NCBI GenBank assembly: GCA_037200525.1
Contig: JBBCGG010000001.1
Location: 972,501-1,036,500, forward strand
From: Methylocella sp.
GTDB taxonomy: Bacteria > Pseudomonadota > Alphaproteobacteria > Rhizobiales > Beijerinckiaceae
Length of the DNA stretch: 64,000 nucleotides
Direction: 5' to 3'
Positions 1-64,000 of the stretch are shown here, one piece after another (within the stretch, counting starts at the first letter, position 1; each line of letters begins with the position of its first letter). The notes below the pieces were generated by a model, which was not told the DNA's origin, made no database searches, and saw only the letters and a list, made by a program, of their open reading frames with translations. The position numbers were made by a program, and so were the translations under genes.

Positions 1-272
1 CGGCCTGGACGAGCGATCCTGAAGCCCGGCGAGCCCCTCGGCCTGAAAACGCGCGAGCCACTTTCTGACAGTCCGCGAGCAGACGCCGGCGGCTCGTGCG
101 GCGGCCTCCGACGTCTGCCCGCTCAACACCGATTGAACCAGATGCTCTCGACCAAGCGGCGTCAAACGGGCATTCTTGTGGATGTTCATCCGGTCCTCCG
201 GGGAATCACTGAAGCGTCGCAACCTCAGCTTCCTAGGTCCGGACCGGATGGACAACCTAGTGAAAGCTCACA
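1..272 (-). mobile_element. IS481-family insertion sequence, left part, cut by window edge
   Basis: The minus strand opens at 189 with a short protein beginning MNIHKNARLTP, followed by a helix-turn-helix segment (SEAAARAAGVCSRTVRKWL), as in the N-terminus of IS481-type transposases. The reading frame leaves the window at base 1, so only about 63 residues are visible and the DDE catalytic domain is outside. The bases from about 225 to 272 (ending TAGTGAAAGCTCA) look like the terminal inverted repeat region, but the other end is not in view, so the boundary is approximate. Confidence 0.7.
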
Positions 273-372
273 TCTAGCCAGCTGACCCCTGGGGAAGCCT
301 CGCGCTCGGATACGGTCGTGATGTTTTGCAATTTGCACTACGAAGGCGTATGTTCGTCGCCGGAGATAAACA

Positions 373-672
373 ATGGCCGTCAACGCTGAACGTAAGGAAC
401 ACCCGATCTCGATGCGCCTCCCCGAGGCCGACATCGCCATGATCGACCGTGCTGCCGGACTGCGCGGCCGCTCCCGCACGGACTTCGTGCGCGAAGCCGC
501 CGTTCGAGCAGCCGAGGACGTCTTGATGGAGAATCGGCTGATCCGCATGAGCGCAGAGGGCTTTGCGGAGTTCATGGCGGTCCTGTCAGCGCCCGCAGCC
601 GCTATTCCCGAAGTGGTCGAATTAGCGAAGCGTCCCGCCCCATGGGAGCCGGGCTACATCGCAAAAAGCTGA
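373..672 (+). CDS. TacA-like DUF1778 antitoxin
   Basis: A 99-residue ribbon-helix-helix antitoxin of the DUF1778/TacA family. The N-terminal half (HPISMRLPEADIAMIDRAA, then RSRTDFVREAA) has the DNA-binding pattern, and the acidic-hydrophobic C-terminal tail is the usual toxin-neutralising part. Its stop at 670-672 is three bases before the start of a GNAT acetyltransferase toxin gene, the standard type II arrangement. The antitoxin is expected to bind the toxin and repress the shared promoter upstream of 373. The pair looks intact, although most neighbours are broken. Confidence 0.9.
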   Translation: MAVNAERKEHPISMRLPEADIAMIDRAAGLRGRSRTDFVREAAVRAAEDVLMENRLIRMSAEGFAEFMAVLSAPAAAIPEVVELAKRPAPWEPGYIAKS

Positions 673-675
673 GCC

Positions 676-1170
676 TTGAGTCTCTCGGTCCCCGAGCCGC
701 TCACCGCAGCGCACGACGTCTCGGCATTCTCCTGCGGTAGGCCCTCGCTCGACCACTGGCTCAAGACCCGGGCGCTTTCAAACCAGGAGAAGGGCTTCAC
801 CGCGCTTCTGGTCGCTCACGAGGAAGGCCGCGTGGTCGGCTTCTATGGTCTCGCGCCGACGGCCGTCGTCCCGAACGCCCTGCCGCGGTCCATCCGAACG
901 GGCCAACCCCCTGATCCAGTGCCGTGCCTATTGCTCGCCCAACTCGCAACGGACCTCGCCTGGGCCGGCCGCGGTATCGGGACCGGCCTGGTGAAACATG
1001 CTCTGCAGCGCTGCATCACGGCGGCAAAGCTCGTTGGCGGTCGGGCGCTGCTCGTCAACGCTGTCGATATGGAAGCAGCGGCCTTCTGGCAACGACGAGG
1101 ATTTCTCCCATCCCGGGATGATCCGCTCATTCTGGTTCGTTCCATCGCCGACATTGCGGCGTCGCTTTGA
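676..1170 (+). CDS. TacT-like GNAT-family acetyltransferase toxin
   Basis: A 164-residue GCN5-related N-acetyltransferase paired with the DUF1778 antitoxin upstream. Toxins of this family acetylate the amino group of charged tRNAs and block translation. The acetyl-CoA binding motif is visible as AWAGRGIGTGLVKHAL around residues 95-110, and the N-terminus (LTAAHDVSAFSCGRPSLDHWL) is typical of TacT/AtaT toxins. The start appears to be TTG at 676, just after the antitoxin stop, suggesting translational coupling. Length is normal for the family. The target tRNA cannot be told from sequence. Confidence 0.88.
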   Translation: MSLSVPEPLTAAHDVSAFSCGRPSLDHWLKTRALSNQEKGFTALLVAHEEGRVVGFYGLAPTAVVPNALPRSIRTGQPPDPVPCLLLAQLATDLAWAGRGIGTGLVKHALQRCITAAKLVGGRALLVNAVDMEAAAFWQRRGFLPSRDDPLILVRSIADIAASL

Positions 1171-1209
1171 TGATCGAAGCGACAGCAAAATGCAGACTGG
1201 GGGTCTGGG

Positions 1210-2433
1210 ATGGGCGATGACAAAGCTGTTTTGGTGGCCGCTCTGGAAAGTGCGGTCAGGGCCTTTCGAGCAGCTTACCCCAATCCGACGCTTCTTGGAC
1301 CATCGCCGGATCAGACCGTCCTGGAGCCATTGGCCGCGGCAATCGAACAGTGCAAAGCTTACAAGGCAGTTGCTGGCCAGGTGGTGTTCAGTGGCGGATC
1401 GGGTCCGGTACTCCACGCTGGTTCGCTCGCGTCCGTTCTGTTCTCTAGAGGCGGTTGGCCGACAGAAAACGTAGCGGGCGCCGTTGACTGGCTGTTAAAG
1501 CTTCTGGGAACGCGGAAAGCCACGATATTGGTTAAGGCCGCGATCTGGGGGTTGCAAGTCGATCAGCCAGTGGCGCTCGGCAAAACCGCTCAGCTCACGT
1601 CATTCACCGCCTTGTCCAATTCTTACATGAAGGGGCGTATCCAGGAGCGTGCGCGCGCCTGCTACGACGGCTCGGCTTGGATGACGCCGACTTACTATGA
1701 TTTGCCGGATGCCGCTTATGCGGAGGCAGTGGACGAGTTTCCTTACATCGGAGGCGACGGGGCCGCATTCCAGCGCATGAACGATTTGGAAGAGAGGCTG
1801 AAACGACATCGTCCTGATCCTTCAGGCGGCCACCGCAGGTCGTCCGATTGCCGCCGCCTGCTGGTTCGAATTTCTCGACCACGACCTCGAATATGCCGAA
1901 TGGGAGAACACCTTGTCCTGGCTCCTGCCGGAGGTACATCCTCGCGTCGAGCGCGGCTCTCCCGTCGAAGGCTCCCGGATTCAGTCCAACATCGCCAACT
2001 TTGATGCACTGCCTTCGGACCGTCGCGCGGACCTCCTGCGATCCATGGATCGTTTCAGATTGAGCCAGTGTCGGCGGCAACCCATCGATCGCGTGCTCGA
2101 CCTCACGCTCGCCTTCGAAATCGCCGTCAGCGGTCCTGGCGGCGAACAATCTCCGCCCAGCTACAAGGTGATAGTGTCCGTACAGCGCAAGTTATTGGGG
2201 GCGCGTTGCTGGACCGACAGCAAAATCGCGCTTCGATCGCTGAACTTTACAAGCTCAGAAATCAGGCGACCCACGGCGGTCAGTTGAAGTCGAAGGCGGT
2301 CGAGACCCTCAACGAGGTGATCGAAGCCAGCAGCGCGATTTATCAGAAGCTGATGGCGCGGCTTCTAACGATCAAGGCCGCGCCGGATTGGCAAGACATC
2401 GAGCTAGAGCCCTCGCCGGCTGAGCCATCATGA
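1210..2433 (+). pseudogene. Frameshifted gene ending in an Apea-like HEPN domain
   Basis: One coding region of about 400 codons is spread over two frames. Frame 1 runs from 1210 to about 1800, continues in frame 2 (DIVLILQAATAGRPIAA onward), and returns near 2170 to a frame reading SVRTAQVIGGALL and then YKLRNQATHGG. The last stretch carries the R-x4-H signature (RNQATH) of HEPN ribonuclease domains of the Apea-like kind, which are common in defence genes. Two compensating frameshifts point to a decayed gene, though sequencing errors cannot be excluded. The N-terminal part is not recognised. The island setting fits a former RNA-targeting defence protein; that role is an inference. Confidence 0.55.
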
Positions 2434-2539
2434 CCGCCAAGCTAGTGGCCGCGTTCTGTTTGATCCGCGAGGAATGCGCTCCGCTTAGCTAGGCGATTCA
2501 TGGCGCTAGACGACTGACAGCGGCGCTAAGCACCAATAT

Positions 2540-3601
2540 CTATCGCACAAGTTGCGTAGGGATAAACAGTTCGTCGGCAATAGGCTTCCGTGCCGCGAAA
2601 TCAATCGGCCCGCAGCCTACTTCGCCATTCGGCAGGCGCTTTACGGTCATAACGAACTTTTTCAGCGTGACACTGTTATGGCAAAGCCAGCGCAGCACAT
2701 GATCACCGCCATCCTTTATCTGAGCATTCTCCTTGCCCAAAGTCTCAATACTGGTGAGGGTCTGAGCGATCGTTCCGGCTGCTATGTCGGCGAGACTGAG
2801 AAGGTCGAGATATTCAAACGCTCTCGGCGTAAATGGACGGGCGCCGCCCAGAAAGCTGAACGGCTTCTCGGTGTAGAGCGGCAGAACCCGGTTAAGGACG
2901 CCAAGAAGTTTGGTATGCTTCTCTGGAGTCTCTCCGATCGCGTCGTGATCCGTCATCCAAAAAATCTTCTGTCTAGCCTGCCCCAGCAGGGCAACAAGAA
3001 AGGCGATGCAGTGTAATACCCGAAAGAGCTTCTCACCGACTCGCGGCGCGACGGAGCCGTAACCAGCTTCCTCCAAAGCGTCGGTCATATGGCGCGTGGT
3101 CTCTGCATCGCCAGGCCCGAATAGTGAGGGAATCGTTTTGTCAACAACCAGGGTGAATAGTAGGCCAGAGATATAACTATCGCTTAGCCGCAAATAGGCC
3201 GGCAGCATCCGTCGCAACGGACCCCAACGAAAGTCTTTGAACGCAATCTCCTTACCAGGGATACCAGACTTGGCCCGAAGCTTAGCCATCTGCTGCTTGA
3301 AAGGGTCCAAAGAACCGAAGGCGCAAACCAGGAAGGAATAAGTGAAGAAACGGCTCGACGAATCCTCGCCGCCATAGTCGCTAAAAATGCCCACCGTTCG
3401 ATTTGCCAACGCACTGAGATTGGGCAGCAGGAGTTTCCCTTCTGCGTCGCGCGCCTTGAACCCTTGTTCCAGGAAGTGCGCGAGGCCGGGCAACTCCGCC
3501 CGATTCTCATCGCGAAGGACGTTCAAATCGGGTGAGCGTAATGTGACGACACGCGCACGTTCAATTAGCCCAGGATCGAAAGTGAACCTCTTAGGGTACA
3601 T
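2540..3601 (-). CDS. Unrecognised 353-residue protein of defence-island context
   Basis: An intact reading frame of 353 residues, starting with ATG at 3601, about 90 bases after the stop of the upstream ATPase gene on the same strand. No signal peptide or transmembrane segment is obvious. A segment near residues 70-95 (TVGIFSDYGGEDSSSRFF) followed by AFKDFRWGPLRR resembles the start of RNase H-fold proteins such as DUF3800, in which an acidic residue followed by glycines opens the first strand. That resemblance is weak and I do not assign a function. Position next to a RloC-like ATPase suggests a linked role. Confidence 0.6.
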   Translation of the reverse strand: MYPKRFTFDPGLIERARVVTLRSPDLNVLRDENRAELPGLAHFLEQGFKARDAEGKLLLPNLSALANRTVGIFSDYGGEDSSSRFFTYSFLVCAFGSLDPFKQQMAKLRAKSGIPGKEIAFKDFRWGPLRRMLPAYLRLSDSYISGLLFTLVVDKTIPSLFGPGDAETTRHMTDALEEAGYGSVAPRVGEKLFRVLHCIAFLVALLGQARQKIFWMTDHDAIGETPEKHTKLLGVLNRVLPLYTEKPFSFLGGARPFTPRAFEYLDLLSLADIAAGTIAQTLTSIETLGKENAQIKDGGDHVLRWLCHNSVTLKKFVMTVKRLPNGEVGCGPIDFAARKPIADELFIPTQLVR

Positions 3602-3693
3602 GCCGCTCTCGCTCCTTCAGCAGCCGGCGGATAGAGCCTGAAAATCCCGGACGAAGCCCGCCAAGCACGCGCCGGTGTGAAGCACCCAAGTCA

Positions 3694-5946
3694 TCAACAT
3701 CCGCCTACGATCGCGAGCGTCCGCTTCGCGTGGGCCAAGACTTCGTCGGAATTGAACGTGGTGTTCGGGTCATGGTGGAACGGCGCCGTGAACTCGTTGA
3801 TGTCGTCCAGCTCTTGATATTGCGGAAGTAGCGGGTGTGCGGCATCGTCCCGGATGATTTGCAGAATATCGCCCAACCAGTGCCCATCCTGGATTTGGTT
3901 GGGGAATCGGTAGCGGATGTACTTCTCCAGGAGTGGCCGCAGCATTGTCCGGATGGGCTTGGCATCCGTCGTGACACCTGCGGCGTACTCGACCACGGTC
4001 ATGTGATCCTGCAGGTAGCCCTCCTTGACCTCCCGTTCGATGTCCCAGGGCTCAAGGGCGGAGTTGCCCACCGTCCCCGATATCTGCATGGCGACAATGG
4101 CGGCGCCATGGATCTTCTGTCGGACCGCATCGAGGAAATATTTGTCGTGGGAGAAGACCAAGACTTGGCTGGCTGTCTCACCTACTCGCACGATCGCCTT
4201 CGCCGTCATTTCTCGCCGAAAGTCGTCCAGGCTGGTGAAAGGGTCGTCAAAGACGACAAGCTTATTCTGAAGCTCAGTGTCGCGATTCAGCTGGGCTAGG
4301 AAAAAGGCCAAGGCGAAGGTGCTCTTGTCACCCGCGCTCATGGTCGAATCGAACGTGGGCTGATCGCCATCAGCCTTGCTGACGTCGACATCGTTCCCGT
4401 CGAACTGCAGGCAGTATTCAGACTGCGGTGTCTTGCCGACGTAGTTCTTGCCGCATTTGGCGAGGCGAAACCCGGCGTTAAACCGGGTCAGGATGGCGTT
4501 GATCTCCTTCTCATACGCCCCAAGGATCGCGGCGTCGTAAGTGTCCAACTCGTCCTTCTTGGCGTCCTTATCTTTGACGCATTGATCCTTCTCCGCCGCC
4601 AGGGTCTCATAGGCCTTCGCCAGGCCGAGGAACGGTTCGGAATGCCGGGTCTTGACGGCCTTCAATTTGGCCAGAACCGCCTCCGCGGCAGCCTTATCAG
4701 CTTTGGCATTCGCTTCCTTTACAGCCGCGATCACCAAGTTCGATTGAACGATAGCGCCGTTGGCCGGATTCAATTCGCCACAGACCAGATCCCAGGCCGC
4801 TGCGGCGAAAGTGAACGCTGCCGACGCCGGCGCAATTTCCAACGGGGCCGATATCTTGGCGGTAAGCCAATCCGCAGCGGCCGCGTGAACCGCTTGAACC
4901 GTTGCCTCGATCTCGTTGACCCTGGCAGGCGAGGCGAATTTCAGGTCGGCGAACGGCCGCCAGAATTCAGCGTCGCGTTCGGCGTTGGTGAAGCCTTGGT
5001 GCGCTTTCAGCGCCGCCGCCTCGCCGAGCTGATCGTCGACCTGCTTCGCCAAGTCGTCGAGCGCGGCCTTGTGCTCGCTGTAGGCTTGGCTGAAGTACCC
5101 TTGATAAGCGTTGACGAGATCATTGCCGGCCACGGACGCGCTGCAAAATGGGCACTTGTCGTCCTTAACGTGCTCCAGTCCCACGCTGAGCCACGCCTCG
5201 CCACCCGCGTGGAAGCCGTGAGCCGAAATCTGATCTCGGACGCGCGCAGCAGCGTCGGCCGATACCTCCGGCAGGCCCTTCGCCATCAGCACTTCAAAAC
5301 TGGCCGGCAGGGAGGGCAGAGAGACCGGGATGAGGGCGGCGTGCTTTGCGATGGCATCGGCGCTTTCGACGGCTTTCAGCGTCTTCTCCGCTGCCGCGAT
5401 CTTCGTGTCGATCCCGGAGTCTTCGGCCAGTTTAAGGAAGGCTTCGAGCGTCATTCCCCTAGGGACATGCTGCTGCAGCACCTTTTTTTCAGCAGTGATC
5501 GACGATTGCTTTGCTGTCGCCTGGGCGTCCAGGGCGTCAATCTCTCCGGCTAGCTTGACACCGTTCGGTCCCACGACGACTCGATAGAAGTTGCGCCGAT
5601 GATCGACGGCGATCTGATGTCCGCCGTGGACGTTGGCGTTGATGAAGTGCTGGTCGAAGATGTGGATGTCCGGGTTAGCCGCGCTCCACGCACCCCCGCC
5701 GAACTTGATCGGGCCGGTGTCGAGTAGCAGCTGGACCTGCTGGTCGGCAGCGCTCCCGAAGGTTCTGCGCTTCAGGAGATGAACGGGATCATTCTCTTGC
5801 AGCGAACGCAGCATCGCGCACAGGGTGGTCTTTCCTCGGCCGTTTCCGGCGTAGAACAGAGTGTACTTGGCGTATTCTCCCCCGGAGACACCGCCCGCGT
5901 TGAAGCGGCCCACCGTCTTGATGCCGGTGATCTTCTTTAGGAACAT
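3694..5946 (-). CDS. RloC/PrrC-like AAA_13 ABC-type ATPase
   Basis: A 750-residue SMC/ABC-type ATPase. The N-terminus has a Walker A motif (GNGRGKTT, residues 34-41). The middle is alanine/lysine-rich and coiled-coil-like, with a CPFC pair at residues 265-268 that resembles the zinc hook of RloC and Rad50. The C-terminal part has an ABC signature (STMSAGDKSTF), Walker B (LVVFDDPFTSLDD) and the switch histidine (VFSHDKYF). This matches the AAA_13 family, which includes the anticodon nucleases PrrC and RloC, where the ATPase controls tRNA cleavage. I could not confirm anticodon nuclease catalytic residues in the last 150 residues, so nuclease activity is inferred. Length is close to RloC. The gene is intact. 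Confidence 0.75.
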   Translation of the reverse strand: MFLKKITGIKTVGRFNAGGVSGGEYAKYTLFYAGNGRGKTTLCAMLRSLQENDPVHLLKRRTFGSAADQQVQLLLDTGPIKFGGGAWSAANPDIHIFDQHFINANVHGGHQIAVDHRRNFYRVVVGPNGVKLAGEIDALDAQATAKQSSITAEKKVLQQHVPRGMTLEAFLKLAEDSGIDTKIAAAEKTLKAVESADAIAKHAALIPVSLPSLPASFEVLMAKGLPEVSADAAARVRDQISAHGFHAGGEAWLSVGLEHVKDDKCPFCSASVAGNDLVNAYQGYFSQAYSEHKAALDDLAKQVDDQLGEAAALKAHQGFTNAERDAEFWRPFADLKFASPARVNEIEATVQAVHAAAADWLTAKISAPLEIAPASAAFTFAAAAWDLVCGELNPANGAIVQSNLVIAAVKEANAKADKAAAEAVLAKLKAVKTRHSEPFLGLAKAYETLAAEKDQCVKDKDAKKDELDTYDAAILGAYEKEINAILTRFNAGFRLAKCGKNYVGKTPQSEYCLQFDGNDVDVSKADGDQPTFDSTMSAGDKSTFALAFFLAQLNRDTELQNKLVVFDDPFTSLDDFRREMTAKAIVRVGETASQVLVFSHDKYFLDAVRQKIHGAAIVAMQISGTVGNSALEPWDIEREVKEGYLQDHMTVVEYAAGVTTDAKPIRTMLRPLLEKYIRYRFPNQIQDGHWLGDILQIIRDDAAHPLLPQYQELDDINEFTAPFHHDPNTTFNSDEVLAHAKRTLAIVGGC

Positions 5947-7472
5947 ACTTGTGGCCCCCCGGCTGTATTTGCCTTCACCATAGCAGAACTGTGGTTCGCG
6001 CTCCCGGCCGCGCGCTGAGCATCGTCAGGCTCCGAACACGGAGGGCTCGTAGTTTCGCTCGTCCACATATCCGGCCCACGCGCCTGCGCTGAACGAGGGA
6101 GAACCGTCCGGCCACCCGGCGGACTGCCAGAGCATGTCCAGCGCTTCATGGACGGCCGGAGCCATCGGCGCCTCCATCCCAGCTAGCTTAACTATCGGAA
6201 GGAACACATCTGGCTGGCGAACACGGCGGCCACCCGGCTGGGCTCGCGTCAGCTCGACGTCTTCCATGCCATCGAGGGCGACGATTGCCAGCGCCGGACC
6301 GTCGAGATCGAGCGCACTCGCAATTTGCCCCATTCGTTCAAGGGTTCGCACGATCAACGCCTCTAGGCGGCGGCCGTCGATCAGGATTTGAGGATCATCG
6401 TCGATCCTGGCCCCGATGGTGGCCTGGTACTCGAGGTAACCGGGGCGGACCAGGCGCATTCGCCATGTTGTCTCGGGATTCAGGTGCGGCTCGGGCTTTC
6501 TGGGCATCACACAGCTCCACCACTGCCGCGCATCGCTGTCGTTCTTGACCCGCGCGTGACCGTTTGGCGGAAACCGCAACTGGACGTCAGCGACGTGGCG
6601 AGGATCAAGCCGGTTTCCCTGCGTGGCGGCGACTGGCGCCAAGCGCAAGGTAAGGCGCGGCCGGGTGACGATCTCCGGCAGGGCGCCGCGATTGGCGTCC
6701 ATCGCCAACTCGTTCAACGCGGTCTCGGCAGCGTTTCGCCGAACCTCCTCGGCAGCGACCTGATCTGCCTCGGCTTGAGCGGCGGCCGCGTGGGCGCCGC
6801 CGGCGACGCGGATGCGTTCGCGGGCCACGCGCTCGAGAGTGTCGATCATCTTGCTAAGTGCTGTCGCCTTCGCGTTTAGGTCACGGATGGCCTGCTCGGT
6901 ATTGGGTTGGATACCGATCTCAGCGTCCTGATCGGTCTTCGGCCATCCCATCTTAGGATTTCCACGCATCGCGTAGATTCGCTGCACGACCAGCTCACCG
7001 AAAGCATGAGCGGCTTGGCGCACATCCACAAAGGCCGCCTGAACCACGGCGTCATGAAATTCGTAGTCAGCACCGACCCAGTCCTCGTTCATCTCGTGCA
7101 GTGGGTCGAGCTTGCCGAGGAGGAACGAGTTGCCGAAGTTGTGCTGGCGCAGGAACTTCTTCAACGCGAGCGGGATCTGGCGATGAAACCGCTGAAGCAG
7201 CTCGACGTCATGGGGGTGGGATTCGGCCGGCGCGTCCGCCCGCAAGGAGGCCTTCAGCTTTGGGTCGCCAAAGACGGCGGTCAGGGCACCCTTTAAGTCG
7301 CGGATCAACCCGTCCCGCGCGGCCCGTCGTGCGTCACCGCTGGCGTCGTCAGCAAGCTCGAACTGAATTGGCCACCGCGCGTAGCGAAGGTCGAAAGGCA
7401 GCTCGTGCGCTTTGGGGTCGCCAAACGCGGTGTTCATCACCGCTATGACTCGCCGCCATCCCAGTGCCCTAA

Positions 7473-8361
7473 GAGTCCGTTTGACAACTATGGGTGGGTT
7501 ATCCGGCGGATCAACAAGCCGGCCATAGCGACCTCGATCATGGCGTGAGAGACGTCTATCCGGGCCTCGTAGTCTCGGACGAGACGCCTGTGGCGGGTCA
7601 TCCATCCGAAGGTCCGTTCGACGACCCATCGTCTCGGCAGAATCACGAATGCGGCCTCGGTACGCCGCACGATCTCGACGGTGAAGTCGAGAAAAGCCGC
7701 TTTGTCGAGCAGTCGCTGGCGATCGTAGGCGCTGTCGGCGAACAGGTGTTTGACCCGCGGCCAGCGTTTTTGGATGGCCTCAAGAACGGCTTGCGCGCCT
7801 GTGCTGTCGGCGATATCGGCCGTGGTGAGATTGACCATCAGCAGACGTCCGTCGGCGTCGACCGCGATATGGCGTTTGCGCCCGACGATCTTCTTGGCGC
7901 CGTCGAACCCGCGTGTTCCCTGCGGCGCCGGGGCTTTGACGGACTGGCTGTCGAGCACCGCCGCGCTCGGTTCGGCGTTGCGGCCCGTCCGCGCGCGGTC
8001 GATCATCAAGGCGACATCGTGAAGGGTGCGAAACATCAGACGCCGGGTCAGGCGGCGAAACCACCAGTACACCGTCTGCCAGGGCGGGAAGTGAACCGGC
8101 AGCATCCGCCACTCACATCCCGACCGCACCAGATACCGGATGGCGTTCAAAACTTCGCGCAGGTCTGTCCGTCGGGGGCTTCCGGTCGCTCCCGCCTTCG
8201 GCAGAAACGGCTCGACCGAAGACCATTCCTCATCAGTCAGGTCGCTCGGATAGCGCTTCGTCTTCTTCTCAATCTTGGCCATTCGGCCACGGCTCTTGGC
8301 TGTCCACATCGAAAGCGTGAATCATAACCAAAGAACCATGTCAAAGTTGTCAAACAGACTC
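7473..8361 (-). mobile_element. Complete IS5-family insertion sequence, 889 bp, TAA target duplication
   Basis: The ends are GAGTCCGTTTGACAACT at 7473 and its near-perfect inverse at 8361 (one mismatch in 17). A TAA duplication flanks both sides (7470-7472 and 8362-8364). The element carries one intact transposase gene. It sits inside the TIR-like gene on the same strand. The intact frame and matching ends suggest a recent insertion. A decayed end of the same lineage occurs at 41586-41708. Confidence 0.95.
7488..8282 (-). CDS. IS5-family transposase
   Basis: A 264-residue DDE transposase, taking the ATG at 8282 (MAKIEKKTKRYPSDLTDEEW) as the start. The N-terminal DUF4096-like region (LTDEEWSSVEPFLP) is followed by the DDE domain: first aspartate in VLDSQSVK, second in HLFADSAYD, and glutamate in WVVERTFGWM. 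It is full length for single-frame IS5-family transposases. It lies within intact terminal repeats, so the element may still be mobile. Confidence 0.95.
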   Translation of the reverse strand: MAKIEKKTKRYPSDLTDEEWSSVEPFLPKAGATGSPRRTDLREVLNAIRYLVRSGCEWRMLPVHFPPWQTVYWWFRRLTRRLMFRTLHDVALMIDRARTGRNAEPSAAVLDSQSVKAPAPQGTRGFDGAKKIVGRKRHIAVDADGRLLMVNLTTADIADSTGAQAVLEAIQKRWPRVKHLFADSAYDRQRLLDKAAFLDFTVEIVRRTEAAFVILPRRWVVERTFGWMTRHRRLVRDYEARIDVSHAMIEVAMAGLLIRRITHP

Positions 8362-8677
8362 TAAGCGCATAACCATGCTCGATGCAGACATTGGGGTTGG
8401 GCGCCTTCTTCCCTCCAATCCGCTCGGCAACGTAGGTTAGGTCTGCCAGGAAGACGGCGGCCTCATCGATCTTGGCGAAGATCGTCTCCATGATCGGCGG
8501 CGAGCCGGGGACGTCGCGGGTGTCGCGATCGACCTTGATCTCGCGATCGGCAAGATCTACATCGGCGTCCGCCCGCAGCTCGCCGATCGCTCGCTCAAGA
8601 CAGGACTCCACGAAGTTCCTTCCCAGTCGGTTCGGCGTGTCGCTCTGCCAAGAAAAGAAGACGTGCTGCGGCATGAT

Positions 8678-9277
8678 CTAATGCCGCCGATCGTCGTGGG
8701 TCTCGAACAGGAACATCGCCAGCGTGCCAGCGGCGCCCACCGCCAGACGCGCATGACGAGGTTTGAGACCTTTCGCGCGCCCGTCTTGGCCATGGCCCGA
8801 TCCGTAGAAGTTTTGCATCTCGCCGAGTCCGGCGACGGTCGCGCCAAGGCTCCGAAGCGTCTTCTTGATCGCATCGGCGCCTTTGGCCTCGTTGGGCACG
8901 GCGTCCGGAACGAGCTTCAGCGCCTTGGTGGCGGCCTTCACCAAATCGCCAAGATCAAGGGTAAGATAGATCGTCGAGATCCCCATCGACGTGCCGAACG
9001 TGATGATCCGGGTCGCCTGGCGGGCGGGCGCGATCATGTAAAGGAAGCGGCCAAGGGCCGGCGAGATGGCAAGAAAATTATCGGCACTGCTACGATAGAT
9101 CGTCCGGTAGTTTTCCCGTTCCTCGGCGATCATTTTCGCGGCCGCTTGCTCCAGTGTCGTGCCGGAGGCCTCAATGTCCGCCATCGTTGCCGTGAGGAAA
9201 GCGCGATCCGCGGCTTGGGCGTCCTGGCGGAGCTTGTCCAGGATTTGGGCGACACGGCCAATCCTCAACGAATTCAC
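8678..9277 (-). pseudogene. Chimera: O-methyltransferase N-terminus joined to an Abi_C domain
   Basis: The first 106 or so residues match the start of class I SAM-dependent O-methyltransferases (NFLAISPALGRFLY, then RIITFGTSMGISTIYL, the SAM-binding glycine strand). After about base 8959 the sequence changes to the conserved end of the abortive-infection C-terminal domain (MQNFYGSGHGQDGR, then PRHARLAVGAAGTLAMFL). The two families are unrelated, so a deletion or recombination fused the 5' end of one gene to the 3' end of another. The methyltransferase lacks most of its fold and the Abi protein lacks its N-terminus, so neither should work. The stop is four bases before the TIR-like gene. Confidence 0.75.
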
Positions 9278-9420
9278 CCCATTTCCCTTCGCATTCTCGA
9301 GGCGAACGGGCCTCGATTGATCCCACCCGAGGATATGGCATCGCGGAATTTGGCGCCATTAGGAAACCCTGCCAAAATGTTATTCGAATTTGCCAGTCGG
9401 CTCAGGCATCTGGAGCGGAC

Positions 9421-10145
9421 CTGCCCATTCTGAGCGCCACTTCCGACTGGATAGATCCCGATACTGTGCCTCGTCCGGTCGTCACCTTCGGCGCCGCGAT
9501 GGCCGAGATCGGCAAGATCGAGCTGGACTTCCACCGGCACGTGACGGGGCAGGTCCTGTTCGTGCAGCGGGGCGCGCTGAGTTGCGAGGTCGAAGGTGGT
9601 CTGTGGATTGTGCCGCCCCGCAGCGCCATGTGGATACCTGATGGGGCGCTTCACGCCATCAAAGCGACGGGTACGCTCGAAGGCTTCGCTGCCTTCATCG
9701 CTTCGGCTGACAGCCGGGGCCTGCCCGAGGTCTGCTGCGCGGTATCGGTAACCCCCTGCTGCGCGAGCTCCTGGTCCGCTCCGCGCACCTCCCCGCGCTT
9801 TATGAAGAAGGCGGCGCGAACTCGCGTCCGGTCGCGGTGCTTCTCGATCAGCTGGCGGCGGCGCAGGTCGAAGACCTTCATCTGCCGATGCCGGCCGACT
9901 CACGTCTCCGCAAGATGGTCGATCTGATGAAGACCGCGCCGGCAGATCGGGGAAGGTTGGGTGTCTGGGCGAAGCGGGCAGGTTTGAGCGAGTGGACTCT
10001 GGCGCGGTCGATCAGCCGGGAAACCGGCATGAGTTTCGGTCGCTGGTGGCGGCAGCTCTGCGTCATCCTTGCCGTCAAGTGGCTGTCCGGTGGCGCATTA
10101 AAGGACGTCTCAGTTGCGCGGGCAGGATTGAACTGGCCCGGCTAG
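9421..10145 (+). pseudogene. Frameshifted and truncated AraC-family regulator
   Basis: The first half has the cupin sensor domain of AraC regulators (IELDFHRHVTGQVLFVQ, then GGLWIVPPRSAMWIPDG). Near 9750, within a C-rich run, the frame changes. The second half (LLVRSAHLPALYEEGG, then LGVWAKRAGLSEWTLAR and ETGMSFGRWWRQL) is the AraC helix-turn-helix. One missing C would restore the frame. The C-terminal end (ALKDVSVARAGLNWPG) departs from the family and lacks the second helix-turn-helix, so the gene is also truncated. AraC regulators of this type often sit divergent to an O-methyltransferase, and the remnant of one lies on the other strand here. The true start was not found. Confidence 0.75.
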
Positions 10146-10371
10146 CGTCCAGCACCGGATCGCAAAACCGCCTTGGCGGCGGCAAGGCGGTGGTCGCTGC
10201 CATCCAAACGGCCTTGGAACGGCCTGACAGGCACGCCCAAGCCGCACCCAGCTTTCGCTGAACTGGTTACATAGTGCTTACATTTTTTGACCGCAAAAGT
10301 GTAAGCACCAAAAGCGAGAGGCCGCCACGCGGCGACCAAATCATAACGCTCTGATTTCCTTAAAGTAAATT

Positions 10372-10428
10372 TGGAGCGGGCGAATGGATTCGAACCCTCG
10401 ACCCCAACTTTGGCGAGGTTGTGCTCTG
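10372..10428 (-). tRNA. tRNA-Gly(GCC) 3' half, probable attachment-site remnant
   Basis: Read on the minus strand, this 57-base stretch runs from the D-arm end (CAGAGCACAACC) through an anticodon region containing GCC to a T-arm with GGTTCGAATCC and the acceptor end GCCCGCTCCA. This is the 3' three quarters of an alphaproteobacterial tRNA-Gly(GCC). The 5' part is missing, and substitutions break pairs in the anticodon and T stems, so it is not a working tRNA. Tyrosine recombinase genes begin about 90 bases away, which fits an att site left by integration at a tRNA-Gly gene. Confidence 0.85.
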
Positions 10429-10518
10429 GCCAGAATGCGCCATTTCATAAGGCTGCGGTAGAAACTTCAATGGCTCTTGAGACGCCGCCTCACATTGCCG
10501 GGCGTCAGAGAACCCCTT

Positions 10519-11721
10519 TTATTGACGAGCGGCGCCTTTCACGATCTCGGCGTATTGTAGCGCCGCCTGGACGCTGCTTGCGCGGTTGTAGTGCTCTTCC
10601 GTTACCCTTCGGTCGGTATGTTGCAGGACGGCGCTGGCGAGGTTCGGGTTGTCTCCGGCGTAGGCATAAATCGCGGAAGCTGCGCAGGCCCGAAAGAGAT
10701 GGGGGCTGACTTCGACGCCGAGCGTCAATAGAGTGGTCGCGGTTATCGCTAGCTCGACGCTGGAATAGCTCATGCGCTCGCCTGAGTTCGACGACAACCA
10801 AAGCGGGCCCGCGGCTGCGTCCAGCGTCTCGGCGGAGGACAATGCGGCGTCTTCGCCGTTGGCGAGCAAATGCCCGATATCAGACATTGCGCCATTCTCC
10901 CTTCTCGCAACCGCCCTCAGCACAGGACGGTGGATCAAAAGATACGAAGCGATCGCGGCGTCGAGGTCGCGCGGCACGCGGCGTTCGTCCGGCCGACCGC
11001 TTTTGGTGTGCTTGCGATCGAGCACAATCCACCACCGCGACCAAATTCTGCGAAAACTGGTCTGCAGATCGAGGGCGACGAAGTTCTTAAGACGGATCGG
11101 ACAGAGCGCAAGAAGGGCGATCATCACGCCGTTGCGGACCTGCCGGGCTCGGCGCAGCGGCGTGAGGGCCGGGTCGTCGTTCGCCTCTTGCACGAGAGCG
11201 AGCCCGGCTTCAACGAGGCGATCAGGATCAACGACGCGATGGCTTTTTGAGAGGGGCTGCATCACCAAGGCAAGGTCCTTCTCAATCTCCCCGAGCCACG
11301 CAAAGTCTCGTGCGGGGTTAAGCAATTCGGAGGCCCGACGCACCTTATATATCGTACCGGCGAGAGTGACCGAGCCGATCCGCGATCGGAGCTCCTCTAG
11401 AAAACGCTCAATGTGGTCGGGGGTCACCTGCCCAGCGGCCGCAGCGTCCGGTTCAAAGCGACCGGTCCGCATCAGATGATCGACAAAATAACCATAACGG
11501 CGGGCGAGATCGCCCTGCGTAATGCGAGCCAGATGCGCGCCGGCGCCGCCCTTGCGGAGGCGAACGCCCGGCGCGATCGCGCGCGCCCAGGCTGCGCGGT
11601 CAGCAATCGACCATTCGGCGATCGGCGCTGAGCGGATTTGCGGCGCTTGAGGACGGCGCGGCGGAGAGGCGGCTAGACGTCCTTCTCCGCCAGAGGGTTG
11701 ATCTGACGCTAGTTTATGCAT
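10519..11721 (-). CDS. Tyrosine recombinase, second gene of a two-recombinase module
   Basis: A phage-integrase-family recombinase of about 400 residues. Visible catalytic elements are the first arginine region (TPLRRARQVRNGVMIAL), the HLFRACAASAI box near residue 350 and the tyrosine in EEHYNRASS. The ATG chosen at 11721 overlaps the stop of the upstream recombinase by eight bases (ATGCATAA), indicating translational coupling. It carries an N-terminal SAM-like core-binding domain. The partner resembles the gene pair at 35.3-39.0 kb, so this is a repeated module type. It probably acts with the first recombinase on DNA ends near the tRNA-Gly fragment. Confidence 0.88.
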   Translation of the reverse strand: MHKLASDQPSGGEGRLAASPPRRPQAPQIRSAPIAEWSIADRAAWARAIAPGVRLRKGGAGAHLARITQGDLARRYGYFVDHLMRTGRFEPDAAAAGQVTPDHIERFLEELRSRIGSVTLAGTIYKVRRASELLNPARDFAWLGEIEKDLALVMQPLSKSHRVVDPDRLVEAGLALVQEANDDPALTPLRRARQVRNGVMIALLALCPIRLKNFVALDLQTSFRRIWSRWWIVLDRKHTKSGRPDERRVPRDLDAAIASYLLIHRPVLRAVARRENGAMSDIGHLLANGEDAALSSAETLDAAAGPLWLSSNSGERMSYSSVELAITATTLLTLGVEVSPHLFRACAASAIYAYAGDNPNLASAVLQHTDRRVTEEHYNRASSVQAALQYAEIVKGAARQ

Positions 11722-13456
11722 CGTCTTCCTCCTCGGCGCGCCGAGCGCGCAGATTGCGGACGAGATCGCCATAGACCTCGCTGGCGTGCGTGGTTTCCAG
11801 ACCGATATAATTGCGGATCGTGACTTGTACGGTGCGGTGGCCGAGAAGCAGGCGGACGAGCTCGTAGTTACCCGGTTGGTGTTTTAGGATGATCGCCGCC
11901 GACAAATGGCGGAACTGGTGAACGGTGAGGCGAAGGCCGATCGATTTCTCGATGCAGGCGGTGATCTGACCGCTCAGCGTCGCAAGACATTTGTGATCGT
12001 CCCGTTCACCCGGAAACAGCCACAAACCATCCGCTTGGTCGACGAGAGCGGGGCGATAGTTGAACAGATAGTCGTCGATCAGCGCCGTCAGTTCGGCGTC
12101 CAGAGGAAAGTCGAGGTTCACGCGGTTCTTAACGTCATAGCCCGGGAAAACGAGCCGGTAAGGCGCTTTCGGGCCGCCGCTGCGAATGAGATTTTCGCCG
12201 ATGCGAATTTGCCCGAGGTTGGCGCGGCGAATCGGAGCGACGTTCAGAATACCGATCGCTGCCGCCATCTGAGCCCGCACCGCCGCCTTGACCGGAGAGG
12301 AATATGACGCCTCTTTGGCCTGATCCATGAGAAGGCGCGGCAGATGGTGCAGCGCGCGCCAGGCGTCGCTTTGCATAAAGGTTCGGATGGCGGCCAAATT
12401 TTTGTCCGTCATCGCCGCGGGACTATGGTGTTCGAGTTCGGAACGCATGTCGTCGAGCGCTTCAAACTCATCCTCAGACAAACACTGGGCGTTCCGCGCG
12501 AGGCTGACGAAAAGCCGAGCCAGGTCAATGGTGAAAATTGACGGCTGCTCGCCGCTCTTTTCCCAATAGGCGTCGAGAATGCGGCGGCTAACGTCTGGAT
12601 GCAAAAGAGAGGCGAGCGACGTCAGTTGCTCCATGCCGACGCCGATTCGCGTCGCCGTGCGCATCGCCGCCTCGAGCATGGCGCGGCGACCGCGGATCGT
12701 CGTTGCTTTGGCCGGGCGCAGCCGCCTGCCTTTGGAAGTCTTGCGGACGCGCGTGAGAGAGGTCAAATAGGCTTCGATGTCGTCGCGCAATCCGATCGGA
12801 TATTCCGCCCAAGGCGGGAACGCTTCGCATTGTCGAGACGGGGGCTCGACCAGAAATCGGCTTGGCCATCCGGCAACGGTTCGAGCGCGATCGTTCCAAT
12901 GATGCGCCAATACTCGCCGCGCCGCCGCGTCCGCAGAGAGCGATGTCGTGCGCAGGCGATAAGCAAAGAAAGCGTCGATGACCGCTTCGTCGACGCAGTC
13001 CGGCGAGATATCTCGCCCTGAGCAGTATCGCATCAGCGACGCTAGGCGCGTCCGTTGAGGCGAACTCGGGCACTCATCGTACAACGCCCGCCATTCCGGC
13101 GTCAGCGGGGCTCCGCGCGCTGGCGTCTGCTTTTCTTTGTGCATCCAGGCCAGCGCGGCGCGCACATTCGATGCGTGATTACTCAGCGTTTTCTGGGTTA
13201 CTCCAAGTCGAACGGCTTTCAATTGGCTGATTTGAATGCGAACAGCCGACCACCGCGCCGGAATCAAAACCATTGGCCGGTCGAGGACGGCGGCTATTCG
13301 GCGCAGCGAGCAGGGCCAGTGTCGCCTCAGGTCGTCCGACAAATCTGGATCGCCGGCGATCGCGATGACGGCGTCCTCGAAAGAGGGCTCTATCAAAGCG
13401 ACTGCGGAGCCGAGCGAACTTGCGGCAACGGAAGCCAGGGGACTGAGATCGTTCAT
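11714..13456 (-). CDS. Tyrosine recombinase, first gene of a two-recombinase module
   Basis: A 580-residue tyrosine recombinase, longer than usual because of an extended N-terminal region of about 350 residues. The catalytic domain shows an arginine region near APIRRANLGQ, the HxxR box HQFRHLSAAI near residue 515, the LLLGHRTVQVT stretch and the nucleophile in RNYIGLE. The start at 13456 is the first in frame and lies downstream of an AT-rich region with an inverted repeat. The next recombinase overlaps it by eight bases. A paralogous long recombinase is at 36392-39029. Tn554- and RIT-type elements also use tandem recombinases, but I do not claim membership in either. Confidence 0.88.
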   Translation of the reverse strand: MNDLSPLASVAASSLGSAVALIEPSFEDAVIAIAGDPDLSDDLRRHWPCSLRRIAAVLDRPMVLIPARWSAVRIQISQLKAVRLGVTQKTLSNHASNVRAALAWMHKEKQTPARGAPLTPEWRALYDECPSSPQRTRLASLMRYCSGRDISPDCVDEAVIDAFFAYRLRTTSLSADAAARRVLAHHWNDRARTVAGWPSRFLVEPPSRQCEAFPPWAEYPIGLRDDIEAYLTSLTRVRKTSKGRRLRPAKATTIRGRRAMLEAAMRTATRIGVGMEQLTSLASLLHPDVSRRILDAYWEKSGEQPSIFTIDLARLFVSLARNAQCLSEDEFEALDDMRSELEHHSPAAMTDKNLAAIRTFMQSDAWRALHHLPRLLMDQAKEASYSSPVKAAVRAQMAAAIGILNVAPIRRANLGQIRIGENLIRSGGPKAPYRLVFPGYDVKNRVNLDFPLDAELTALIDDYLFNYRPALVDQADGLWLFPGERDDHKCLATLSGQITACIEKSIGLRLTVHQFRHLSAAIILKHQPGNYELVRLLLGHRTVQVTIRNYIGLETTHASEVYGDLVRNLRARRAEEEDDA

Positions 13457-13518
13457 TAGGGGAGCCTCGTCGAGCGCCGGAGTTCATTTGGGTGGATTGG
13501 GTATCATATGGAAGTAAA

Positions 13519-13572
13519 TTAGGATTACGTCAAGCGTTTACTGGCTTTATGTAAGAGTATATACGATCCTAA
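13519..13572. repeat. AT-rich inverted repeat upstream of the recombinase pair
   Basis: TTAGGAT at 13519-13525 is matched by its inverse ATCCTAA at 13566-13572, separated by 40 bases of AT-rich sequence. The repeat lies 60 to 115 bases upstream of the first recombinase start. It could be a recombinase binding site, element end or operator. A similar arrangement precedes the second recombinase module (39080-39132). Confidence 0.4.
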
Positions 13573-13644
13573 TCTTAGTTCTTCTTGTGTCATCCTGTAG
13601 TATTTTGATGTATAAGGATGGAAATTCATCCCTGCTCAATTGCA

Positions 13645-13681
13645 AAGGGCGCGAGAGCCCGAACTGGTCCCTCGCGCCCTT
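13645..13681 (-). terminator. Rho-independent terminator after the excisionase-like gene
   Basis: An 11-bp perfect stem (AAGGGCGCGAG with CTCGCGCCCTT) with a 15-base loop is followed on the minus strand by TTTGCAATT. It begins 20 bases after the stop of the excisionase-like gene at 13702, so that gene is likely transcribed separately from the recombinases. Confidence 0.6.
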
Positions 13682-13701
13682 GGATGGCGCATGATCTCCA
13701 A

Positions 13702-13944
13702 TCAATATTCGCTGGTCGATCCGCACATCCGCGCCTTGATGAACTCGCGCAGGCTCGAATCCGGATATCGAACCGAGCGTCCGATTTTCACGAACCTCGG
13801 ACCCTTTCCAGACAATCTCGCCTTCGCCAGCCATGATGATGAAAGGTTGAGGGCTTTCGCCGCGTCTTTCGGATGCAAAAGGGAATCGGCGCTGCTCGCC
13901 TTTGTTAACGGTTCCATGAGACCTTTCTTTCGTCTGTCTGCCAT
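13702..13944 (-). CDS. Excisionase/AlpA-like DNA-binding protein
   Basis: An 80-residue protein with a winged helix-turn-helix of the MerR/AlpA excisionase type: LLHPKDAAKALNLSSSWLAKARLSGKGP followed by FVKIGRSVRYPDSSLREFI. Such proteins direct recombinases toward excision or regulate them. The ATG at 13944 gives 80 residues; an internal ATG at 13917 has a better ribosome site (AAAGG five bases before), so the shorter form may be real. It lies next to the two-recombinase module, supporting an excision role, and has its own terminator. Confidence 0.8.
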   Translation of the reverse strand: MADRRKKGLMEPLTKASSADSLLHPKDAAKALNLSSSWLAKARLSGKGPRFVKIGRSVRYPDSSLREFIKARMCGSTSEY

Positions 13945-14214
13945 GAACGAAGGATCTCATAGGGCTCGCCGCAAAATTTCGGTTTGTTGCCGCAAAACAA
14001 AAATCGGCGGGGACGCGGCCCTGCAAAAGGTTGACCGCTTATGACGTGCTGGCCCTGACTGAAAGACTGACGGGTTCGCGCCGAATATCGGGGCGCCAAG
14101 CGGTCAATCGCCAAACGTCATGCGAAGGCTGCCGATCTGTTCGAAAATAGAGGAGGGGATCGCACTTGGCGCCGCGCCCGAAAAAATCCGCGTCAGGAGA
14201 GGATAGATCCCTGC

Positions 14215-14913
14215 TTAGCGGGCGCCGCGTTGAGCTTTTTTTCGTCGTTGAAAGCGCCGATCGCCAGTCTGGTCGAAGAGATCATCGAGCCCGCGGGTCA
14301 CTGTATCTTCGCTGACGTTTTGCGCCAATCCACCGTGAACGTTCACAAGCCGCGTCAGCGCCTTGAGCGACATCGTGGGATTCCATTTTCCGGCTTCGAT
14401 TGTTTTTTTGATGACGCCGATCATCTCCGGGCGCAGCGTCGGACGTCCTGATTTCTTAGCGTCGCCGGACGTCAGGTGCTTTCTGCGTGTTCGCAAAACA
14501 AAGCGTGTAAGAGCCGCCACTTCTTTCTCGCGGAATGCGATGACGGCATCGGCCCATTGCGGGCCAAACCATTTTGTCACCTGTCCGTAGAGTCGGTTTG
14601 AAGGGCGAAGGAAATGGAAATTGCCTCCTCGTGGGCTCCTGAGCAAGGGAATTTCCTTGAGGTCCTCGGGGTCAAGCCTAACGATTTTGCGAGAATTACC
14701 GCCAATGCCCACCACTCTCAGTCGTCCGGCGTCTGCCGCCCGCCAGATTTCTGAGATGGCCGCGTCCGACGCTTGTCCATCACGCACGTTCAGTCCGGAT
14801 TGTCGAAGCGTCGCGACCAATTCCCCGTCCTCGACGCCCATATAGAGCGATTTGGCGATCATCTCCGCCGCTTCGTCAAGCGTGACGAATCCGATTGGAA
14901 TAATCGCGGTCAT
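14215..14913 (-). CDS. Unrecognised 232-residue protein of the integration module
   Basis: An intact frame that I do not recognise. It is basic at the C-terminus (QRRKKAQRGAR) and contains a possible helix-turn-helix-like region (MSLKALTRLVNVHGG, then SEDTVTRGLDDL), as in DNA-binding proteins of mobile elements. No signal peptide or membrane segment is visible. It is upstream of the excisionase-like gene on the same strand with about 270 bases between. A regulator or replication-linked protein of the element is possible. Confidence 0.55.
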   Translation of the reverse strand: MTAIIPIGFVTLDEAAEMIAKSLYMGVEDGELVATLRQSGLNVRDGQASDAAISEIWRAADAGRLRVVGIGGNSRKIVRLDPEDLKEIPLLRSPRGGNFHFLRPSNRLYGQVTKWFGPQWADAVIAFREKEVAALTRFVLRTRRKHLTSGDAKKSGRPTLRPEMIGVIKKTIEAGKWNPTMSLKALTRLVNVHGGLAQNVSEDTVTRGLDDLFDQTGDRRFQRRKKAQRGAR

Positions 14914-15003
14914 GCAGCGCTTCTGGTTTGTAAGACTTCACTATCGCCGCGGCGCAGGAAGAACTCGCCGTTTCCCGACTCTCTGCCACAATTCTTTGTG
15001 CCG

Positions 15004-15228
15004 CTACAAAAGCTTAAGCGGAATAGCGATGCTGACGCAATCGACTTGAGGCGAGCTATTCAGTTGCCGCAGCTGGACCACACCGCCAGTCGACGCAAGG
15101 AGCGACAACGTCGTCGACAGGTTGTCGGGCACGAGGTCGACGCCGACTTGCTCTGCGTTGGTGTCAATCGCCAGCACGAAGGCGGAGCTGAAATAGGGGT
15201 CATGACGCTTCGACGCCCGCTGCAGCAT
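15004..15228 (-). CDS. Possible small protein of 74 residues
   Basis: A short frame with protein-like composition (SSAFVLAIDTNAEQVGVDL, ending CVSIAIPLKLL). I do not recognise it and no clear ribosome site was seen. It ends about 90 bases from the neighbouring unknown gene and is separated from lanM by a hairpin. It may be real or chance. Confidence 0.25.
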   Translation of the reverse strand: MLQRASKRHDPYFSSAFVLAIDTNAEQVGVDLVPDNLSTTLSLLASTGGVVQLRQLNSSPQVDCVSIAIPLKLL

Positions 15229-15256
15229 CGTAACAGATCGGTCGAGCGTTAAATAG

Positions 15257-15283
15257 GAGCCGGTGGCGGAGGCCCGCCGGCTC
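15257..15283 (-). terminator. Hairpin downstream of lanM
   Basis: The arms GAGCCGG (15257-15263) and CCGGCTC (15277-15283) extend inward by further G-C pairs around one mismatch. The hairpin lies 17 bases after the lanM stop, followed on the minus strand by a short CCTATTT tail. The T-run is weak, so efficiency is uncertain; it also separates lanM from the integration module. Confidence 0.5.
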
Positions 15284-15299
15284 TTTAAATCTGCCAGGA

Positions 15300-15692
15300 T
15301 TATTGAATCAGTCCTAGCAGCTTCTGTCCGGCCGGGCTCGAAAGCTCTGCCGCATCCAGAGTGCCATCGTTGTCTGGGTCGGCTTTCTTGAATGCCGCTT
15401 CGATCTGCGCCGCATATTCGGCCTTGTCGACTGTGCCGTCTTTATCAGGATCGGCGCTAGTGAAGTCTGTCAGGACGGGTCCCGCCTCTTTGGCGTCAAG
15501 GGTGCCGTCGCGATCGGGATCAAGCTCTGCAAACTTCTTGGCGCCGGCGGCCTGCGCTTCGGCGAGGCTGACAGTGCCATCACTGTCAGGATCAAGTAGC
15601 TTCATATTCGCTGTGGCGGAAAAGGCGGGAAGCGCGAGCAAGGAGGCGCTCAGCGCCAAGATGGAAATGTAAGCGGCATTCTTTCGCAACAC
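15300..15692 (-). CDS. lanM: Lanmodulin (periplasmic lanthanide-binding EF-hand protein)
   Basis: Taking the GTG at 15692, this is a 130-residue protein with a signal peptide (ISILALSASLLALPAFSA) and four EF-hands at residues 34-45, 58-69, 81-92 and 105-116. Each loop begins D-P-D-x-D-G-T, with the proline at loop position 2 that marks lanmodulins, and gaps of only 11-12 residues separate the hands. The C-terminal SSPAGQKLLGLIQ also matches the lanmodulin ending. Lanmodulins bind lanthanides with picomolar affinity in methylotroph periplasm. EF1 has Ser at position 9 instead of Asp, so it may bind more weakly; EF4 has a full Asp set. GTG is preferred because GGAG precedes it by six bases. The gene is adjacent to the mxa cluster and divergent from a sensor kinase. 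Confidence 0.9.
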   Translation of the reverse strand: MLRKNAAYISILALSASLLALPAFSATANMKLLDPDSDGTVSLAEAQAAGAKKFAELDPDRDGTLDAKEAGPVLTDFTSADPDKDGTVDKAEYAAQIEAAFKKADPDNDGTLDAAELSSPAGQKLLGLIQ

Positions 15693-15695
15693 GAT

Positions 15696-15725
15696 AATCT
15701 CCAATCTTTTTTCTTGGAGATTATA
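15696..15725 (-). promoter_or_regulatory. Palindrome overlapping the lanM -10 box and ribosome site
   Basis: AATCTCCAA (15696-15704) and TTGGAGATT (15714-15722) are perfect inverse arms around a 9-base T-rich loop. On the minus strand the first arm overlaps a consensus -10 box (TATAAT, 15725-15720) and the second contains the lanM Shine-Dalgarno GGAG. If transcription starts after that -10, only the second arm is in the mRNA and the palindrome would act as a DNA operator. If it starts further upstream, the hairpin would hide the ribosome site. No good -35 was found. Confidence 0.55.
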
Positions 15726-16074
15726 GCATAACACCTAATTTATAAGGAGTTAATCCCTACATAAGCGAATTACTCAGGAATTTTTCTATAAATACATGAA
15801 TTTTTACACGTTTCGCAACGGCAGCCTCTTCGTCTACCAATTTTTGCGCAGCCGTTGCCCAGGAAACAATGACGCCAGCGGCTAGTTATCCAGCCCGTCG
15901 CGATCCAAGCGCCGTTCCCAGGCGGTTTGCCAGCCTCACTTTTTCATATGTCGGGGGTCCAGATTAGCTCCCCGCAGTATAGGTATTTATCTAAGTTCGC
16001 CTGGACATAGAGAAGTCAGCTGTGATTAAACCCTAACACGAATAGAATTATTGTACTTGCGCTTTTTAATCTTA

Positions 16075-16090
16075 AACGTAATGTTACGTT
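16075..16090. promoter_or_regulatory. 16-bp palindrome AACGTAATGTTACGTT, candidate operator
   Basis: Perfect dyad of two 7-base arms around TG. Its centre is about 350 bases upstream of the kinase start and 390 upstream of lanM. NarL/LuxR-type response regulators commonly bind such inverted heptamers, so the regulator at 18016 is a candidate ligand; this is an inference. Confidence 0.5.
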
Positions 16091-16325
16091 GGTTATGTCA
16101 AGCTGAGAGTTAAGCAGTAATAGAGCGCCTCGTGGGCGCGAGCGTCATCGCCGCATGTCAAGATGAAGTATATTTCGACGATGCGGAGCGGCGAGTGAAT
16201 AGCGCCCTCGCAACTCGAATTTGCAAGCAGGTTCTGAAGGCGAGGATTGTCTTGCGCCAATCTATCGCCCTCAGTTCGTAGAGCCCCACGCGCTCCTCCG
16301 GCTGAGCATCCCCAACGTGGCGGCG

Positions 16326-16368
16326 GCCCGGCGCGGAATTGGGCAGATTCCGCGCCGGGCGCATTTTT
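16326..16368 (+). terminator. Strong rho-independent terminator with no upstream gene
   Basis: A 14-bp perfect stem (GCCCGGCGCGGAAT with ATTCCGCGCCGGGC, loop TGGGCAG) is followed by GCATTTTT on the plus strand. No plus-strand gene lies between 15735 and this point. It ends about 65 bases before the sensor kinase start, so it could terminate a small RNA or attenuate the kinase operon. Confidence 0.8.
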
Positions 16369-16435
16369 CCGATGCAATGGATAGGGTTGAATCCTGTCTA
16401 GCAGGACGTTGAGAAGGAGTTCCGACGAAACTGTG

Positions 16436-18019
16436 ATGCCGCGCGCCGACGTATCTAAGATCCCCGAGCCAGAAACGGCCCTCGAAGACCAAGCGATTTC
16501 CGTCAACCCCGCAGCTAGAATGGATGCCCGGTTCGCCTTCGGGCGACCGCCCTCCACACCGCGCCGAAAAAACACGGTCGTGCGCGGTTTGATGTGCAGC
16601 ATAGCGCGAGCGCGACTTTTTATCTTCCAATCGATTCGATATCGGATTCTTGGGGTCGCAACATGTATCACCGTCGTGGTCTATGCGGCGATTTCCGGCA
16701 TCCTCATCGTTCATGCGCGCACTGCAACGCGCATAGAAATTACGCGTGCACTTGACGCGACTGAGCAACTGGTCGTCGACGCCGCCGATCAAGGCGGCGG
16801 CCGTGAAGGCGCGTTCATCAAAGAGCTTGCGCGCGGCCTCGTTGCACCGCGTCACGTAGCGATTTCAGTGCTAGATCACGACGGAAAGCCGGTGCTCTTC
16901 GCCAATCCGGCTCCGACTGCCGATAGGCTCCCAAGCGACTGGGACCCAGCGCCCGGATGGTTCTATCGTTTGATCGCAGCGAAGTCGAATGTTCGTTCGG
17001 TGGTGGTGCATCAAGATGGAGCTGTTGTCGGAACTATCGTTCTTGCTAGCCGTCCGGACGATGAAATTGCCGAGGCCTGGGCAAACTTTCGATCCTTCGC
17101 AGGAATTGGAGCGATTGGCATTGCGTCGATTTTGCTGATTCTTGGCGCTGCCCTTGGTGAATTGCTGGCCCCTCTCACTAAAGTTTCCCAAGGCCTGGAG
17201 ACGCTGGAAGCGGCAGAATACGCTGTTCGCCTTCCGCGCTCGTCAGTGAAGGAGCTCGATGTCATTTCATCGCGCTTCAATGCGCTCGCGAGCGCATTGG
17301 CGACGGCCCGAAAAGAAAACACGCGGCTTGGTTGTGACCTCGTATCGCTGCAAGATGAAGAGCGGCGGCATTTGGCTATGGAGCTCCACGACGAATTTGG
17401 TCCATGCCTATTTGGAATCAAGGTCTATACAGACTCCCTGGAGTTCCTTGTTGCTTCACAGGCACCTGCGCTCGCGTCGCGCGTCAAAGATAGGACGCTG
17501 GAAATCATGGCGGTCGTCGATAGACTCAACGCCATCAATCGATCGATCATGAGGCGCCTTCGTCCGATGGCGCTAGGAAAAATGCCGCTCTCTGATTTGC
17601 TGTCCGATCTCGCCGACGATTTTCGATCCAAGGCGCCAAATGTTTCGGTCGTATTGTCTTTCGCGACGTCGCGCCCGAGTTTTGGGGAAAGAACTGATCT
17701 GACGGTTTATCGATGCGTGCAGGAGGGCATCGCCAATGCGCTGAAACATGCAGATCCGCGCGTCGTGGAAGTATCGGTTCTGGAGCACTCCGTTGACTCT
17801 TTGGTGGTCGAAATTTGCGATGATGGAGTCGGCCTCGCGCCTGATGCGCGGCAGGGATATGGCCTAACTGGCATGCGGGATCGCGTGAAGGCGATCGGCG
17901 GCAGCATCAAGTTCGATCGCGCCCTCCGCGGCGGCACGGCAGTGTCCATTTGCCTGCCATTGCGTCTCGAAAATGATTGCGCTCCAGAATCGCCTGAAGT
18001 GGGACAAAAAAAGGAATGA
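16436..18019 (+). CDS. mxaY: MxaY/MoxY-like sensor histidine kinase
   Basis: A 527-residue NarL-type sensor kinase. A transmembrane segment near residues 75-95 (GVATCITVVVYAAISGILIV) opens a periplasmic sensor domain, a second membrane segment (IGAIGIASILLILGAAL) leads into HAMP, and HisKA_3 (HLAMELHDEFG, phospho-acceptor His318) precedes HATPase_c (DDGVGLAPDARQGYGLTGM). The start is uncertain: ATG 16436 was chosen, but TTG 16409, GTG 16433 and later ATGs are possible. It overlaps its regulator by four bases. In Paracoccus (MoxYX) and a gammaproteobacterial methanotroph (MxaY), kinases at this position control methanol dehydrogenase expression. The name rests on type and context, not on alignment. 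Confidence 0.72.
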   Translation: MPRADVSKIPEPETALEDQAISVNPAARMDARFAFGRPPSTPRRKNTVVRGLMCSIARARLFIFQSIRYRILGVATCITVVVYAAISGILIVHARTATRIEITRALDATEQLVVDAADQGGGREGAFIKELARGLVAPRHVAISVLDHDGKPVLFANPAPTADRLPSDWDPAPGWFYRLIAAKSNVRSVVVHQDGAVVGTIVLASRPDDEIAEAWANFRSFAGIGAIGIASILLILGAALGELLAPLTKVSQGLETLEAAEYAVRLPRSSVKELDVISSRFNALASALATARKENTRLGCDLVSLQDEERRHLAMELHDEFGPCLFGIKVYTDSLEFLVASQAPALASRVKDRTLEIMAVVDRLNAINRSIMRRLRPMALGKMPLSDLLSDLADDFRSKAPNVSVVLSFATSRPSFGERTDLTVYRCVQEGIANALKHADPRVVEVSVLEHSVDSLVVEICDDGVGLAPDARQGYGLTGMRDRVKAIGGSIKFDRALRGGTAVSICLPLRLENDCAPESPEVGQKKE

Positions 18020-18651
18020 CGCAAGTTCTTGTTATTGACGATCATCCGATTGTTCTGCAGGGGTGCCGACGCGTGCTCGAGGACCTCGGCATTTCGGACG
18101 TGCGCGACGCCAGCACTCTGGCTGCGGGCCATCGATCCCTTAGCAAGGCGACGCCCGATCTCGTCATTCTTGATTTAGGCATGCAGGGGCGAAGCCTTGG
18201 CGGCATTGCGCTGATCGAGCAGATCCGACGAGAGCAGCAAAAATGCGCGGTTCTCGTGTTCAGCATGCATAGCGATCCGAGCATCGTACGAAGCGCGTTC
18301 AACGCGGGCGCGAATGGATACCTTCTAAAGGACACAACCCCAGCCGAGTTGAGGGAAGCGATCAAAAAAGTGCTGAGCGGACGAACCCATCTGGCGCATG
18401 CTTTGGCGCTGGAGCTGGCATTGCCCGGAACCGGCAAACAGTCGGATCAGTTGCAAAAACTTACATCGCGCGAGCTCCAAGTTCTTTCTCTTCTCGCCGA
18501 GGGCCATCAATACGGGTCGATCGCGACGATGCTGGGCGTCAGCTACAAGACCGTCGCTAACGGCGTCACGCAGATCAAAGCTAAACTAGGGGTGACGACG
18601 CTGCCGCAGCTTATCCGAATCGCGGTGAAATCAATGCAATCCCCCACATGA
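18016..18651 (+). CDS. NarL/LuxR-type response regulator, partner of the mxaY-like kinase
   Basis: A 211-residue response regulator with an N-terminal receiver (acidic pair D8-D9, phospho-acceptor Asp53 in LVILDLGM, Lys in GYLLKDTTP) and a C-terminal LuxR helix-turn-helix (LTSRELQVLSLLAEGHQ, then SIATMLGVSYKTVANGVTQI). It starts inside the kinase stop codon (ATGA), so the two form one translationally coupled operon. It converges with the mxa cluster, with only 23 bases between stops. Candidates for control are mxaF, lanM and its own operon. It corresponds to MoxX or MxaB of other methylotrophs, but which cannot be settled by eye. Confidence 0.88.
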   Translation: MTQVLVIDDHPIVLQGCRRVLEDLGISDVRDASTLAAGHRSLSKATPDLVILDLGMQGRSLGGIALIEQIRREQQKCAVLVFSMHSDPSIVRSAFNAGANGYLLKDTTPAELREAIKKVLSGRTHLAHALALELALPGTGKQSDQLQKLTSRELQVLSLLAEGHQYGSIATMLGVSYKTVANGVTQIKAKLGVTTLPQLIRIAVKSMQSPT

Positions 18652-18674
18652 TGGAGTGACCTATGTTATATGGC

Positions 18675-19643
18675 TCAAGGCTGCGAAGACCCTGTGATCG
18701 CAAAGGCTCGCGGTCCATCTCCGACCCGGAGACGGTTCAACTCGCGGCGCTGCCGAAGATCAATGACGGATACGTCGCCGGAAAACCAATTTGCGACATA
18801 GGCCAGTCCGTTTGCAGCGCAAAGCACGCCCTCGGGATAACGACCGACATCCACGGTGGCGACGACGGCAAGGCTCCGCGCGTCAATAATCGACGCTGTG
18901 TCGGAATGTTGATTGGCGACCACAACTGTCTTTCCGTCGGGCGTCACTGCGATGCCATAAGGCATCGCGCCGACGCGAATCCGCGCAATCGATTGCATCG
19001 TCTGCGTATCGATGACAGCGAGATCCGAGCTTTGCGCATTCGCCACATAGAGCCGCTTATCGTCGGGAGAAAGCGCTAGCGCGAAGGGCGCGGTCCCGGT
19101 TGCGACCGAAGCGATAACTCGCATGGCGGCGGCATCGACGATGCTGACGGCGCCGCTGTCTCTATCCGCCACATAAAGGCGAGCCCCGTCCGCCGCGACT
19201 GCCAGGCCGGCGGGGTAACGCCCGACGGCCGCCCCCGCCATTAGGGCGCCAGTCTTGGCGTCAAGTTGCGTGACGACGCCACGGTTCCAGTCATCCACGT
19301 ACAGAAAGCGCCCATGCGGATCCGCAGCGATCCCGAACGGCGTCCCAGGATAAGAGAATGTCTTGACGACGCGGCGCGCATCGGCGTCGATGACGCTGAT
19401 CGCGCTATGGTCTGGATGCGTAACGTAGATGAATTTGCCGTCGGCGGAGGGCGCTATCATGGCGGGAGCGTCCGGCGCCGATATTCTGGATGATACCTCG
19501 CCGGCTGCAATATCGATTTGCGCTACGGTGCCGTCATCTTGGCTGACGACATAGAGGTAGGAGCCTGCGCCGGCCATAGCGCAATGGGCGACGGCGTCGA
19601 TGCAGATGACAAGGCAAAGCCATATCCACCGGACGCCGCGCAT
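18675..19643 (-). CDS. mxaE: YVTN beta-propeller protein at the end of the mxa cluster (MxaE position)
   Basis: A 322-residue secreted beta-propeller with a signal peptide (WLCLVICIDAVAHCAMAGA) followed by about seven repeats of roughly 42 residues of the type KRLYVANAQSSDLAVIDT. Such YVTN propellers accompany PQQ-dependent alcohol oxidation systems. It begins three bases after the mxaD stop, so it is in the same operon. In Methylobacterium the gene after mxaD is mxaE, whose role in methanol oxidation is unclear; I assign the name from position and am less sure of it than of the fold. No mxaH follows here, because the operon meets the regulator gene. Confidence 0.65.
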   Translation of the reverse strand: MRGVRWIWLCLVICIDAVAHCAMAGAGSYLYVVSQDDGTVAQIDIAAGEVSSRISAPDAPAMIAPSADGKFIYVTHPDHSAISVIDADARRVVKTFSYPGTPFGIAADPHGRFLYVDDWNRGVVTQLDAKTGALMAGAAVGRYPAGLAVAADGARLYVADRDSGAVSIVDAAAMRVIASVATGTAPFALALSPDDKRLYVANAQSSDLAVIDTQTMQSIARIRVGAMPYGIAVTPDGKTVVVANQHSDTASIIDARSLAVVATVDVGRYPEGVLCAANGLAYVANWFSGDVSVIDLRQRRELNRLRVGDGPRAFAITGSSQP

Positions 19644-19646
19644 CGG

Positions 19647-20159
19647 TTACTTCGCCTCTAGCTTCTTTTTCAGTCCATCAAGCCCCGTCCTGAAGAAATT
19701 GGTCATGGCTTCCCGTCCCGCCGCGTCGCTGAGATTATCCGGTGGTTCATTGCCAGTGTCGCCGCGGTAGAAGCGCCCATACCATTCGACCTCGCTTTGG
19801 TTTCCGTTCGCTGGACGGACTACCAAAGTGGCCGAGTATGAACTGACGGGCAGCGCGTCGAGATCTGGAGTCAACATTCTGTAAGTATAGGTCATCTTGG
19901 TCGGATCATATTCGTCGACCTCTTCTGTAAGCGTCTTTCCGCTCTGGAAGGTCAATACTCGCTTGGCGTTCGACCCCTCGCTCTTCGTCACAAAGGGGTC
20001 CCAGTTCGAAATGCCCGCGAAGTCGCCCACAACCGCCCAGACGGTTTGAGGATCGGCCGCGATTGTGACGGTCTCGTCGACTTTTTGCGGCGTCGGTCCG
20101 TGCGCGCTAGCAGGCAGTGCGGCCGCCGCCGCGATCGTGGCGATGAAAAAGCGTCTCAT
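19647..20159 (-). CDS. mxaD: MxaD, periplasmic SRPBCC protein
   Basis: A 170-residue protein with a signal peptide (RRFFIATIAAAAALPASA) and an SRPBCC/polyketide-cyclase fold (VDETVTIAADPQTVWAVVG). In other methylotrophs MxaD is periplasmic and stimulates electron transfer between methanol dehydrogenase and cytochrome cL. The ATG at 20159 overlaps the mxaL stop (ATGA) and places the signal peptide at the N-terminus, so it is preferred over the longer frame. Confidence 0.9.
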   Translation of the reverse strand: MRRFFIATIAAAAALPASAHGPTPQKVDETVTIAADPQTVWAVVGDFAGISNWDPFVTKSEGSNAKRVLTFQSGKTLTEEVDEYDPTKMTYTYRMLTPDLDALPVSSYSATLVVRPANGNQSEVEWYGRFYRGDTGNEPPDNLSDAAGREAMTNFFRTGLDGLKKKLEAK

Positions 20160-21169
20160 GCAGCAACTCTCCAATGTGGTTCTTTAGAATCGATTTGACG
20201 GCGGGTTTTCCGGCGTCTGACGCCCCGTTCGAAAAGCGGCGCGAAACCATAAACGGCGACGAGCGCAGCCAGGGCGAAAGCCGCCAAAACAGGACGCAAG
20301 TCGAGCGTGCTCGGCGTTGGATGCGGGGTCGCCGTCGCTGACAGCGCATCGACGAGGCCGGCCGCGTCGACAAGATGCGTATAAGCAAGCCCCGTCTTGG
20401 CGCCGAGCTCCTTAAGATAGGCTTCGCGAACCGATGACAGGTGCTCGTTGCCGACTGCCTTTACCCCGCCGAAGGGCGCGTTGCGTGGATTGTAGCCCTC
20501 GCGCGTCGATGCGTCGGGAGGCGGCAGGCCAAAGCGATTGTCTTGGGCGACATCGTCCGGGCCATAGAAACCGATCTCGCGGCCTGCGTCGTCGAGCTTT
20601 GGAATTGGCGAAAGGGAATATCCGCCGACGCCGACGATCAATCCCTTCACAGCGCCGGGTTTGCCTTCAAAGGCGGGACCACCGCTCCAGGAGAGGGGGG
20701 GCGCTTCCTGTCCATCGGTCAGGAACGCAAGGTCGCTGTCGAGATCGCGGGCCAAGTTTATGGCGCTATATAGGCCCTCGGCGATATGGCTGTCCCCTTC
20801 CCAGGCCATCCGCCAATCGAGCGCGGCCAACGCCGCATTGACCGGCGCAAAATTCTCGCAGACATCGACCGGATCAAAGAGCAGGAAAGCGCGGCGCTCG
20901 GTGAAGATCCCAAGACCGACAGTCGATGGGCATGGCAGCGCCGCTATGGCCTGCCGCATGACTCGCCTCACAGCGTCGAGCCGACTTTCGGGTTTGCCGT
21001 CCAACGCGTAGTCGCGCGTGTTCATGCTGCCGGTGACGTCGGCGATCACAAGAACCCGGTAGGAAGTACCTATCCGCGCCACATGCGGAGCCGCAAGCGT
21101 GGCGAGCAACAGGCAAAGAGCGAGCATCAAAAGCCAGAGGCGAGGATCACGCAATGTCCTGCGACTCAT
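20156..21169 (-). CDS. mxaL: MxaL, von Willebrand A domain protein of MDH maturation
   Basis: A membrane-anchored VWA protein of about 337 residues. A hydrophobic N-terminal segment (LWLLMLALCLLLATLAA) is followed by a metal-ion adhesion motif (IADVTGSMNTRDY) and ends with a second membrane helix (VLAAFALAALVAVYGFA). MxaA, MxaK and MxaL are needed for calcium insertion into methanol dehydrogenase in Methylobacterium. The start at 21169 overlaps the mxaK stop by four bases, as throughout this operon. Confidence 0.9.
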   Translation of the reverse strand: MSRRTLRDPRLWLLMLALCLLLATLAAPHVARIGTSYRVLVIADVTGSMNTRDYALDGKPESRLDAVRRVMRQAIAALPCPSTVGLGIFTERRAFLLFDPVDVCENFAPVNAALAALDWRMAWEGDSHIAEGLYSAINLARDLDSDLAFLTDGQEAPPLSWSGGPAFEGKPGAVKGLIVGVGGYSLSPIPKLDDAGREIGFYGPDDVAQDNRFGLPPPDASTREGYNPRNAPFGGVKAVGNEHLSSVREAYLKELGAKTGLAYTHLVDAAGLVDALSATATPHPTPSTLDLRPVLAAFALAALVAVYGFAPLFERGVRRRKTRRQIDSKEPHWRVAA

Positions 21170-21786
21170 GGCAGACCTTCCGGTTTGCCGGGCACTTCGG
21201 TCCACAGCTTCTTCGGATTGAGCGGCTCGTGATTCTCCTCGCCCGCACCGCCCGAGGGAAAGTCTCGGATCAGACGGTCGGCGACGTCAGTATTATATTT
21301 GGCGTCCCAATCGGTGGGATCGAGCCGCAATGCACGGCGATAGTCTTGTCGCGCAAGGCTGACGAGCGGAATCGCCGGTTCGATTTTGCTTCTGACTATA
21401 TCCTCCATGGCGATGCGCAAACGCGCGTTCGCCAGATTGTAATGCAGGGCGGCGCGAAGCTTCGGCGAACCCCTTTGGTCGACGGCTTCCGCAAACGGTT
21501 CGGCTTCGTCGAGGCGATCATGTTCGAGCAGGAAGGTTGCGCGCGCGAAAGCAACGGGCGCTGCGGCGTCGACAGCGACGAAGATGTCTTTTCCCGCCGC
21601 CAGTGCGGCAATGGTGCGGTTGCGCAGCCAGTCCGTGGTCAGCATCGCGCCAGAGATAAATAACGCAATCGCGCACGCTGCCGCGATCGCGATCAACAAC
21701 GGCCCTTTGGCGCGTCCCCAATAGCGGCGCGCGCGATTGAGCATCTCGTTCATGGCGCGGCGCTTCTGCGGTGACGCGGGGATCAT
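21166..21786 (-). CDS. mxaK: MxaK, membrane-anchored maturation protein
   Basis: A 206-residue protein with one N-terminal membrane helix (LLIAIAAACAIALFISGAML) and a periplasmic TPR-like helical region (LRAALHYNLANARLRIAMED, then DYRRALRLDPTDWDAKYN). Position between mxaC and mxaL identifies it as MxaK, required for calcium incorporation into methanol dehydrogenase. It overlaps both neighbours by four bases. The longest in-frame start is used. Confidence 0.88.
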   Translation of the reverse strand: MIPASPQKRRAMNEMLNRARRYWGRAKGPLLIAIAAACAIALFISGAMLTTDWLRNRTIAALAAGKDIFVAVDAAAPVAFARATFLLEHDRLDEAEPFAEAVDQRGSPKLRAALHYNLANARLRIAMEDIVRSKIEPAIPLVSLARQDYRRALRLDPTDWDAKYNTDVADRLIRDFPSGGAGEENHEPLNPKKLWTEVPGKPEGLP

Positions 21787-22799
21787 GAGGCCGCTCCATG
21801 TCGGGTTCTATCGGCTCGAGTCAACCCCACCTCGGCGAGCTTGGCCAGAACCAGAAGAAGCATGGCCGTCGCGGCGATCATATAGGGCGCTTCCGAAATG
21901 TCTTGGCGCGGGATGCGCTCGACATATCGGATTGGATTGGTCTCCAGCCGTCCGATCTCAGCGAGGGCGTCTGCGATCGCCTGCGGGCTCTCGGCTTCAA
22001 ACGCCCGATATGGGATCTTGAGGCTCTTGAAGAAAAGATCGAGGTGGCGTTCGGGCATCTCCTGTGGCGTGTCCGCCACTCCTGGGCCGGGCAGATCGGA
22101 AATGCCGGAGCTGTTGGCCGTACGCAAGAAAAGCCAGTAGATGTGGGCATTGTCCTTGGCGATGGCGGACCGCAATGCATCTTGCGTACGCCGGTCGATG
22201 ACCGCGGCTCCATCCGACACGAAGAGGACGACGCGCGACGCAATTGGCGTGCCTTCCTCGAACATCCCCAGAGCCATGGCGAGGCCGCGGCCGACATCCG
22301 TGAGAGCTAACGCCGGACGACCAATCGCGTCGATCGCCGCGAGTATCGCGTCGCGATGCTCCGTGATCGGAATGACGAACATCGGCAAAGTGGAAAAGGC
22401 GACCATGCCGTACTCGTCATGCGGGCGCTCGAGTACGAAATCCTTGAGGATGCGTCGCGCCGCTATCGATTTAGATGTTTCGCCTCCGGTCGGAGCCCTG
22501 CCGGCGAAGGTTTCGTCCATGCTCTCGCTACGGTCGATCAACAACACCACATGGGCGCCCCTGCCGATGCGCTCGATGGTTCGCTCAAGCCGATAAGGTC
22601 CAGCGAGGCCGAGAACGATGGCTCCAATCGCCGTGACCGCTGCGAGCCGGAGGCCAATATCGACAATTCGAGAAATGAGGTCATCAGGCGCTTCAGCAAG
22701 CGATGGAAATAGAACGCGCTGGAACGGCGACGCAAAGAATGGAAGCAGGGCGAGGGGGAGAAGCCAGAGAACGGCCGGCGTGGCGAATGCGTAGTTCAT
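21783..22799 (-). CDS. mxaC: MxaC, VWA-domain membrane protein of MDH maturation
   Basis: A 338-residue BatA-like protein: an N-terminal membrane region (FATPAVLWLLPLALLPFFA), a VWA domain with the metal site DRSESMDETF, and a C-terminal membrane helix (MIAATAMLLLVLAKLAEVGL). MxaC is a member of the RSACKL set and pairs with the MoxR ATPase MxaR, as BatA/BatB pair with MoxR elsewhere. It overlaps mxaA and mxaK by four bases each. Confidence 0.9.
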   Translation of the reverse strand: MNYAFATPAVLWLLPLALLPFFASPFQRVLFPSLAEAPDDLISRIVDIGLRLAAVTAIGAIVLGLAGPYRLERTIERIGRGAHVVLLIDRSESMDETFAGRAPTGGETSKSIAARRILKDFVLERPHDEYGMVAFSTLPMFVIPITEHRDAILAAIDAIGRPALALTDVGRGLAMALGMFEEGTPIASRVVLFVSDGAAVIDRRTQDALRSAIAKDNAHIYWLFLRTANSSGISDLPGPGVADTPQEMPERHLDLFFKSLKIPYRAFEAESPQAIADALAEIGRLETNPIRYVERIPRQDISEAPYMIAATAMLLLVLAKLAEVGLTRADRTRHGAAS

Positions 22800-23707
22800 G
22801 CCGCTCGCCTTTCCGCCGCCGCCAGTCCGTCTCCAAAGGCGACAAGCATTTCTGGCGGGAAGTTTTTGGCCGCCTCTGTCGGATTTGCCCTAAAGAAGGC
22901 CTGGCGCGAACTCTGAAAAAACAGATTGAAGTCGGCGGCGAGGCTTTTGAACTGCGGATGCCGATCGAGAAAGACCGGCACATCGTCCGCAAGAACGCGT
23001 TGGCCGGCGGCGGCGTCGACGGCGCGGTGAAGGATCAGCAGTGCGGGGAGATAGGCTCCCTCCCCGTCCTTGCGCAAGATGCGGCGAACCAACTGCGCGG
23101 CTGCGCTGAAGGGGCGGCCGGGACGCTTCCGGAAAGGCGGCCATGCGCGATCATACGTCAGAGCAAGGGCAGTGAGGAATGTCGCGAGCGCGAAGGCGGC
23201 GGTCCATGCGCCGAGCGGCCGGAGATCAATCTGATGCGCGGGGGCGTCGGGCCGCAAATACTCTGCCGGATCTGCGACCGGAGGAGGCTCGACTTCGCGC
23301 AGCGGCGAGACGCCGAAGGACCAAGCGTCGATCGTGGCCGTAGCCATCTGCTGGCCATTCATGAAGGTGAGGCTGAATTGCGGAATCTCGAGCCGGCGCG
23401 GGTCTAGCGCTACGTAAAACAGCTGATAAGTGAGGTCCAGGCGGTAACGCCTTCCCCTCGCAAACGACGATTGACCAAGCTTAACCTCGCGCAGCTCGAG
23501 CCAATAGGTCACCGGGCCGATCTTCGGCAGCGACCCATCTTCCAAATGGAAGGCGGGATCGACGGTGACGTCGACCGTCCGCTGAATTATATCGCCGACG
23601 AAATACCCGAACGGCCGAGGCGAGTAGGCTTCAATCGATCGCACCTGCGCAGCTGCAATCGCCATCAGAACGAAGTAGAATAGCGCTCCAGCGACTCCGC
23701 CTCGCAT
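22796..23707 (-). CDS. mxaA: MxaA, calcium-insertion factor for methanol dehydrogenase
   Basis: A protein of about 303 residues with an N-terminal membrane or signal segment (GVAGALFYFVLMAIAAAQV), a periplasmic beta-rich region, a membrane helix (AFALATFLTALALTY) and a cytoplasmic C-terminal domain. In Methylobacterium, mxaA mutants make inactive methanol dehydrogenase that lacks calcium. The ATG at 23707 was chosen because it opens the signal segment and lies eight bases after the mxaS stop; the frame upstream of it belongs to mxaS. Confidence 0.87.
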   Translation of the reverse strand: MRGGVAGALFYFVLMAIAAAQVRSIEAYSPRPFGYFVGDIIQRTVDVTVDPAFHLEDGSLPKIGPVTYWLELREVKLGQSSFARGRRYRLDLTYQLFYVALDPRRLEIPQFSLTFMNGQQMATATIDAWSFGVSPLREVEPPPVADPAEYLRPDAPAHQIDLRPLGAWTAAFALATFLTALALTYDRAWPPFRKRPGRPFSAAAQLVRRILRKDGEGAYLPALLILHRAVDAAAGQRVLADDVPVFLDRHPQFKSLAADFNLFFQSSRQAFFRANPTEAAKNFPPEMLVAFGDGLAAAERRAA

Positions 23708-23714
23708 AACCGCC

Positions 23715-24563
23715 TCAGGCGCCGAGTAAATGGCGGGAAAGGCGATCCACATCGAGCCGATCCACGATCGAGAACGGCGTCCGCCCATAAAACGAGAACA
23801 TGCGACGGAGAGCCTCCCGACGTTCAGCCGCCTCCGTCCGCCATTTGTCCCGCAACGCCGGGCGCATCGCAACAAGCCGATTGCGCCCGCTCTCAAGATC
23901 GCGCAGCGACAGAAGACCCCATGATGGTAGATTCTCCTCCTCCGCGGAATCGGCGATTATGATTGGCGCTAGATCATGGCGCGCAAGACCGGCGAGAGCC
24001 GCCTCTATCGCTGTTAGCGGCAGATGAAAATCCGAAATGAGGAACACAAGCTTTCGTAGTCCGGAGATCAGCTCGCCGGCCTTGGCGAGCCCTGCAGCGC
24101 TGCGGCCGGTGGGGACGAACTCGGCGAAGCGGCGGGATGTTTCCACATCAAGGCCGCGGCGGCGGGTCGCTGGAATGAAGAAATCGTCGCGGATCTTGTC
24201 GTCGCAACCGATGAGGCCAAAGGCATCGCCAAAGCGCCTCGCCGAGCCGGCCAGAGCGACGCAAAGATCGGCCGCGATGTCGATCTTGCGGGCGTTGCCT
24301 TCAAACGCCATCGATCCGGAGAGATCGACGACAGCGTAAACCGCGATGGCCGTCCGCTGTTCGAAACGGCGTACGTAGACTGTCTCGAAAGGATCGCGAA
24401 GCGTGGCGCGAAGGTTAATGCGGCGCGCATCGGGCTGCTGCAGAAATGTGACGTCATCGCGAAAAATGCCTGCGCCTCCAACGTCGCGCCCGCGATGAGC
24501 GCCGATGATCGGGCCTTCGGCGCGCCCGCGCGGACGATAGGTGATTTCTTGCGCCGGCATCAT
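23715..24563 (-). CDS. mxaS: MxaS, DUF58 protein of MDH maturation
   Basis: A DUF58-family protein of about 282 residues beginning MMPAQEITYRPRGRAEG at 24563. The ATG overlaps the mxaR stop (ATGATG over TGA). The VWA-like core shows VVDLSGSMAFEG, a metal-binding pattern. DUF58 proteins work with MoxR-type ATPases as chaperone pairs, which fits its place after mxaR. No membrane segment is seen, so it is likely cytoplasmic. Confidence 0.88.
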   Translation of the reverse strand: MMPAQEITYRPRGRAEGPIIGAHRGRDVGGAGIFRDDVTFLQQPDARRINLRATLRDPFETVYVRRFEQRTAIAVYAVVDLSGSMAFEGNARKIDIAADLCVALAGSARRFGDAFGLIGCDDKIRDDFFIPATRRRGLDVETSRRFAEFVPTGRSAAGLAKAGELISGLRKLVFLISDFHLPLTAIEAALAGLARHDLAPIIIADSAEEENLPSWGLLSLRDLESGRNRLVAMRPALRDKWRTEAAERREALRRMFSFYGRTPFSIVDRLDVDRLSRHLLGA

Positions 24564-25618
24564 GGCGCTGGGACGCTGGCGAAGGCCGCCCGACACAGAT
24601 CGCGAACGATCGCATCGCGGCGGAGCTCGTAGATCGGATCGAGAAAGATCCGATGCGCCATGGTTTCCACAAAGACTTCGCGAATGTCTTCTGGCACGAC
24701 CATGTCCCGATCTTCGAGCCAAGCGCGTACGCGAGCGGCTTGCACCAGAAAACTCAAGCCGCGAGGGCTCGCTCCGCCTTGAACGAGGCGGCGCATGTCG
24801 ATGTCGCCGACCTCGATGCCGGCCTCAGCGGGTCGGCGCAGGGCTGACCATAGATCGAGCACATATCGTTGGAGGCTGTCGCTTGTGCGAACGCTCCTCT
24901 GGATCAAGCGCCCGATCTCGCCAAGCTTTCGATAATCCAGCACTCCTTCTTTGACGGAAGCGACGAGCGCATCAATGTCGTGGTAGCGCGGTTCAAAGAT
25001 AAGCTGGCGTCGAACCTCAAGGTCGGCGGGAGTCTCGATCCCAATTTCCATGAAGAAACGGTCGCGCGCCGCAGCGGGCAGTTCGAACGTCTCCTCTTTC
25101 TCAACGCGATTTCGATCGGCAAAAATGACGAGATGCGGAAAGGCGTATTCCTTATTGAAGGCGGAGACGCTGCGCTCCGCCATTAACCTCAGCAGCAAGG
25201 AATGAACCTGTGGGCGAGCTCGATTGATCTCGTTGAAAAAAAAGATCGACAAGTCATCGCCTTGGCGAAGAACCGGACCTGGTTCGACGCGCGGCCGACC
25301 ATCCTCACTCAGAAACGTTTGATAGATGAGATCGCTGGGCATCAGGTCGATCGCGCCTTCGACGCGCTCATAGGCGCCTCCGATCGCGCGAGCGACGCTC
25401 CGCAGAAGAGTTGTCTTGCCGACGCCCACATCTCCTTCGAGCAGAACATGGCCGCGCGCAAAAGTGGATATGGTCACGAGACGGATTGCGCGCTTTTGGC
25501 CGAGGACCGCTTTGTTCACCTCACTCTCAAACTGCAGCGCTCCGACGCGCCAGTCGGCAAGGGTTGCGTCGGCGCTTTTCTCTAGTTCCATCGTCAAGGA
25601 AATGCCTTGCTTGTGCAT
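24560..25618 (-). CDS. mxaR: MxaR, MoxR-family AAA+ ATPase
   Basis: A MoxR AAA+ ATPase of 352 residues (or 343 if the inner ATG at 25591 is used). Walker A is GDVGVGKTTLL, Walker B is FFFNEINRA, and the C-terminal lid domain follows. This is the founding family for maturation of methanol dehydrogenase in Paracoccus and Methylobacterium. About 166 bases separate it from mxaI, so the maturation genes may have a second promoter or partial termination. Neither start has a strong ribosome site. Confidence 0.92.
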   Translation of the reverse strand: MHKQGISLTMELEKSADATLADWRVGALQFESEVNKAVLGQKRAIRLVTISTFARGHVLLEGDVGVGKTTLLRSVARAIGGAYERVEGAIDLMPSDLIYQTFLSEDGRPRVEPGPVLRQGDDLSIFFFNEINRARPQVHSLLLRLMAERSVSAFNKEYAFPHLVIFADRNRVEKEETFELPAAARDRFFMEIGIETPADLEVRRQLIFEPRYHDIDALVASVKEGVLDYRKLGEIGRLIQRSVRTSDSLQRYVLDLWSALRRPAEAGIEVGDIDMRRLVQGGASPRGLSFLVQAARVRAWLEDRDMVVPEDIREVFVETMAHRIFLDPIYELRRDAIVRDLCRAAFASVPAP

Positions 25619-25784
25619 TGGTGGCGCTGCCGACAGCGCGGTCGCTCTCGATCGGAGCGCCGATCATACGCGCTGTTTCGGCGCATGGATCGCGACCGCA
25701 CCGAACCGCAGATGACTTGCCTCCCGCCAACGGCTCGCCTCCAATGGCAGGAGAACGCCTTGTCATGCCGGAGTCGATCTTTGC

Positions 25785-26090
25785 TCACTCGGCGGGGATA
25801 TTCTTTACGTCATATATAAACTTGCCGGTCTTCACGAAATTATTGACCCGCAATTTGTTTCGCGCTTCCATGTCTCTTTCCGAAACGCTCTGCTTCACAA
25901 CTTCATTTGGATCGAGCTTCGGGTCGTATTTCGAACCCGCGATGATGTCCGGATAGCCCGGATGCGGCTCCCAGCAGATTCCCGGGGCCGAACAATTCTG
26001 ACCGTCATAGGCGGCGGCGGGGTGTGAGAGCGAGAGGGCAAACACCGTTGCGCAACCGCCGAACAGCATTAAACGACCGATCTTGGACAT
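25785..26090 (-). CDS. mxaI: Methanol dehydrogenase small subunit
   Basis: A 101-residue secreted protein with a signal peptide (LFGGCATVFALSLSHPAAA) and the mature start YDGQNCSAPGICW, whose two cysteines form the known disulfide. The rest is lysine-rich and highly charged, as in MxaI, which wraps around the large subunit in the alpha2beta2 enzyme. XoxF-type dehydrogenases lack this subunit, so its presence supports a calcium enzyme. Length is normal. Confidence 0.96.
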   Translation of the reverse strand: MSKIGRLMLFGGCATVFALSLSHPAAAYDGQNCSAPGICWEPHPGYPDIIAGSKYDPKLDPNEVVKQSVSERDMEARNKLRVNNFVKTGKFIYDVKNIPAE

Positions 26091-26191
26091 GCTCTTCCTC
26101 CTTCTTGCTTTACGTCTTCCGTCTTGCCAACCCTGTACAGTTCAGGATCGGCGACCCCTCAAGGCGCGCGTGAGCGCCTCAGAAACTCTCG

Positions 26192-26767
26192 CTATTTTGC
26201 GGGCGCTTTACATTGCCCCGGCGCATCGTCCGGTATGGCCGGATCGCTCAGCTTATACGGTTTGTAGGCCTTCTTCTGTGCGTCGGTGAGCCAAGACGCT
26301 TGCTCCACCGGATCCTTATAAAGATGCCGCACCCAGGCTATGACCTGTAGTATCTCATCAAGGGTTAGATCGCCGTTGTGAGGACCCATTTGGGCCCGAG
26401 CGCCGCCGAAGATGGTTTCGAAGATGCCCTGGTCCGTAGTATTTTTGGGATAGGTCCAGTAATCGTCGTTCAGTCCCGGCCCGATCTTTCCTTCTCCGAC
26501 CTCGCCGTGGCATCCAGAGCACGCCGTGAGAAAGAAAGAGTGGCCCTTTACCAGACAACTCGGATCCTCGATGTAGGGGTCAACTCCCGTCTGCAAGAAC
26601 TTTTTCACTGCTGGGGTATCGCGTCCGTCGGGTAATGAATCGTCTAAATTCAAGGGCTCGCCAGTCACCGTGTTTCGCAAATCAAGTTGTGTCGTCAGGT
26701 CGGAAGCCAAAGCAGCCGCCCCCACGCCAAGCGTGACCATGGCGACAATCGCAAGTGATATTCTCAT
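26192..26767 (-). CDS. mxaG: Cytochrome cL, electron acceptor of methanol dehydrogenase
   Basis: A 191-residue periplasmic c-type cytochrome. A signal peptide (LAIVAMVTLGVGAAALA) precedes one haem site, CSGCH at residues 83-87, and a methionine in RAQMGPHNG is the likely axial ligand. It accepts electrons from PQQ in MxaFI and passes them to cytochrome cH. It lies between mxaJ and mxaI as in other methylotrophs. Confidence 0.95.
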   Translation of the reverse strand: MRISLAIVAMVTLGVGAAALASDLTTQLDLRNTVTGEPLNLDDSLPDGRDTPAVKKFLQTGVDPYIEDPSCLVKGHSFFLTACSGCHGEVGEGKIGPGLNDDYWTYPKNTTDQGIFETIFGGARAQMGPHNGDLTLDEILQVIAWVRHLYKDPVEQASWLTDAQKKAYKPYKLSDPAIPDDAPGQCKAPAK

Positions 26768-26826
26768 GTCCTAGTATTCCATTTCTTTGAGCGCGATGAA
26801 TGCGCGAGACGATTTAGCTGCGCGCG

Positions 26827-27753
26827 TCATTCATCGGCACGTAGAAGCGGAACGCCTTCCTCCTTCAAGATCGCCTCAATCTGAGGTTGGGCTTTGTCCA
26901 GAGCCGAATTGAGATCGGCCAGCAATGCGTCGTCGCCTTTTCGTACGGCCATCGACTGATTGAAGTGCTCCGGGACCTTCATGCCATCGGCTCGCGCGCT
27001 GTCGTCCGCGACGACCGTCATCTGCAAGGGAATCGATGAACTTTTGACGTAGCGGGCAATCTCAGGCGCGAAAGCGACCGCGAGATCAGCATTGCCGCCG
27101 GCGACCTCTTGCGCCATCCTGCTCGATGGAATCTGAACGTACTGGTTACGCGGAGATTTGAAACCCACCAGCGAGTAGAGATACGATATTTCGACCTCGT
27201 AACGGCCAATCGTCTTCAGCATCGTTTCCGCGGGCGATCCAAAGGGAATGACAATATGTCCGAGCTTGTGGATCTTCGGATCATCCCAGGATGTGACGTC
27301 GAGATGGCTGTCGGCCCGCGAGACGAAGACATAGCCCGCTCGATAATAGGGCTTGGTCGTGAGCACGCGCTCATCGCCTGTATCGGCCCCCACGATCACG
27401 TCGCACGCATTCTTGTCGAGATAGTCGCGAACCAGATAGATTCCCGGTTTGTCGGACCAGATGAAAACGGGCCTACGCCCCATGGCTTCGGCCACAACCG
27501 AACCTATTTTGTTTTCGAATCCAGAGCCGTCTCTCGCCGAGAACGGCAGTCCGTCCGCCGTGGCGCAGATGCGAAGAACATCCGATTCGCTCGCAGCGGA
27601 AGCAACCGCCGCCGCTGCCGCCGTCGATTCTGCGGCGGCGACGTCCCGCGATTCCGCCGTGAGTCCAAAGATCGCCGCGACGCCGGCCAATAAGGCAAAG
27701 CGCCAATTTCCCGACGTCGGCGCGGGCGTCTTGGCATACGCTATGCGTGACAT
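26827..27753 (-). CDS. mxaJ: MxaJ, periplasmic solute-binding-like MDH accessory protein
   Basis: A protein of about 308 residues with a signal region (WRFALLAGVAAIFGLTAESRDVAAA) and an extracellular solute-binding fold (VLRICATADGLPFSARDGSGFENKI). MxaJ is required for active MxaFI, and its binding-protein fold suggests a chaperone role. The ATG at 27753 is chosen because CAGGAG stands five bases before it; the longer frame lacks a ribosome site. An alanine-rich linker follows the signal sequence. Confidence 0.92.
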   Translation of the reverse strand: MSRIAYAKTPAPTSGNWRFALLAGVAAIFGLTAESRDVAAAESTAAAAAVASAASESDVLRICATADGLPFSARDGSGFENKIGSVVAEAMGRRPVFIWSDKPGIYLVRDYLDKNACDVIVGADTGDERVLTTKPYYRAGYVFVSRADSHLDVTSWDDPKIHKLGHIVIPFGSPAETMLKTIGRYEVEISYLYSLVGFKSPRNQYVQIPSSRMAQEVAGGNADLAVAFAPEIARYVKSSSIPLQMTVVADDSARADGMKVPEHFNQSMAVRKGDDALLADLNSALDKAQPQIEAILKEEGVPLLRADE

Positions 27754-27901
27754 GAATTCTCCTGTAATTCTCGATCGCTCAATCAGGCCGGCTGAATGCA
27801 AGGCGTCGTCAGAATTCTCTGTCGACAAGCCGGCTTCTCCACGCCCGCCGCCGCTGTGAAGCGCTTTGCGGCGAGCGTGGCGGCAGTTAGCAGGGCGCTT
27901 A

Positions 27902-29788
27902 TTATCTCTCGACCTTCGTGTCATACTCGTCGAGATTTACGTCGTCATAAGGTCCTTTGCCGTTGAGCGAGAACACCATCAGCCCGCCTCCCTGCTGCGT
28001 ATAATGCTGCAGCTGTCTGAAGGCTCCGACAGCGCCGAGGCCGGCAGTCGGGTCTTGCAGATCGAAGACGAGGCCAACGCCCGGCCAGCCGCCGACGCCG
28101 TAGTAGATGGCGACGTATTGGACGCCATTATGCTCATAGGTCATCGGATAGCCGATCACGCCGGAAGGAAGCTTGAACTTCCATAGCAGCTCGCCAGTGT
28201 CGCTGTTGCGGGCCTTGATAAAGCCGTCGAGCGTTCCGTAAAAGACCAGATTGCCCGCAGTGGCCAAGGTGCCGCCCCACGCTGCGAAGCGCTCCTGCAC
28301 CTGCCATTTGTACCCGTTGGTGACTGCGTTATAGGCCTTGACCTGGCCGCTTCCCTCCATGGTCTGGCGGTTCCCCTTGGGGCCAGGATATATGGTCAGC
28401 GTCGCGCCAACAAAGAACTGCCCGGCGCGATAGGGCAGCATGAAGGGTTCCCAATCCATGCAGAGATGGTTGTCCGCCATGAAGAAAAGCTGCTTCTTGG
28501 GGTCGTAGGAGTCATGAGCCTGATCATGGTAGCCCATGGCTGAGGGACAAACGTCTTTTGCAAGGTGATCCATACGCGTCCCATATTCCGGGTTGCGAAC
28601 GGGCTGACCATTTTTGAAATTGACGTGCGTGAACTCGTTCATCGTATCGTCGATCTTGCCGACCGTGAAAAGCTCGCCGCTGGCGCGGTCGACGTTGTAG
28701 ATGAAGCCGTTGCGGTCAGGATGCGTCAAGAGTTTGTGCATCTTGCCGTCCTTGTCCTTCTGGTCGGACAGCATGATCACGTCAACGCCGGCGTAATCCC
28801 ATTCATCATGAGGAGTCTTCTGATATCCGAACTTTGCTTCGCCGGTATCGACGTCGCGGCCGAAGATCGTCATGGTCCATTTGTTATCGCCGGGCCGCAT
28901 AGTTGCGTTCCACGGCGATGGATTGCCGGTGCCGAAATAGAGGAGGTTCGTTCCGGGATCATAAGCGTACCAGCCCCAGTTGGTGCCGCCGCCAATTTTC
29001 CAGGCATCGCCCTGCCAAGTTTTTAGGCCAAGGTCGCCCAAGGCGCCATATTGCTTGACCTGGTTGTTAAAGTCTTTGCCGAGCTTGACCTCGTCGTCTG
29101 ATCCCGTGGCGTAGGCGCGCCATTTCTGCGCCCCAGTATGCACGTCATATGCGGTGACGTAGCCGCGCACGCCGAGTTCGGCGCCCGACGACCCGATAAT
29201 CACCTCATCCTTCACCACATAGGGCACGACCGTAAGAGTCGAACCGACCTTGTTGTCGGAGTTCTCCAACTGCCAATAGATGTCCCCGGTTTCGGCGTTG
29301 AGCGCCACCACATTGCCGTCGAGCTGGTTGCTGAAGATCAACGCGGGCGTTTTCTCATCGCCGGGCCAATATGCAAGGCCGCGGTTTACGATGTCGCAAC
29401 AGGCGACCGCGCGCGCAGACGGATTTTGCTTCGGCTTGTACTGCCAGAGAATCTTGCCAGGATGGTCGAGATCAAGAGCGAAGACGTTATTCGGGAAAGG
29501 CGTGTTGACGTACATCTTTCCGTTTATGACGAGCGGTGTGCCTTCGTGCCCGTTGAGCAGGCCGTCCGAGAACGACCAAGCCGGCTTCAATTGCTTGACG
29601 TTTTCGGCGTTGATCTGGGTCATCTTACTATAATTATCGGACGTATAATCCTTGCCGCTCATGACGTAGTTTTCATCGCTCTGCGACAATTTATCGAGCT
29701 TGTCGTTTGCAAGCCCGCTTGTTGCAAGTCCCAATGGGGCGATGACGAGCATCGCCAGTAGCGATGCGGAATTCAAAAGCCTACTCAT
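27902..29788 (-). CDS. mxaF: PQQ- and calcium-dependent methanol dehydrogenase, large subunit
   Basis: A 628-residue periplasmic quinoprotein that oxidises methanol to formaldehyde. A 27-residue signal peptide precedes an eight-bladed propeller. Visible active-site features are the vicinal cysteines C130-C131 (VACCDI) that stack on PQQ, Glu204 ([10 protein letters not shown]) and Asn289 (GTGNP) as calcium ligands, and catalytic Asp331 in EWDYAG. Residue 333 is Ala; lanthanide-type XoxF has Asp there. This with mxaI supports the calcium enzyme. ATG 29788 is preceded by GGGAGAAG. It leads the cluster, so its promoter is upstream of 29788, but I could not place -35/-10 boxes. Confidence 0.97.
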
Positions 29789-30964
29789 TATGCGCTTCTC
29801 CCAATTTTATAACGCCGAGTTCGGTTCAGTCCGGCTCAGATCTTGACGCTCCGACCTCACAGGTGGAACTTGTCGATCGCTTTTTGACGTCTTCGGAAAC
29901 AATTGCTTTACCAAGATCATTCAATCTCCTGATGCGTTTCTTAGCAGGCCTATCTTGCTTCGATCCGTCGCCGGAAGCCGTTCGCCTTGGCCGTGCAGTG
30001 GCGCCGTCCGAAGTTGACCACCGCGCCAGCGACCGACAACGCAAACAGCGGTCGGTCTCAATGAGGCGTGTGTCGATTGGGGAGAGTTTCCGGCAGCGTG
30101 TCACGGCTGTAACGACGCGTTCGGATCGTGTGGATTGGTCAAGCATCGCATCGCCTCCGAAGAGGGCCATCGGTTTCCCCCCAATGAAACCCTCGAAGCC
30201 AAAAACTGAGGGGACTCTACGTTGCATCCGAATGTTGCGGCACTAGAAAATCTGGCAATTATTATCGGGAGGAATTGGCAATCCGGATCAGGATTTCGTT
30301 CACGCCGGCGCAGGCCTTAGCGACAGCGGAAAACACGCGAAACTGACTCGCCCAATTGTCACGGTCATGCTGGGCATATGGAGTTTGTCGGCCCGGCTGC
30401 GGCGGGCGGTTACACAGCGCTCATTAAGCTGATGGGAGGCCGCCTTTTGTCCGGAGGCCGTTGCTTTCGCTGAATCTTGCCGTGAAAGGCCGCGGCCCGC
30501 ATCGCGGTGAAAAGCCGCCGCCTGAATAGACGTAGCTTTGGATTAACTCCCGTTCATTTGCGTGTTACACCTGCCTTGCTGAAGGGAGGGCGTGGAGCGC
30601 GCCTTAGCATTGGAGAACGCTGCTTACGCCTCCGTTGCGGCAGGCGGCTTTATGTGTTCGCGCTTCCTGCTTGGCCATAACAGCGAATGAAGCTCTGGAT
30701 TGATAGCGATGAAAGGTTAGCCTCGCCAAGGCTTGCGCGGCTTGCGGTAATAGTTCGAAGCGCCCCATCCTGATCGCGGTGGCACGCTCCATGCTTAGGG
30801 GAAGTGGGCTCTTGCCGGCTTGATGCGGTCGATCCGATAAGGATGGACGGGCGACAACCCAACATGTGGCGCGGATCGAAGCAGCGTTCAAAGCAGTCGA
30901 CCCAGGCGGCGATGTCGAGAACTCGCCGCAGTGCAGGTCAACAGCCTGGAAAAGGAGGACATAA
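29789..30964. other. Gap upstream of mxaF with no supported gene
   Basis: Nearly 1.2 kb between mxaF and the small gene at 30965. Open frames exist on both strands at 29.8-30.2 kb but neither resembles a known family or has a ribosome site. The mxaF promoter must lie in the first few hundred bases. A pronounced rise in AT content is seen near 30250-30270. No repeat or RNA gene was recognised. Confidence 0.5.
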
Positions 30965-31282
30965 ATGATTGCGGAAGCCGCGCTTATCGTCCACTTGGCG
31001 GGATTCTTATGCGACTCGGAGCCCAACGCCATCAGGTTCGCCGAACGCTTGGCCGAAGCTCTCGTCGAAGACATTGCGGCGAACGATGTTGGCCGCGTCG
31101 CCGGCAAGCAGGTCTGCGGCTTCTATTCGGGCGACGCAACGGTCCTGTCCGAAAAGCGCGTCGTCTTCGAGGACTATCTGTACCTCGTGACGGAATACGT
31201 CTTCACCAAGGATAAGCGCATGGCCGTCGCCGCCGAGCGAACGTTTGATGTCGAGGGGAACATTCACGAGAATCCTTTGTAG
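30965..31282 (+). CDS. Unrecognised 105-residue protein
   Basis: A frame beginning MIAEAALIVHLAGFLC with an excellent ribosome site (AAAGGAGG seven bases before the ATG). The composition is protein-like (VTEYVFTKDKRMAVAAERTFDVEG) and acidic. I do not recognise a family. The opposite strand here is open too, but as an extension of a transposase remnant it is less likely to be coding. Confidence 0.5.
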   Translation: MIAEAALIVHLAGFLCDSEPNAIRFAERLAEALVEDIAANDVGRVAGKQVCGFYSGDATVLSEKRVVFEDYLYLVTEYVFTKDKRMAVAAERTFDVEGNIHENPL

Positions 31283-31379
31283 ACATACACGTCGGCGGGG
31301 GTGGCCGACGTGAAAGCATCGATGGGCGGAGCTCTGATCTTCGGTAGCGCTCAACAGATCAGGCCACGACATAGGATTC

Positions 31380-32080
31380 CCGGCTGCCCCGATTACGCTT
31401 TCTGCAACGTCAGCAATACTGGCAGTTGTGATGGTACGCCTTTGGTGATTGATCCGCTTCATTTCGTAGGTGGCGTGACGCGCATCCCAAGAGCTTCCTT
31501 CGCCGGCGTTGCTAATCGTCCCCTTGGCTATACGGGAGCGGGTGAACGAAAGCGCCTGCCCTTCGGTTCGGAAGACGCCGAGGAGCGAATGGCCGTTGCG
31601 CTCACGCATAATAACGACCGCTTTACCCTTGCCGTTTTGGTTATGGACTAGGCGGCGATCGACGCGGTTGGCGTTGTTGTTCGCGGGCTTGATATATCCA
31701 GAAAAATATCCGCGATCAATCTCGGCGACCTTGCCTTCGCTGCGAAGTGTGCGGCGTCTCATTTCTTCGGCCATAGGCTCGCCCAGCTTCTGCCCAAGAA
31801 CGAACGCGCTCTTGTAGCTGATCGCAAGATCGCGCTCAGTGCCAAGGCCCTTGACCTCGTTGCAAAAGATCACGATGGCCTGCGAGGTATTGAAGTAACG
31901 GAAGCTTGTGAGAGGCAAAGAGCGTCCCGCTTGTCAGCGTGAAGTCCTCGCGGCAGGCCTCGCAACGGAACGGGAGCGAACCGTTCGGACGGCGGCATTC
32001 ATAGGTGTTCAAGCCGCGGCTGTCCGGTTTCGGCTAAGACCGGCCCTACGCCGAGCTGTTGCCGATGCCGCTGGCGGCCC
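31380..32080 (-). pseudogene. IS1595-family transposase remnant
   Basis: The minus strand encodes, in broken frames, an N-terminal zinc-ribbon part (RPNGSLPFRCEACREDFT, then SGTLFASHKL) and then the DDE-like IS1595/ISXO2 domain: EIDRGYFSGYIKPANN, VDRRLVHNQNGKGKAVVI and SSWDARHATYEMKRINHQ. At least one frameshift near 31900 separates the parts. Without intact ends or frame the element is dead. It lies next to the P4-type integrase. Confidence 0.75.
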
Positions 32081-32164
32081 ATTACGAATTCCCTGTATAG
32101 CTTAAGCGGTAACCTGATTGAGTCCGAGGGAATTCACTCACGGTTCAACGCTCGGTTAACCCTT

Positions 32165-33472
32165 TCAAATTCGGTCCACGCGTCTCAGCGGCACAACCAC
32201 ATCTGCGGCGCACTTGTCCGACTCTCCCATTGCGGTGGTCAACATGCCGCCGATTTGCTCCGAGGCCCGGCGCAGTGGGTCTGCGTCAAGATGAGCGTAG
32301 CGGGCGACTGTCGTCGCTTGCGCGTGGCCAAGCAATTTACCGATGATCGGCAGTCCAAGCCCAGCGCCGGCGCCAAAGCTGGCGTATGTGTGACGCAGAT
32401 CATGGAGGCGCACGCCGATCAGGCCAGCGCGTTTTGCGACGAGAATCCAAGGACGATTGAGGTCAGCGCGCGGAGTTTCGCGATCGGCGCCGCTGCTTTG
32501 GCCGGCGATGACGTAGACGCCCATCCGCGGCAAGTCCGCCAGCACCTTCATAGCTGGCGCGTTGAGCACAATGGTCTTGCGGCCGGTCTTGCTGTCCGGC
32601 AGCAGTAACAAACCCCGCTCGATATCGACATAATCCCACTTAAGCTCGAGGATTTCGCGGAGACGGGCGCCGGTGAGGATGAGGAGCCGGAGAGCAGCCG
32701 CGGCGTGCGGACCAATGTTGGTCACGCGATTCTTTTTCGGAACGTGCTTGGCCGTCGGCTTCGTAGCGTCGATCTGCCATGGGATCCCTGTGGTTTCCGC
32801 CTCGCGGATGGCGTCGCCGAGACGCGCAAGCTCTTCCGATGTGAGGAAGCGCTCGCGGCGCTGCTCGCGGAAGGCCTCGATATGGGCGGCCGGATTGTGC
32901 CCGCGTTTCACCAACCCGCAAGCAGCCGCGTAGCGGTAGACAGAGCCAATGCATTCGATGACGCGGTTTGCCGTCATCGGCTTTGTCTCCCCGATGCGAT
33001 GGTGCAATTTTACGATGTCGCTTTCGCTGACAACGTCGAGCTTAATGGCGCCGATAACAGGAGCGGCGTGTTTGCGCAGGCAAATGCGGTAGTTGACCAC
33101 CGTCCTCGGCTTCAACTTAGCAACAGCCTGTTCGGCAAGATAGCGTTCGGCGAAGTCGCGGAATATTGGCGTTTTTCGGGCGCGCGAGCGTGACGCCGCC
33201 GGGTCTGCGCCAAGCGCAGCCTCGGCCAATATCTCCTTTGCCGCGGCGCGGGCCTGGTCGGGCGTCAGCGTTCCGACGGCGCCGAGCACCATGCGCCGTT
33301 TTGCAACGCCGCGCCCTCCAGCGCCCGGCCGGTACTCGACGAACCAGCTTTTCGCACCGCTTTTTGCCGCCCGGAGCCCGAAACCCTTGAGGTCGGCGTC
33401 GTATAGGGTGACGGGGCAGACGTCTGCGCTAATCGCATCGATCATGCGCTTGGTTAATTTTGTAACAGGCAT
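32165..33472 (-). CDS. P4-type tyrosine integrase with DUF4102 N-terminus
   Basis: A 435-residue integrase. The N-terminal arm-binding domain (LTKRMIDAISADVCPVTLYDADLKGFGLR) is DUF4102; the core-binding domain follows, and the catalytic residues are visible as GARLREILELKW (Arg), LHDLRHTYAS (His-x-x-Arg), LLGHAQATTVARYAHL (His and nucleophile Tyr). Integrases of this type insert islands at tRNA genes. The start at 33472 (MPVTKLTKR) is chosen over an upstream frame without matching sequence. A tRNA-fMet fragment lies 150 bases upstream, a plausible att site. Confidence 0.9.
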   Translation of the reverse strand: MPVTKLTKRMIDAISADVCPVTLYDADLKGFGLRAAKSGAKSWFVEYRPGAGGRGVAKRRMVLGAVGTLTPDQARAAAKEILAEAALGADPAASRSRARKTPIFRDFAERYLAEQAVAKLKPRTVVNYRICLRKHAAPVIGAIKLDVVSESDIVKLHHRIGETKPMTANRVIECIGSVYRYAAACGLVKRGHNPAAHIEAFREQRRERFLTSEELARLGDAIREAETTGIPWQIDATKPTAKHVPKKNRVTNIGPHAAAALRLLILTGARLREILELKWDYVDIERGLLLLPDSKTGRKTIVLNAPAMKVLADLPRMGVYVIAGQSSGADRETPRADLNRPWILVAKRAGLIGVRLHDLRHTYASFGAGAGLGLPIIGKLLGHAQATTVARYAHLDADPLRRASEQIGGMLTTAMGESDKCAADVVVPLRRVDRI

Positions 33473-33621
33473 CGCATGGGCCTCGTGTCGCCACCCAGTC
33501 GCCACCAGAAAAGAAACTGGAGGCGGCGTCGTCAACCCACGTATTAGGTAAACGTTTGAAATGCAAGAGGTGTGCACGACAAAGAACGTTAGGGAATGCT
33601 CAGGATAGCAAGACTTTCATT

Positions 33622-33666
33622 CTCATAACCTGAAGGTCACAGGTTCAAATCCTGTCCCCGCAACCA
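33622..33666 (+). tRNA. tRNA-fMet 3' fragment, attachment-site remnant
   Basis: CTCATAACCTGAAGGTC, then CAGGTTCAAATCCTG and CCCCGCAACCA match the 3' 45 bases of alphaproteobacterial initiator tRNA, from the anticodon CAT to CCA. The 5' half is absent. The fragment is the reverse complement of the last codons of the adjacent serine recombinase gene. It lies between two recombinase genes and marks an integration site. Confidence 0.88.
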
Positions 33667-35275
33667 CTTTTACCGAACGAACGAACTCTTCGTGAACAGC
33701 CCCGAGAGTCGGGGCTCCTCCACCAGCGTGCTGCGCCAGATGGACCATTCGGGGGAGATCGCCGACGAGTTCCACTTCGAGGTGGCCGTTTTCAGTCGGC
33801 CGCAAGATCACCTGATCGATCAACGAGCGGATGATTTCGATTGCCTCTGTGCGCGTGGCCTCCGCCTGCAAGAGGGTCTGCAACGCCGCGACCCTGCGCC
33901 GGTAGGCGGCGGCGAGATTGGGATGGAACCGCACCGGCTCGTGCACGACTCCGGCCAATTCTTCCGCGACATGGACCTTGCGCTCTTCAAAGGCTTCCAG
34001 CTTCGTCTGAACAGTCGGACCTCTTAAATCCCCGGAAGCGACGGCGTCGAGCAGGTTATCGATCCGGCGCTCGAGATCCTTCTGTTCCCGCGCGAGCGCT
34101 TCGCGCCGGGTATCGCGATCGCGCCGGCCTCGATTGATCTCTTCGTTGAAGGCCCGGACAAACTCCTCGACGAGATCGAGCGCCAGCAGCTGGCGCTGCA
34201 GAGCGTCGATAATCCAGCTGTCGATTTCGCTTCGACGAACGCTCGCGCGATTGACGCATGTTCCTTGCCTCCGGGCGGCGGAGCAGGCGATATAGTCTTT
34301 GCCGATTGGCGCGGCTGCCCCGCCGCAAACGCCGCAAACCGCTTTTCCAGTCAGGAGATGGCGAGGCCGCCGGCGGGTCCAGAACTCGGTCGCGCGCGCC
34401 TTGACGACCGGGCCGCTGGTCCTAATGGCGCCGAGCCGCGTCTGGACGCGGTTCCAGAGATCATCGTCCACGATGCGCAGGTCAGGGGCATCGTGACAAA
34501 TCCACTCCTCAGACGGATTGAGCCGCGAAACCCGCCGTCCCGTCGCTGGATCCTTACTGTAGCGCAATCGATTCCATACGAGCCGACCGACGTAGAGTTC
34601 GTTGTGGAGGATGCCTGTGCCGCGGAGGGCATGGCCGCGGATCGTCGTATCGCCCCAGGGACGACCGCCGGGCCCCGGCGTTGACTCCCGATTGAGTTCG
34701 GCTGCGATCCGGCGCGGTCTTTTCCCCGCGGCGAAGTCTGCAAAAATGCGACGAATCACCACGGCCTCGGCTTCGATGATTTCGCGGCCGCCGCGCTCGC
34801 CGTCCATGCTGCGGACGACTGTGTAGCCATAGCAAAGCCCGCCGCCCGAACGCCCCTTTTCGATGCGTCCGCGCAGCCCGCGGCGCGTCTTGTCGGCAAG
34901 GTCCTTAAGGAAGAGCGCGTTCATCGTGCCTTTCAGCCCCACGTGCAGCTCGGTGATTTCGCCCTCCGCGAGCGTCACGATGCGAACGCCTGCAAAGCTC
35001 ATGAGCTTGAAAAAGGAGGCGATGTGCTACTGCCGCGACTGATGCGATCGAGCGCCTCAACCAGCACGATGTCGAATTCGCCCTTCCGCGCATCATCGAG
35101 GATCTTCTGATAACCAGGGCGGAGATTGCTTGCGCCGGACTGGCCGCGATCCATGTAGGTCGCGGTCAGCAACCACTTTTCGCGGACGGCGCGCTCCGTG
35201 CACGCGGATCTGATCCTCGATCGATGCTGCGCTCTGCAGATCGCACGAATAGCCGGCGTATATGCTCACGCGCAT
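33623..35275 (-). pseudogene. Large serine recombinase with frameshifted N-terminus
   Basis: The C-terminal 459 residues (33623-35002) are intact, with the recombinase domain (GLCYGYTVVRSMDGERGG), the zinc-ribbon (GKAVCGVCGGAAAPIG with CVN partner) and a coiled coil. The catalytic N-terminus begins MRVSIYAGYSCDLQSAASIEDQ at 35275, where position 9 or so is the usual nucleophile serine (YSCD). It then changes frame more than once before MSFAGVRIVTLAEGEITE. It is probably inactive. The last 12 residues, AGTGFEPVTFRL, and the stop are encoded by the antisense of the tRNA-fMet fragment, a signature of integration at that tRNA. Confidence 0.85.
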
Positions 35276-35339
35276 TCTGGCTCTCCGAAATTGCGGCGCT
35301 GTTAACTGGCCGACGCGTCATTCAAACTAAACTGCCAAG

Positions 35340-36395
35340 CTAAACTGCGTTCGCCGCCAGGGACCGCAGCCTGTTTTTCATCAAGGCCCGATTCTGGGCA
35401 AGCCGCTGGCTCGCTTTGATTCCATTCGCCAGATTGTAATGTCGCTCGCCGACCTCGGGCGAAGCGTGCTGCAGTAGGCCGGGGATGAGGCCGATCCGCT
35501 CGGGAGCGTCCATCGCCAGATAGGTGGCGGCCGATCGGCGGAAATCGTGCAGACACATGTCCCTGCCGAACCGCTTCATGAGATGCGCCCGGGCGATGTC
35601 ATAAAGGCGGCCGGCCGACAAAGCGCCACGCCTGTGCGAGACCCACAATCCGTCATTCGGGCGAGACCCGAGGAGACGCGGCCGTATCTCTTTAAGATAG
35701 CGTTTCATATAAGGGGCAAGCGCCGCTGGTACGGGAAAGCTCTCAGAGCGCCCGGACTTCGTGTCAGCGGGATGCAGAAGCAGGTTGATGTCGCCGCCGT
35801 CGATCTCGATGTGCCGATCGACCGTCAGGGCCGCGAGACTTCGTCGCCGGATCGGCCAGAGGCTGAGCAGGGGGAGGATCAGCCCATCCCGGTATTGCAG
35901 TTCGCGCGTTCTGCGGCTGGTCGCCGCCATGGTGAGAGCCTTGTCCATCAGTTCGATGCCGAAGTCGAGCGTCTGACAGGGCGGCGCCAGCCGGTCAAAG
36001 CGGTCGGCCGGCCGCGCGCGGGTGAGGAGGCGGCCTTTGATCGCGGCGAGCCATCCCCAGTCGCGTTCGCCGGCGATCAGGCGGGCCGAATAGCAAAGGC
36101 TATGGATCATCTGCGCGACCGAGGAAGGAACCATGTCCAGGCTGAGGCGGGCGACATAGTCGCGTACGCGTTCGAGGGAAATGCGATCGGCCGGCAGCCT
36201 TAGAAGGTCGCCCGGGTGAGCGGCGTGCAGGAATCCCAGCCAGCGACTGTATCCCATGCGGATGCTGGTTCGGGTGCCCTCCGCGAGGTGATCCCCACCC
36301 CCGCTTGTTTCGTCGAACAGATCACCGCCCTTGAAGGCCGCCTCGAACGCCTGACGATCCGCGGCCGGCCACTGCAATTCGGGGAGATGTTTCAT
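35340..36395 (-). CDS. Tyrosine recombinase, second gene of the second two-recombinase module
   Basis: A 351-residue tyrosine recombinase starting MKHLPELQWPAADRQ at 36395, overlapping the stop of the upstream recombinase by four bases. The catalytic region shows SLWPIRRRSLAALTV (first Arg), LHDFRRSAATYLAMD (His-x-x-Arg), LLQHASPEVGERHYNLA (nucleophile Tyr). It is the counterpart of the gene at 10519 and probably depends on the longer partner, which is now broken by an insertion. Confidence 0.87.
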   Translation of the reverse strand: MKHLPELQWPAADRQAFEAAFKGGDLFDETSGGGDHLAEGTRTSIRMGYSRWLGFLHAAHPGDLLRLPADRISLERVRDYVARLSLDMVPSSVAQMIHSLCYSARLIAGERDWGWLAAIKGRLLTRARPADRFDRLAPPCQTLDFGIELMDKALTMAATSRRTRELQYRDGLILPLLSLWPIRRRSLAALTVDRHIEIDGGDINLLLHPADTKSGRSESFPVPAALAPYMKRYLKEIRPRLLGSRPNDGLWVSHRRGALSAGRLYDIARAHLMKRFGRDMCLHDFRRSAATYLAMDAPERIGLIPGLLQHASPEVGERHYNLANGIKASQRLAQNRALMKNRLRSLAANAV

Positions 36396-36790
36396 GACGC
36401 GCCCCCCACCTCGCGACGCCCGACCCGCTTGATCGCCTGTTTCGCTCCGGCTTTCTTGCCGGGGCGCGCCAGCTGGAGCTTCTCGCGCTGTCCGAAGAGA
36501 TGTTTCGCGTAGGCCCGGCTGGCGCGGCGGCTGCCGGAACCGGCATAGATCAGCGTGGTTTTGGCCGATGAATGGTGAAGAATCGCCTGCGCCGTTTGAT
36601 GGTCCTCGGGGTTCGCCTCGAGATAGACGCTCGCGGCGAAGTGGCGGAACTGGTGCGCAGTCATATGGACTCCGACGTGCTTCTCGATCATTTCGGTGAT
36701 CTGGAGAGAGAGCGTGCCTTGGCGCTTGGGGGCGCCCTTTTCCGTGACGAACAGAAATCCGTTTGGATCGGCGCCGACGCGCGGCACTAG

Positions 36791-37654
36791 GCAGTAGTGA
36801 CGAATTACCTGAGCATGATAGCAATAGCGGCGAGCAATACGAAGCCTCGGTAGTTTGCGAGGAGCTTGTCGTATCGGGTTGCGACGCGCCGGAACTGCTT
36901 CAGTTTATTGAAGAAACGCTCGACGAGATTGCGCTCCTTGTAGAGCGCCTTGTCGTAGGGGAGCGGCGCGCGGCGATTGGATTTTGATGGGATCACCGGC
37001 TCAGCCTCACGCATAAGAACAGCCTTGCGCAAGTGATTGGCGTCATAACCTTTATCGGCGATGATCGCATCGGCCGCAAAGCCTTCGATCAGGGCGTGCG
37101 CTTTTGTGATGTCGTTGCGCTGCCCAGGTCCGAGAAGGAGCCGAACGGGGTTGCCGAGCGCGTCTGTCGCGGCGTGGATTTTGGTGCTCAAACCACCGCG
37201 AGAGCGGCCCAGGCCTTGGGCATCCGCCCCCCTTTGGCGATCCTTGCGCCGGCCGCGTGCTGATGGGCGCGCACGATTGTTGAGTCGATCATCAGCCATT
37301 CGAGATCGGCCTCGGCGGTGAATGCCTCAAGAAATCCGTCCAAGGCGCCGCGCTCGATCCAGCGATAGTAGCGGCGTTTCACCGCCTGATGGTCGCCGAA
37401 GCGTTCGGGCAGATCGCGCCAGCGGCCGCCCGAGCGGGCCATCCATAACAGCGCGTCGACGAAGCGTCGATTGTCGCGGCGCGGCCCGCGCTGGCCGGCT
37501 CTTCCACCTGGCACAAGATCACAAAGCCGCTCCCATTGATCGTCTCGCAGCGCATCGACATCCCGAATCATCAAGGCTGATCTCCAAAAATCAGCCTTGA
37601 ATCATGGAAAGATCCTCGCGAGAATCCCCCAAACGCCGAATTCGTCACCACGGC
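36791..37654 (-). mobile_element. Complete IS5-family element, 864 bp, CTAG target duplication
   Basis: The left end is GCAGTAGTGACGAATT and the right end, inverted, is GCCGTGGTGACGAATT (two mismatches in 16). CTAG stands on both sides (36787-36790, 37655-37658). Two overlapping transposase frames lie inside. This element differs from the 889-bp IS5-family element at 7473. Confidence 0.92.
36805..37574 (-). CDS. IS5-family transposase made by probable frameshifting (IS427-like)
   Basis: The first frame starts at 37574 (MMIRDVDALRDDQWERL) with the N-terminal domain and the first catalytic Asp (LMIDSTIVRAHQHAAG). It stops just after an AAAGGGGGG run at 37235-37227. The other frame continues with ADAQGLGRSRGGLSTKI, the second Asp (IIADKGYDANHL) and the catalytic Glu (RNLVERFFNKLKQF), ending at 36805. 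The G-run is a typical slippery site for programmed frameshifting in this group. Both halves are otherwise intact, so the element may be active. Confidence 0.88.
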
Positions 37655-39079
37655 CTAGGCAGCGGCGATACCACCGGAGTCGCCGTGCGACATCCGCCGG
37701 TATCTCGACCGTCAGATCCTGGCGCCTGGCCTTGGTTTCCTCGGCGGGAATGTGCAATAGCAATGGGCCCCTGGACCCATCCGGCTCCACGAAATGGCGG
37801 CGCCAATGCAAGGCGTACAGATTCTGGGGTCGGAGAGCGCAGGCTAATTGGATGTCGATCGCAATCGCGATTTGCGCCTCGACGAACGGCAGGCCAGGCG
37901 CTCCCTTTTCTGAAGCGGCTTTGGCGAGCACTGTTTCGGGGAGGAACAGAAGCTTGGCGCGGAGCCCTTCCGACTCGAGCTGGCGCAAGAGCGCCTTGTT
38001 CTTCGCCGTCAGATCGAACGGGATAGCGGGCAACTTGGCGGCGAGAGCCTTGAGTTCGGCCACCCGCTCCACGGACGCGCCCGCGTGATGCTTGGCGGCC
38101 TGGATGAGCGTTTTGGCGATGCCGACGGCAAAGGCGCTCGGTTTTCCGTCCCGCGCCCCATGATAGTGGCGCAGAATGGTTTTGAAGCGCTCTCGCTCGA
38201 CAAGATCCGCGAGTGAAGCGATGTCCGCTGCATCGATCCCCGATTCGACGAGCACCGACGCCGCCAGGCGCAGATGCTCGCGTTGCTGTCGCAGCGTGCT
38301 CGGCGCTAGAGGCCGCCGCGGGGCCGCGGCGGCCTCGTCAAACAGATCCACATCGGCGCGGCTGGCGAGATAGGCCTCGGCGTCGGCTCGGAAGCTCTCG
38401 CTGAGATCGTCCCAGCCGAGCCGTTTGCGCGGCGCTCGGAAGGAGATCCGCGACAGCTTGGTCTTCGGCCAGCCTTCGACCGTCGCGGCGGCCTCGTTCC
38501 AAAGAAGTGGCGCTCTGCGCACGATATCGCGGGGCTTGGGGCAATGTGTGCGCGTCTCCAACCAGATCGAGAACCGCTGCACGGAATCGTCGGTCACGGC
38601 ATTGGGCGGGATTTCGTTCATGGCGCACCAGTTCATGAATGTGGCGAGGCCCTCGGCGAGCCGCCTGTTCGCGCCTATGCCTTGCAGCAGCGGCGCCCAG
38701 TCCGGGTGACGCCGCGCCACCAATCCCCGCCCCATGTCGTCGAGCGCACCGACTTGCTGCAGGGCGGCCGCAACGAGGCTTCTCTGGTTTGAGAACGTCT
38801 TGGCGCTGACTCCAAACTTCGCCGGTCGGATCTTGCGCAATTCCGCCCGCAATGCGCAAGCGTCGGCCGGGATGCCCGACGGCGAGCGGCCGGCCATTTC
38901 GCAGAGGCGATTGATCGCCGAGATCATGTCACGACGTCGAGCCGGATCGAGGTCGGCCGAAGCCACAATTGCGAGCACGTCCGCCAATGTATTCGTCTTG
39001 GTATTCAGGGTAGTCATTTTTACGTCCAAGTCTCATAATTGACGAAGCGGCGAAAAGACCCCGTTGAAACTGGTCCATT

Positions 39080-39132
39080 CGGGAAACGTATCATAGCGTA
39101 GATGGAACGATTACTTGGATGACGGTTTCCCG
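39080..39132. repeat. Inverted repeat upstream of the second recombinase module
   Basis: CGGGAAAC (39080-39087) and GTTTCCCG (39125-39132) are perfect inverse arms 37 bases apart. They lie 50-100 bases upstream of the long recombinase start. The bases 39030-39178 otherwise hold nothing recognisable. Compare the inverted repeat upstream of the other module at 13519-13572. Confidence 0.4.
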
Positions 39133-39178
39133 ATACTACCTTAGACTTCTATTTTTTCTTTTGATTTCAACGTTGAGC

Positions 39179-39466
39179 TCATTTTGCTGCGTTAGGGTTG
39201 GCGCGAGCGACCGGGCGGCGCTCCGACGCCACGCCGTCCTCACCAAGACTGCGGGCAGGCGAGCGCTCTCGCTGGCATGCAAATGTTCGCGGGCTGGCGT
39301 CGCTTGCGGCCATGCGGTCGACGCCGTTCGTGGTTTCAGGGGGCGAGGGCGTCTGGCCCAGACATTCGCGCGCCGTCTGCCGCGCCAGCAGGCGCACGAG
39401 GGCGATCAGCGCATCCGTCGCCGACGTCTGATTCGTTAGGGATGTTGTTGCGCCACGGGTCTGCAT
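39179..39466 (-). CDS. Possible small protein of 95 residues
   Basis: A short frame containing SATDALIALVRLLARQTARE, a helical stretch reminiscent of small alphaproteobacterial mobile-element proteins. I do not recognise a named family. It lies between an unknown gene and the second recombinase module on the same strand. Coding status is uncertain. Confidence 0.35.
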   Translation of the reverse strand: MQTRGATTSLTNQTSATDALIALVRLLARQTARECLGQTPSPPETTNGVDRMAASDASPRTFACQRERSPARSLGEDGVASERRPVARANPNAAK

Positions 39467-39517
39467 CTCGACACGCTACTGGGGCGGTCGGGCGACGCTC
39501 GCATGGCCAAATCGTTG

Positions 39518-40252
39518 TCAATCTTGCGGAGACGCGCCCCTCAGCACGGTGCGCGTCCGGCTGCGCCAGGCGTCCTCGAAAAGTTCCAGTTCCAGTTGCA
39601 AGGGCTCGCTCGCTGCGGCGAGGAAGCGAATAAAGGGGCCTCCGGATATCCCCTCGTCAGGTCGGTCGGGTCCCCCGACGGAGGTTGCGGGCTCCTTCCC
39701 GGTGATAATGCGATGGACGCTCATCATCGCAGCCACCCAGTCGTTGATCGCAACATCGCCGGAATTGCCTTCCTCCACCATCATCTTTCCGACTTCTGCG
39801 GCCTCGGTAGCCGCCTGTTCAGCGCGCCGGCTCAATTCGGCTGCGGCTGCGGCGGCTTCCACGATCTCCACCAAACGGGCGACTCGCCCTGTCGCTTGCA
39901 TGACCGGCGTCGTATCGCGCTCGCCCAGCAAAATCAGGGCGTCGAAAATCTCAGGATCGCCAGGACCGTCGACTGCCTCATCGAGATCGACGACGCCGAG
40001 GCTCTTCAAGAGCCGGCGGCCGCTCTTCGCAATTTGATCGAGCTTCCGGCGCAAGCTGGATGGAGGGGTGCGGGCTAGCCGGGCGCTGTCGAGCCGATAC
40101 CAACGGGCCGCCGCTTCGAACAGCGTCGCATGCTTATTGATCTCCTCGACCTGCACGCCGACGGCGGCGGCGATCTGCTCGAAATTGACTTGCCCATATG
40201 CGGCCGCCAGCACACGAGGTTTTGGAGCTAAATCGACTTGCCGCCTCGCCAT
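39518..40252 (-). CDS. Unrecognised 244-residue protein near the second recombinase module
   Basis: An intact frame beginning MARRQVDLAPKPRVLAAAYGQVNFEQIA, suggesting a helix-turn-helix-like N-terminus, followed by an alanine/glutamate-rich helical region (VEIVEAAAAAAELSRRAE) that may form a coiled coil. No membrane segments are seen. It is on the same strand as, and upstream of, the recombinase pair, so it is likely part of that element. Function unknown. Confidence 0.55.
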   Translation of the reverse strand: MARRQVDLAPKPRVLAAAYGQVNFEQIAAAVGVQVEEINKHATLFEAAARWYRLDSARLARTPPSSLRRKLDQIAKSGRRLLKSLGVVDLDEAVDGPGDPEIFDALILLGERDTTPVMQATGRVARLVEIVEAAAAAAELSRRAEQAATEAAEVGKMMVEEGNSGDVAINDWVAAMMSVHRIITGKEPATSVGGPDRPDEGISGGPFIRFLAAASEPLQLELELFEDAWRSRTRTVLRGASPQD

Positions 40253-40585
40253 GCACCACCTTCGGTCTCATCAAACACCTTTTTCTACCCGCACATAGCA
40301 GCCCTATTCGAGCAGAACGCACAAACGTTTGCCGAAGAGAAAAGGCCGCTTTGCCCTCCGAAGGCTCGTGTCAAGGCTGAACTGCGTTTCGTGGGTCGAT
40401 TTTGGTAGTGAATTGAATAGGTTAGAGGTCAACAGGTTTGTGGATCGACGTTGACAGGAAGCGTTGCAACCACATTGTAACCACCTTGGCGGAAACCCCG
40501 GGGGCCGGCAGGTAAATGCCATCAGGTGGTCGACGACTCGGACCGGCTTCAGCCGCGTCAGAGCATCGTTGACCAGAGTGATTGA
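40253..40585. other. Gap without a recognised gene
   Basis: About 330 bases between an unknown gene and a transposase fragment. I see no convincing frame, RNA or repeat. It probably contains decayed insertion-sequence DNA because a transposase 3' fragment begins at its right edge. Confidence 0.4.
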
Positions 40586-40939
40586 GGCAGACCGGTCACC
40601 TTTGCGCTGACGCCAGGAAACGTCGCCGACATCTCTATGGCCATTCCGCTGCTTGCAGCCGTCGCCAGACCAAAGCGGCTGCTGGCGGACAAAGCCTACG
40701 ACGCCGACAGCCTGCGCAAATGGCTCAAACAAGGGAAGGTCAAAGCCGTCATTCCATCCACCGCTTCGCGACGGACGCCCTATCCTCTCGACAGCAAGGC
40801 CTACAAACGCAGAAACCTTATCGAACGCATGTTCTGCAAACTGAAGAACTGGCGACGCGTAGCAACCCGATATGATCGCCACGCGCAAAACTATCTGTCC
40901 GGCCTTGCCCTCGCAGCCATAATCATCTCATGGGCCTGA
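40586..40939 (+). pseudogene. IS5-family transposase, C-terminal fragment
   Basis: The frame reads GRPVTFALTPGNVADISMA, then LLADKAYDADSLRKWL (second catalytic Asp) and KRRNLIERMFCKLKNWRRV (catalytic Glu), ending ALAAIIISWA. The N-terminal half is missing, so the fragment cannot act. It is a different lineage from the two complete IS5-family elements in the window. Confidence 0.85.
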
Positions 40940-40970
40940 ATGAGTCCTCTACCTAGGCGTCAGCCGCCGC

Positions 40971-41552
40971 CGAAGCGCGCCGATCACGACGAAGCGCGAT
41001 CCAAAGCATCATCCCGCGCATGATCTCGTGCGGCGCAATTTTGTCGCCGAGGGGCCGGACGAGCTGTGGGTTGCCGACATCACCTTCATCCCGACGGTGA
41101 TCGGCTTCCTTTATCTCGCGGTCGTTCTGGACGCCTGGTCGAGACGAAGCGTCGGGTAGGCCTTCTCGGCTGACCTCAAGACATGGGTCGTTCTCGATGC
41201 CCTCGACGTGGCGCTCGCCGTCTGCAAACCAGAGAGCGTCATCCATCATTCGGACCGAGGTTCGCACTATACGTCCATCGCTTTCGGCAGTCGCTGCAAG
41301 GAAGCCGGCGTCAGGCCCTCGACCGGATCAGTCGGCGACGCCTATGACAATGCGATGTGCGAGAGCTTCTTCGCCACGCTCGAATGTGAGCTGCTGGATC
41401 GCCATCGCTTCCAGTCCCACACACAAGCGCGGATGGCGATCTTCCAGTTCATCGAGGGTTTCTACAGCCCGTCACGCCGACATTCGGCGCTGGAATACCT
41501 CTCGCCGGTCGAATACGAAAGGAAATCCAAAGAACCGAACCAACCCACCTAA
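40971..41552 (+). pseudogene. IS3-family transposase orfB remnant with internal stop
   Basis: The frame carries the rve integrase core: first Asp in ELWVADITFI, second in VIHHSDRGSHYTS and Glu in AMCESFFATLECEL, ending YLSPVEYERKSKE. A TAG at about 41157 replaces a tryptophan codon (RRSVG-stop-AFSADLKT), and the 5' end with orfA is missing. It is a dead IS3-type copy within a cluster of decayed elements. Confidence 0.88.
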
Positions 41553-41585
41553 GCCAGAAACCGTCCATCGAAACGGGTCAACTCC

Positions 41586-41708
41586 AGGTCGCTCGGGTAG
41601 CGCTTCGTCTTCTTCTCGATCTTGGCCATCCGGCCACGGCTCGCTGAGGTCCACATCCAAACTCTGAATCACGCCAAACCACGCGTGTCAAAGTTTCCAA
41701 ACAGCCTC
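41586..41708 (-). mobile_element. Decayed end of an IS5-family element like that at 7473
   Basis: The sequence is clearly similar to 8238-8361: the transposase start region and the terminal repeat, here GAGGCTGTTTGGAAACTTTGAC on the minus strand. TAA follows at 41709-41711. Only about 120 bases remain. It abuts the ISL3-like terminal repeat. Confidence 0.75.
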
Positions 41709-41710
41709 TA

Positions 41711-41725
41711 AGTAGTTTCCGAGCC
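41711..41725 (+). repeat. Solo ISL3-like terminal repeat, AGTAGTTTCCGAGCC
   Basis: Same 15-mer as the right end of the decayed ISL3-family element (55910-55924), and inverse of its left end (54968-54982). No transposase adjoins it here. It marks the left edge of the catabolic and efflux cluster. Confidence 0.6.
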
Positions 41726-41853
41726 TGTTCTCGGCGATCTCCCATCCCTAGGGTCTGGCTATAGCGTTCGTAATCCACTACAGGCGCACGGTCGCGTCAA
41801 AAAGCGACAAGCGCAAAGACGTCCTTCGCCACAGAGCCTTAAGGAAAGTCACC

Positions 41854-43032
41854 ATGCCATCGTCTTCGTCACAGGTCGCCCCGGGCCCATTCTCCGGTTT
41901 ACTTGTCATCGATATGACCCATGTTCTGAATGGTCCGTTCGGGACCACCATTCTCAACGATTTGGGCGCCCGGGTCATCAAGATCGAGCCACCGGGCCAT
42001 GGCGACGATACACGGACCTACGGCCCTTTCTACAAGGGACAGTCACTTTATTTCAGCTTCGTCAACCGCGGCAAAGAAAGCATCATCCTCAATCTGAAGG
42101 AGCCAACAGACCGCGAAATCTTCCTGAACATGGTTCGCGAGGCCGACGTCCTGACAGAAAATTTCCGGCCGGGCGCTATGGCGCGTTTAGGTTTCTCCTA
42201 TGACGAGTTGTCCAAGATCAATCCGCGTCTCATCTACGCATCTTCTTCGGGGTTCGGCCAGACGGGACCGCTCGCCACCTATCCCGCCTATGATACAATC
42301 GTCCAGGGGATGAGTGGCATCATGAGCGTGACGGGATTTCCTGACGGGCCCCCGACTCGCGTCGGTACATCGCTCTCCGATCTCTGCGGCGGTGTTTTCA
42401 TGTTCTGCGGAATTGCCAGCGCCCTCTATGATCGAGAGAAGACGGGCAGCGGCGCCCACGTGGACGTCGCCATGTTTGACTCCACGCTGGCGTTTCTCGA
42501 ACACGGGTTCATGGAATATGTCGCGACGGGCTTGGTGCCAAAGCGCATCGGGAATCGCCATCCGTTTATGACGCCTTTTGACGTCTTCGAGTCTTCCGAT
42601 GGGCACTTCGTTATCTGCTGTGGAAACGACCACCTGTTCGGCGAACTTTGCCAGGCGATTGGACGTCCGGAGCTCATTTCCGACAAGCGGTTTTTGGAAA
42701 ACAAGGACCGAATGGCGAACAACGTTGCTCTTAAGCAGGAGATGGAGGTTGCCCTTAAGAAGCAACCGTCCGCGCATTGGCTGACGGTCATCCACGAGGC
42801 GGGCGTGCCCGTCGGCCCGTTGCTGAATGTCGCAGAAGCGGCCGAACATCCTCAGACCAAAGCCCGTAATATGCTGATCGAAGCCGGCGGCGTGCGCATG
42901 CCAGGCAATCCGGTGAAAATCAGCACCTACGATGATCCGCCTGTCCGTGTCGGCGCTCCGTCCCTGGATCAGCATGGCGCGGCGCTTCGCCATGAGTTCG
43001 CGCAGTCTACGCGTCAGACCGCGGCGGAATAG
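41854..43032 (+). CDS. Class III CoA-transferase, formyl-CoA transferase type
   Basis: A 392-residue CaiB/BaiF-family enzyme that moves CoA between carboxylic acids. The N-terminus (LLVIDMTHVLNGPFGTTILNDLGA) and the strand ARVIKIEPP are typical. The catalytic aspartate is likely Asp147 in TYPAYDTIVQGMSG, matching the aspartate of formyl-CoA transferase, and a glycine-rich loop follows. AAGGAAA precedes the ATG at 41854. It is 86 bases upstream of a thiamine-dependent lyase, a pairing seen in oxalate degradation (Frc with Oxc). Here the lyase is not of the Oxc type, so the substrate is open. Slightly shorter than Frc. Confidence 0.85.
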   Translation: MPSSSSQVAPGPFSGLLVIDMTHVLNGPFGTTILNDLGARVIKIEPPGHGDDTRTYGPFYKGQSLYFSFVNRGKESIILNLKEPTDREIFLNMVREADVLTENFRPGAMARLGFSYDELSKINPRLIYASSSGFGQTGPLATYPAYDTIVQGMSGIMSVTGFPDGPPTRVGTSLSDLCGGVFMFCGIASALYDREKTGSGAHVDVAMFDSTLAFLEHGFMEYVATGLVPKRIGNRHPFMTPFDVFESSDGHFVICCGNDHLFGELCQAIGRPELISDKRFLENKDRMANNVALKQEMEVALKKQPSAHWLTVIHEAGVPVGPLLNVAEAAEHPQTKARNMLIEAGGVRMPGNPVKISTYDDPPVRVGAPSLDQHGAALRHEFAQSTRQTAAE

Positions 43033-43118
43033 GAATCGGAGACGGCGGGAGCGACACGATTCAGAGTCCTTGCCGTCCAGCTAGCACGACTCTCATAGTC
43101 CGAACTCGGAGCATAAGC

Positions 43119-44849
43119 ATGGACCGGTCGATCGAACAGCTGCCTGCGGCGCCCAAACCCGACGACGGAGGGGGCAACCAAGCCGCCCGCATAAGCGGCG
43201 GACGCCTGCTCGCAAAGGCGCTGAAGAATGAAGGTGTGGACGTCATTTTTACGCTGACCGGCGGCGAGATCGTAGACGTGTACGATGGTTGTCTGACGGA
43301 GGGCATTCGGATCATCGACGTACGGCACGAGCAGGTCGCGGCCCATGCCGCAGACGCATACTCGCGGATCACTGGCAAGACGGGCTGTGCCGTGATTACG
43401 CCGGGGCCTGGCACGACCAATGCGATCACCGGCGTGGCCAACGCATTCTACGAAGAAAGCGCGATGCTGTTGATCGGCGGCTTCGGTCCGTCGAGCCAGC
43501 GCCGCATGGGATCCCTGGGTGATCTCCCACATACGGAGATGCTGCGCCCGATCACCAAGTTCGCTGAAACCGTCAGCAGCACGTCCCGGATCGCCGAGAT
43601 GACCAGCATGGCGTTTCGGGAATGCTATAACGGCGCGCCCGGGCCGTCATACCTCGAAATTCCAGTGGACATCCTGCGGGGGACTGTTGACCTAACGGAA
43701 GTCAGGGTGCCGCTGCCCGGCAGATACCGTGCATCCACGAAGAGCCTGGGCGATCGTCGCGACGCCGAGGCGCTCGCCGCCCTCATCATCAACTCGAAGC
43801 GTCCCTGCGTCTTGTTCGGTTCGCAGCTCTGGACCTGCCGGGCAACCGAAATCGCAAGGGAGTTCTGCCGAGAGCTTAACCTTCCGGCCTATCCAAGCGG
43901 CTCTGCCCGCGGTACTTTTCCACCCGGTGATCCGCACGGCTTCCATCACACACGGCATCATGCTTTCGACAAGGCCGACCTCATCATCGTGTTCGGCCTC
44001 CCGTTCGATTTTCGCATGGGATATGGTCGTGGACTCCCCTCGGGGGTGCCGGTCGTTCAGGTCGATCTCGACTACCGGACAGTCGGCAAGAACCACGATG
44101 TCACCTTGGGCATCGTCGGAGACTCAGGCGTGGTCATGAGATTCGTTCTCGACACGATCGGCCAGGCGAAAGACGACGGCTCTAGCGAGCGGGAGCCGTG
44201 GCTCGAGGAGCTAAGTTGTTTGGAAAGCAAGTCGGTCGAGGCCATGCTGCCGAAACTCCGGTCCGACGCGCACCCTATCCATCCGCTCCGACTCGCTTAC
44301 GAGATCAACGAATTCATCACCGAAAATACCATCTTTATCGGCGACGCTGGCGATGTCCTGACCTTCGCGGGTGGCATTATTGCCCCTCGCGCGCCCGGTC
44401 ATTGGTTCGATACGGGCCCTCTTGGCACGCTGGGCATCGGGACTCCCTTTGCCATGGCGGCAAAACTTGCGCACCCGGAAAAGGAGGTCGTGTGCCTCTT
44501 TGGCGACGGGTCCTTCAGCATGACTGGCTTCGACTTCGAAACCTGCGTCCGATTCGGGCTGCCGTTCATCGGCGTGGTTGGAAACAACTCGCACATGAAC
44601 CAGCCTCGATATGGTACAATGGTGCATTTGGGAAAGAAGTATGGCGAGGTGGCCAACAAGCTGAGCGACGTACCTTATGGTGAATTCGCCCGGATGCTGG
44701 GCGGATATGGCGAGGATGTTCGTGACCCCAACGATATCCAACCAGCGCTACGCCGGGCTCGTGAGTCGGGAAAATGCGCACTGATCAACGTATGGGTCGA
44801 CGCGGAGGTCTTTTCCCCCGGGACGATGCATCAGACCATGTATAAATAG
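43119..44849 (+). CDS. Thiamine-diphosphate acyl-CoA lyase, 2-hydroxyacyl-CoA lyase-like
   Basis: A 576-residue ThDP enzyme with three domains. The catalytic Glu71 (DVRHEQVAAHAADA) is present, as is the cofactor motif GDG at 462-464 followed after 25 residues by NN at 489-490. The family includes acetolactate synthase, oxalyl-CoA decarboxylase and 2-hydroxyacyl-CoA lyase. The C-terminus (DAEVFSPGTMHQTMYK) lacks the pattern I know from oxalyl-CoA decarboxylases and resembles bacterial lyases that split 2-hydroxyacyl-CoA, such as 2-hydroxyisobutyryl-CoA, into a carbonyl compound and formyl-CoA. The partner CoA-transferase could then pass CoA from formyl-CoA to the next acid. The substrate is an inference. 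Confidence 0.8.
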   Translation: MDRSIEQLPAAPKPDDGGGNQAARISGGRLLAKALKNEGVDVIFTLTGGEIVDVYDGCLTEGIRIIDVRHEQVAAHAADAYSRITGKTGCAVITPGPGTTNAITGVANAFYEESAMLLIGGFGPSSQRRMGSLGDLPHTEMLRPITKFAETVSSTSRIAEMTSMAFRECYNGAPGPSYLEIPVDILRGTVDLTEVRVPLPGRYRASTKSLGDRRDAEALAALIINSKRPCVLFGSQLWTCRATEIAREFCRELNLPAYPSGSARGTFPPGDPHGFHHTRHHAFDKADLIIVFGLPFDFRMGYGRGLPSGVPVVQVDLDYRTVGKNHDVTLGIVGDSGVVMRFVLDTIGQAKDDGSSEREPWLEELSCLESKSVEAMLPKLRSDAHPIHPLRLAYEINEFITENTIFIGDAGDVLTFAGGIIAPRAPGHWFDTGPLGTLGIGTPFAMAAKLAHPEKEVVCLFGDGSFSMTGFDFETCVRFGLPFIGVVGNNSHMNQPRYGTMVHLGKKYGEVANKLSDVPYGEFARMLGGYGEDVRDPNDIQPALRRARESGKCALINVWVDAEVFSPGTMHQTMYK

Positions 44850-44859
44850 GCTGAGCGCC

Positions 44860-45588
44860 GTGACAAAAAAAGCGCCAAGTTTGGACGAAAAAGGCGTACC
44901 ATCTACTTCAAACGCGGCCGTTCAAGTCAGGCGTGTTCTTTTATTGGGATTGGTTGCCGGATACGTCGACGCATTAGGGTTTGTCGACCTGAATGGCGTC
45001 TACACGGCGGCCATGACCGGCAACACCGTGCAGCTCGGAATTACCTTTGTAAGACAGCAGTGGTCCCATTTCGCTCTCATTGCTCTTACTTTGGGATCGT
45101 TTTTCTGTGGCGGCTTGATTTCCAGCCTGATCAGGAAGCGCATCCGGAGGCCGCCAGCCGAGCTGTTCATCATGGCGGGTTTGCTCATTGTAACTGAAGG
45201 CATACGTTGGCGAACGCCGCATCTGGTCTCAGTCGAGTTGCCGCTTCTGGCCATAGCCATGGCGATGCAGGGTGAGACGGTTTCTCGCTTCGGCGGCCTT
45301 TCGATTCAGACCATCGTTGTGACGAACACAATGCTAAAATGCGCGGACGCTATGGTGGCCTATATCGGCGAGAGGATGAACAGGCGCCGGAGTGGTGCGG
45401 ATGGGGCGCGTCCAACCGGCATTGTAGAGATCGCAGTTCCCGCTACTGCTTGGTTTGCCTATACAGTTGGCGCCGGCGGCGGTTCGGCCGCTGCAATGTC
45501 ACTGCGCACCCCGCTGCTCATTCCCGTAATTCTCCTCATACTGACCGCATGCGATTTGTTGATTACCTCACCTCACGAAAGCGCGTGA
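44860..45588 (+). CDS. DUF1275 (YoaK-type) membrane protein
   Basis: A 242-residue inner membrane protein with about six membrane segments (LLLGLVAGYVDALGFVDLNG, then ALIALTLGSFFCGGLISSLI, LPLLAIAMAMQGETVSRFG and TPLLIPVILLILTACDLLI). The motif GYVDALGF and AAMTGNTVQLG are DUF1275 hallmarks. The function of the family is unknown; transport is possible. It starts with GTG at 44860, ten bases after the lyase stop, so it is in the same operon and may move the substrate or product. Confidence 0.88.
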   Translation: MTKKAPSLDEKGVPSTSNAAVQVRRVLLLGLVAGYVDALGFVDLNGVYTAAMTGNTVQLGITFVRQQWSHFALIALTLGSFFCGGLISSLIRKRIRRPPAELFIMAGLLIVTEGIRWRTPHLVSVELPLLAIAMAMQGETVSRFGGLSIQTIVVTNTMLKCADAMVAYIGERMNRRRSGADGARPTGIVEIAVPATAWFAYTVGAGGGSAAAMSLRTPLLIPVILLILTACDLLITSPHESA

Positions 45589-45766
45589 TGCCAGAGAAGC
45601 TTCTCTATGCATTTACCCGCTTCATCCGTCGCGCGGCGCAAGGGCGTCGATTGGAGCACGACCAAGGTCTATCTAGTCTGCAGTGGGAGCAGTTCGCTAG
45701 CCGCGGCCGCCTTCATGATCCGCGACGGCGGATCTGGTACGAACCGCGGATGCGAGGCGTATTGGT

Positions 45767-46045
45767 GTGAACACGTTTTTGGGCGTACAGACCTCAACGC
45801 TGAATATCTATGATCTTTTCAAGGACCGCGCGTTCGACCGGAAGATCATCCGCTGCTATCTGAGGTTCAAACCCGGCTTTCGAGATCTGTTGGCCGAGCG
45901 GGGAATTTCTCTGGCCCATAACACAATCATGCGCTGGATAACGCGCAACGTCCCTGAATTCGAAAAGCGTTGGAACCGCTTCCGCCTCATGCTCCCGAGG
46001 TTTCGTTTCGTTAAATCGGCGACAGTCCACGGGGGAACGCGTTGA
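45767..46045 (+). pseudogene. IS6-family transposase N-terminal remnant
   Basis: LYDLFKD-type opening (NIYDLFKDRAFDRKIIRCYL, then LLAERGISLAHNTIMRWI and VPEFEKRW) matches the start of IS6/IS26-type transposases, including the helix-turn-helix. The DDE catalytic domain is missing; the frame ends at 46045, overlapping the porin gene start. It is evidence that the porin was joined to this cluster by an insertion-linked rearrangement. Confidence 0.75.
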
Positions 46046-47850
46046 AACGCTCCGCGGCTTTGATCGACCGTATCAAGCGCAGTTGCTCGAGTTTTTCATC
46101 TCAACAGCCATCGCTAGGAGATGGAGGTGTCCTTAGACTTCTCTTCGCGACGTTAGTCTCTTTCCTTGCGTTTCAAGCGAAGGCGGAAGACGCGCAGTCA
46201 GCAACCAACTCATCCGCAAGCAGCAGCGCCATCCAAGAAATTCGCCTTCTCAAGGCCCAGTTGAAGCGGCTCGAGGAAAAGGTCAACGAGCAGGCGCGCA
46301 AACAAAAGGAAACCCACGCTCAAATCTTCAACCTCCCGGCGAAAATTGCGCCCGTGGAGGCGCCCTCGGGAACTACGGCATCCAGCGGCGTCGGGATCGC
46401 GCCGCTCGAGGATAACTTGCCTCAAGATCTCGCAGCGCGGATGGCGGCGATACGAGGCGTTCCCATCGCGAATCTGCACAGCGTCTATTTTAATGGCATC
46501 ACCTTCACGCCCGGCGGTTTCATCGCGCTCGAAGGCGTGTTTCGTGACCGCTTCGTAGGCGCGGACATCGCCACTCCATTTGCGGCGATCCCTTTCGGAA
46601 ACGTCCGCGCAGGCAACGCCAACGAATTTCGCTTAACCTCGCGCCAGAGCCGGCCCTCTTTATTGGCTAAGGGCGATGTCAACCCGACGACGCATTGGAC
46701 CGCCTTCGCCGAAATAGATTTCCTCGGGGCGGCTCAAACAGCCAATTCCGACGAAAGCAATTCATTCAATCCGCGCCTCCGTCAGTTCTATGCATCGGTG
46801 GACCAGGATGATTTTGGGGCGCATCTCCTGGTCGGTCAGGCTTGGTCTTTCGCGACCGCATTCCTCAACGGTCTTAATCCGCGCCAGGAAAATATTCCCC
46901 TGACAATCGAGCATCAGTTCATCCCCGGATTTGTCTGGGCGCGTCAGCCGCAAATCCGCGTCGTCAAAGACTTCGGCGACAATGTATCGGTCGGCCTTTC
47001 CATCGAAAATCCTCAGACGACTTTCGCCAGCGGCCCAGGAGCGCCGGCCGGCCCGTTTCTGAACGGCCAACCCACGGCAGGCGCAGCGGCGGCTTTACCA
47101 AGCTCGCTGGTCTTCAACCAGCTTCCTCCGGATGGATCCTTGTTCAATTCGTCCAATGCGGTATCGCTAAACCATATGCCGGATATCATCGGCAAGGTCG
47201 CCTGGGATCCAAGGATCGCCGATCGCCATATTCACATAGAGACCACTGGCATTTTTCGTGATTTCTACAGCCAGGTCGACAATCACAATCAGGATGTGGC
47301 TGCAGGCGGCGTCGGCGCGTCGATCCTGATTCCGCTCATTTCGAACACGCTCGAGCTTCAATTCTCCAGTTTGACGGGCCGCGGCATCGGTCGTTATGGC
47401 ACCTCGGGACTCCCCGACGTCACGTTCAATTCGAGCGGAGCCATCACGCCTCTGCAAGAAACCATGCTTCTTGCCGGCTTGAATTGGCGCGCCACGCCGC
47501 AGCTTGACCTTTATGCCTACGCTGGCGAAGAGAGGGAGAGCGCCAGCTTCAATACGGTCACGACCCCAATAGGGGCAAAGCAGGCCTTTGGCTACGGCAA
47601 TCCTCTTTACACGAACGCCGGATGCGCGATCCCCGGGTCCTCGGCATGCGTCGGAGATGTCGCCTTGGTGCGGCAACTAACGGTCGGGTTCTGGGATAGG
47701 ATTTATTCCGGTCCGATGGGTCAGTTGCGCGTCGGCATGCAATATTCGTTCACCCAGAAATATTCTTTCGCAGGCGTCGGCGGAACGGCAAAAGCGCAGG
47801 AAAATATCGTTTTGGGGAGCTTCCGCTATTATCCTTTTGGTACGCATTGA
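46042..47850 (+). CDS. DcaP-like outer membrane porin
   Basis: A protein of up to 602 residues. After a long basic N-terminus there is a signal peptide (LRLLFATLVSFLAFQAKAED), then a coiled coil (AIQEIRLLKAQLKRLEEKV) as in trimeric DcaP-type porins, and a beta-barrel rich in alternating aromatic strands ending at YYPFGTH. Such porins admit anionic organic acids. The start is uncertain: TTG 46042 overlaps the IS6 remnant stop, with GGGGGAA before it. Position after the acyl-CoA genes suggests uptake of their substrate, though the IS remnant separates them. Confidence 0.8.
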   Translation: MKRSAALIDRIKRSCSSFSSQQPSLGDGGVLRLLFATLVSFLAFQAKAEDAQSATNSSASSSAIQEIRLLKAQLKRLEEKVNEQARKQKETHAQIFNLPAKIAPVEAPSGTTASSGVGIAPLEDNLPQDLAARMAAIRGVPIANLHSVYFNGITFTPGGFIALEGVFRDRFVGADIATPFAAIPFGNVRAGNANEFRLTSRQSRPSLLAKGDVNPTTHWTAFAEIDFLGAAQTANSDESNSFNPRLRQFYASVDQDDFGAHLLVGQAWSFATAFLNGLNPRQENIPLTIEHQFIPGFVWARQPQIRVVKDFGDNVSVGLSIENPQTTFASGPGAPAGPFLNGQPTAGAAAALPSSLVFNQLPPDGSLFNSSNAVSLNHMPDIIGKVAWDPRIADRHIHIETTGIFRDFYSQVDNHNQDVAAGGVGASILIPLISNTLELQFSSLTGRGIGRYGTSGLPDVTFNSSGAITPLQETMLLAGLNWRATPQLDLYAYAGEERESASFNTVTTPIGAKQAFGYGNPLYTNAGCAIPGSSACVGDVALVRQLTVGFWDRIYSGPMGQLRVGMQYSFTQKYSFAGVGGTAKAQENIVLGSFRYYPFGTH

Positions 47851-47994
47851 GGCCGCGCCGTTTCACACCACGGCCATGCCGGTCTGCACTCGACGCCCTA
47901 TGAATGGGGTACTCGCCCGACAGGCTCCGTGCGGCAAGAAGCTCGATCGGCCTCGGTCGGAAAAAGGCGCGTACGCGGCGGCTGCCTCCCCCCG
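47851..47994. other. Convergent gap between porin and UbiD genes
   Basis: The 144 bases separate the stops of two convergent genes. No hairpin with a T-run was seen on either strand, so termination may be rho-dependent. Confidence 0.4.
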
Positions 47995-49653
47995 CTATTT
48001 CTCAGACGTTGTTGAGGTCTCGACCGTTCGCACCGGGGTCTCCGGCGTCAGGCCGCCGCGCCGCCGCGCCCAGCTGTTGTCGCCGTTCTCCGCCCAAGCT
48101 CCAGCGACGGCCTTGCCTGCGAATTGCTCCCAGGCGTCGGTCCAGTCACCGAGCGAATAGCCGTGCCACGGCGACCGAATGGCAAGAGGCGGCAAGCCGA
48201 GCTCCTTCCACAGCGTCTGCGCGCGCTCCATGAATTCGCGTCCAGGTAGGGCAAGAGGCGGCATGGGATATTTGAGCGTCGCATCGATCAATAGGGTCGA
48301 GTCCGAGTTTCCAGGTCCCGACTTTGGCGCGTGGCCCGGAGAGCGATAAGGTTCGACGTGCACGTCTTCAATCGGGTTCGAGCGATAGGCGAGCGACCAC
48401 ATCACCGCATCGGCATTGTCGGGGTCGATATCTTCGCTGACCGCGATGACGATTTTGCCGCAGTCGGCTTGCCGGGCGGCGGCGCCTTGCAAGCCACGCC
48501 AGACCTCGGTGCGCGGCGCGCCGGTGGAGAATTGCACGAAGATAATCGGCCGGAGATTGCTCAATGGCTCATGCATGACCACGCGGCGGACGCTCTTGAG
48601 CGACAAGTGATTGCGCAGATGGTTCAGAAACAGTGGCTCCAAGGCCACTTTCTTAATGACGCTGGACTCGCTCGGCGTGACCTGGCTGAGGATGGAAGCG
48701 AAAACGGGCGCATGCCTGTGTGTAATCGCCGTCACCTCCATGGACATGTTGAAGTCCTCAAGCGCGACATAGCCATTGCTTTCGCCAAACGGTCCTTCGG
48801 GTTCGAGCATGTCCGTGTCTATGAGACCTTCGATGATGATCTCGGCGTCGGCCGGTACTTCTAGATCGACGGTGATGGCCTTGGCTGTCCGAATGGGCAC
48901 GCCGGCGAGGGCGCCCGCCACCGTTATCTCGTCCTGGTCGATGGCAAGCTTCTGCGCGCCGGTGTAGACGATCACCGGCGCCGCGCCGATGACGATGGCG
49001 CAGGGCATCTTCTCCCGGCGCTCACGGTATTTGCACCAATGGATATAGCCGCCAGCGCCGCCGATGCGCGACGACATGCGCACCCCTAGACGGTCGGTCT
49101 GCTTCAAGGCCGCACGATAGGTGCCGATGTTGCGGATGCGGGACTCGGGATCGACCGTGATACACAAGGTGGCGGTGAGATAAGGCGCAGCGTCAAAGCC
49201 AGGGGTGGAGATCGGCACCGGCAGGCTCGCCAGCCCGCCAGCGGGCCGCCGGAGATCATCGCCGGTGATGACGACCTCCTGGCAGGGCGGCGAGTTCACC
49301 ATGACGGGCGTCATTGGATTGGCGATGGCATTTAGCCAGTCGGCGCTGATATCCTCGACAGGACGGCCCATGCCCACCGCATAGATCCTCGGAGACGCAG
49401 CGAAGGCTCCGACCACGACGGGAATGTTGTAATGACGGCCACGAGAATCGATGACATTGGTGAAGAGAAAGGCGCGCCGCTCATCCTCGGGAATGCCGCC
49501 AAGAAACTGACAACGAACGAGGGGATGCAGCTCTGTATCTTTGTTGATCGGGCGATCGATGCGAAGCAGCAAACCCTTCGCCTCCAGTTCGGCGAGATGG
49601 GTTTGAAGATCGAGGCTCGGCCATTTATCCGTCGTCAGCTTTGCATCATTCAT
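47995..49653 (-). CDS. UbiD-family prenylated-FMN decarboxylase
   Basis: A 552-residue UbiD-type (de)carboxylase. It would remove or add CO2 on an unsaturated or aromatic acid with prenylated FMN. The catalytic set is visible: Arg180 in RNIGTYR, and Glu286 and Glu291 in EPEGPFGESNGYV. The length is normal, but no UbiX prenyltransferase gene is in the window, so the cofactor must come from elsewhere. It is on the opposite strand to the acyl-CoA genes and upstream of nothing else on its strand, so it probably has its own promoter at 49654-49826. The substrate cannot be told; UbiD proteins of this size range from ubiquinone to aromatic degradation. Confidence 0.9.
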   Translation of the reverse strand: MNDAKLTTDKWPSLDLQTHLAELEAKGLLLRIDRPINKDTELHPLVRCQFLGGIPEDERRAFLFTNVIDSRGRHYNIPVVVGAFAASPRIYAVGMGRPVEDISADWLNAIANPMTPVMVNSPPCQEVVITGDDLRRPAGGLASLPVPISTPGFDAAPYLTATLCITVDPESRIRNIGTYRAALKQTDRLGVRMSSRIGGAGGYIHWCKYRERREKMPCAIVIGAAPVIVYTGAQKLAIDQDEITVAGALAGVPIRTAKAITVDLEVPADAEIIIEGLIDTDMLEPEGPFGESNGYVALEDFNMSMEVTAITHRHAPVFASILSQVTPSESSVIKKVALEPLFLNHLRNHLSLKSVRRVVMHEPLSNLRPIIFVQFSTGAPRTEVWRGLQGAAARQADCGKIVIAVSEDIDPDNADAVMWSLAYRSNPIEDVHVEPYRSPGHAPKSGPGNSDSTLLIDATLKYPMPPLALPGREFMERAQTLWKELGLPPLAIRSPWHGYSLGDWTDAWEQFAGKAVAGAWAENGDNSWARRRGGLTPETPVRTVETSTTSEK

Positions 49654-49826
49654 GTCCGTTGCGCTCCTGTCTCGCGAGCTAAATTAGGATAGTTTAACAA
49701 TCCGCCTACTAACGTCTGACAGAAACGTTCCCCACGATATCAATAGCCCGCACGGGCTATGACGAGAACACCTTACAGCATCGCCGCTCCGGCCCTGGAG
49801 ATGGCGTCCTGTCTGTCGCGGTTCCC

Positions 49827-51080
49827 TCAGTTCTCGGCCATCGGCGCTTCGGTGGGGGCTGCTGCGTCCTGCAACTTCACCTTACTGCCGTCTACCAGGT
49901 TCACCGGTAGGCTCAGCACGACGTTCTCGCCGCCTTGCAGTCCGCCCCGCAATTCCACGCTGGTACCGAAATCCCGGTAGATTGAGACGGTCCGCATCTG
50001 GATCGCGCCATCGCTGCGGACGACCGCCACGCTAAGCCCGTCGCCTTTGAAGATGATCGCTTCAGCGGGCACGACAACGCCTGGGGCGGTGCGGGGGATG
50101 CCGATGTCAACGGTCACATAAAGGCCGGGACGCAGCGTGCCGTCAGTGTTGGGCACATCCACTTCAGCCTGCATCGTGCGCGAACCCAGGGCCAGGGCGC
50201 TGGCGCTGCGAGCGACCTGACCTTCGAACACGCGGCCGGGCAGCTCCGGCACGTGGACTTGCGCCAACAGGCCGTCGCGGATGCCGATCGTCCCGCTCTG
50301 CGGCACATCGACCGTCACCCGCACGATGTTGTCGCGGGCCAGAGTGAACATCATTTGCCCGCTGCTATCGGCGCTTACCAGATCGCCGGCGTCGACGCCG
50401 CGGCTGGTAATGATGCCATCGAAGGGTGCAATGACGTTCTCGAAACCCGTCAATTCCTGCAGCCGGTGCACGGTGGCGTGCTGAGCGGCGAGGTTGGCTT
50501 CCGCGACCTTCACCGCCGCACGCGCGGCGGCAAGGCTGGCTACCGATCCTACCAGACCCAGCCGGGTGTTGTCGGCGTTCTGCAGTGTCGCCCAGCCCTG
50601 AACAGCCAACTTGGCGGTGCGGCCGTTGGTAACGTTAGCCAGGGCGGTGTTCGAGGTAGCCGACTGCGCCTGATCATTCGCTTGCGTGAGCGAGGCCTCG
50701 GTCTGCGCCAGTTGGGCGATCGCCTGCGCCAGTTGCTGGTCGAGCTCCGGGGCGGAGATTCGCACGAGCAGATCTCCCTTATGGACCCGGCTGCCGATAT
50801 CGACCCGTCGGTCGGCGATATATCCCGTCGCCCGCGCGAAGATCGTCGCCTGGTCGAACGCGGCGATGGTGCCGGGCAGCGTGAATGGCATGGGCCCATC
50901 AAGGCGCTTGGCCTCTGCGGTTTGCACCGTGGGCACGAAATCATGTGTCTGCCGCTGCGTCTGCGCGGCCTCGGCGGTGCGTCCATAGTGCAGCCAGGCG
51001 CCCCATCCCAGCAGCCCAACCACGGCCAGCCCAGCGATTGCGAGCGGGCGGAGCGGAATACGAGCTTGTTTGTCGGTCAT
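49827..51080 (-). CDS. RND efflux periplasmic adaptor (membrane fusion protein)
   Basis: A 417-residue HlyD/AcrA-type adaptor: an N-terminal anchor (PLAIAGLAVVGLLGWGAWL), a lipoyl half (IFARATGYIADRRVDIGSRVHKGDLLV), a coiled-coil hairpin rich in Ala/Gln (QLAQAIAQLAQTEASLTQA), the second lipoyl half (VIAPFDGIITSRGVDAGDLV) and a beta-barrel end. It joins the RND pump to an outer membrane channel. The start overlaps the pump stop by four bases (51077-51080), so it is translated second; the order is the reverse of the common MFP-first order. No outer membrane channel gene is adjacent. Confidence 0.92.
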   Translation of the reverse strand: MTDKQARIPLRPLAIAGLAVVGLLGWGAWLHYGRTAEAAQTQRQTHDFVPTVQTAEAKRLDGPMPFTLPGTIAAFDQATIFARATGYIADRRVDIGSRVHKGDLLVRISAPELDQQLAQAIAQLAQTEASLTQANDQAQSATSNTALANVTNGRTAKLAVQGWATLQNADNTRLGLVGSVASLAAARAAVKVAEANLAAQHATVHRLQELTGFENVIAPFDGIITSRGVDAGDLVSADSSGQMMFTLARDNIVRVTVDVPQSGTIGIRDGLLAQVHVPELPGRVFEGQVARSASALALGSRTMQAEVDVPNTDGTLRPGLYVTVDIGIPRTAPGVVVPAEAIIFKGDGLSVAVVRSDGAIQMRTVSIYRDFGTSVELRGGLQGGENVVLSLPVNLVDGSKVKLQDAAAPTEAPMAEN

Positions 51081-54000
51081 GCGTAGTCCTTCGGCGGCTG
51101 GACGGCAGCGGTGCGGAGCGTGGCATAGAGGAACGGCACGAATAGCAGCGTGGAGCAGGTCCCGACCGCCACGCCGCCTAGCACAGCGCGCGCCAGGGCG
51201 GCATTTTGTTCGCTCCCATCGCCGAGGCCGAGCGCCATCGGGATCAGGCCCACGAACATCGCGCCGGCGGTCATCAGCACCGGGCGCAGTCGGGTCTCGC
51301 CCGCCAGAATCGCGGCTTCGGCTGCGCCGCAGCCCGTTTCCTCGCGATGCTCCCGCGCGAAAGTCACCAGCAGGATCGAGTTGGCCGATGCCACGCCCAC
51401 GCTCATGATGGCCCCCATCAATGAGGGGATCGATAGCATCGTCTGGGTGATAAACAGGCTGGCGCAGATGCCGCAGAACGCCAGCGGCAGGGCCAGCAGC
51501 ACGACCAGCGGATCACCCCAGCTTTGGAAGTTCACCGCCATCAGCAGGTAGACCAGGACCAGGGCTGCGCACAGACCAATGGCAATGCGGGAGAAGGACT
51601 GGTTCTTGGACTGAATCTGTCCGAGCACGCTAATGGTGTCGCCCGGGGGCAATTGCTTGGCGAGGTCGGTAATGATTGGGGTGATGTCACTCTCGACGCC
51701 GCCAAGGTCCCTGTCCTGGACGTTGGCGTAGACGTCGAAGGTGGGGCGCGTGTTCACGTGGTTGACGACGGTCTGCTCGCTCACCCGAGTCATAGTGGCG
51801 ACGTTGGCCAGCAGGTTGGGCGCACTGGCGCCGTTGTTGCTGACCAGCAACGGCGTGTTCTCGATGTCGGACAGCGAGTCGGTGCGGTACTCCGGCGTCT
51901 GCACCGCGAGCTGATAGGGAATGCCTGATTTCGGATCGGTCCAGAAGTTCGGGCTAACCTGGTAGCTCGAACTCAGCGATGTGTTAAGATTGTTGACGAT
52001 CTGCTGTTCGTTCAGCCCGACTAGGGAGGCGCGCACGCGGTCGACGTCGACGAAGAATTTCGGCGCGTCAACGATCTGCTGCAGATGCACGTCCACCGCG
52101 CCGCGCACGCCGCTGAGACGCATCACCGCCTGCTGCGCGACCTCCAGGTCCTTCACCCGGTCCTGGCCGGACACCTGGATGTCGATCGGCGCCGGCAAGC
52201 CGAAATTCAGCACCTGGGTGATGATATCGGCTGGCTGGAAGTAGAAGACGACGTTGGGGAAACGCTCGCGCAGCGCCACCCGCAGTTTCTTCGTAATGGC
52301 GAAGGTCGATGGATGGCCGGCCTTCAGCGACACCATCACCTGACCATCGTTCAACCCCACAGCAGAGCCGTCGGAGAACGCCAGGTTATAGTTGTTTGCG
52401 GGTAGCCCGATATTGTCCAGGATGAGATCGGCCGAGGGGACGAGCTGCCGGATCACGTCCTCTACGCCTTGGAACACCCGCTCCGTCTCCTCGATCCGCA
52501 ACCCCGACCGTGCGCGCACGTGTAGGGTGATCTGCCCGGCGTCGATCTGCGGGAAGTAGTCCTCGCCTATGAACATCAGCAACACCCCGCCCATCACGAG
52601 TGTGGCGCCGGCGATCGACAACGTCACCCAGCGTCGGGCGACGGAGGCATGCAGCAAAGCGCTGTAGCCAAGACGGAATCGGTCGAAGCCATTTTCAAAC
52701 CCGGCATGGATGCGCCCGAACAGGCCAGGCTTGCCGTCGGATGTCTCGCTCCGCCGGGCGAACTCGGACTTGACCAGCACGTCGATCATGATCGGCACCA
52801 GCGTACGTGATAGAATGTAGGAGGCGAGCATCGCGAACACCACGGCTAGCGCCTGCGGAGTGAACAAATATTGCGCCGCGTCGGTCAGGAACAGCACCGA
52901 GATAAAGGCGCAGCAGATCGACAGAGTGGAGATCAGCGCCGGCTTGGCGATCCCGGCAGCCCCTTGCACCACCGAGGTCGGGAAATCCTCGCCTTCCTCC
53001 ATCAGTCGGTAAGTGTTTTCGATTGCCACGGTCGCATCGTCCACCAGGATGCCGACCGCTAAGGCGAGACCGCCCAGCGTCATGATGTTCAGCGTGTCGC
53101 CCAGGGCGGCCAAGGCGGCGAGCGACACCAGGATGGAGAGGGGAATTGATACCAGCACCACCAGCGTGGACCGCCAGGAGCCGAGGAAGAGCAGGATCAT
53201 CAGCCCGGTCAGCCCAGCCGCGATTGATCCTTCGCTTAGCACGTCGCTGATGGCGCTCGACACGAACACTGACTGGTCGAACAGCGGCGTGATTTTCAGA
53301 TCCGGCGGTGCCGCGGCGCGGATCGACGGCAGCAAGCCCTTCACCGTGTTCACTACCGATAGCGTCGACGCGCTGCCGTTCGTCAGGATGGTCAGCAGGG
53401 CGGCCCGCTTGCCGTTCTGCCGTACGATGTTCTGCTGCACCTGGTTACCGTCGCGCACATAGGCGACATCCTGCACCAGCACCGGGGCGCCGTTGACCAC
53501 CTTGATCGGGATGCGGTTCAACTCTTCGATGGTCGTCGGCGTCGCGTTCGTCTGAATTGCGTATTGGGTGGCGCCAATCTTGGCCAGCCCACTCGGCGTC
53601 GTTAGGTTCTGCACGCTGATGGCCGTCACCACGTCCGTCGGCGCCAGGCCGAGCCCCTGCAGGGCGTGCAGGTCGAGGTCCACCATGATCTGCCGCAGCT
53701 TGCCGCCCTCCGGCGCCGGAATGGTCGAGCCCGGCACCGCAGTGATCGCCTGGCGCACGCGATACTGGCCGTAATCATAGAGCTGTTGCTCGCTCTCCTT
53801 ATCCGACGCCAGCGCCAACTGGATCACCGGAACCGAGGAGGCATTGTACTGCACCACAATCGGCGGCTGGATGCCAGGCGGCAAGATGGCGCGAATAGAA
53901 TTTGTGGAGGCCACGATCTGCGCGATCGCGAGGTCGATGCTAACATCGGGCTGGAAATAGACCTTCTCGACGGTGACGCCCTGCAGCGTCTGGCTCTCGA

Positions 54001-54241
54001 TGTTTTTGATGCCGTTGATGTTGTTGCTCAGCGAGAATTCGCTGTAGGTTGTGACGCGCTGTTCCATCTCTAGCGTGTCGAGACCAGTATAGGTCCAGAT
54101 GATCGAAACGACGGGAATGTTGACGTTCGGCAGCACGTCCTTGGGCATCGCGACGATCGCAGCGCCGCCCAGGAACAGGATGAGCACGATCATGGCGTAA
54201 AACGTTACGCGAAACTTGAGCGCGAACTTGGTTAGACCCAT
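51077..54241 (-). CDS. RND efflux pump, HAE1/AcrB type
   Basis: A 1054-residue inner membrane pump of 12 helices with two large periplasmic loops. The N-terminus (RVTFYAMIVLILFLGGAAI) and the proton-relay pair of aspartates in the fourth helix (LAVGILVDDATVAIENTYR) are present, so it looks active. It exports hydrophobic compounds in exchange for protons. The partner adaptor follows by overlap. Substrate is unknown; the neighbouring decarboxylase suggests export of aromatic or acid products. No regulator is adjacent. Confidence 0.94.
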   Translation of the reverse strand: MGLTKFALKFRVTFYAMIVLILFLGGAAIVAMPKDVLPNVNIPVVSIIWTYTGLDTLEMEQRVTTYSEFSLSNNINGIKNIESQTLQGVTVEKVYFQPDVSIDLAIAQIVASTNSIRAILPPGIQPPIVVQYNASSVPVIQLALASDKESEQQLYDYGQYRVRQAITAVPGSTIPAPEGGKLRQIMVDLDLHALQGLGLAPTDVVTAISVQNLTTPSGLAKIGATQYAIQTNATPTTIEELNRIPIKVVNGAPVLVQDVAYVRDGNQVQQNIVRQNGKRAALLTILTNGSASTLSVVNTVKGLLPSIRAAAPPDLKITPLFDQSVFVSSAISDVLSEGSIAAGLTGLMILLFLGSWRSTLVVLVSIPLSILVSLAALAALGDTLNIMTLGGLALAVGILVDDATVAIENTYRLMEEGEDFPTSVVQGAAGIAKPALISTLSICCAFISVLFLTDAAQYLFTPQALAVVFAMLASYILSRTLVPIMIDVLVKSEFARRSETSDGKPGLFGRIHAGFENGFDRFRLGYSALLHASVARRWVTLSIAGATLVMGGVLLMFIGEDYFPQIDAGQITLHVRARSGLRIEETERVFQGVEDVIRQLVPSADLILDNIGLPANNYNLAFSDGSAVGLNDGQVMVSLKAGHPSTFAITKKLRVALRERFPNVVFYFQPADIITQVLNFGLPAPIDIQVSGQDRVKDLEVAQQAVMRLSGVRGAVDVHLQQIVDAPKFFVDVDRVRASLVGLNEQQIVNNLNTSLSSSYQVSPNFWTDPKSGIPYQLAVQTPEYRTDSLSDIENTPLLVSNNGASAPNLLANVATMTRVSEQTVVNHVNTRPTFDVYANVQDRDLGGVESDITPIITDLAKQLPPGDTISVLGQIQSKNQSFSRIAIGLCAALVLVYLLMAVNFQSWGDPLVVLLALPLAFCGICASLFITQTMLSIPSLMGAIMSVGVASANSILLVTFAREHREETGCGAAEAAILAGETRLRPVLMTAGAMFVGLIPMALGLGDGSEQNAALARAVLGGVAVGTCSTLLFVPFLYATLRTAAVQPPKDYA

Positions 54242-54409
54242 TCGGACCTCGCAGCGCGCCGCCGCATATGGGTCGAAGCCGCAGGGTCGCCGTCCTGCGT
54301 GCGAGAGCTTGCCCGGCCCCCAGATGATTCTGTCAAGTCTCGCGCCAACTCGCCCAGCCCAAATGCGTTGTCCCAGTTTTGAAGGGGGACCTCATGGTGA
54401 GGTAGAGTA

Positions 54410-54832
54410 GATGCCGTGCATAGAGTACGGGCAACGAGGCGGCGGCATTTGCATCGCCAAAGGTTGTCGCTTGATCGATGGCCTCTGGTATCGGTCGGCG
54501 GAACGCTGAGAGGCCGCCGGAAACAGCGAATGCGTGCCGATCCTCAGCAGCTGTGCCGAGACGTAGGTTACGAGCAAGGAGCGGTCCGCCATAATTTGGA
54601 TGGTGCTGTGCAGAGTACCGCCGGCCCGCTCGGCGAGGCCGGAATAATTCTCGACCGCCGCCGAGATTTTGTCGATTAGTTCTTGAAGAGCGGTGAAACA
54701 TGGTCCATGCACGTTCCGACACGCCTGTTTCAATTGAGTACGCAGATCGATCGACGCCGCGAGGTGCCTTTTCGGAAGTTCGACGAAGTGCACCCGGATG
54801 TTCCCGGACAATGTGTTGCGCGTCGGCTGCAT
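54410..54832 (-). pseudogene. dps: Dps ferritin-like gene, frameshifted and truncated
   Basis: The frame from 54832 starts MQPTRNTLSG and continues through IDLRTQLKQACRNVHGP and ALQELIDKISAAVENYSGL, matching Dps helices 1 and 2. Near 54575 the frame changes to one reading HAFAVSGGLSAFRRPIPEA and AIDQATTFGDANAA. The end of the protein is replaced by unrelated sequence. The ferroxidase motif HWNV has become CRNV, so the iron site is lost even before the frameshift. It is a decayed DNA-protection protein. Confidence 0.82.
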
Positions 54833-54967
54833 GGTCGGATCTCCAAATTGCGGCCAAAGCGCGTCAATCCCCACGCGGCGTTACGCCGGATAAGGCGCGC
54901 GGAGTGATACGGTCCGATCACAGGTTCCCTGGTTTCAATCATAGCCGATGGGAGATCGCGAAGAGTA

Positions 54968-55924
54968 GGCTCGGAAACTACTCAGACCTACTCCCGTCGC
55001 GGCCATACTAACTCGTTTGAGAGCCTTCAGTCGGTTGATCTGGCCTTCGGCTGCTTATTGCATTCTTGACCGCGTCGAGATCTCGGCTCAGCGTTCGCGC
55101 GAACAGTTGCATGGAAGGGATCCCTGAGCGCCATGCGTCATCGAGCAATAGGCCAAGCTTCCCGGGATCACCAGTGTGGATACGCGCGGAACATTGGGTC
55201 TGATTCACATTTGATGCAGTGTAGTTGCCGCCTGCGATGTTTTCTGAGAGGGACGCTGCAATGGCTCATGCATTTCGCCCATCCGCAATCGTGCCCGCTG
55301 CGTTCGTCGGACAGGACATTCTTTGCGAGTCAGGTCAGATGACTATCGTCGTGGGAAGCGGGAGCGGCGACAGCGTCTGCCCTTCGTGCGCAACCGCTTC
55401 TCGAAGCGTGCATAGCCGGAATCGCAGATGCGTAACGGGCTTTCCTCTCTGCGGACGCAGCGTTCGGCTATCGGTCATAGCCCGGCGATCCTGCTGCGAA
55501 GCCGTCCCGTGCGGCCAGCAGATCTTCACGGAGCGTTTCTGGAGCGACGTGCTGGCGCGTCGGCGTGGCGTACCGCGCGGCTAGATTGCCTTGTTCATCA
55601 TCTTGGCCTTGCGCTCGGTGGCTGGCCAGCTGCCTCTTTTGCCCAACGCGTCATAATGCCGGTAAGCAACGACATGCTGCCGCGCGTCGTGCGCCGGCGT
55701 GCTCGCCATCCGGTGGAGCGGCTCACCGTCATTGGAATCGATGACTGGTCGTGGCGGCGCAATCATCGCTGTGGGACGATTGTCTGCGATCCGGAACGGC
55801 GGTGCACCGTGACTCTGCTGCCTGATCGGGAGCAGGCGACAGCGGCAGTCTGGCTCGCCGATCATCCCGGCATCGCTGTCGACGCGAGCCCAGTGATGTT
55901 TCGAAGTGAGTAGTTTCCGAGCCT
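54968..55924 (+). mobile_element. Decayed ISL3-family element with terminal repeats
   Basis: GGCTCGGAAACTACTCA at 54968-54984 and its perfect inverse at 55908-55924 form 17-bp ends. Inside is a frameshifted ISL3-type transposase that has lost its C-terminal half. At under 1 kb the element is shorter than a full ISL3 element, so an internal deletion is likely. Confidence 0.7.
55261..55913 (+). pseudogene. ISL3-family transposase remnant
   Basis: The first frame carries the zinc-ribbon N-terminus (SVCPSCATASRSVHSRNRR and AVPCGQQIFTERF). A frameshift near 55545 leads to RTARLDCLVHHLGLALGG, then MLPRVVRRRARHP and TVIGIDDWSWRRNHRCGTI, the start of the DDE domain with the first Asp. The remainder of the catalytic domain is missing. 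Similar zinc-ribbon and IDDW motifs define ISL3 transposases. Confidence 0.82.
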
Positions 55925-56255
55925 TCCATTGTTGAATCATCCGCTGCAATGATCCCGTCCGAACAATCAGGAAGACCTCAATCACGGCGACGACAAATGA
56001 CGCGCTTCACGTGCGGCGAGGCAAAAGACAGCTGCTTGTGCCCGACGTGCAAATCGAATGCCGTTCGCTGCGGAAGGCTCGATGCAAAAAGCCAAACCGA
56101 CTGGATTGATGGCGCTGAAGCGAAAGCGCGGGAGGGCGCGTTCGCGTCGCGCAGGACTGGGCCCGCTTCGGTTCCAAAAGAATTAGCCTACATCAAGGTG
56201 GGTGGTTCGAAGGCGGTCTTAGCGACCAAGTGATCCTATTTAAGGAGATAAAGAT
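55925..56255. other. Gap before the glycine-rich protein gene
   Basis: An open frame exists on the plus strand (55949-56233) with a CPTC pair, but I see no family match or ribosome site and do not call it a gene. The end of the gap holds the AAGGAG ribosome site of the next gene. Confidence 0.4.
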
Positions 56256-56543
56256 ATGCTTCGCAAAACAGCTGTCGCTCTCGCCGTTGCGCTAGTGTTG
56301 GGCGGCGCTTTCGTCGCGGGCGACGCATTCGCTGCCGGCAGAGGCGGAGGCGGTGGCCACGGAGGCGGCGGTCATGCGGGTGGTGGCGGCCACGGCGGCC
56401 ACGGCGGCGGCGGTCGCGGATTTGGAGGTCGGGGTCATGGAGGCCGCGGGTTCCGCGGTGGCGGATATGGCAGCTACTACGGTCCCGGATACGGGTTTGG
56501 TGCCTGCGTGCCGGTGCCGGTGCCCATAGTTGGTTGCTGGTAG
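56256..56543 (+). CDS. Secreted glycine/histidine-rich small protein
   Basis: A 95-residue protein with a clear signal peptide (KTAVALAVALVLGGAFVAGDAFA) followed by a Gly-rich stretch with Gly-Gly-His repeats and Arg, ending with GACVPVPVPIVGCW. AAGGAG stands eight bases before the ATG. It is low in complexity, so family assignment is not safe. Histidine and glycine repeats suggest metal binding or an envelope role. Two cysteines near the end may form a disulfide. Confidence 0.7.
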   Translation: MLRKTAVALAVALVLGGAFVAGDAFAAGRGGGGGHGGGGHAGGGGHGGHGGGGRGFGGRGHGGRGFRGGGYGSYYGPGYGFGACVPVPVPIVGCW

Positions 56544-56727
56544 ATCAGCGCCGCAGCGGTCGATGAATCTTCAAGATTGGGCTCGCATTCGCTGCGGCCC
56601 AAGTCGACTGATCAAGATTGACGACGACCGCCTGTGGCGAACGCCGATTTTAGAAAAAGTGGGAGCTGTACTCGCCATAGCCCATCTCGCCCGCCCAGGG
56701 GCGTGGCTCGGTATGAGAGGAAGAATA

Positions 56728-57213
56728 ATGAACAAGTTTTGGAGTTCACTCATGAGGCGGAAAACGTTGTTTGCTGGAACGATTGCCTTGGTGCTTGCCA
56801 GTTCGTGCCTCGCTTACGCGCAACAGAGCCCCACCGGTGACAAAGTTTCAGCTCTAACAAATACGAGACGGTTGCCGTTGGAAGATCGGGCCGCAGTTGT
56901 GGATGCACGCATTGTGGCGCTCAAGGCTGGTTTGAAGCTGACGCCCGACCAAGAAAAGAACTGGCCGCCCTACGAAGCAGCTTTGCGCACTCTTGCGAAG
57001 TTACGCGTCGAGCGGTACAGGGAACAAAAATCGGCGAATCCCGTCGAGCTCCTGCGCCAACGCGCCGAGGATCTGGGCAGCGCCAGCGCAGCGTTAAAGC
57101 AGCTGGCGGACGCGGAAGAACCACTGTTCAATAGCCTTGACGACGCGCAGAAGCACCGGCTTGGCACTTTCGCCCGCATCGCCCGTGATCGACGCGCCCG
57201 GATAAAGGGCTGA
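56728..57213 (+). CDS. LTXXQ-motif (Spy-like) periplasmic protein
   Basis: A protein of about 161 residues with a signal peptide (KTLFAGTIALVLASSCLAYA). The LTXXQ motif is visible as LTPDQEKNWPPYEAAL, and the body is helical and charged (VERYREQKSANPVELLRQR), as in Spy/CpxP-type chaperones. The ATG at 56728 has AGGAAG before it; the frame upstream is not likely to be translated. Its place after the Gly-rich secreted protein suggests a shared envelope-stress setting. Confidence 0.75.
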   Translation: MNKFWSSLMRRKTLFAGTIALVLASSCLAYAQQSPTGDKVSALTNTRRLPLEDRAAVVDARIVALKAGLKLTPDQEKNWPPYEAALRTLAKLRVERYREQKSANPVELLRQRAEDLGSASAALKQLADAEEPLFNSLDDAQKHRLGTFARIARDRRARIKG

Positions 57214-57294
57214 CGTCACGGCTGTTCCGATGCGCACGCGCGGACTGAACGTACCAGTCACCCACCAGCGCGCCAATATAAGAAACATGTAAGC

Positions 57295-58012
57295 CTAGGT
57301 TTCAACGGAGTAAAGCCGGCCAGCGGGGAGGAATAAAACCAGGCCATTTGCGGCCGTGGCGATGACGGGGCCGACCCTGAGCACGGTCATGAGGCGTTTG
57401 GCGACATCGTCGCGCTTCGCGCGCGCCGATATCTCGGCGTCGAGCGCCGCGATTTCCGTCTGAAGAGCGCGCAGCATATCGACGAGCCGAAACGGACAGG
57501 TTCGCGCTGCTTCGGGAATGGCGTAAGAAGCACCCTCGACCTCGGCGATCAGCCTATTGATATGCGAAGGACCTTGCGGCGCGATCAACCCATACTCGCC
57601 CAGATGGCCGCGGAGCGCGTTGAAGATCTGCGTGCGCTGTCCGACTAAAAGATCGCGCGTCCTGAAGATGACGGCCGACGCCTGCTTCGCTTCGCTCTTG
57701 ACGGCGACGAAGCGCATGGTCGGCCTCCGCGCCGCCTCGAAGATCGCCTTGGCGTCGGCCATGTCGTTCTTCTGGCGCTTGACGAACGGCTTCACCTAGG
57801 CGGGTGGGATCAACCGCACCTCGTGACCGAGTTCGCCGATCGCCCGCGCCCAATGATGAGCTCCGGCGCAAGCCTCCATAGCCGCAAGGCAGCGGGGCTG
57901 GCCCGCAAAAACGAGAGCCTGTTCTCGCCGGAGCTTCTTGCGGAATGCGACGGCGCCGTGCGTCCTGGAATACGTTTTTCGCCAGATCCAGTCCGATCGT
58001 GCTAACTTCCAT
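57295..58012 (-). pseudogene. IS110-family transposase remnant
   Basis: The gene starts MEVSTIGLDLAKNVFQ at 58012, the DEDD nuclease start of IS110 transposases, changes frame soon after, and continues in the frame FVKRQKNDMADAKAIFEAARRP to AKRLMTVLRVGPVIATA. It then ends at 57295, losing the C-terminal transposase_20 catalytic serine region. The IS630 fragment at 58081 lies just beyond its 5' end. Confidence 0.85.
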
Positions 58013-58080
58013 GATGGGCGTCTTACCTCGCGGTTCTAAACGCCGACACTCTCGCACAGTGACGCCGTCGGGGGCGCCCA

Positions 58081-58497
58081 TCCCATCATTGGAAAACCAT
58101 GACCTTCCTCACTGGCCTCACCACCGGCGGAATGATCGCGCCGTGAGTGTTTGACGGGCGGATCAAGGGCGAGCTGTTCCGTCTCTACGTCGCCGAGGTT
58201 CTGGTCCCGACGCTCAAGCCGGGCGATATCGTCGTGCTCGACAATCTGTCAAGCCGCGAGGGCGCCACCGTCGGCACGATGATCGAGGCGGCTGGCGCGA
58301 GCCTGCTTTATCTGCTGCCTTATAGTCCTGACTTCAACACGATCGAAAAAGCCTTTTCGAAACTCAAAGCGCATCTGCGAAAAGCCGCCGAGCGAACCGT
58401 CAGCGGCCTTTGGCGCGCCATCGGCCGCCTCATCGATCTCTTCACGCCACAGCAATGCGGAAACTTCTTCGCCGCAGCTGGATATGATCCAACCTGA
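58081..58497 (+). pseudogene. IS630-family transposase C-terminal fragment with internal stop
   Basis: HWKTMTFLTGLTTGGMIAP, a TGA where the family has a codon such as Cys or Trp, then FDGRIKGELFRLYVAEVL and VPTLKPGDIVVLDNL, SPDFNTIEKAFSKLK and FTPQQCGNFFAAAGY. These match the C-terminal DDE half of IS630 transposases (Asp in VLDN, Glu in IEKAF). The N-terminus is missing. The fragment abuts an IS110 remnant. Confidence 0.85.
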
Positions 58498-58559
58498 AAG
58501 AAAAACGCTCTAGAGAGACCTGTGCGCGGGCTGGACAGGATCTGGAATGGCTAATTCAC

Positions 58560-59470
58560 TTGCTGACGGATTGGAGGAAGCAGGTGATGGCGCATCGCTC
58601 TATCGGTCAGGAACGGCTTGGTTTTTCAGCTTCTCCAAAGGCGGCCTCGACGCTTGATGAGCTTTTGGACTTGATAGACTGGGCCGCGGTCGCCACGACG
58701 GTTCGGGATGTTCATGCGAGCGCGAAAGGCGAAGCAGCCTGGCCGCCGCTTTCGATGTTCAAGGCGATGCCGCTTTCGGTTTGGTGCGATCTTTCGGAAG
58801 CTCGCCGAGGCGCTGGACGACCGCGCCTCGTTCCGGCGGTTCTGCGGTTTTTCATCGTCGGAGCCGACGCCCGAACGCACAGCTTTCGTTCGTTTCCGCA
58901 TGATCCTCATCACGCATAGACTGGACCGATCGCTGTTCGAGGCGATCGCTGGGCTGCGATCATTGCATCGGCCAGCGAAGGCGATGGTGACGCGCATTGC
59001 GTCAAGCACAAGGGCAAGCCGGCCGTGCATGGCTTCAAGGCCCATGTCGGCGCCGATGCCGACACGGCGCTGGCGGAGGAGATCGCCGTCACGCCAGCCA
59101 ATATTAATGACGGCAAGGCTGGCCCTGACGCTTTGCCCGACAATCCCGGCGAGGTGTTCGCCGACAGCGCCTATCGCGGTAGCCATTTCGGCGATGCGGT
59201 GCGCGCTAAAGGCGGTACGCCACGCATAGGGGCGACCGGTATGTGGGGCCGTGCCGAAGCCGAAATGCTTGCCCGCCTTGATGCCTGGAACCAGCCCATC
59301 CAGCGGGTGCGAGGCAGGATCGAGAAAATCTTCGGAACCTGGAAGCGAAGCTACGGCCTGCGCCGATGCGATGGAGAGGATTGGCCAAGGCTGCCGTCCA
59401 AGTTCGTCTGACCGCCATCGCCTATAATCTCAAGCGTACGCTGAAGATCACCGTGCAGGTTGTCTGACGG
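58560..59470 (+). pseudogene. IS5-family transposase, frameshifted
   Basis: The parts occur in several frames: GFSASPKAASTLDELLDLIDW and PPLSMFKAMPLSVWCDL at the start, then MHGFKAHVGADADTALAEE, DNPGEVFADSAYRGSHFG with the second Asp and IQRVRGRIEKIFGTWKRSYG with the catalytic Glu. At least two frameshifts break it. It belongs to a third IS5-type lineage in this window. Confidence 0.85.
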
Positions 59471-60035
59471 CCAAGCCCCGTTGCGCGCGCTCCGACGCCG
59501 CGGTGGTGCGGATCCATCCGCGCAAGCCGACGTCAAAATATATCCTGCGCGTGAAATAATTAAGGAAATCAAAAGCAAAGACCTACCCGCACACAGGTCT
59601 CATAAGCTCGTTCGGATTCCAGAAAGGTCGGCTGGCATGGTGCTCGGCAAAGAAGTCAGCCTGATTTCAGCTGCCCTCGGCTGCTTGGCTCCGTTGCTTT
59701 ATATCGAGAGTCCTCTCCCTACGAGCAAGTCGGAGCTTATCTGGATACGCGGACGCTTACACGCATAACGTATCGAACCAAACGGCGACAGATCGCTCAG
59801 CGAGCCGGCCCTGGATCGATTACGGCTAGTTTCTTCTTCCTTGGTGCTGCACAGTTTATGCGCTAACGCGGCCCCCGAAGTCGAGCTTGCCTATCGGACG
59901 GTGGCAAGCGTCGAAGATCGCGCCGACGGATAAACGAATGGTTGGATGAACAGGGAGCGCCTTCTCGTGATCGCGCCACCCCAGCCATGGCGTCAGCTCG
60001 ACCGCGCCCGGTCGCGCGCATCGGAAAAGTTGAAA
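59471..60035. other. Gap with no recognised gene
   Basis: About 560 bases between an IS5 remnant and the malic enzyme stop. I found no convincing frame, RNA gene or terminator. It may hold decayed element sequence. Confidence 0.4.
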
Positions 60036-61655
60036 TTACTCTATTTCGCGCACGTATTCCGGCTTGTAGAGCAGCGACTGCATCCAAGCCGAAAGATCAG
60101 CGGGCATTTCGACGCGCGCTAAACCGAGCGCGAAGACTTTCCGCGCCACGGCGACTGCGGTTTGAACCTCGATCTTGAGGATATCCTTCTGTGGCGGAAA
60201 GAGCATGCCGTGGCGAAGTTGCTGTGGACTCACCTGATCCGCCAACGCCTTTGCTGCTTGGATGAACAGCTCGTCCGGAACGCGTTTCGCTTCGGTCGCG
60301 TACACGGCAAGGCTCACAGCCGGGAAGATGAAGAAGTTATTGGCTTGTCCTGGCAGATACGTTTTACCGCGCAGTTTCACCGGATCGAATGGTACGCTGG
60401 CGGCATAAACCGCTTTGCCTCCAGACCAGCTGTAAGCTTCCTCCGCAGTACATTCGGCACGCTCGGTCGGGTTCGAGAGTGCAAAAATGATCGGCCTCGG
60501 ATTCAGTCTCGTCATCGCCTCTACCACTTCTTTCGTGAAGGTCTTGCCCGCGGTGCTTACTCCGATTAGGATCGTGGGCTTAATGGCGTTGATCGCCGCG
60601 AGGAGACTCTTTGTCGGCGCATGCGGATGCACATATCGCTTTTGATCTGGGGTGAGGTGGGTGCGCGAGGGCTCGAGTAGACCGTTCACGTCAAAGAGAG
60701 AGATTCGACTACGAGCGTCCTCTTCGGACACCGCGTCTAGTCTCATTGCGGAGACGGCCATGTTTGCAATGCCGATGGCAGCCGAACCTGCGCCGAATAA
60801 CAATATGCGCTGCTCCTTGAGACGTCCCTTGACGATTTTGAGGGCATTGTAAAGGCCCGCGACGGTCACGCTCCCGGCGCCCTGGATGTCGTCGTTGTAG
60901 CAGGAGATCTTGTCGGCGTACTTCGCCAGCAGACGCAGCGCGTCCGTACCCTTCCAGCCTTCAAAATGGATGCAGCACTTGGGATAAAGATCCTGCGCCG
61001 CCTGAACGAACTCATCGACAAAGCTATCGAGATCGTCTGACGTTGGTCGATTGCGTCTGAGGCCAAGATAGAGTGGATCGGCAAGCAGCTTGTCATTATC
61101 GGAGCCGCAGTCCAGCAGCAGAGGCAGTAGACCTTCTGGCGGAACAGCCGCGCATGCGGTGTAAAGTTGCAGCTTGCCGACGGGAATCCCCATGCCGTCG
61201 GCGCCGAGATCGCCCAGGCCGAGGATACGTGCGCCGGTGCTTACGCAAATAAAGCGGACGTCCTTCGCCGGCCAGCGCGAGAGCATTTCCTTAACCCTGC
61301 CGCGCTGCTCAATTGAAAGATAAATGCCATTGCGCCTGTGATAAATGTGCCCAAACTCGAGGCATGCTAAACCGGCTGTGGGGTCGTAGACGATTGGAAT
61401 GAAACGGGCCGGATCGGTCGAAAGAACCTTGAAAAAGAGTGTCAGATTGTCGTGCGCCAGCTGAGAGAGATAGATATATTGTTCCAGATCATTTGGCTTC
61501 TTGCATAGTTGCATAGTGCATCGCTGAACCTGCAAATCCAGTGTTTCGACTCCCGGTGGTAACTGCGCTGTCAGCCAGCGGGCGTAAAGTTCCTGTTGTG
61601 TGAACGCCACGGACTCGTTGCTATAGCGCAGAAGCGCTGTTCCTCGTGCTGGCAA
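60036..61655 (-). CDS. NAD-dependent malic enzyme
   Basis: A 539-residue malic enzyme that converts malate to pyruvate and CO2. The N-terminal domain has the conserved RFIPIVYDPTAGLACLEFG, with Tyr in the catalytic position, and the metal-binding region (FEGWKG and ISCYNDDIQGAG). The Rossmann strand is ILLFGAGSAAIGIANMAV. The start appears to be TTG at 61655, with GGGAGA before it and a stop upstream, so the N-terminus is slightly short. In methylotrophs the enzyme links the C4 pool of the serine cycle to pyruvate. No neighbour suggests an operon. Confidence 0.93.
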   Translation of the reverse strand: MPARGTALLRYSNESVAFTQQELYARWLTAQLPPGVETLDLQVQRCTMQLCKKPNDLEQYIYLSQLAHDNLTLFFKVLSTDPARFIPIVYDPTAGLACLEFGHIYHRRNGIYLSIEQRGRVKEMLSRWPAKDVRFICVSTGARILGLGDLGADGMGIPVGKLQLYTACAAVPPEGLLPLLLDCGSDNDKLLADPLYLGLRRNRPTSDDLDSFVDEFVQAAQDLYPKCCIHFEGWKGTDALRLLAKYADKISCYNDDIQGAGSVTVAGLYNALKIVKGRLKEQRILLFGAGSAAIGIANMAVSAMRLDAVSEEDARSRISLFDVNGLLEPSRTHLTPDQKRYVHPHAPTKSLLAAINAIKPTILIGVSTAGKTFTKEVVEAMTRLNPRPIIFALSNPTERAECTAEEAYSWSGGKAVYAASVPFDPVKLRGKTYLPGQANNFFIFPAVSLAVYATEAKRVPDELFIQAAKALADQVSPQQLRHGMLFPPQKDILKIEVQTAVAVARKVFALGLARVEMPADLSAWMQSLLYKPEYVREIE

Positions 61656-61761
61656 TGAAATCTCCCACCCGTGAAAGAGCCGTGCCGGATAGGCACTCGC
61701 CTTACCGCTACATCAGCTATGGCGCGGTCGCAGAATACCAACGCGCGATACACCCACGGTA

Positions 61762-61775
61762 GGCTCGGAAATTAC
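61762..61775 (-). repeat. ISL3-like terminal repeat copy, GGCTCGGAAATTAC
   Basis: One mismatch from the ISL3 end GGCTCGGAAACTAC. It lies between the malic enzyme and sensor kinase genes without a transposase beside it. It is the fourth copy in the window and could be chance or a scar. Confidence 0.4.
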
Positions 61776-61782
61776 CTACGGG

Positions 61783-64000
61783 CTATTTGCCGCGGGCCGT
61801 GTCTGGAGATCCAAATTGAATGAGTGGCTCATCGGCGCCATTCCAGGCAGCGGCGAGCGCCAATCGCGCCAACGCCGGGAGAGACTTCGAGTCTGTTTTC
61901 TTCATGATCAGGGCGCGATGGTTTTCGACAGTACGTTGGCTGATGCCGAGATCCGCGGCGATAATCTTGCTCGGGTGGCCGGCGAGGACGAGCTCCATGA
62001 TCTGGCGCTGTCGCGGAGTCAGACCCGCGATGCCTTTAGCTGCGGTCTCCCGCCAGGTGAATAGCTTGCTCGAATCCCGCATTTGTTCAAGAGCGCGCTC
62101 GACGCTGGCGAGCAATTCGCTGCGCCCGATTGGTTTCTCGATGAAATCCGAAGCGCCCGCCTTCATTGCTTGAACCACCATCGGCACGTCGCTATTGCCG
62201 GTGATCATGATGGCCGGGAGCCGATGGCCCCCATCGCGTAGCCGTTGTAGCAATTCGAGCCCGTTCATTCCCGGTAGATAAGCGTCGATCAAGAGGCATG
62301 CTTCGCCCCCTGGATGATAAGCCTCGAGGAATGCCTCGCAATTCGCATAATCCTCGACCGTCCGACCATCTTCCTCAAGCACGCTGCGAATCCCCTCGCG
62401 GACGTGACTGTCATCGTCGACGACGAAGATGACAGGCGGCTCAGGACTGCCGGCTGCTTCGGCAGGGCGGTCAGCGTGCGGAGGCCAGACCGCGGATTGC
62501 GATATTGGGAGGAGATGTTGGATGACTCGCGTCAGTTCCGTCAATTTTACCGGTTTGTTGAGCTGTACACAGTCATGAAGCGCGATATCGCGCAAGGCGC
62601 CGGTCGATATATCGCCAGTCAGAATGATAACCGGGATCTCACGATGGAGCTTCTCCCGCAGCTTCGTGGCGACCTGCAGTCCGTCCATACCGTTTGGCAG
62701 ATTGTAGTCTGCTAGGATGAGATCAGGTGTGATCCTCCCTCGCGCTGTCAATTCTAGCGCTGCGATGCCGTCCGGAGCTGTTGCCGCGTAATGGCCTTCG
62801 TCCTTAAGAAGGAGCTCAAGGAGTTCGCGCACTTCGGGATCGTCTTCGATGACCAGGATCGCGCCAGTGCGATGAAGGCCTTCAACTATCCTGTCATCCG
62901 AGCCGGACCAGTGGCGTTCAAGCCGTGGCGCCGTTTCGCTCGGCGGGAGCATGACCTCGATGGCGAAGACCGAGCCATTGCCCAGATCTGAGCGGACGTG
63001 GACTCCATGGCCTAGCAGGTTCCCCAACCGCCGGACGATGGAGAGACCGAGGCCAAGGCCTCGGCTGTGTTCCCGCGCGCCATTGTCGAGCTGATGGTAC
63101 TCTTCGAAGATCGCTTGAAGTTCTTCATCGGGGATGCCGAGCCCGGTATCCCAGATTTCTATGCTCAGCCTACCTTCGCGCCTTCGGCAACCGAGCAGCA
63201 CCTTGCCGCGCCTGGTGTACTTCAATGCGTTCGACAGCAAGTTGCGGATCATTTGCTCGAGCAGATGCGGATCGCTGTAGATCAAAAGGCCGCATGAAAC
63301 CACGCGCAAAGCAAGTCCTTGCGCTTGAGCATGATAGGTGAACTCATCCCGCAAGCGATCAAGTAGACCATTGATCGGGAAACTGACCAATTCGGCGTGA
63401 ACCGTGCCGGCTTCGAGCTGATTAATGTCGAGCAGCGCGTTCAGCATGCCCGACATGGCGGCCGCAGTCTCGTCGAGCCGGGCGACCAGCTTCAAAGCCT
63501 CCTCGTTCTTGTTCTCCTTGATCTTCTTTGCCAAGACGCCTCGCATCAGGCTGAGAGCTTGTAACGGCTGGCGAAGATCGTGGCTCGCAGCGGCGAGAAA
63601 GCGCGATTTTGCGACATTGGCCAACTGTGCTTGTCGCTGAGCTTCCTCCAGCGCGTCCGCCGTACGTTTCCGCTCGGTGATATCGGCAAAGGTGATGACG
63701 ACGCCCTCGACCTCGCCGTCTTGGGTGCGGTAGGGCAATATGCGACGGATGTACCAGGCTCCGCTGTGAGATTCGACCTCCCGCTCGAGCGGCGCGAAGG
63801 TTTGCAGCACCATTTGGGCTTCGGTCAGAAGAGCGCCGTCCACGGCCAGCGAGCTGAGGTCCGCGAGAGGACGCCCGACGTCGCTCGGAATGATGCTGAA
63901 GAGCGACTTGGTGGCCGGCGTGAAGAAGCGAATGTTCAGGTTGGCGTCGAGGAAGAGTGTTGCAACATCGGTGCTGTACAGGACATTTTGCAGATCATTG
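61783..64000 (-). CDS. Hybrid sensor kinase with two receivers and a LuxR output, 5' end outside window
   Basis: The gene enters from beyond 64000; at least 739 residues are in view. Order: a PAS region (VLYSTDVATLFLDANLNIRF, SLFSIIPSDVGRPL), a second PAS segment (VVITFADITERKRTA), HisKA (AASHDLRQPLQALSL), HATPase (NLLSNALKYT, DTGLGIPDEE, RGLGLGLSIV), receiver 1 (LVIEDDPEVREL, Asp in ILADYNLPNG), receiver 2 (IFVVDDDSHVREG, LIDAYLPGMNG) and a LuxR helix-turn-helix (LTPRQRQIMELVLAG, ISQRTVENHRALI). PAS domains of the first type usually follow CheB and CheR domains, so the missing N-terminus may be a CheB-CheR fusion. It could be a one-protein phosphorelay acting directly on DNA. Confidence 0.88.
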   Translation of the reverse strand, partial: NDLQNVLYSTDVATLFLDANLNIRFFTPATKSLFSIIPSDVGRPLADLSSLAVDGALLTEAQMVLQTFAPLEREVESHSGAWYIRRILPYRTQDGEVEGVVITFADITERKRTADALEEAQRQAQLANVAKSRFLAAASHDLRQPLQALSLMRGVLAKKIKENKNEEALKLVARLDETAAAMSGMLNALLDINQLEAGTVHAELVSFPINGLLDRLRDEFTYHAQAQGLALRVVSCGLLIYSDPHLLEQMIRNLLSNALKYTRRGKVLLGCRRREGRLSIEIWDTGLGIPDEELQAIFEEYHQLDNGAREHSRGLGLGLSIVRRLGNLLGHGVHVRSDLGNGSVFAIEVMLPPSETAPRLERHWSGSDDRIVEGLHRTGAILVIEDDPEVRELLELLLKDEGHYAATAPDGIAALELTARGRITPDLILADYNLPNGMDGLQVATKLREKLHREIPVIILTGDISTGALRDIALHDCVQLNKPVKLTELTRVIQHLLPISQSAVWPPHADRPAEAAGSPEPPVIFVVDDDSHVREGIRSVLEEDGRTVEDYANCEAFLEAYHPGGEACLLIDAYLPGMNGLELLQRLRDGGHRLPAIMITGNSDVPMVVQAMKAGASDFIEKPIGRSELLASVERALEQMRDSSKLFTWRETAAKGIAGLTPRQRQIMELVLAGHPSKIIAADLGISQRTVENHRALIMKKTDSKSLPALARLALAAAWNGADEPLIQFGSPDTARGK

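Follow-up and report, generated by a model that had tools for sequence, protein, structure and literature searches.

A lanmodulin gene beside an MxaY/MxaB-type sensor pair and a calcium methanol dehydrogenase cluster in Methylocella, a candidate lanthanide switch

In a 64,000-nucleotide stretch of a Methylocella sp. genome, here called the window, a lanmodulin gene (lanM) lies divergent from the genes for a sensor kinase and its response regulator, at one end of a complete calcium methanol dehydrogenase (MDH) cluster. We read this locus as a lanthanide switch, with lanM placed there for the sake of co-regulation, and give this reading a probability of roughly two in three. MxaY and MxaB would sense, directly or not, the availability of lanthanides in the periplasm and, when these are scarce, would activate the adjoining cluster from mxaF to mxaD. 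As the gene for a periplasmic lanthanide buffer, lanM would be kept there because it answers to the same decision, regulated in the opposite sense. It would be read from its own promoter, marked by GGATT-N17-GYGTTA (N18 at a second lanM), at which MxaB or a partner regulator may act, and the co-location would thus serve co-regulation. This reading is supported by the resemblance of LanM, kinase and regulator to Methylocella silvestris proteins with a published lanthanum response (PMC9291206, excerpt). The features at the lanM end are as follows.

15300..15692, minus strand: lanM (clade A), 130 aa, four EF-hands and a signal-like N-terminus (NF053806, 6mi5, relatives)
15693..16435, no strand: divergent intergenic region between lanM and kinase, containing TGCTATAAT and a perfect inverted repeat of 11 bp that surrounds the ribosome site of lanM
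16326..16360, plus strand: terminator-like hairpin, 15 pairs followed by a T-run, just upstream of the kinase (one site, 1.6 expected in shuffles)
16436..18019, plus strand: mxaY-like sensor histidine kinase (HisKA_3 and HATPase_c over the Pfam cut-off)
16709..17095, plus strand: predicted periplasmic segment, LapD/MoxY-like (45-kinase alignment, model pLDDT 85.9)
18016..18651, plus strand: mxaB/moxX-like NarL-type response regulator (Response_reg and GerE over cut-off)

The initial annotation had named the first of these genes a lanmodulin, and this identity is borne out. The open reading frame 15300-15734 (minus strand) scored 159.2 bits against the NCBIfam lanmodulin model NF053806 (cut-off 135), and the best PDB sequence match of the protein was Mex-LanM 6mi5 (E 1.1e-30). 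Its EF loops, DPDSDGTVSLAE, DPDRDGTLDAKE, DPDKDGTVDKAE and DPDNDGTLDAAE, lie at 48, 72, 95 and 119 of the 144-aa frame with the short spacing of 12, 11 and 12 residues, and all four EF-hands have Pro at position 2; EF1 has Ser at position 9 and EF4 Asp at position 1. Published criteria for LanM are four EF-hands, fewer than 200 residues, at least one pair less than 14 residues apart and Pro-2 in at least one EF-hand (PMC10232371, excerpt), and the window protein has every one of these features. The likely start is GTG 15692 rather than 15734, since a GGAG ends 6 nt upstream and, by eye, a signal-peptide-like N-terminus follows. The protein is 73% identical to LanM of M. silvestris TVC and to that of genome G076, which we took as M. 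silvestris BL2 (its kinase has 473 aa, as published); judged by sequence, the gene is the orthologue of the lanthanum-induced Msil_0271 of that species. The same genome carries a second paralogue, lanM-B, the window gene being lanM-A. With profile scores over their cut-offs, the LanM and mxa identities are not due to chance.

Between lanM and the kinase, the 11-bp inverted repeat was absent from the 11 other lanM upstream stretches compared. The region 16100-16440 folds with a z of -3.66. We rejected the idea that the gap is necessarily one shared promoter; the hairpin sets the kinase apart, though shuffles give as many such sites. We take the kinase to start at ATG 16436, the first start codon of its frame being at 16409. 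Its domain matches, together with likeness to MxaY/MxaB and MoxY/MoxX, uphold the earlier description of an MxaY-type kinase and a NarL-type regulator divergent from lanM. Alignment of the kinase with MxaY and MoxY, suggested in the initial annotation, gave 33% identity over 459 columns to BL2 MxaY and 30% over 437 to Paracoccus MoxY, but LapD_MoxY_N reached 21.0 bits, under its Pfam cut-off of 25, and the kinase has a long branch in trees. Among 10 relative kinases, four were over this cut-off (BL2 MxaY at 26.2), four under it and two without a match. The regulator is 46% identical to BL2 MxaB and 35% to Paracoccus MoxX.

AlphaFold places helices at residues 76-128 and 217-267 of the kinase, which probably span the membrane. 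Eight residues (E110, R148, H149, P182, W184, E219, E222 and W224) are invariant in all 45 aligned kinases. The best PDB match to the model of the periplasmic segment was a LapD orthologue, 4u64 (E 7.8e-5, TM 0.57), with LapD 3pjv weaker; the domain models as LapD-like. A kinase tree placed the window kinase and BL2 MxaY in a 17-row clade (SH-aLRT 99), the window branch being long; in a second tree, to which MoxY and Azospirillum were added and from which two long rows were dropped, the corresponding 18-row fork had an SH-aLRT of 82 and the window branch was still long. Both trees were built without own-genome kinase paralogues, and the tree program flagged the long branches. Among 50 genomes, the best relatives of the window kinase were unlinked kinases of group g9, the mxa-linked kinase of G103 and others, at up to 277 bits, with BL2 MxaY at 246. 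The g9 kinases that group with it may be MxbD.

The cluster beyond the regulator reads as follows.

18675..19643, minus strand: YVTN beta-propeller protein in the mxaE position (profile searches, synteny)
19647..20174, minus strand: mxaD (PF10604, 113.7 bits, synteny)
20156..25618, minus strand: mxaL, K, C, A, S and R (synteny with further mxa clusters by tblastn and HMM)
25785..26090, minus strand: mxaI, MDH small subunit (PF02315, 126.7 bits)
26192..26767, minus strand: mxaG, cytochrome cL (TIGR03872 over cut-off)
26827..27924, minus strand: mxaJ (TIGR03870 over cut-off)
27902..29788, minus strand: mxaF, calcium MDH large subunit (TIGR03075 over cut-off)

The genes mxaF, J, G, I and R-S-A-C-K-L-D are complete and in order, with the kinase pair and lanM at the mxaD end; profiles and co-linearity agree with the mxaFJGIRSACKLD cluster described earlier. 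The names mxaR, S, A, C, K, L and D are ones we take from co-linearity with relatives. A gene is indeed present where mxaE had been named, but it reads as a YVTN beta-propeller, and its presumed identity with M. silvestris MxaE follows from position. The window mxaF shares 71-75% identity with its counterparts in four mxa clusters elsewhere (L167, L174, L185 and L193). Besides MxaF, the genome encodes two further MDHs, XoxF-like and predicted to be XoxF, which share 50% and 48% identity with MxaF, so that there is a switch to make. No Rfam match was found within 9000-36000 at E up to 1.

Upstream of lanM, and again beyond the far end of the cluster, we found traces of a common promoter element.

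15729..15756, minus strand: promoter box GGATT-N17-GTGTTA upstream of lanM (pattern search)
30540..30567, plus strand: second lanM box, preceding a lanM pseudogene (pattern search)
30614..30914, plus strand: decayed lanM pseudogene, upstream of mxaF and divergent from it (112 bits and 66% over 319 columns against intact lanM)

The pattern GGATTNACTCC-N11-GTGTTA has two exact sites in the window, against 0.01 expected with two mismatches allowed. GGATT-N17/18-GYGTTA precedes the two lanM paralogues here (N18 at lanM-B) and the orthologues in three genomes of the same genus, G076, TVC (G040) and G144. A regular expression did not find the box in the other mxaF or lanM loci examined, and its role as an MxaB site is therefore only putative. 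In the pseudogene all three frames are broken; the best of 60 dinucleotide shuffles and the best other place outside the lanM gene each gave 29.7 bits. Both ends of the mxa block have thus carried lanM. The lanM box and the box-bearing decayed lanM divergently upstream of mxaF are new. Since the second box is about 750 bp from mxaF and precedes the pseudogene, it may be a relic of that gene rather than an mxaF site, and when the 418 bp in front of lanM were compared, ungapped, with those in front of mxaF, no common motif rose above shuffles.

The initial annotation had also proposed looking for lanM near mxaYX in related genomes. We searched 397 genomes of the family, 142 of which had a LanM match, and took lanM loci from 92, leaving aside most of g9 and weak matches; kinase and MxaI searches covered 50 genomes. 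Parts of the arrangement recur in Hyphomicrobium, g18 and g42, but within the own genus the layout of lanM, kinase and mxa was found in one of 13 lanM-bearing genomes (three loci on short contigs). Such a kinase was within 10 kb of lanM in none of the other 12 LanM genomes of the genus (three of the loci sit on contigs of 9.9-11.9 kb, and an additional G076 match was left out) and in none of nine g9 genomes. In Hyphomicrobium, lanM lies within 10 kb of mxaI in 8/11 genomes with LanM (at least 133 bits) and MxaI. In g18, probably Methylocystis, given a named plasmid that shares its mxa order, 29/34 genomes (34 of the 36 that had a match; some loci are on short contigs) carry an MxaY-like kinase no more than 10 kb from lanM but apart from mxa, and in many of them lanM sits beside a paralogous kinase pair away from mxa. 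Five g42 loci have the kinase frame 25-116 nt from lanM, distances that are lower bounds because each frame was taken to begin at its first start codon. In four other genomes of the family lanM is on the mxaF side of mxa. Among 35 LanM genomes with HisKA_3 counts, 21 have an MxaY-like kinase within 10 kb of lanM, where 0.65 are expected and 200,000 simulations gave at most 6, although these are not independent events, the genomes having been picked from LanM bearers and being related. The order of genes changes from lineage to lineage, so the association has either survived rearrangements or arisen again through them. With parts repeated in Hyphomicrobium and elsewhere, we rejected the view that the layout stands alone. 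The locus is compact, as first described, but mxaY/mxaB beside mxa has already been reported for M. silvestris and for strains of Methylosinus and Methylocystis (PMC9291206, excerpt), and the unusual part is lanM joining mxaY/mxaB at mxa. In literature searched by titles and the starts of abstracts, we found no description of lanM with mxa or with a two-component pair, which does not prove absence.

The closest known system is the BL2 mxa cluster with mxaY/mxaB (Msil_0484/0485) and LanM (Msil_0271), whose mxa genes are also related to those of the window. In both, the kinase pair follows mxaD and the propeller gene. In BL2, however, the pair has the same direction as mxa, and about 211 kb separate lanM from mxaI; the window pair is turned round, so that it converges on the propeller gene, and lanM is divergent from it. 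With lanthanum, M. silvestris LanM rises 39- and 26-fold while MxaB and Mxa proteins fall; a xoxF5 deletion strain had a truncated mxaY in all six sequences checked, a role its authors call suggested, not proven (PMC9291206, excerpt). Paracoccus moxZYX likewise places a MoxY-type kinase and a MoxX-type regulator beside calcium MDH genes, the kinase sharing the RH, WF and DEIAE.W motifs of the window kinase, but it lies upstream of moxF and no lanM is among the 12 annotated genes of the 13-kb stretch. Seven Hyphomicrobium loci (L263, L265, L268-L271 and L273) resemble the window in having a NarL-type regulator together with lanM at that end of mxa where mxaD and the propeller gene lie, yet in six the regulator lacks an adjoining kinase and reads into lanM; the kinase is present in L273 (kinase-regulator-lanM), and on the mxaF side in L264. 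The lut cluster of Methylorubrum extorquens has the same LanM family, with a proposed periplasmic lanthanide role (PMC9291206, PMC11845868, excerpts), but lanM there neighbours genes for a TonB receptor and an ABC transporter instead of mxa. In Methylobacterium aquaticum, the lanthanum response of the lanM promoter was kept without MxbD and lost without MxcQE (PMC9260416, excerpt), which does not favour a direct line from kinases of this family to lanM. In Methylosinus trichosporium OB3b, LanM appeared as a single peptide under threshold, entered as not detected (PMC12482762, excerpt).

An improbable alternative is that LanM is itself the ligand, docking metal-loaded or metal-free on the LapD/MoxY-type domain of MxaY and so setting the kinase. 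The suggestion in the initial annotation that the kinase could sense LanM or metals is still speculative. LapD binds the periplasmic protease LapG through its periplasmic domain, and the match to 4u64, the eight invariant residues and the nearness of kinase and lanM in the g42 loci are in keeping with such docking. In M. aquaticum, deletion of lanM made mxcQE expression lanthanum-dependent, with PlanM active without lanthanum (PMC9260416, excerpt), and in M. buryatense the substitution E147G, outside the kinase domains, made MxaY constitutive (PMC5018670, excerpt); E147 may equal E219 or E222 of the window kinase. The M. buryatense MxaY/MxaB switch, which has the same kinase family and a proposed output of calcium MDH up and XoxF down, is nevertheless gammaproteobacterial, and the excerpt of a methanotroph survey gives LanM only in Alphaproteobacteria (PMC12482762), so that MxaY can apparently work without LanM; the separation of kinase and lanM in all nine g9 and 12 other own-genus genomes also speaks against it. 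We hold it equally doubtful that LanM and MxaY form one sensing device, in which the LapD-like domain would read the metal state of LanM, the box under MxaB would close the loop, and lineages would rebuild the linkage, beside mxa or elsewhere, as a functional unit.

It is also unlikely that the genes are neighbours by history, lanM having been brought by rearrangement or a mobile element and being uncoupled from the kinase. The block at 13.5-35.3 kb does have a recombinase-like pair on each side, the two pairs being homologous and arranged alike (10519/35340, 24%; 11714/37602, 27%), and the window also contains an integrase (32165), a serine recombinase (33623), an IS transposase (7488) and an 83% direct match of 129 bp (8238-8365 with 41585-41712). 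The dead lanM on the other side of mxa shows turnover, and signs of lanM transfer and plasmid copies have been published (PMC12482762, excerpt). Against this, several lineages again have lanM near this kinase family or near mxa, in differing gene orders, and no tRNA gene was found in the window. We favour a lanthanide switch with lanM co-located for co-regulation.

The calcium enzyme genes, here neighbours of lanM, are presumably turned off by rare earths, and the locus bears on the route from lanthanide availability to the calcium and lanthanide MDH genes; for MxcQE and MxbDM, a published study describes the kinase ligands as yet to be identified (PMC9260416, excerpt). The recurring lanM neighbourhood, the box common to three lanM copies and the LapD-like domain make a link from LanM to the metal switch testable.

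As the initial annotation proposed, lanM in the window encodes a lanmodulin, an identity on which the curated model score, the nearest solved structure (6mi5, E 1.1e-30) and the EF-hand pattern all agree. Under the lanmodulin criteria of PMC10232371, the loops read from the sequence comprise four EF-hands, spaced by fewer than 14 residues and with Pro at position 2 in 4/4. The proposed arrangement of lanM, sensor pair and mxa genes was likewise borne out by domain content, by the divergent order of lanM and the pair, and by the run of mxa genes. Upstream of lanM, the opposite strand encodes a kinase (HisKA_3 and HATPase_c domains) that shares a four-base overlap with a NarL-type regulator; a YVTN propeller gene converges on this pair and is followed on the minus strand by mxaD, L, K, C, A, S, R, I, G, J and F.

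15300-15734, minus strand: lanM (curated lanmodulin model 159.2 bits, cut-off 135)
16436-18019, plus strand: MxaY/MoxY-type kinase
18016-18651, plus strand: MxaB/MoxX-type regulator
18675-19643, minus strand: YVTN propeller gene
30540-30567, plus strand: second copy of the box found upstream of lanM, preceding 30614-30914

Window LanM shows 73% identity each to LanM of Methylocella silvestris TVC and of G076, taken as M. silvestris BL2, and groups with these and G144 (SH-aLRT 94) in a short, poorly resolved tree. A second LanM of the same genome, 43% identical, is encoded beside genes for TonB, ExbB, a PepSY-TM protein and a TonB receptor. In the alignment, EF4 of window LanM begins with Asp where Mex-LanM has Asn, presumably the position altered in engineered N108D LanM, and EF1 has Ser at position 9. 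The metal stoichiometry may differ. The engineered N108D protein is described in PMC11561317.

The regulator is 46% identical to G076 MxaB and 35% to Paracoccus MoxX, in agreement with the kinase, which shares 33% with G076 MxaY over 459 columns and 30% with Paracoccus MoxY over 437. Among 50 genomes, the kinase scored highest against unlinked kinases of genus group g9 and G103 (277 and 272 bits), above G076 MxaY (246 bits). In kinase trees it falls in with the g9 kinases just named and with MxaY of Methylocella (SH-aLRT 99 in one tree, 82 in another), its exact place on a long branch being unsure. Its periplasmic segment matched LapD_MoxY_N at 21.0 bits, under the cut-off of 25; among ten relatives, four exceeded the cut-off (including BL2 MxaY), four fell under it and two gave no match. 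Residues E110, R148, H149, P182, W184, E219, E222 and W224 are invariant in 45/45 aligned kinases. The AlphaFold model of the segment (pLDDT 85.9) found its best PDB match in a LapD orthologue's periplasmic output domain (4u64, E 7.8e-5, TM 0.57), with weaker matches to sensor domains of WalK, CitA and CusS.

Proximity of lanM to mxa or MxaY-type genes recurs in relatives. MxaI is present in 30 of the 50 family genomes searched, and among the matches listed five of the 30 have lanM no more than about 10 kb from mxaI (the window, at 10.1 kb, G144, G198, G089 and G215), a count for which G103 gave no LanM match and G003 no listed position. All of the latter four have lanM at the mxaF side, co-directional in G198 and divergent in the other three. 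Fourteen of 22 Hyphomicrobium genomes have a LanM match, 12 of them at least 133 bits; 11 of these 12 have MxaI, with lanM less than 10 kb from mxaI in 8/11. At the propeller end, a NarL-type regulator precedes lanM by 132-361 nt in 6/8; one locus (L273) has a kinase-regulator-lanM set there, and another (L264) a kinase-regulator pair between mxaF and lanM.

Away from mxa, an MxaY-like kinase lies within 10 kb of lanM in 29/34 genomes of group g18, 7/9 of g42 and 3/7 of g34, where a regulator does so in 7/7. Such kinases were found in 0/9 g9 and 1/10 g22 genomes, several loci being short contigs, and, window lanM apart, in 0/13 genomes of the window's own genus, again with several short contigs. 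Among 35 LanM genomes whose HisKA_3 domains were counted (2-6 each), 21 have an MxaY-like kinase within 10 kb of lanM, with 0.65 expected; we picked these 35 genomes, and they are mutually related. Five g42 loci have, at 25-116 nt from lanM, a kinase of the clade found at mxa in g18 genomes. Of two g42 mxa clusters, L296 showed no kinase within the 8 kb read beyond mxaD, and L297 none in 9 kb beyond mxaF, its sequence ending 0.8 kb beyond mxaD. The sole g18 locus read as sequence (L206) has the one-strand order kinase, lanM, putative secreted protein, propeller and putative ABC-type ATPase, the secreted protein and ATPase being named by eye. Four g42 loci (L219, L223, L225, L226) carry two paralogous MxaY-like kinase/regulator pairs, adjacent to each other and adjoining lanM.

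The motif GGGATT-N17-GYGTTA precedes the window's lanM and those of G076, TVC and G144. Relaxed to [TG]GGATT-N16..18-GYGTTA, it occurs at seven distinct places in all loci compared plus the window: those four lanM upstreams, window 30539, a site with N18 some 42 nt ahead of the frame of the genome's second lanM, and an unrelated place in locus L188; 3 matches came from a single mononucleotide shuffle of these sequences. The longer form GGATTNACTCC-N11-GTGTTA has 2 exact sites in the 64-kb window, with 0.01 expected allowing two mismatches. The box was not found at a working mxaF promoter in the loci compared, which counts against the proposed mechanism. Positions 30614-30914, broken in every frame, match intact lanM at 66% over 319 columns (112 bits; maximum of 60 shuffles, 29.7) and, by sequence, are a lanM pseudogene; it is upstream of mxaF and divergent from it, on the side held by lanM in G144, G089 and G215. 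Both ends of the mxa block have thus carried lanM, the intact copy now being the one by mxaY; lanM may have relocated, or may have been duplicated with loss of one copy.

The lanM leader (15660-15692) contains an 11-bp perfect inverted repeat, ATAATCTCCAA-N9-TTGGAGATTAT, around the ribosome site and overlapping TATAAT; it was reached by 0/200 shuffles and was absent from 11 other lanM upstream stretches compared. Before the kinase, 16100-16440 is structured (z -3.66), ends in a terminator-like hairpin (16326-16360) and is possibly a small RNA or leader. Within it, 16200-16315 is repeated at 82% in G000:C1:3478928-3479041, a short distance past a paralogous kinase (3476828), and 14 further genomes of the genus gave no match.

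The surroundings look mobile. Recombinase-like gene pairs at 10519-13456 and 35340-39029, homologous and in the same order (24-27% identity), bracket the lanM-mxa block, the Pfam integrase cut-off being passed by 11714-13456 only, and further recombinases lie around it. A 129-bp direct match (83%) links 8238-8365 and 41585-41712, one end adjoining an IS transposase gene. In the mobile-looking left flank, an AAA_13 ATPase gene (PF13166, 3694-5946) by uncharacterised ORFs may serve in defence or encode a nuclease.

Published work bears on how the locus would function. With La, M. silvestris LanM increases 39- and 26-fold and the levels of MxaB and Mxa proteins drop; 6/6 sequences examined from a xoxF5 deletion strain carried a truncated mxaY, which the authors consider suggestive, not proof (PMC9291206). 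When lanthanum is absent, MxaY of M. buryatense switches on mxa and mxaB and keeps xoxF repressed, and its E147G variant is locked on (PMC5018670). In M. aquaticum, PlanM no longer responds to La if MxcQE is missing, and mxcQE expression changes when lanM is lost; the authors place LanM partly within the switch. Counting against the proposed mechanism, the lanM promoter was unaffected by mxbD loss (PMC9260416). Also counting against it, LanM of Methylosinus trichosporium OB3b was not confidently detected (PMC12482762).

The placement of mxaY next to mxa is already known, as is lanM in the lut cluster. In the open-access literature we found no report that joins lanM to mxaY and mxa, or that describes the recurrence in Hyphomicrobium and g18 genomes, the box or the pseudogene. 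LanM could be the kinase's ligand, an explanation that we rank behind co-regulation. The window unites lanM, an mxaY/mxaB-like pair and mxa at one place, and we infer that co-regulation is the reason for their co-location.
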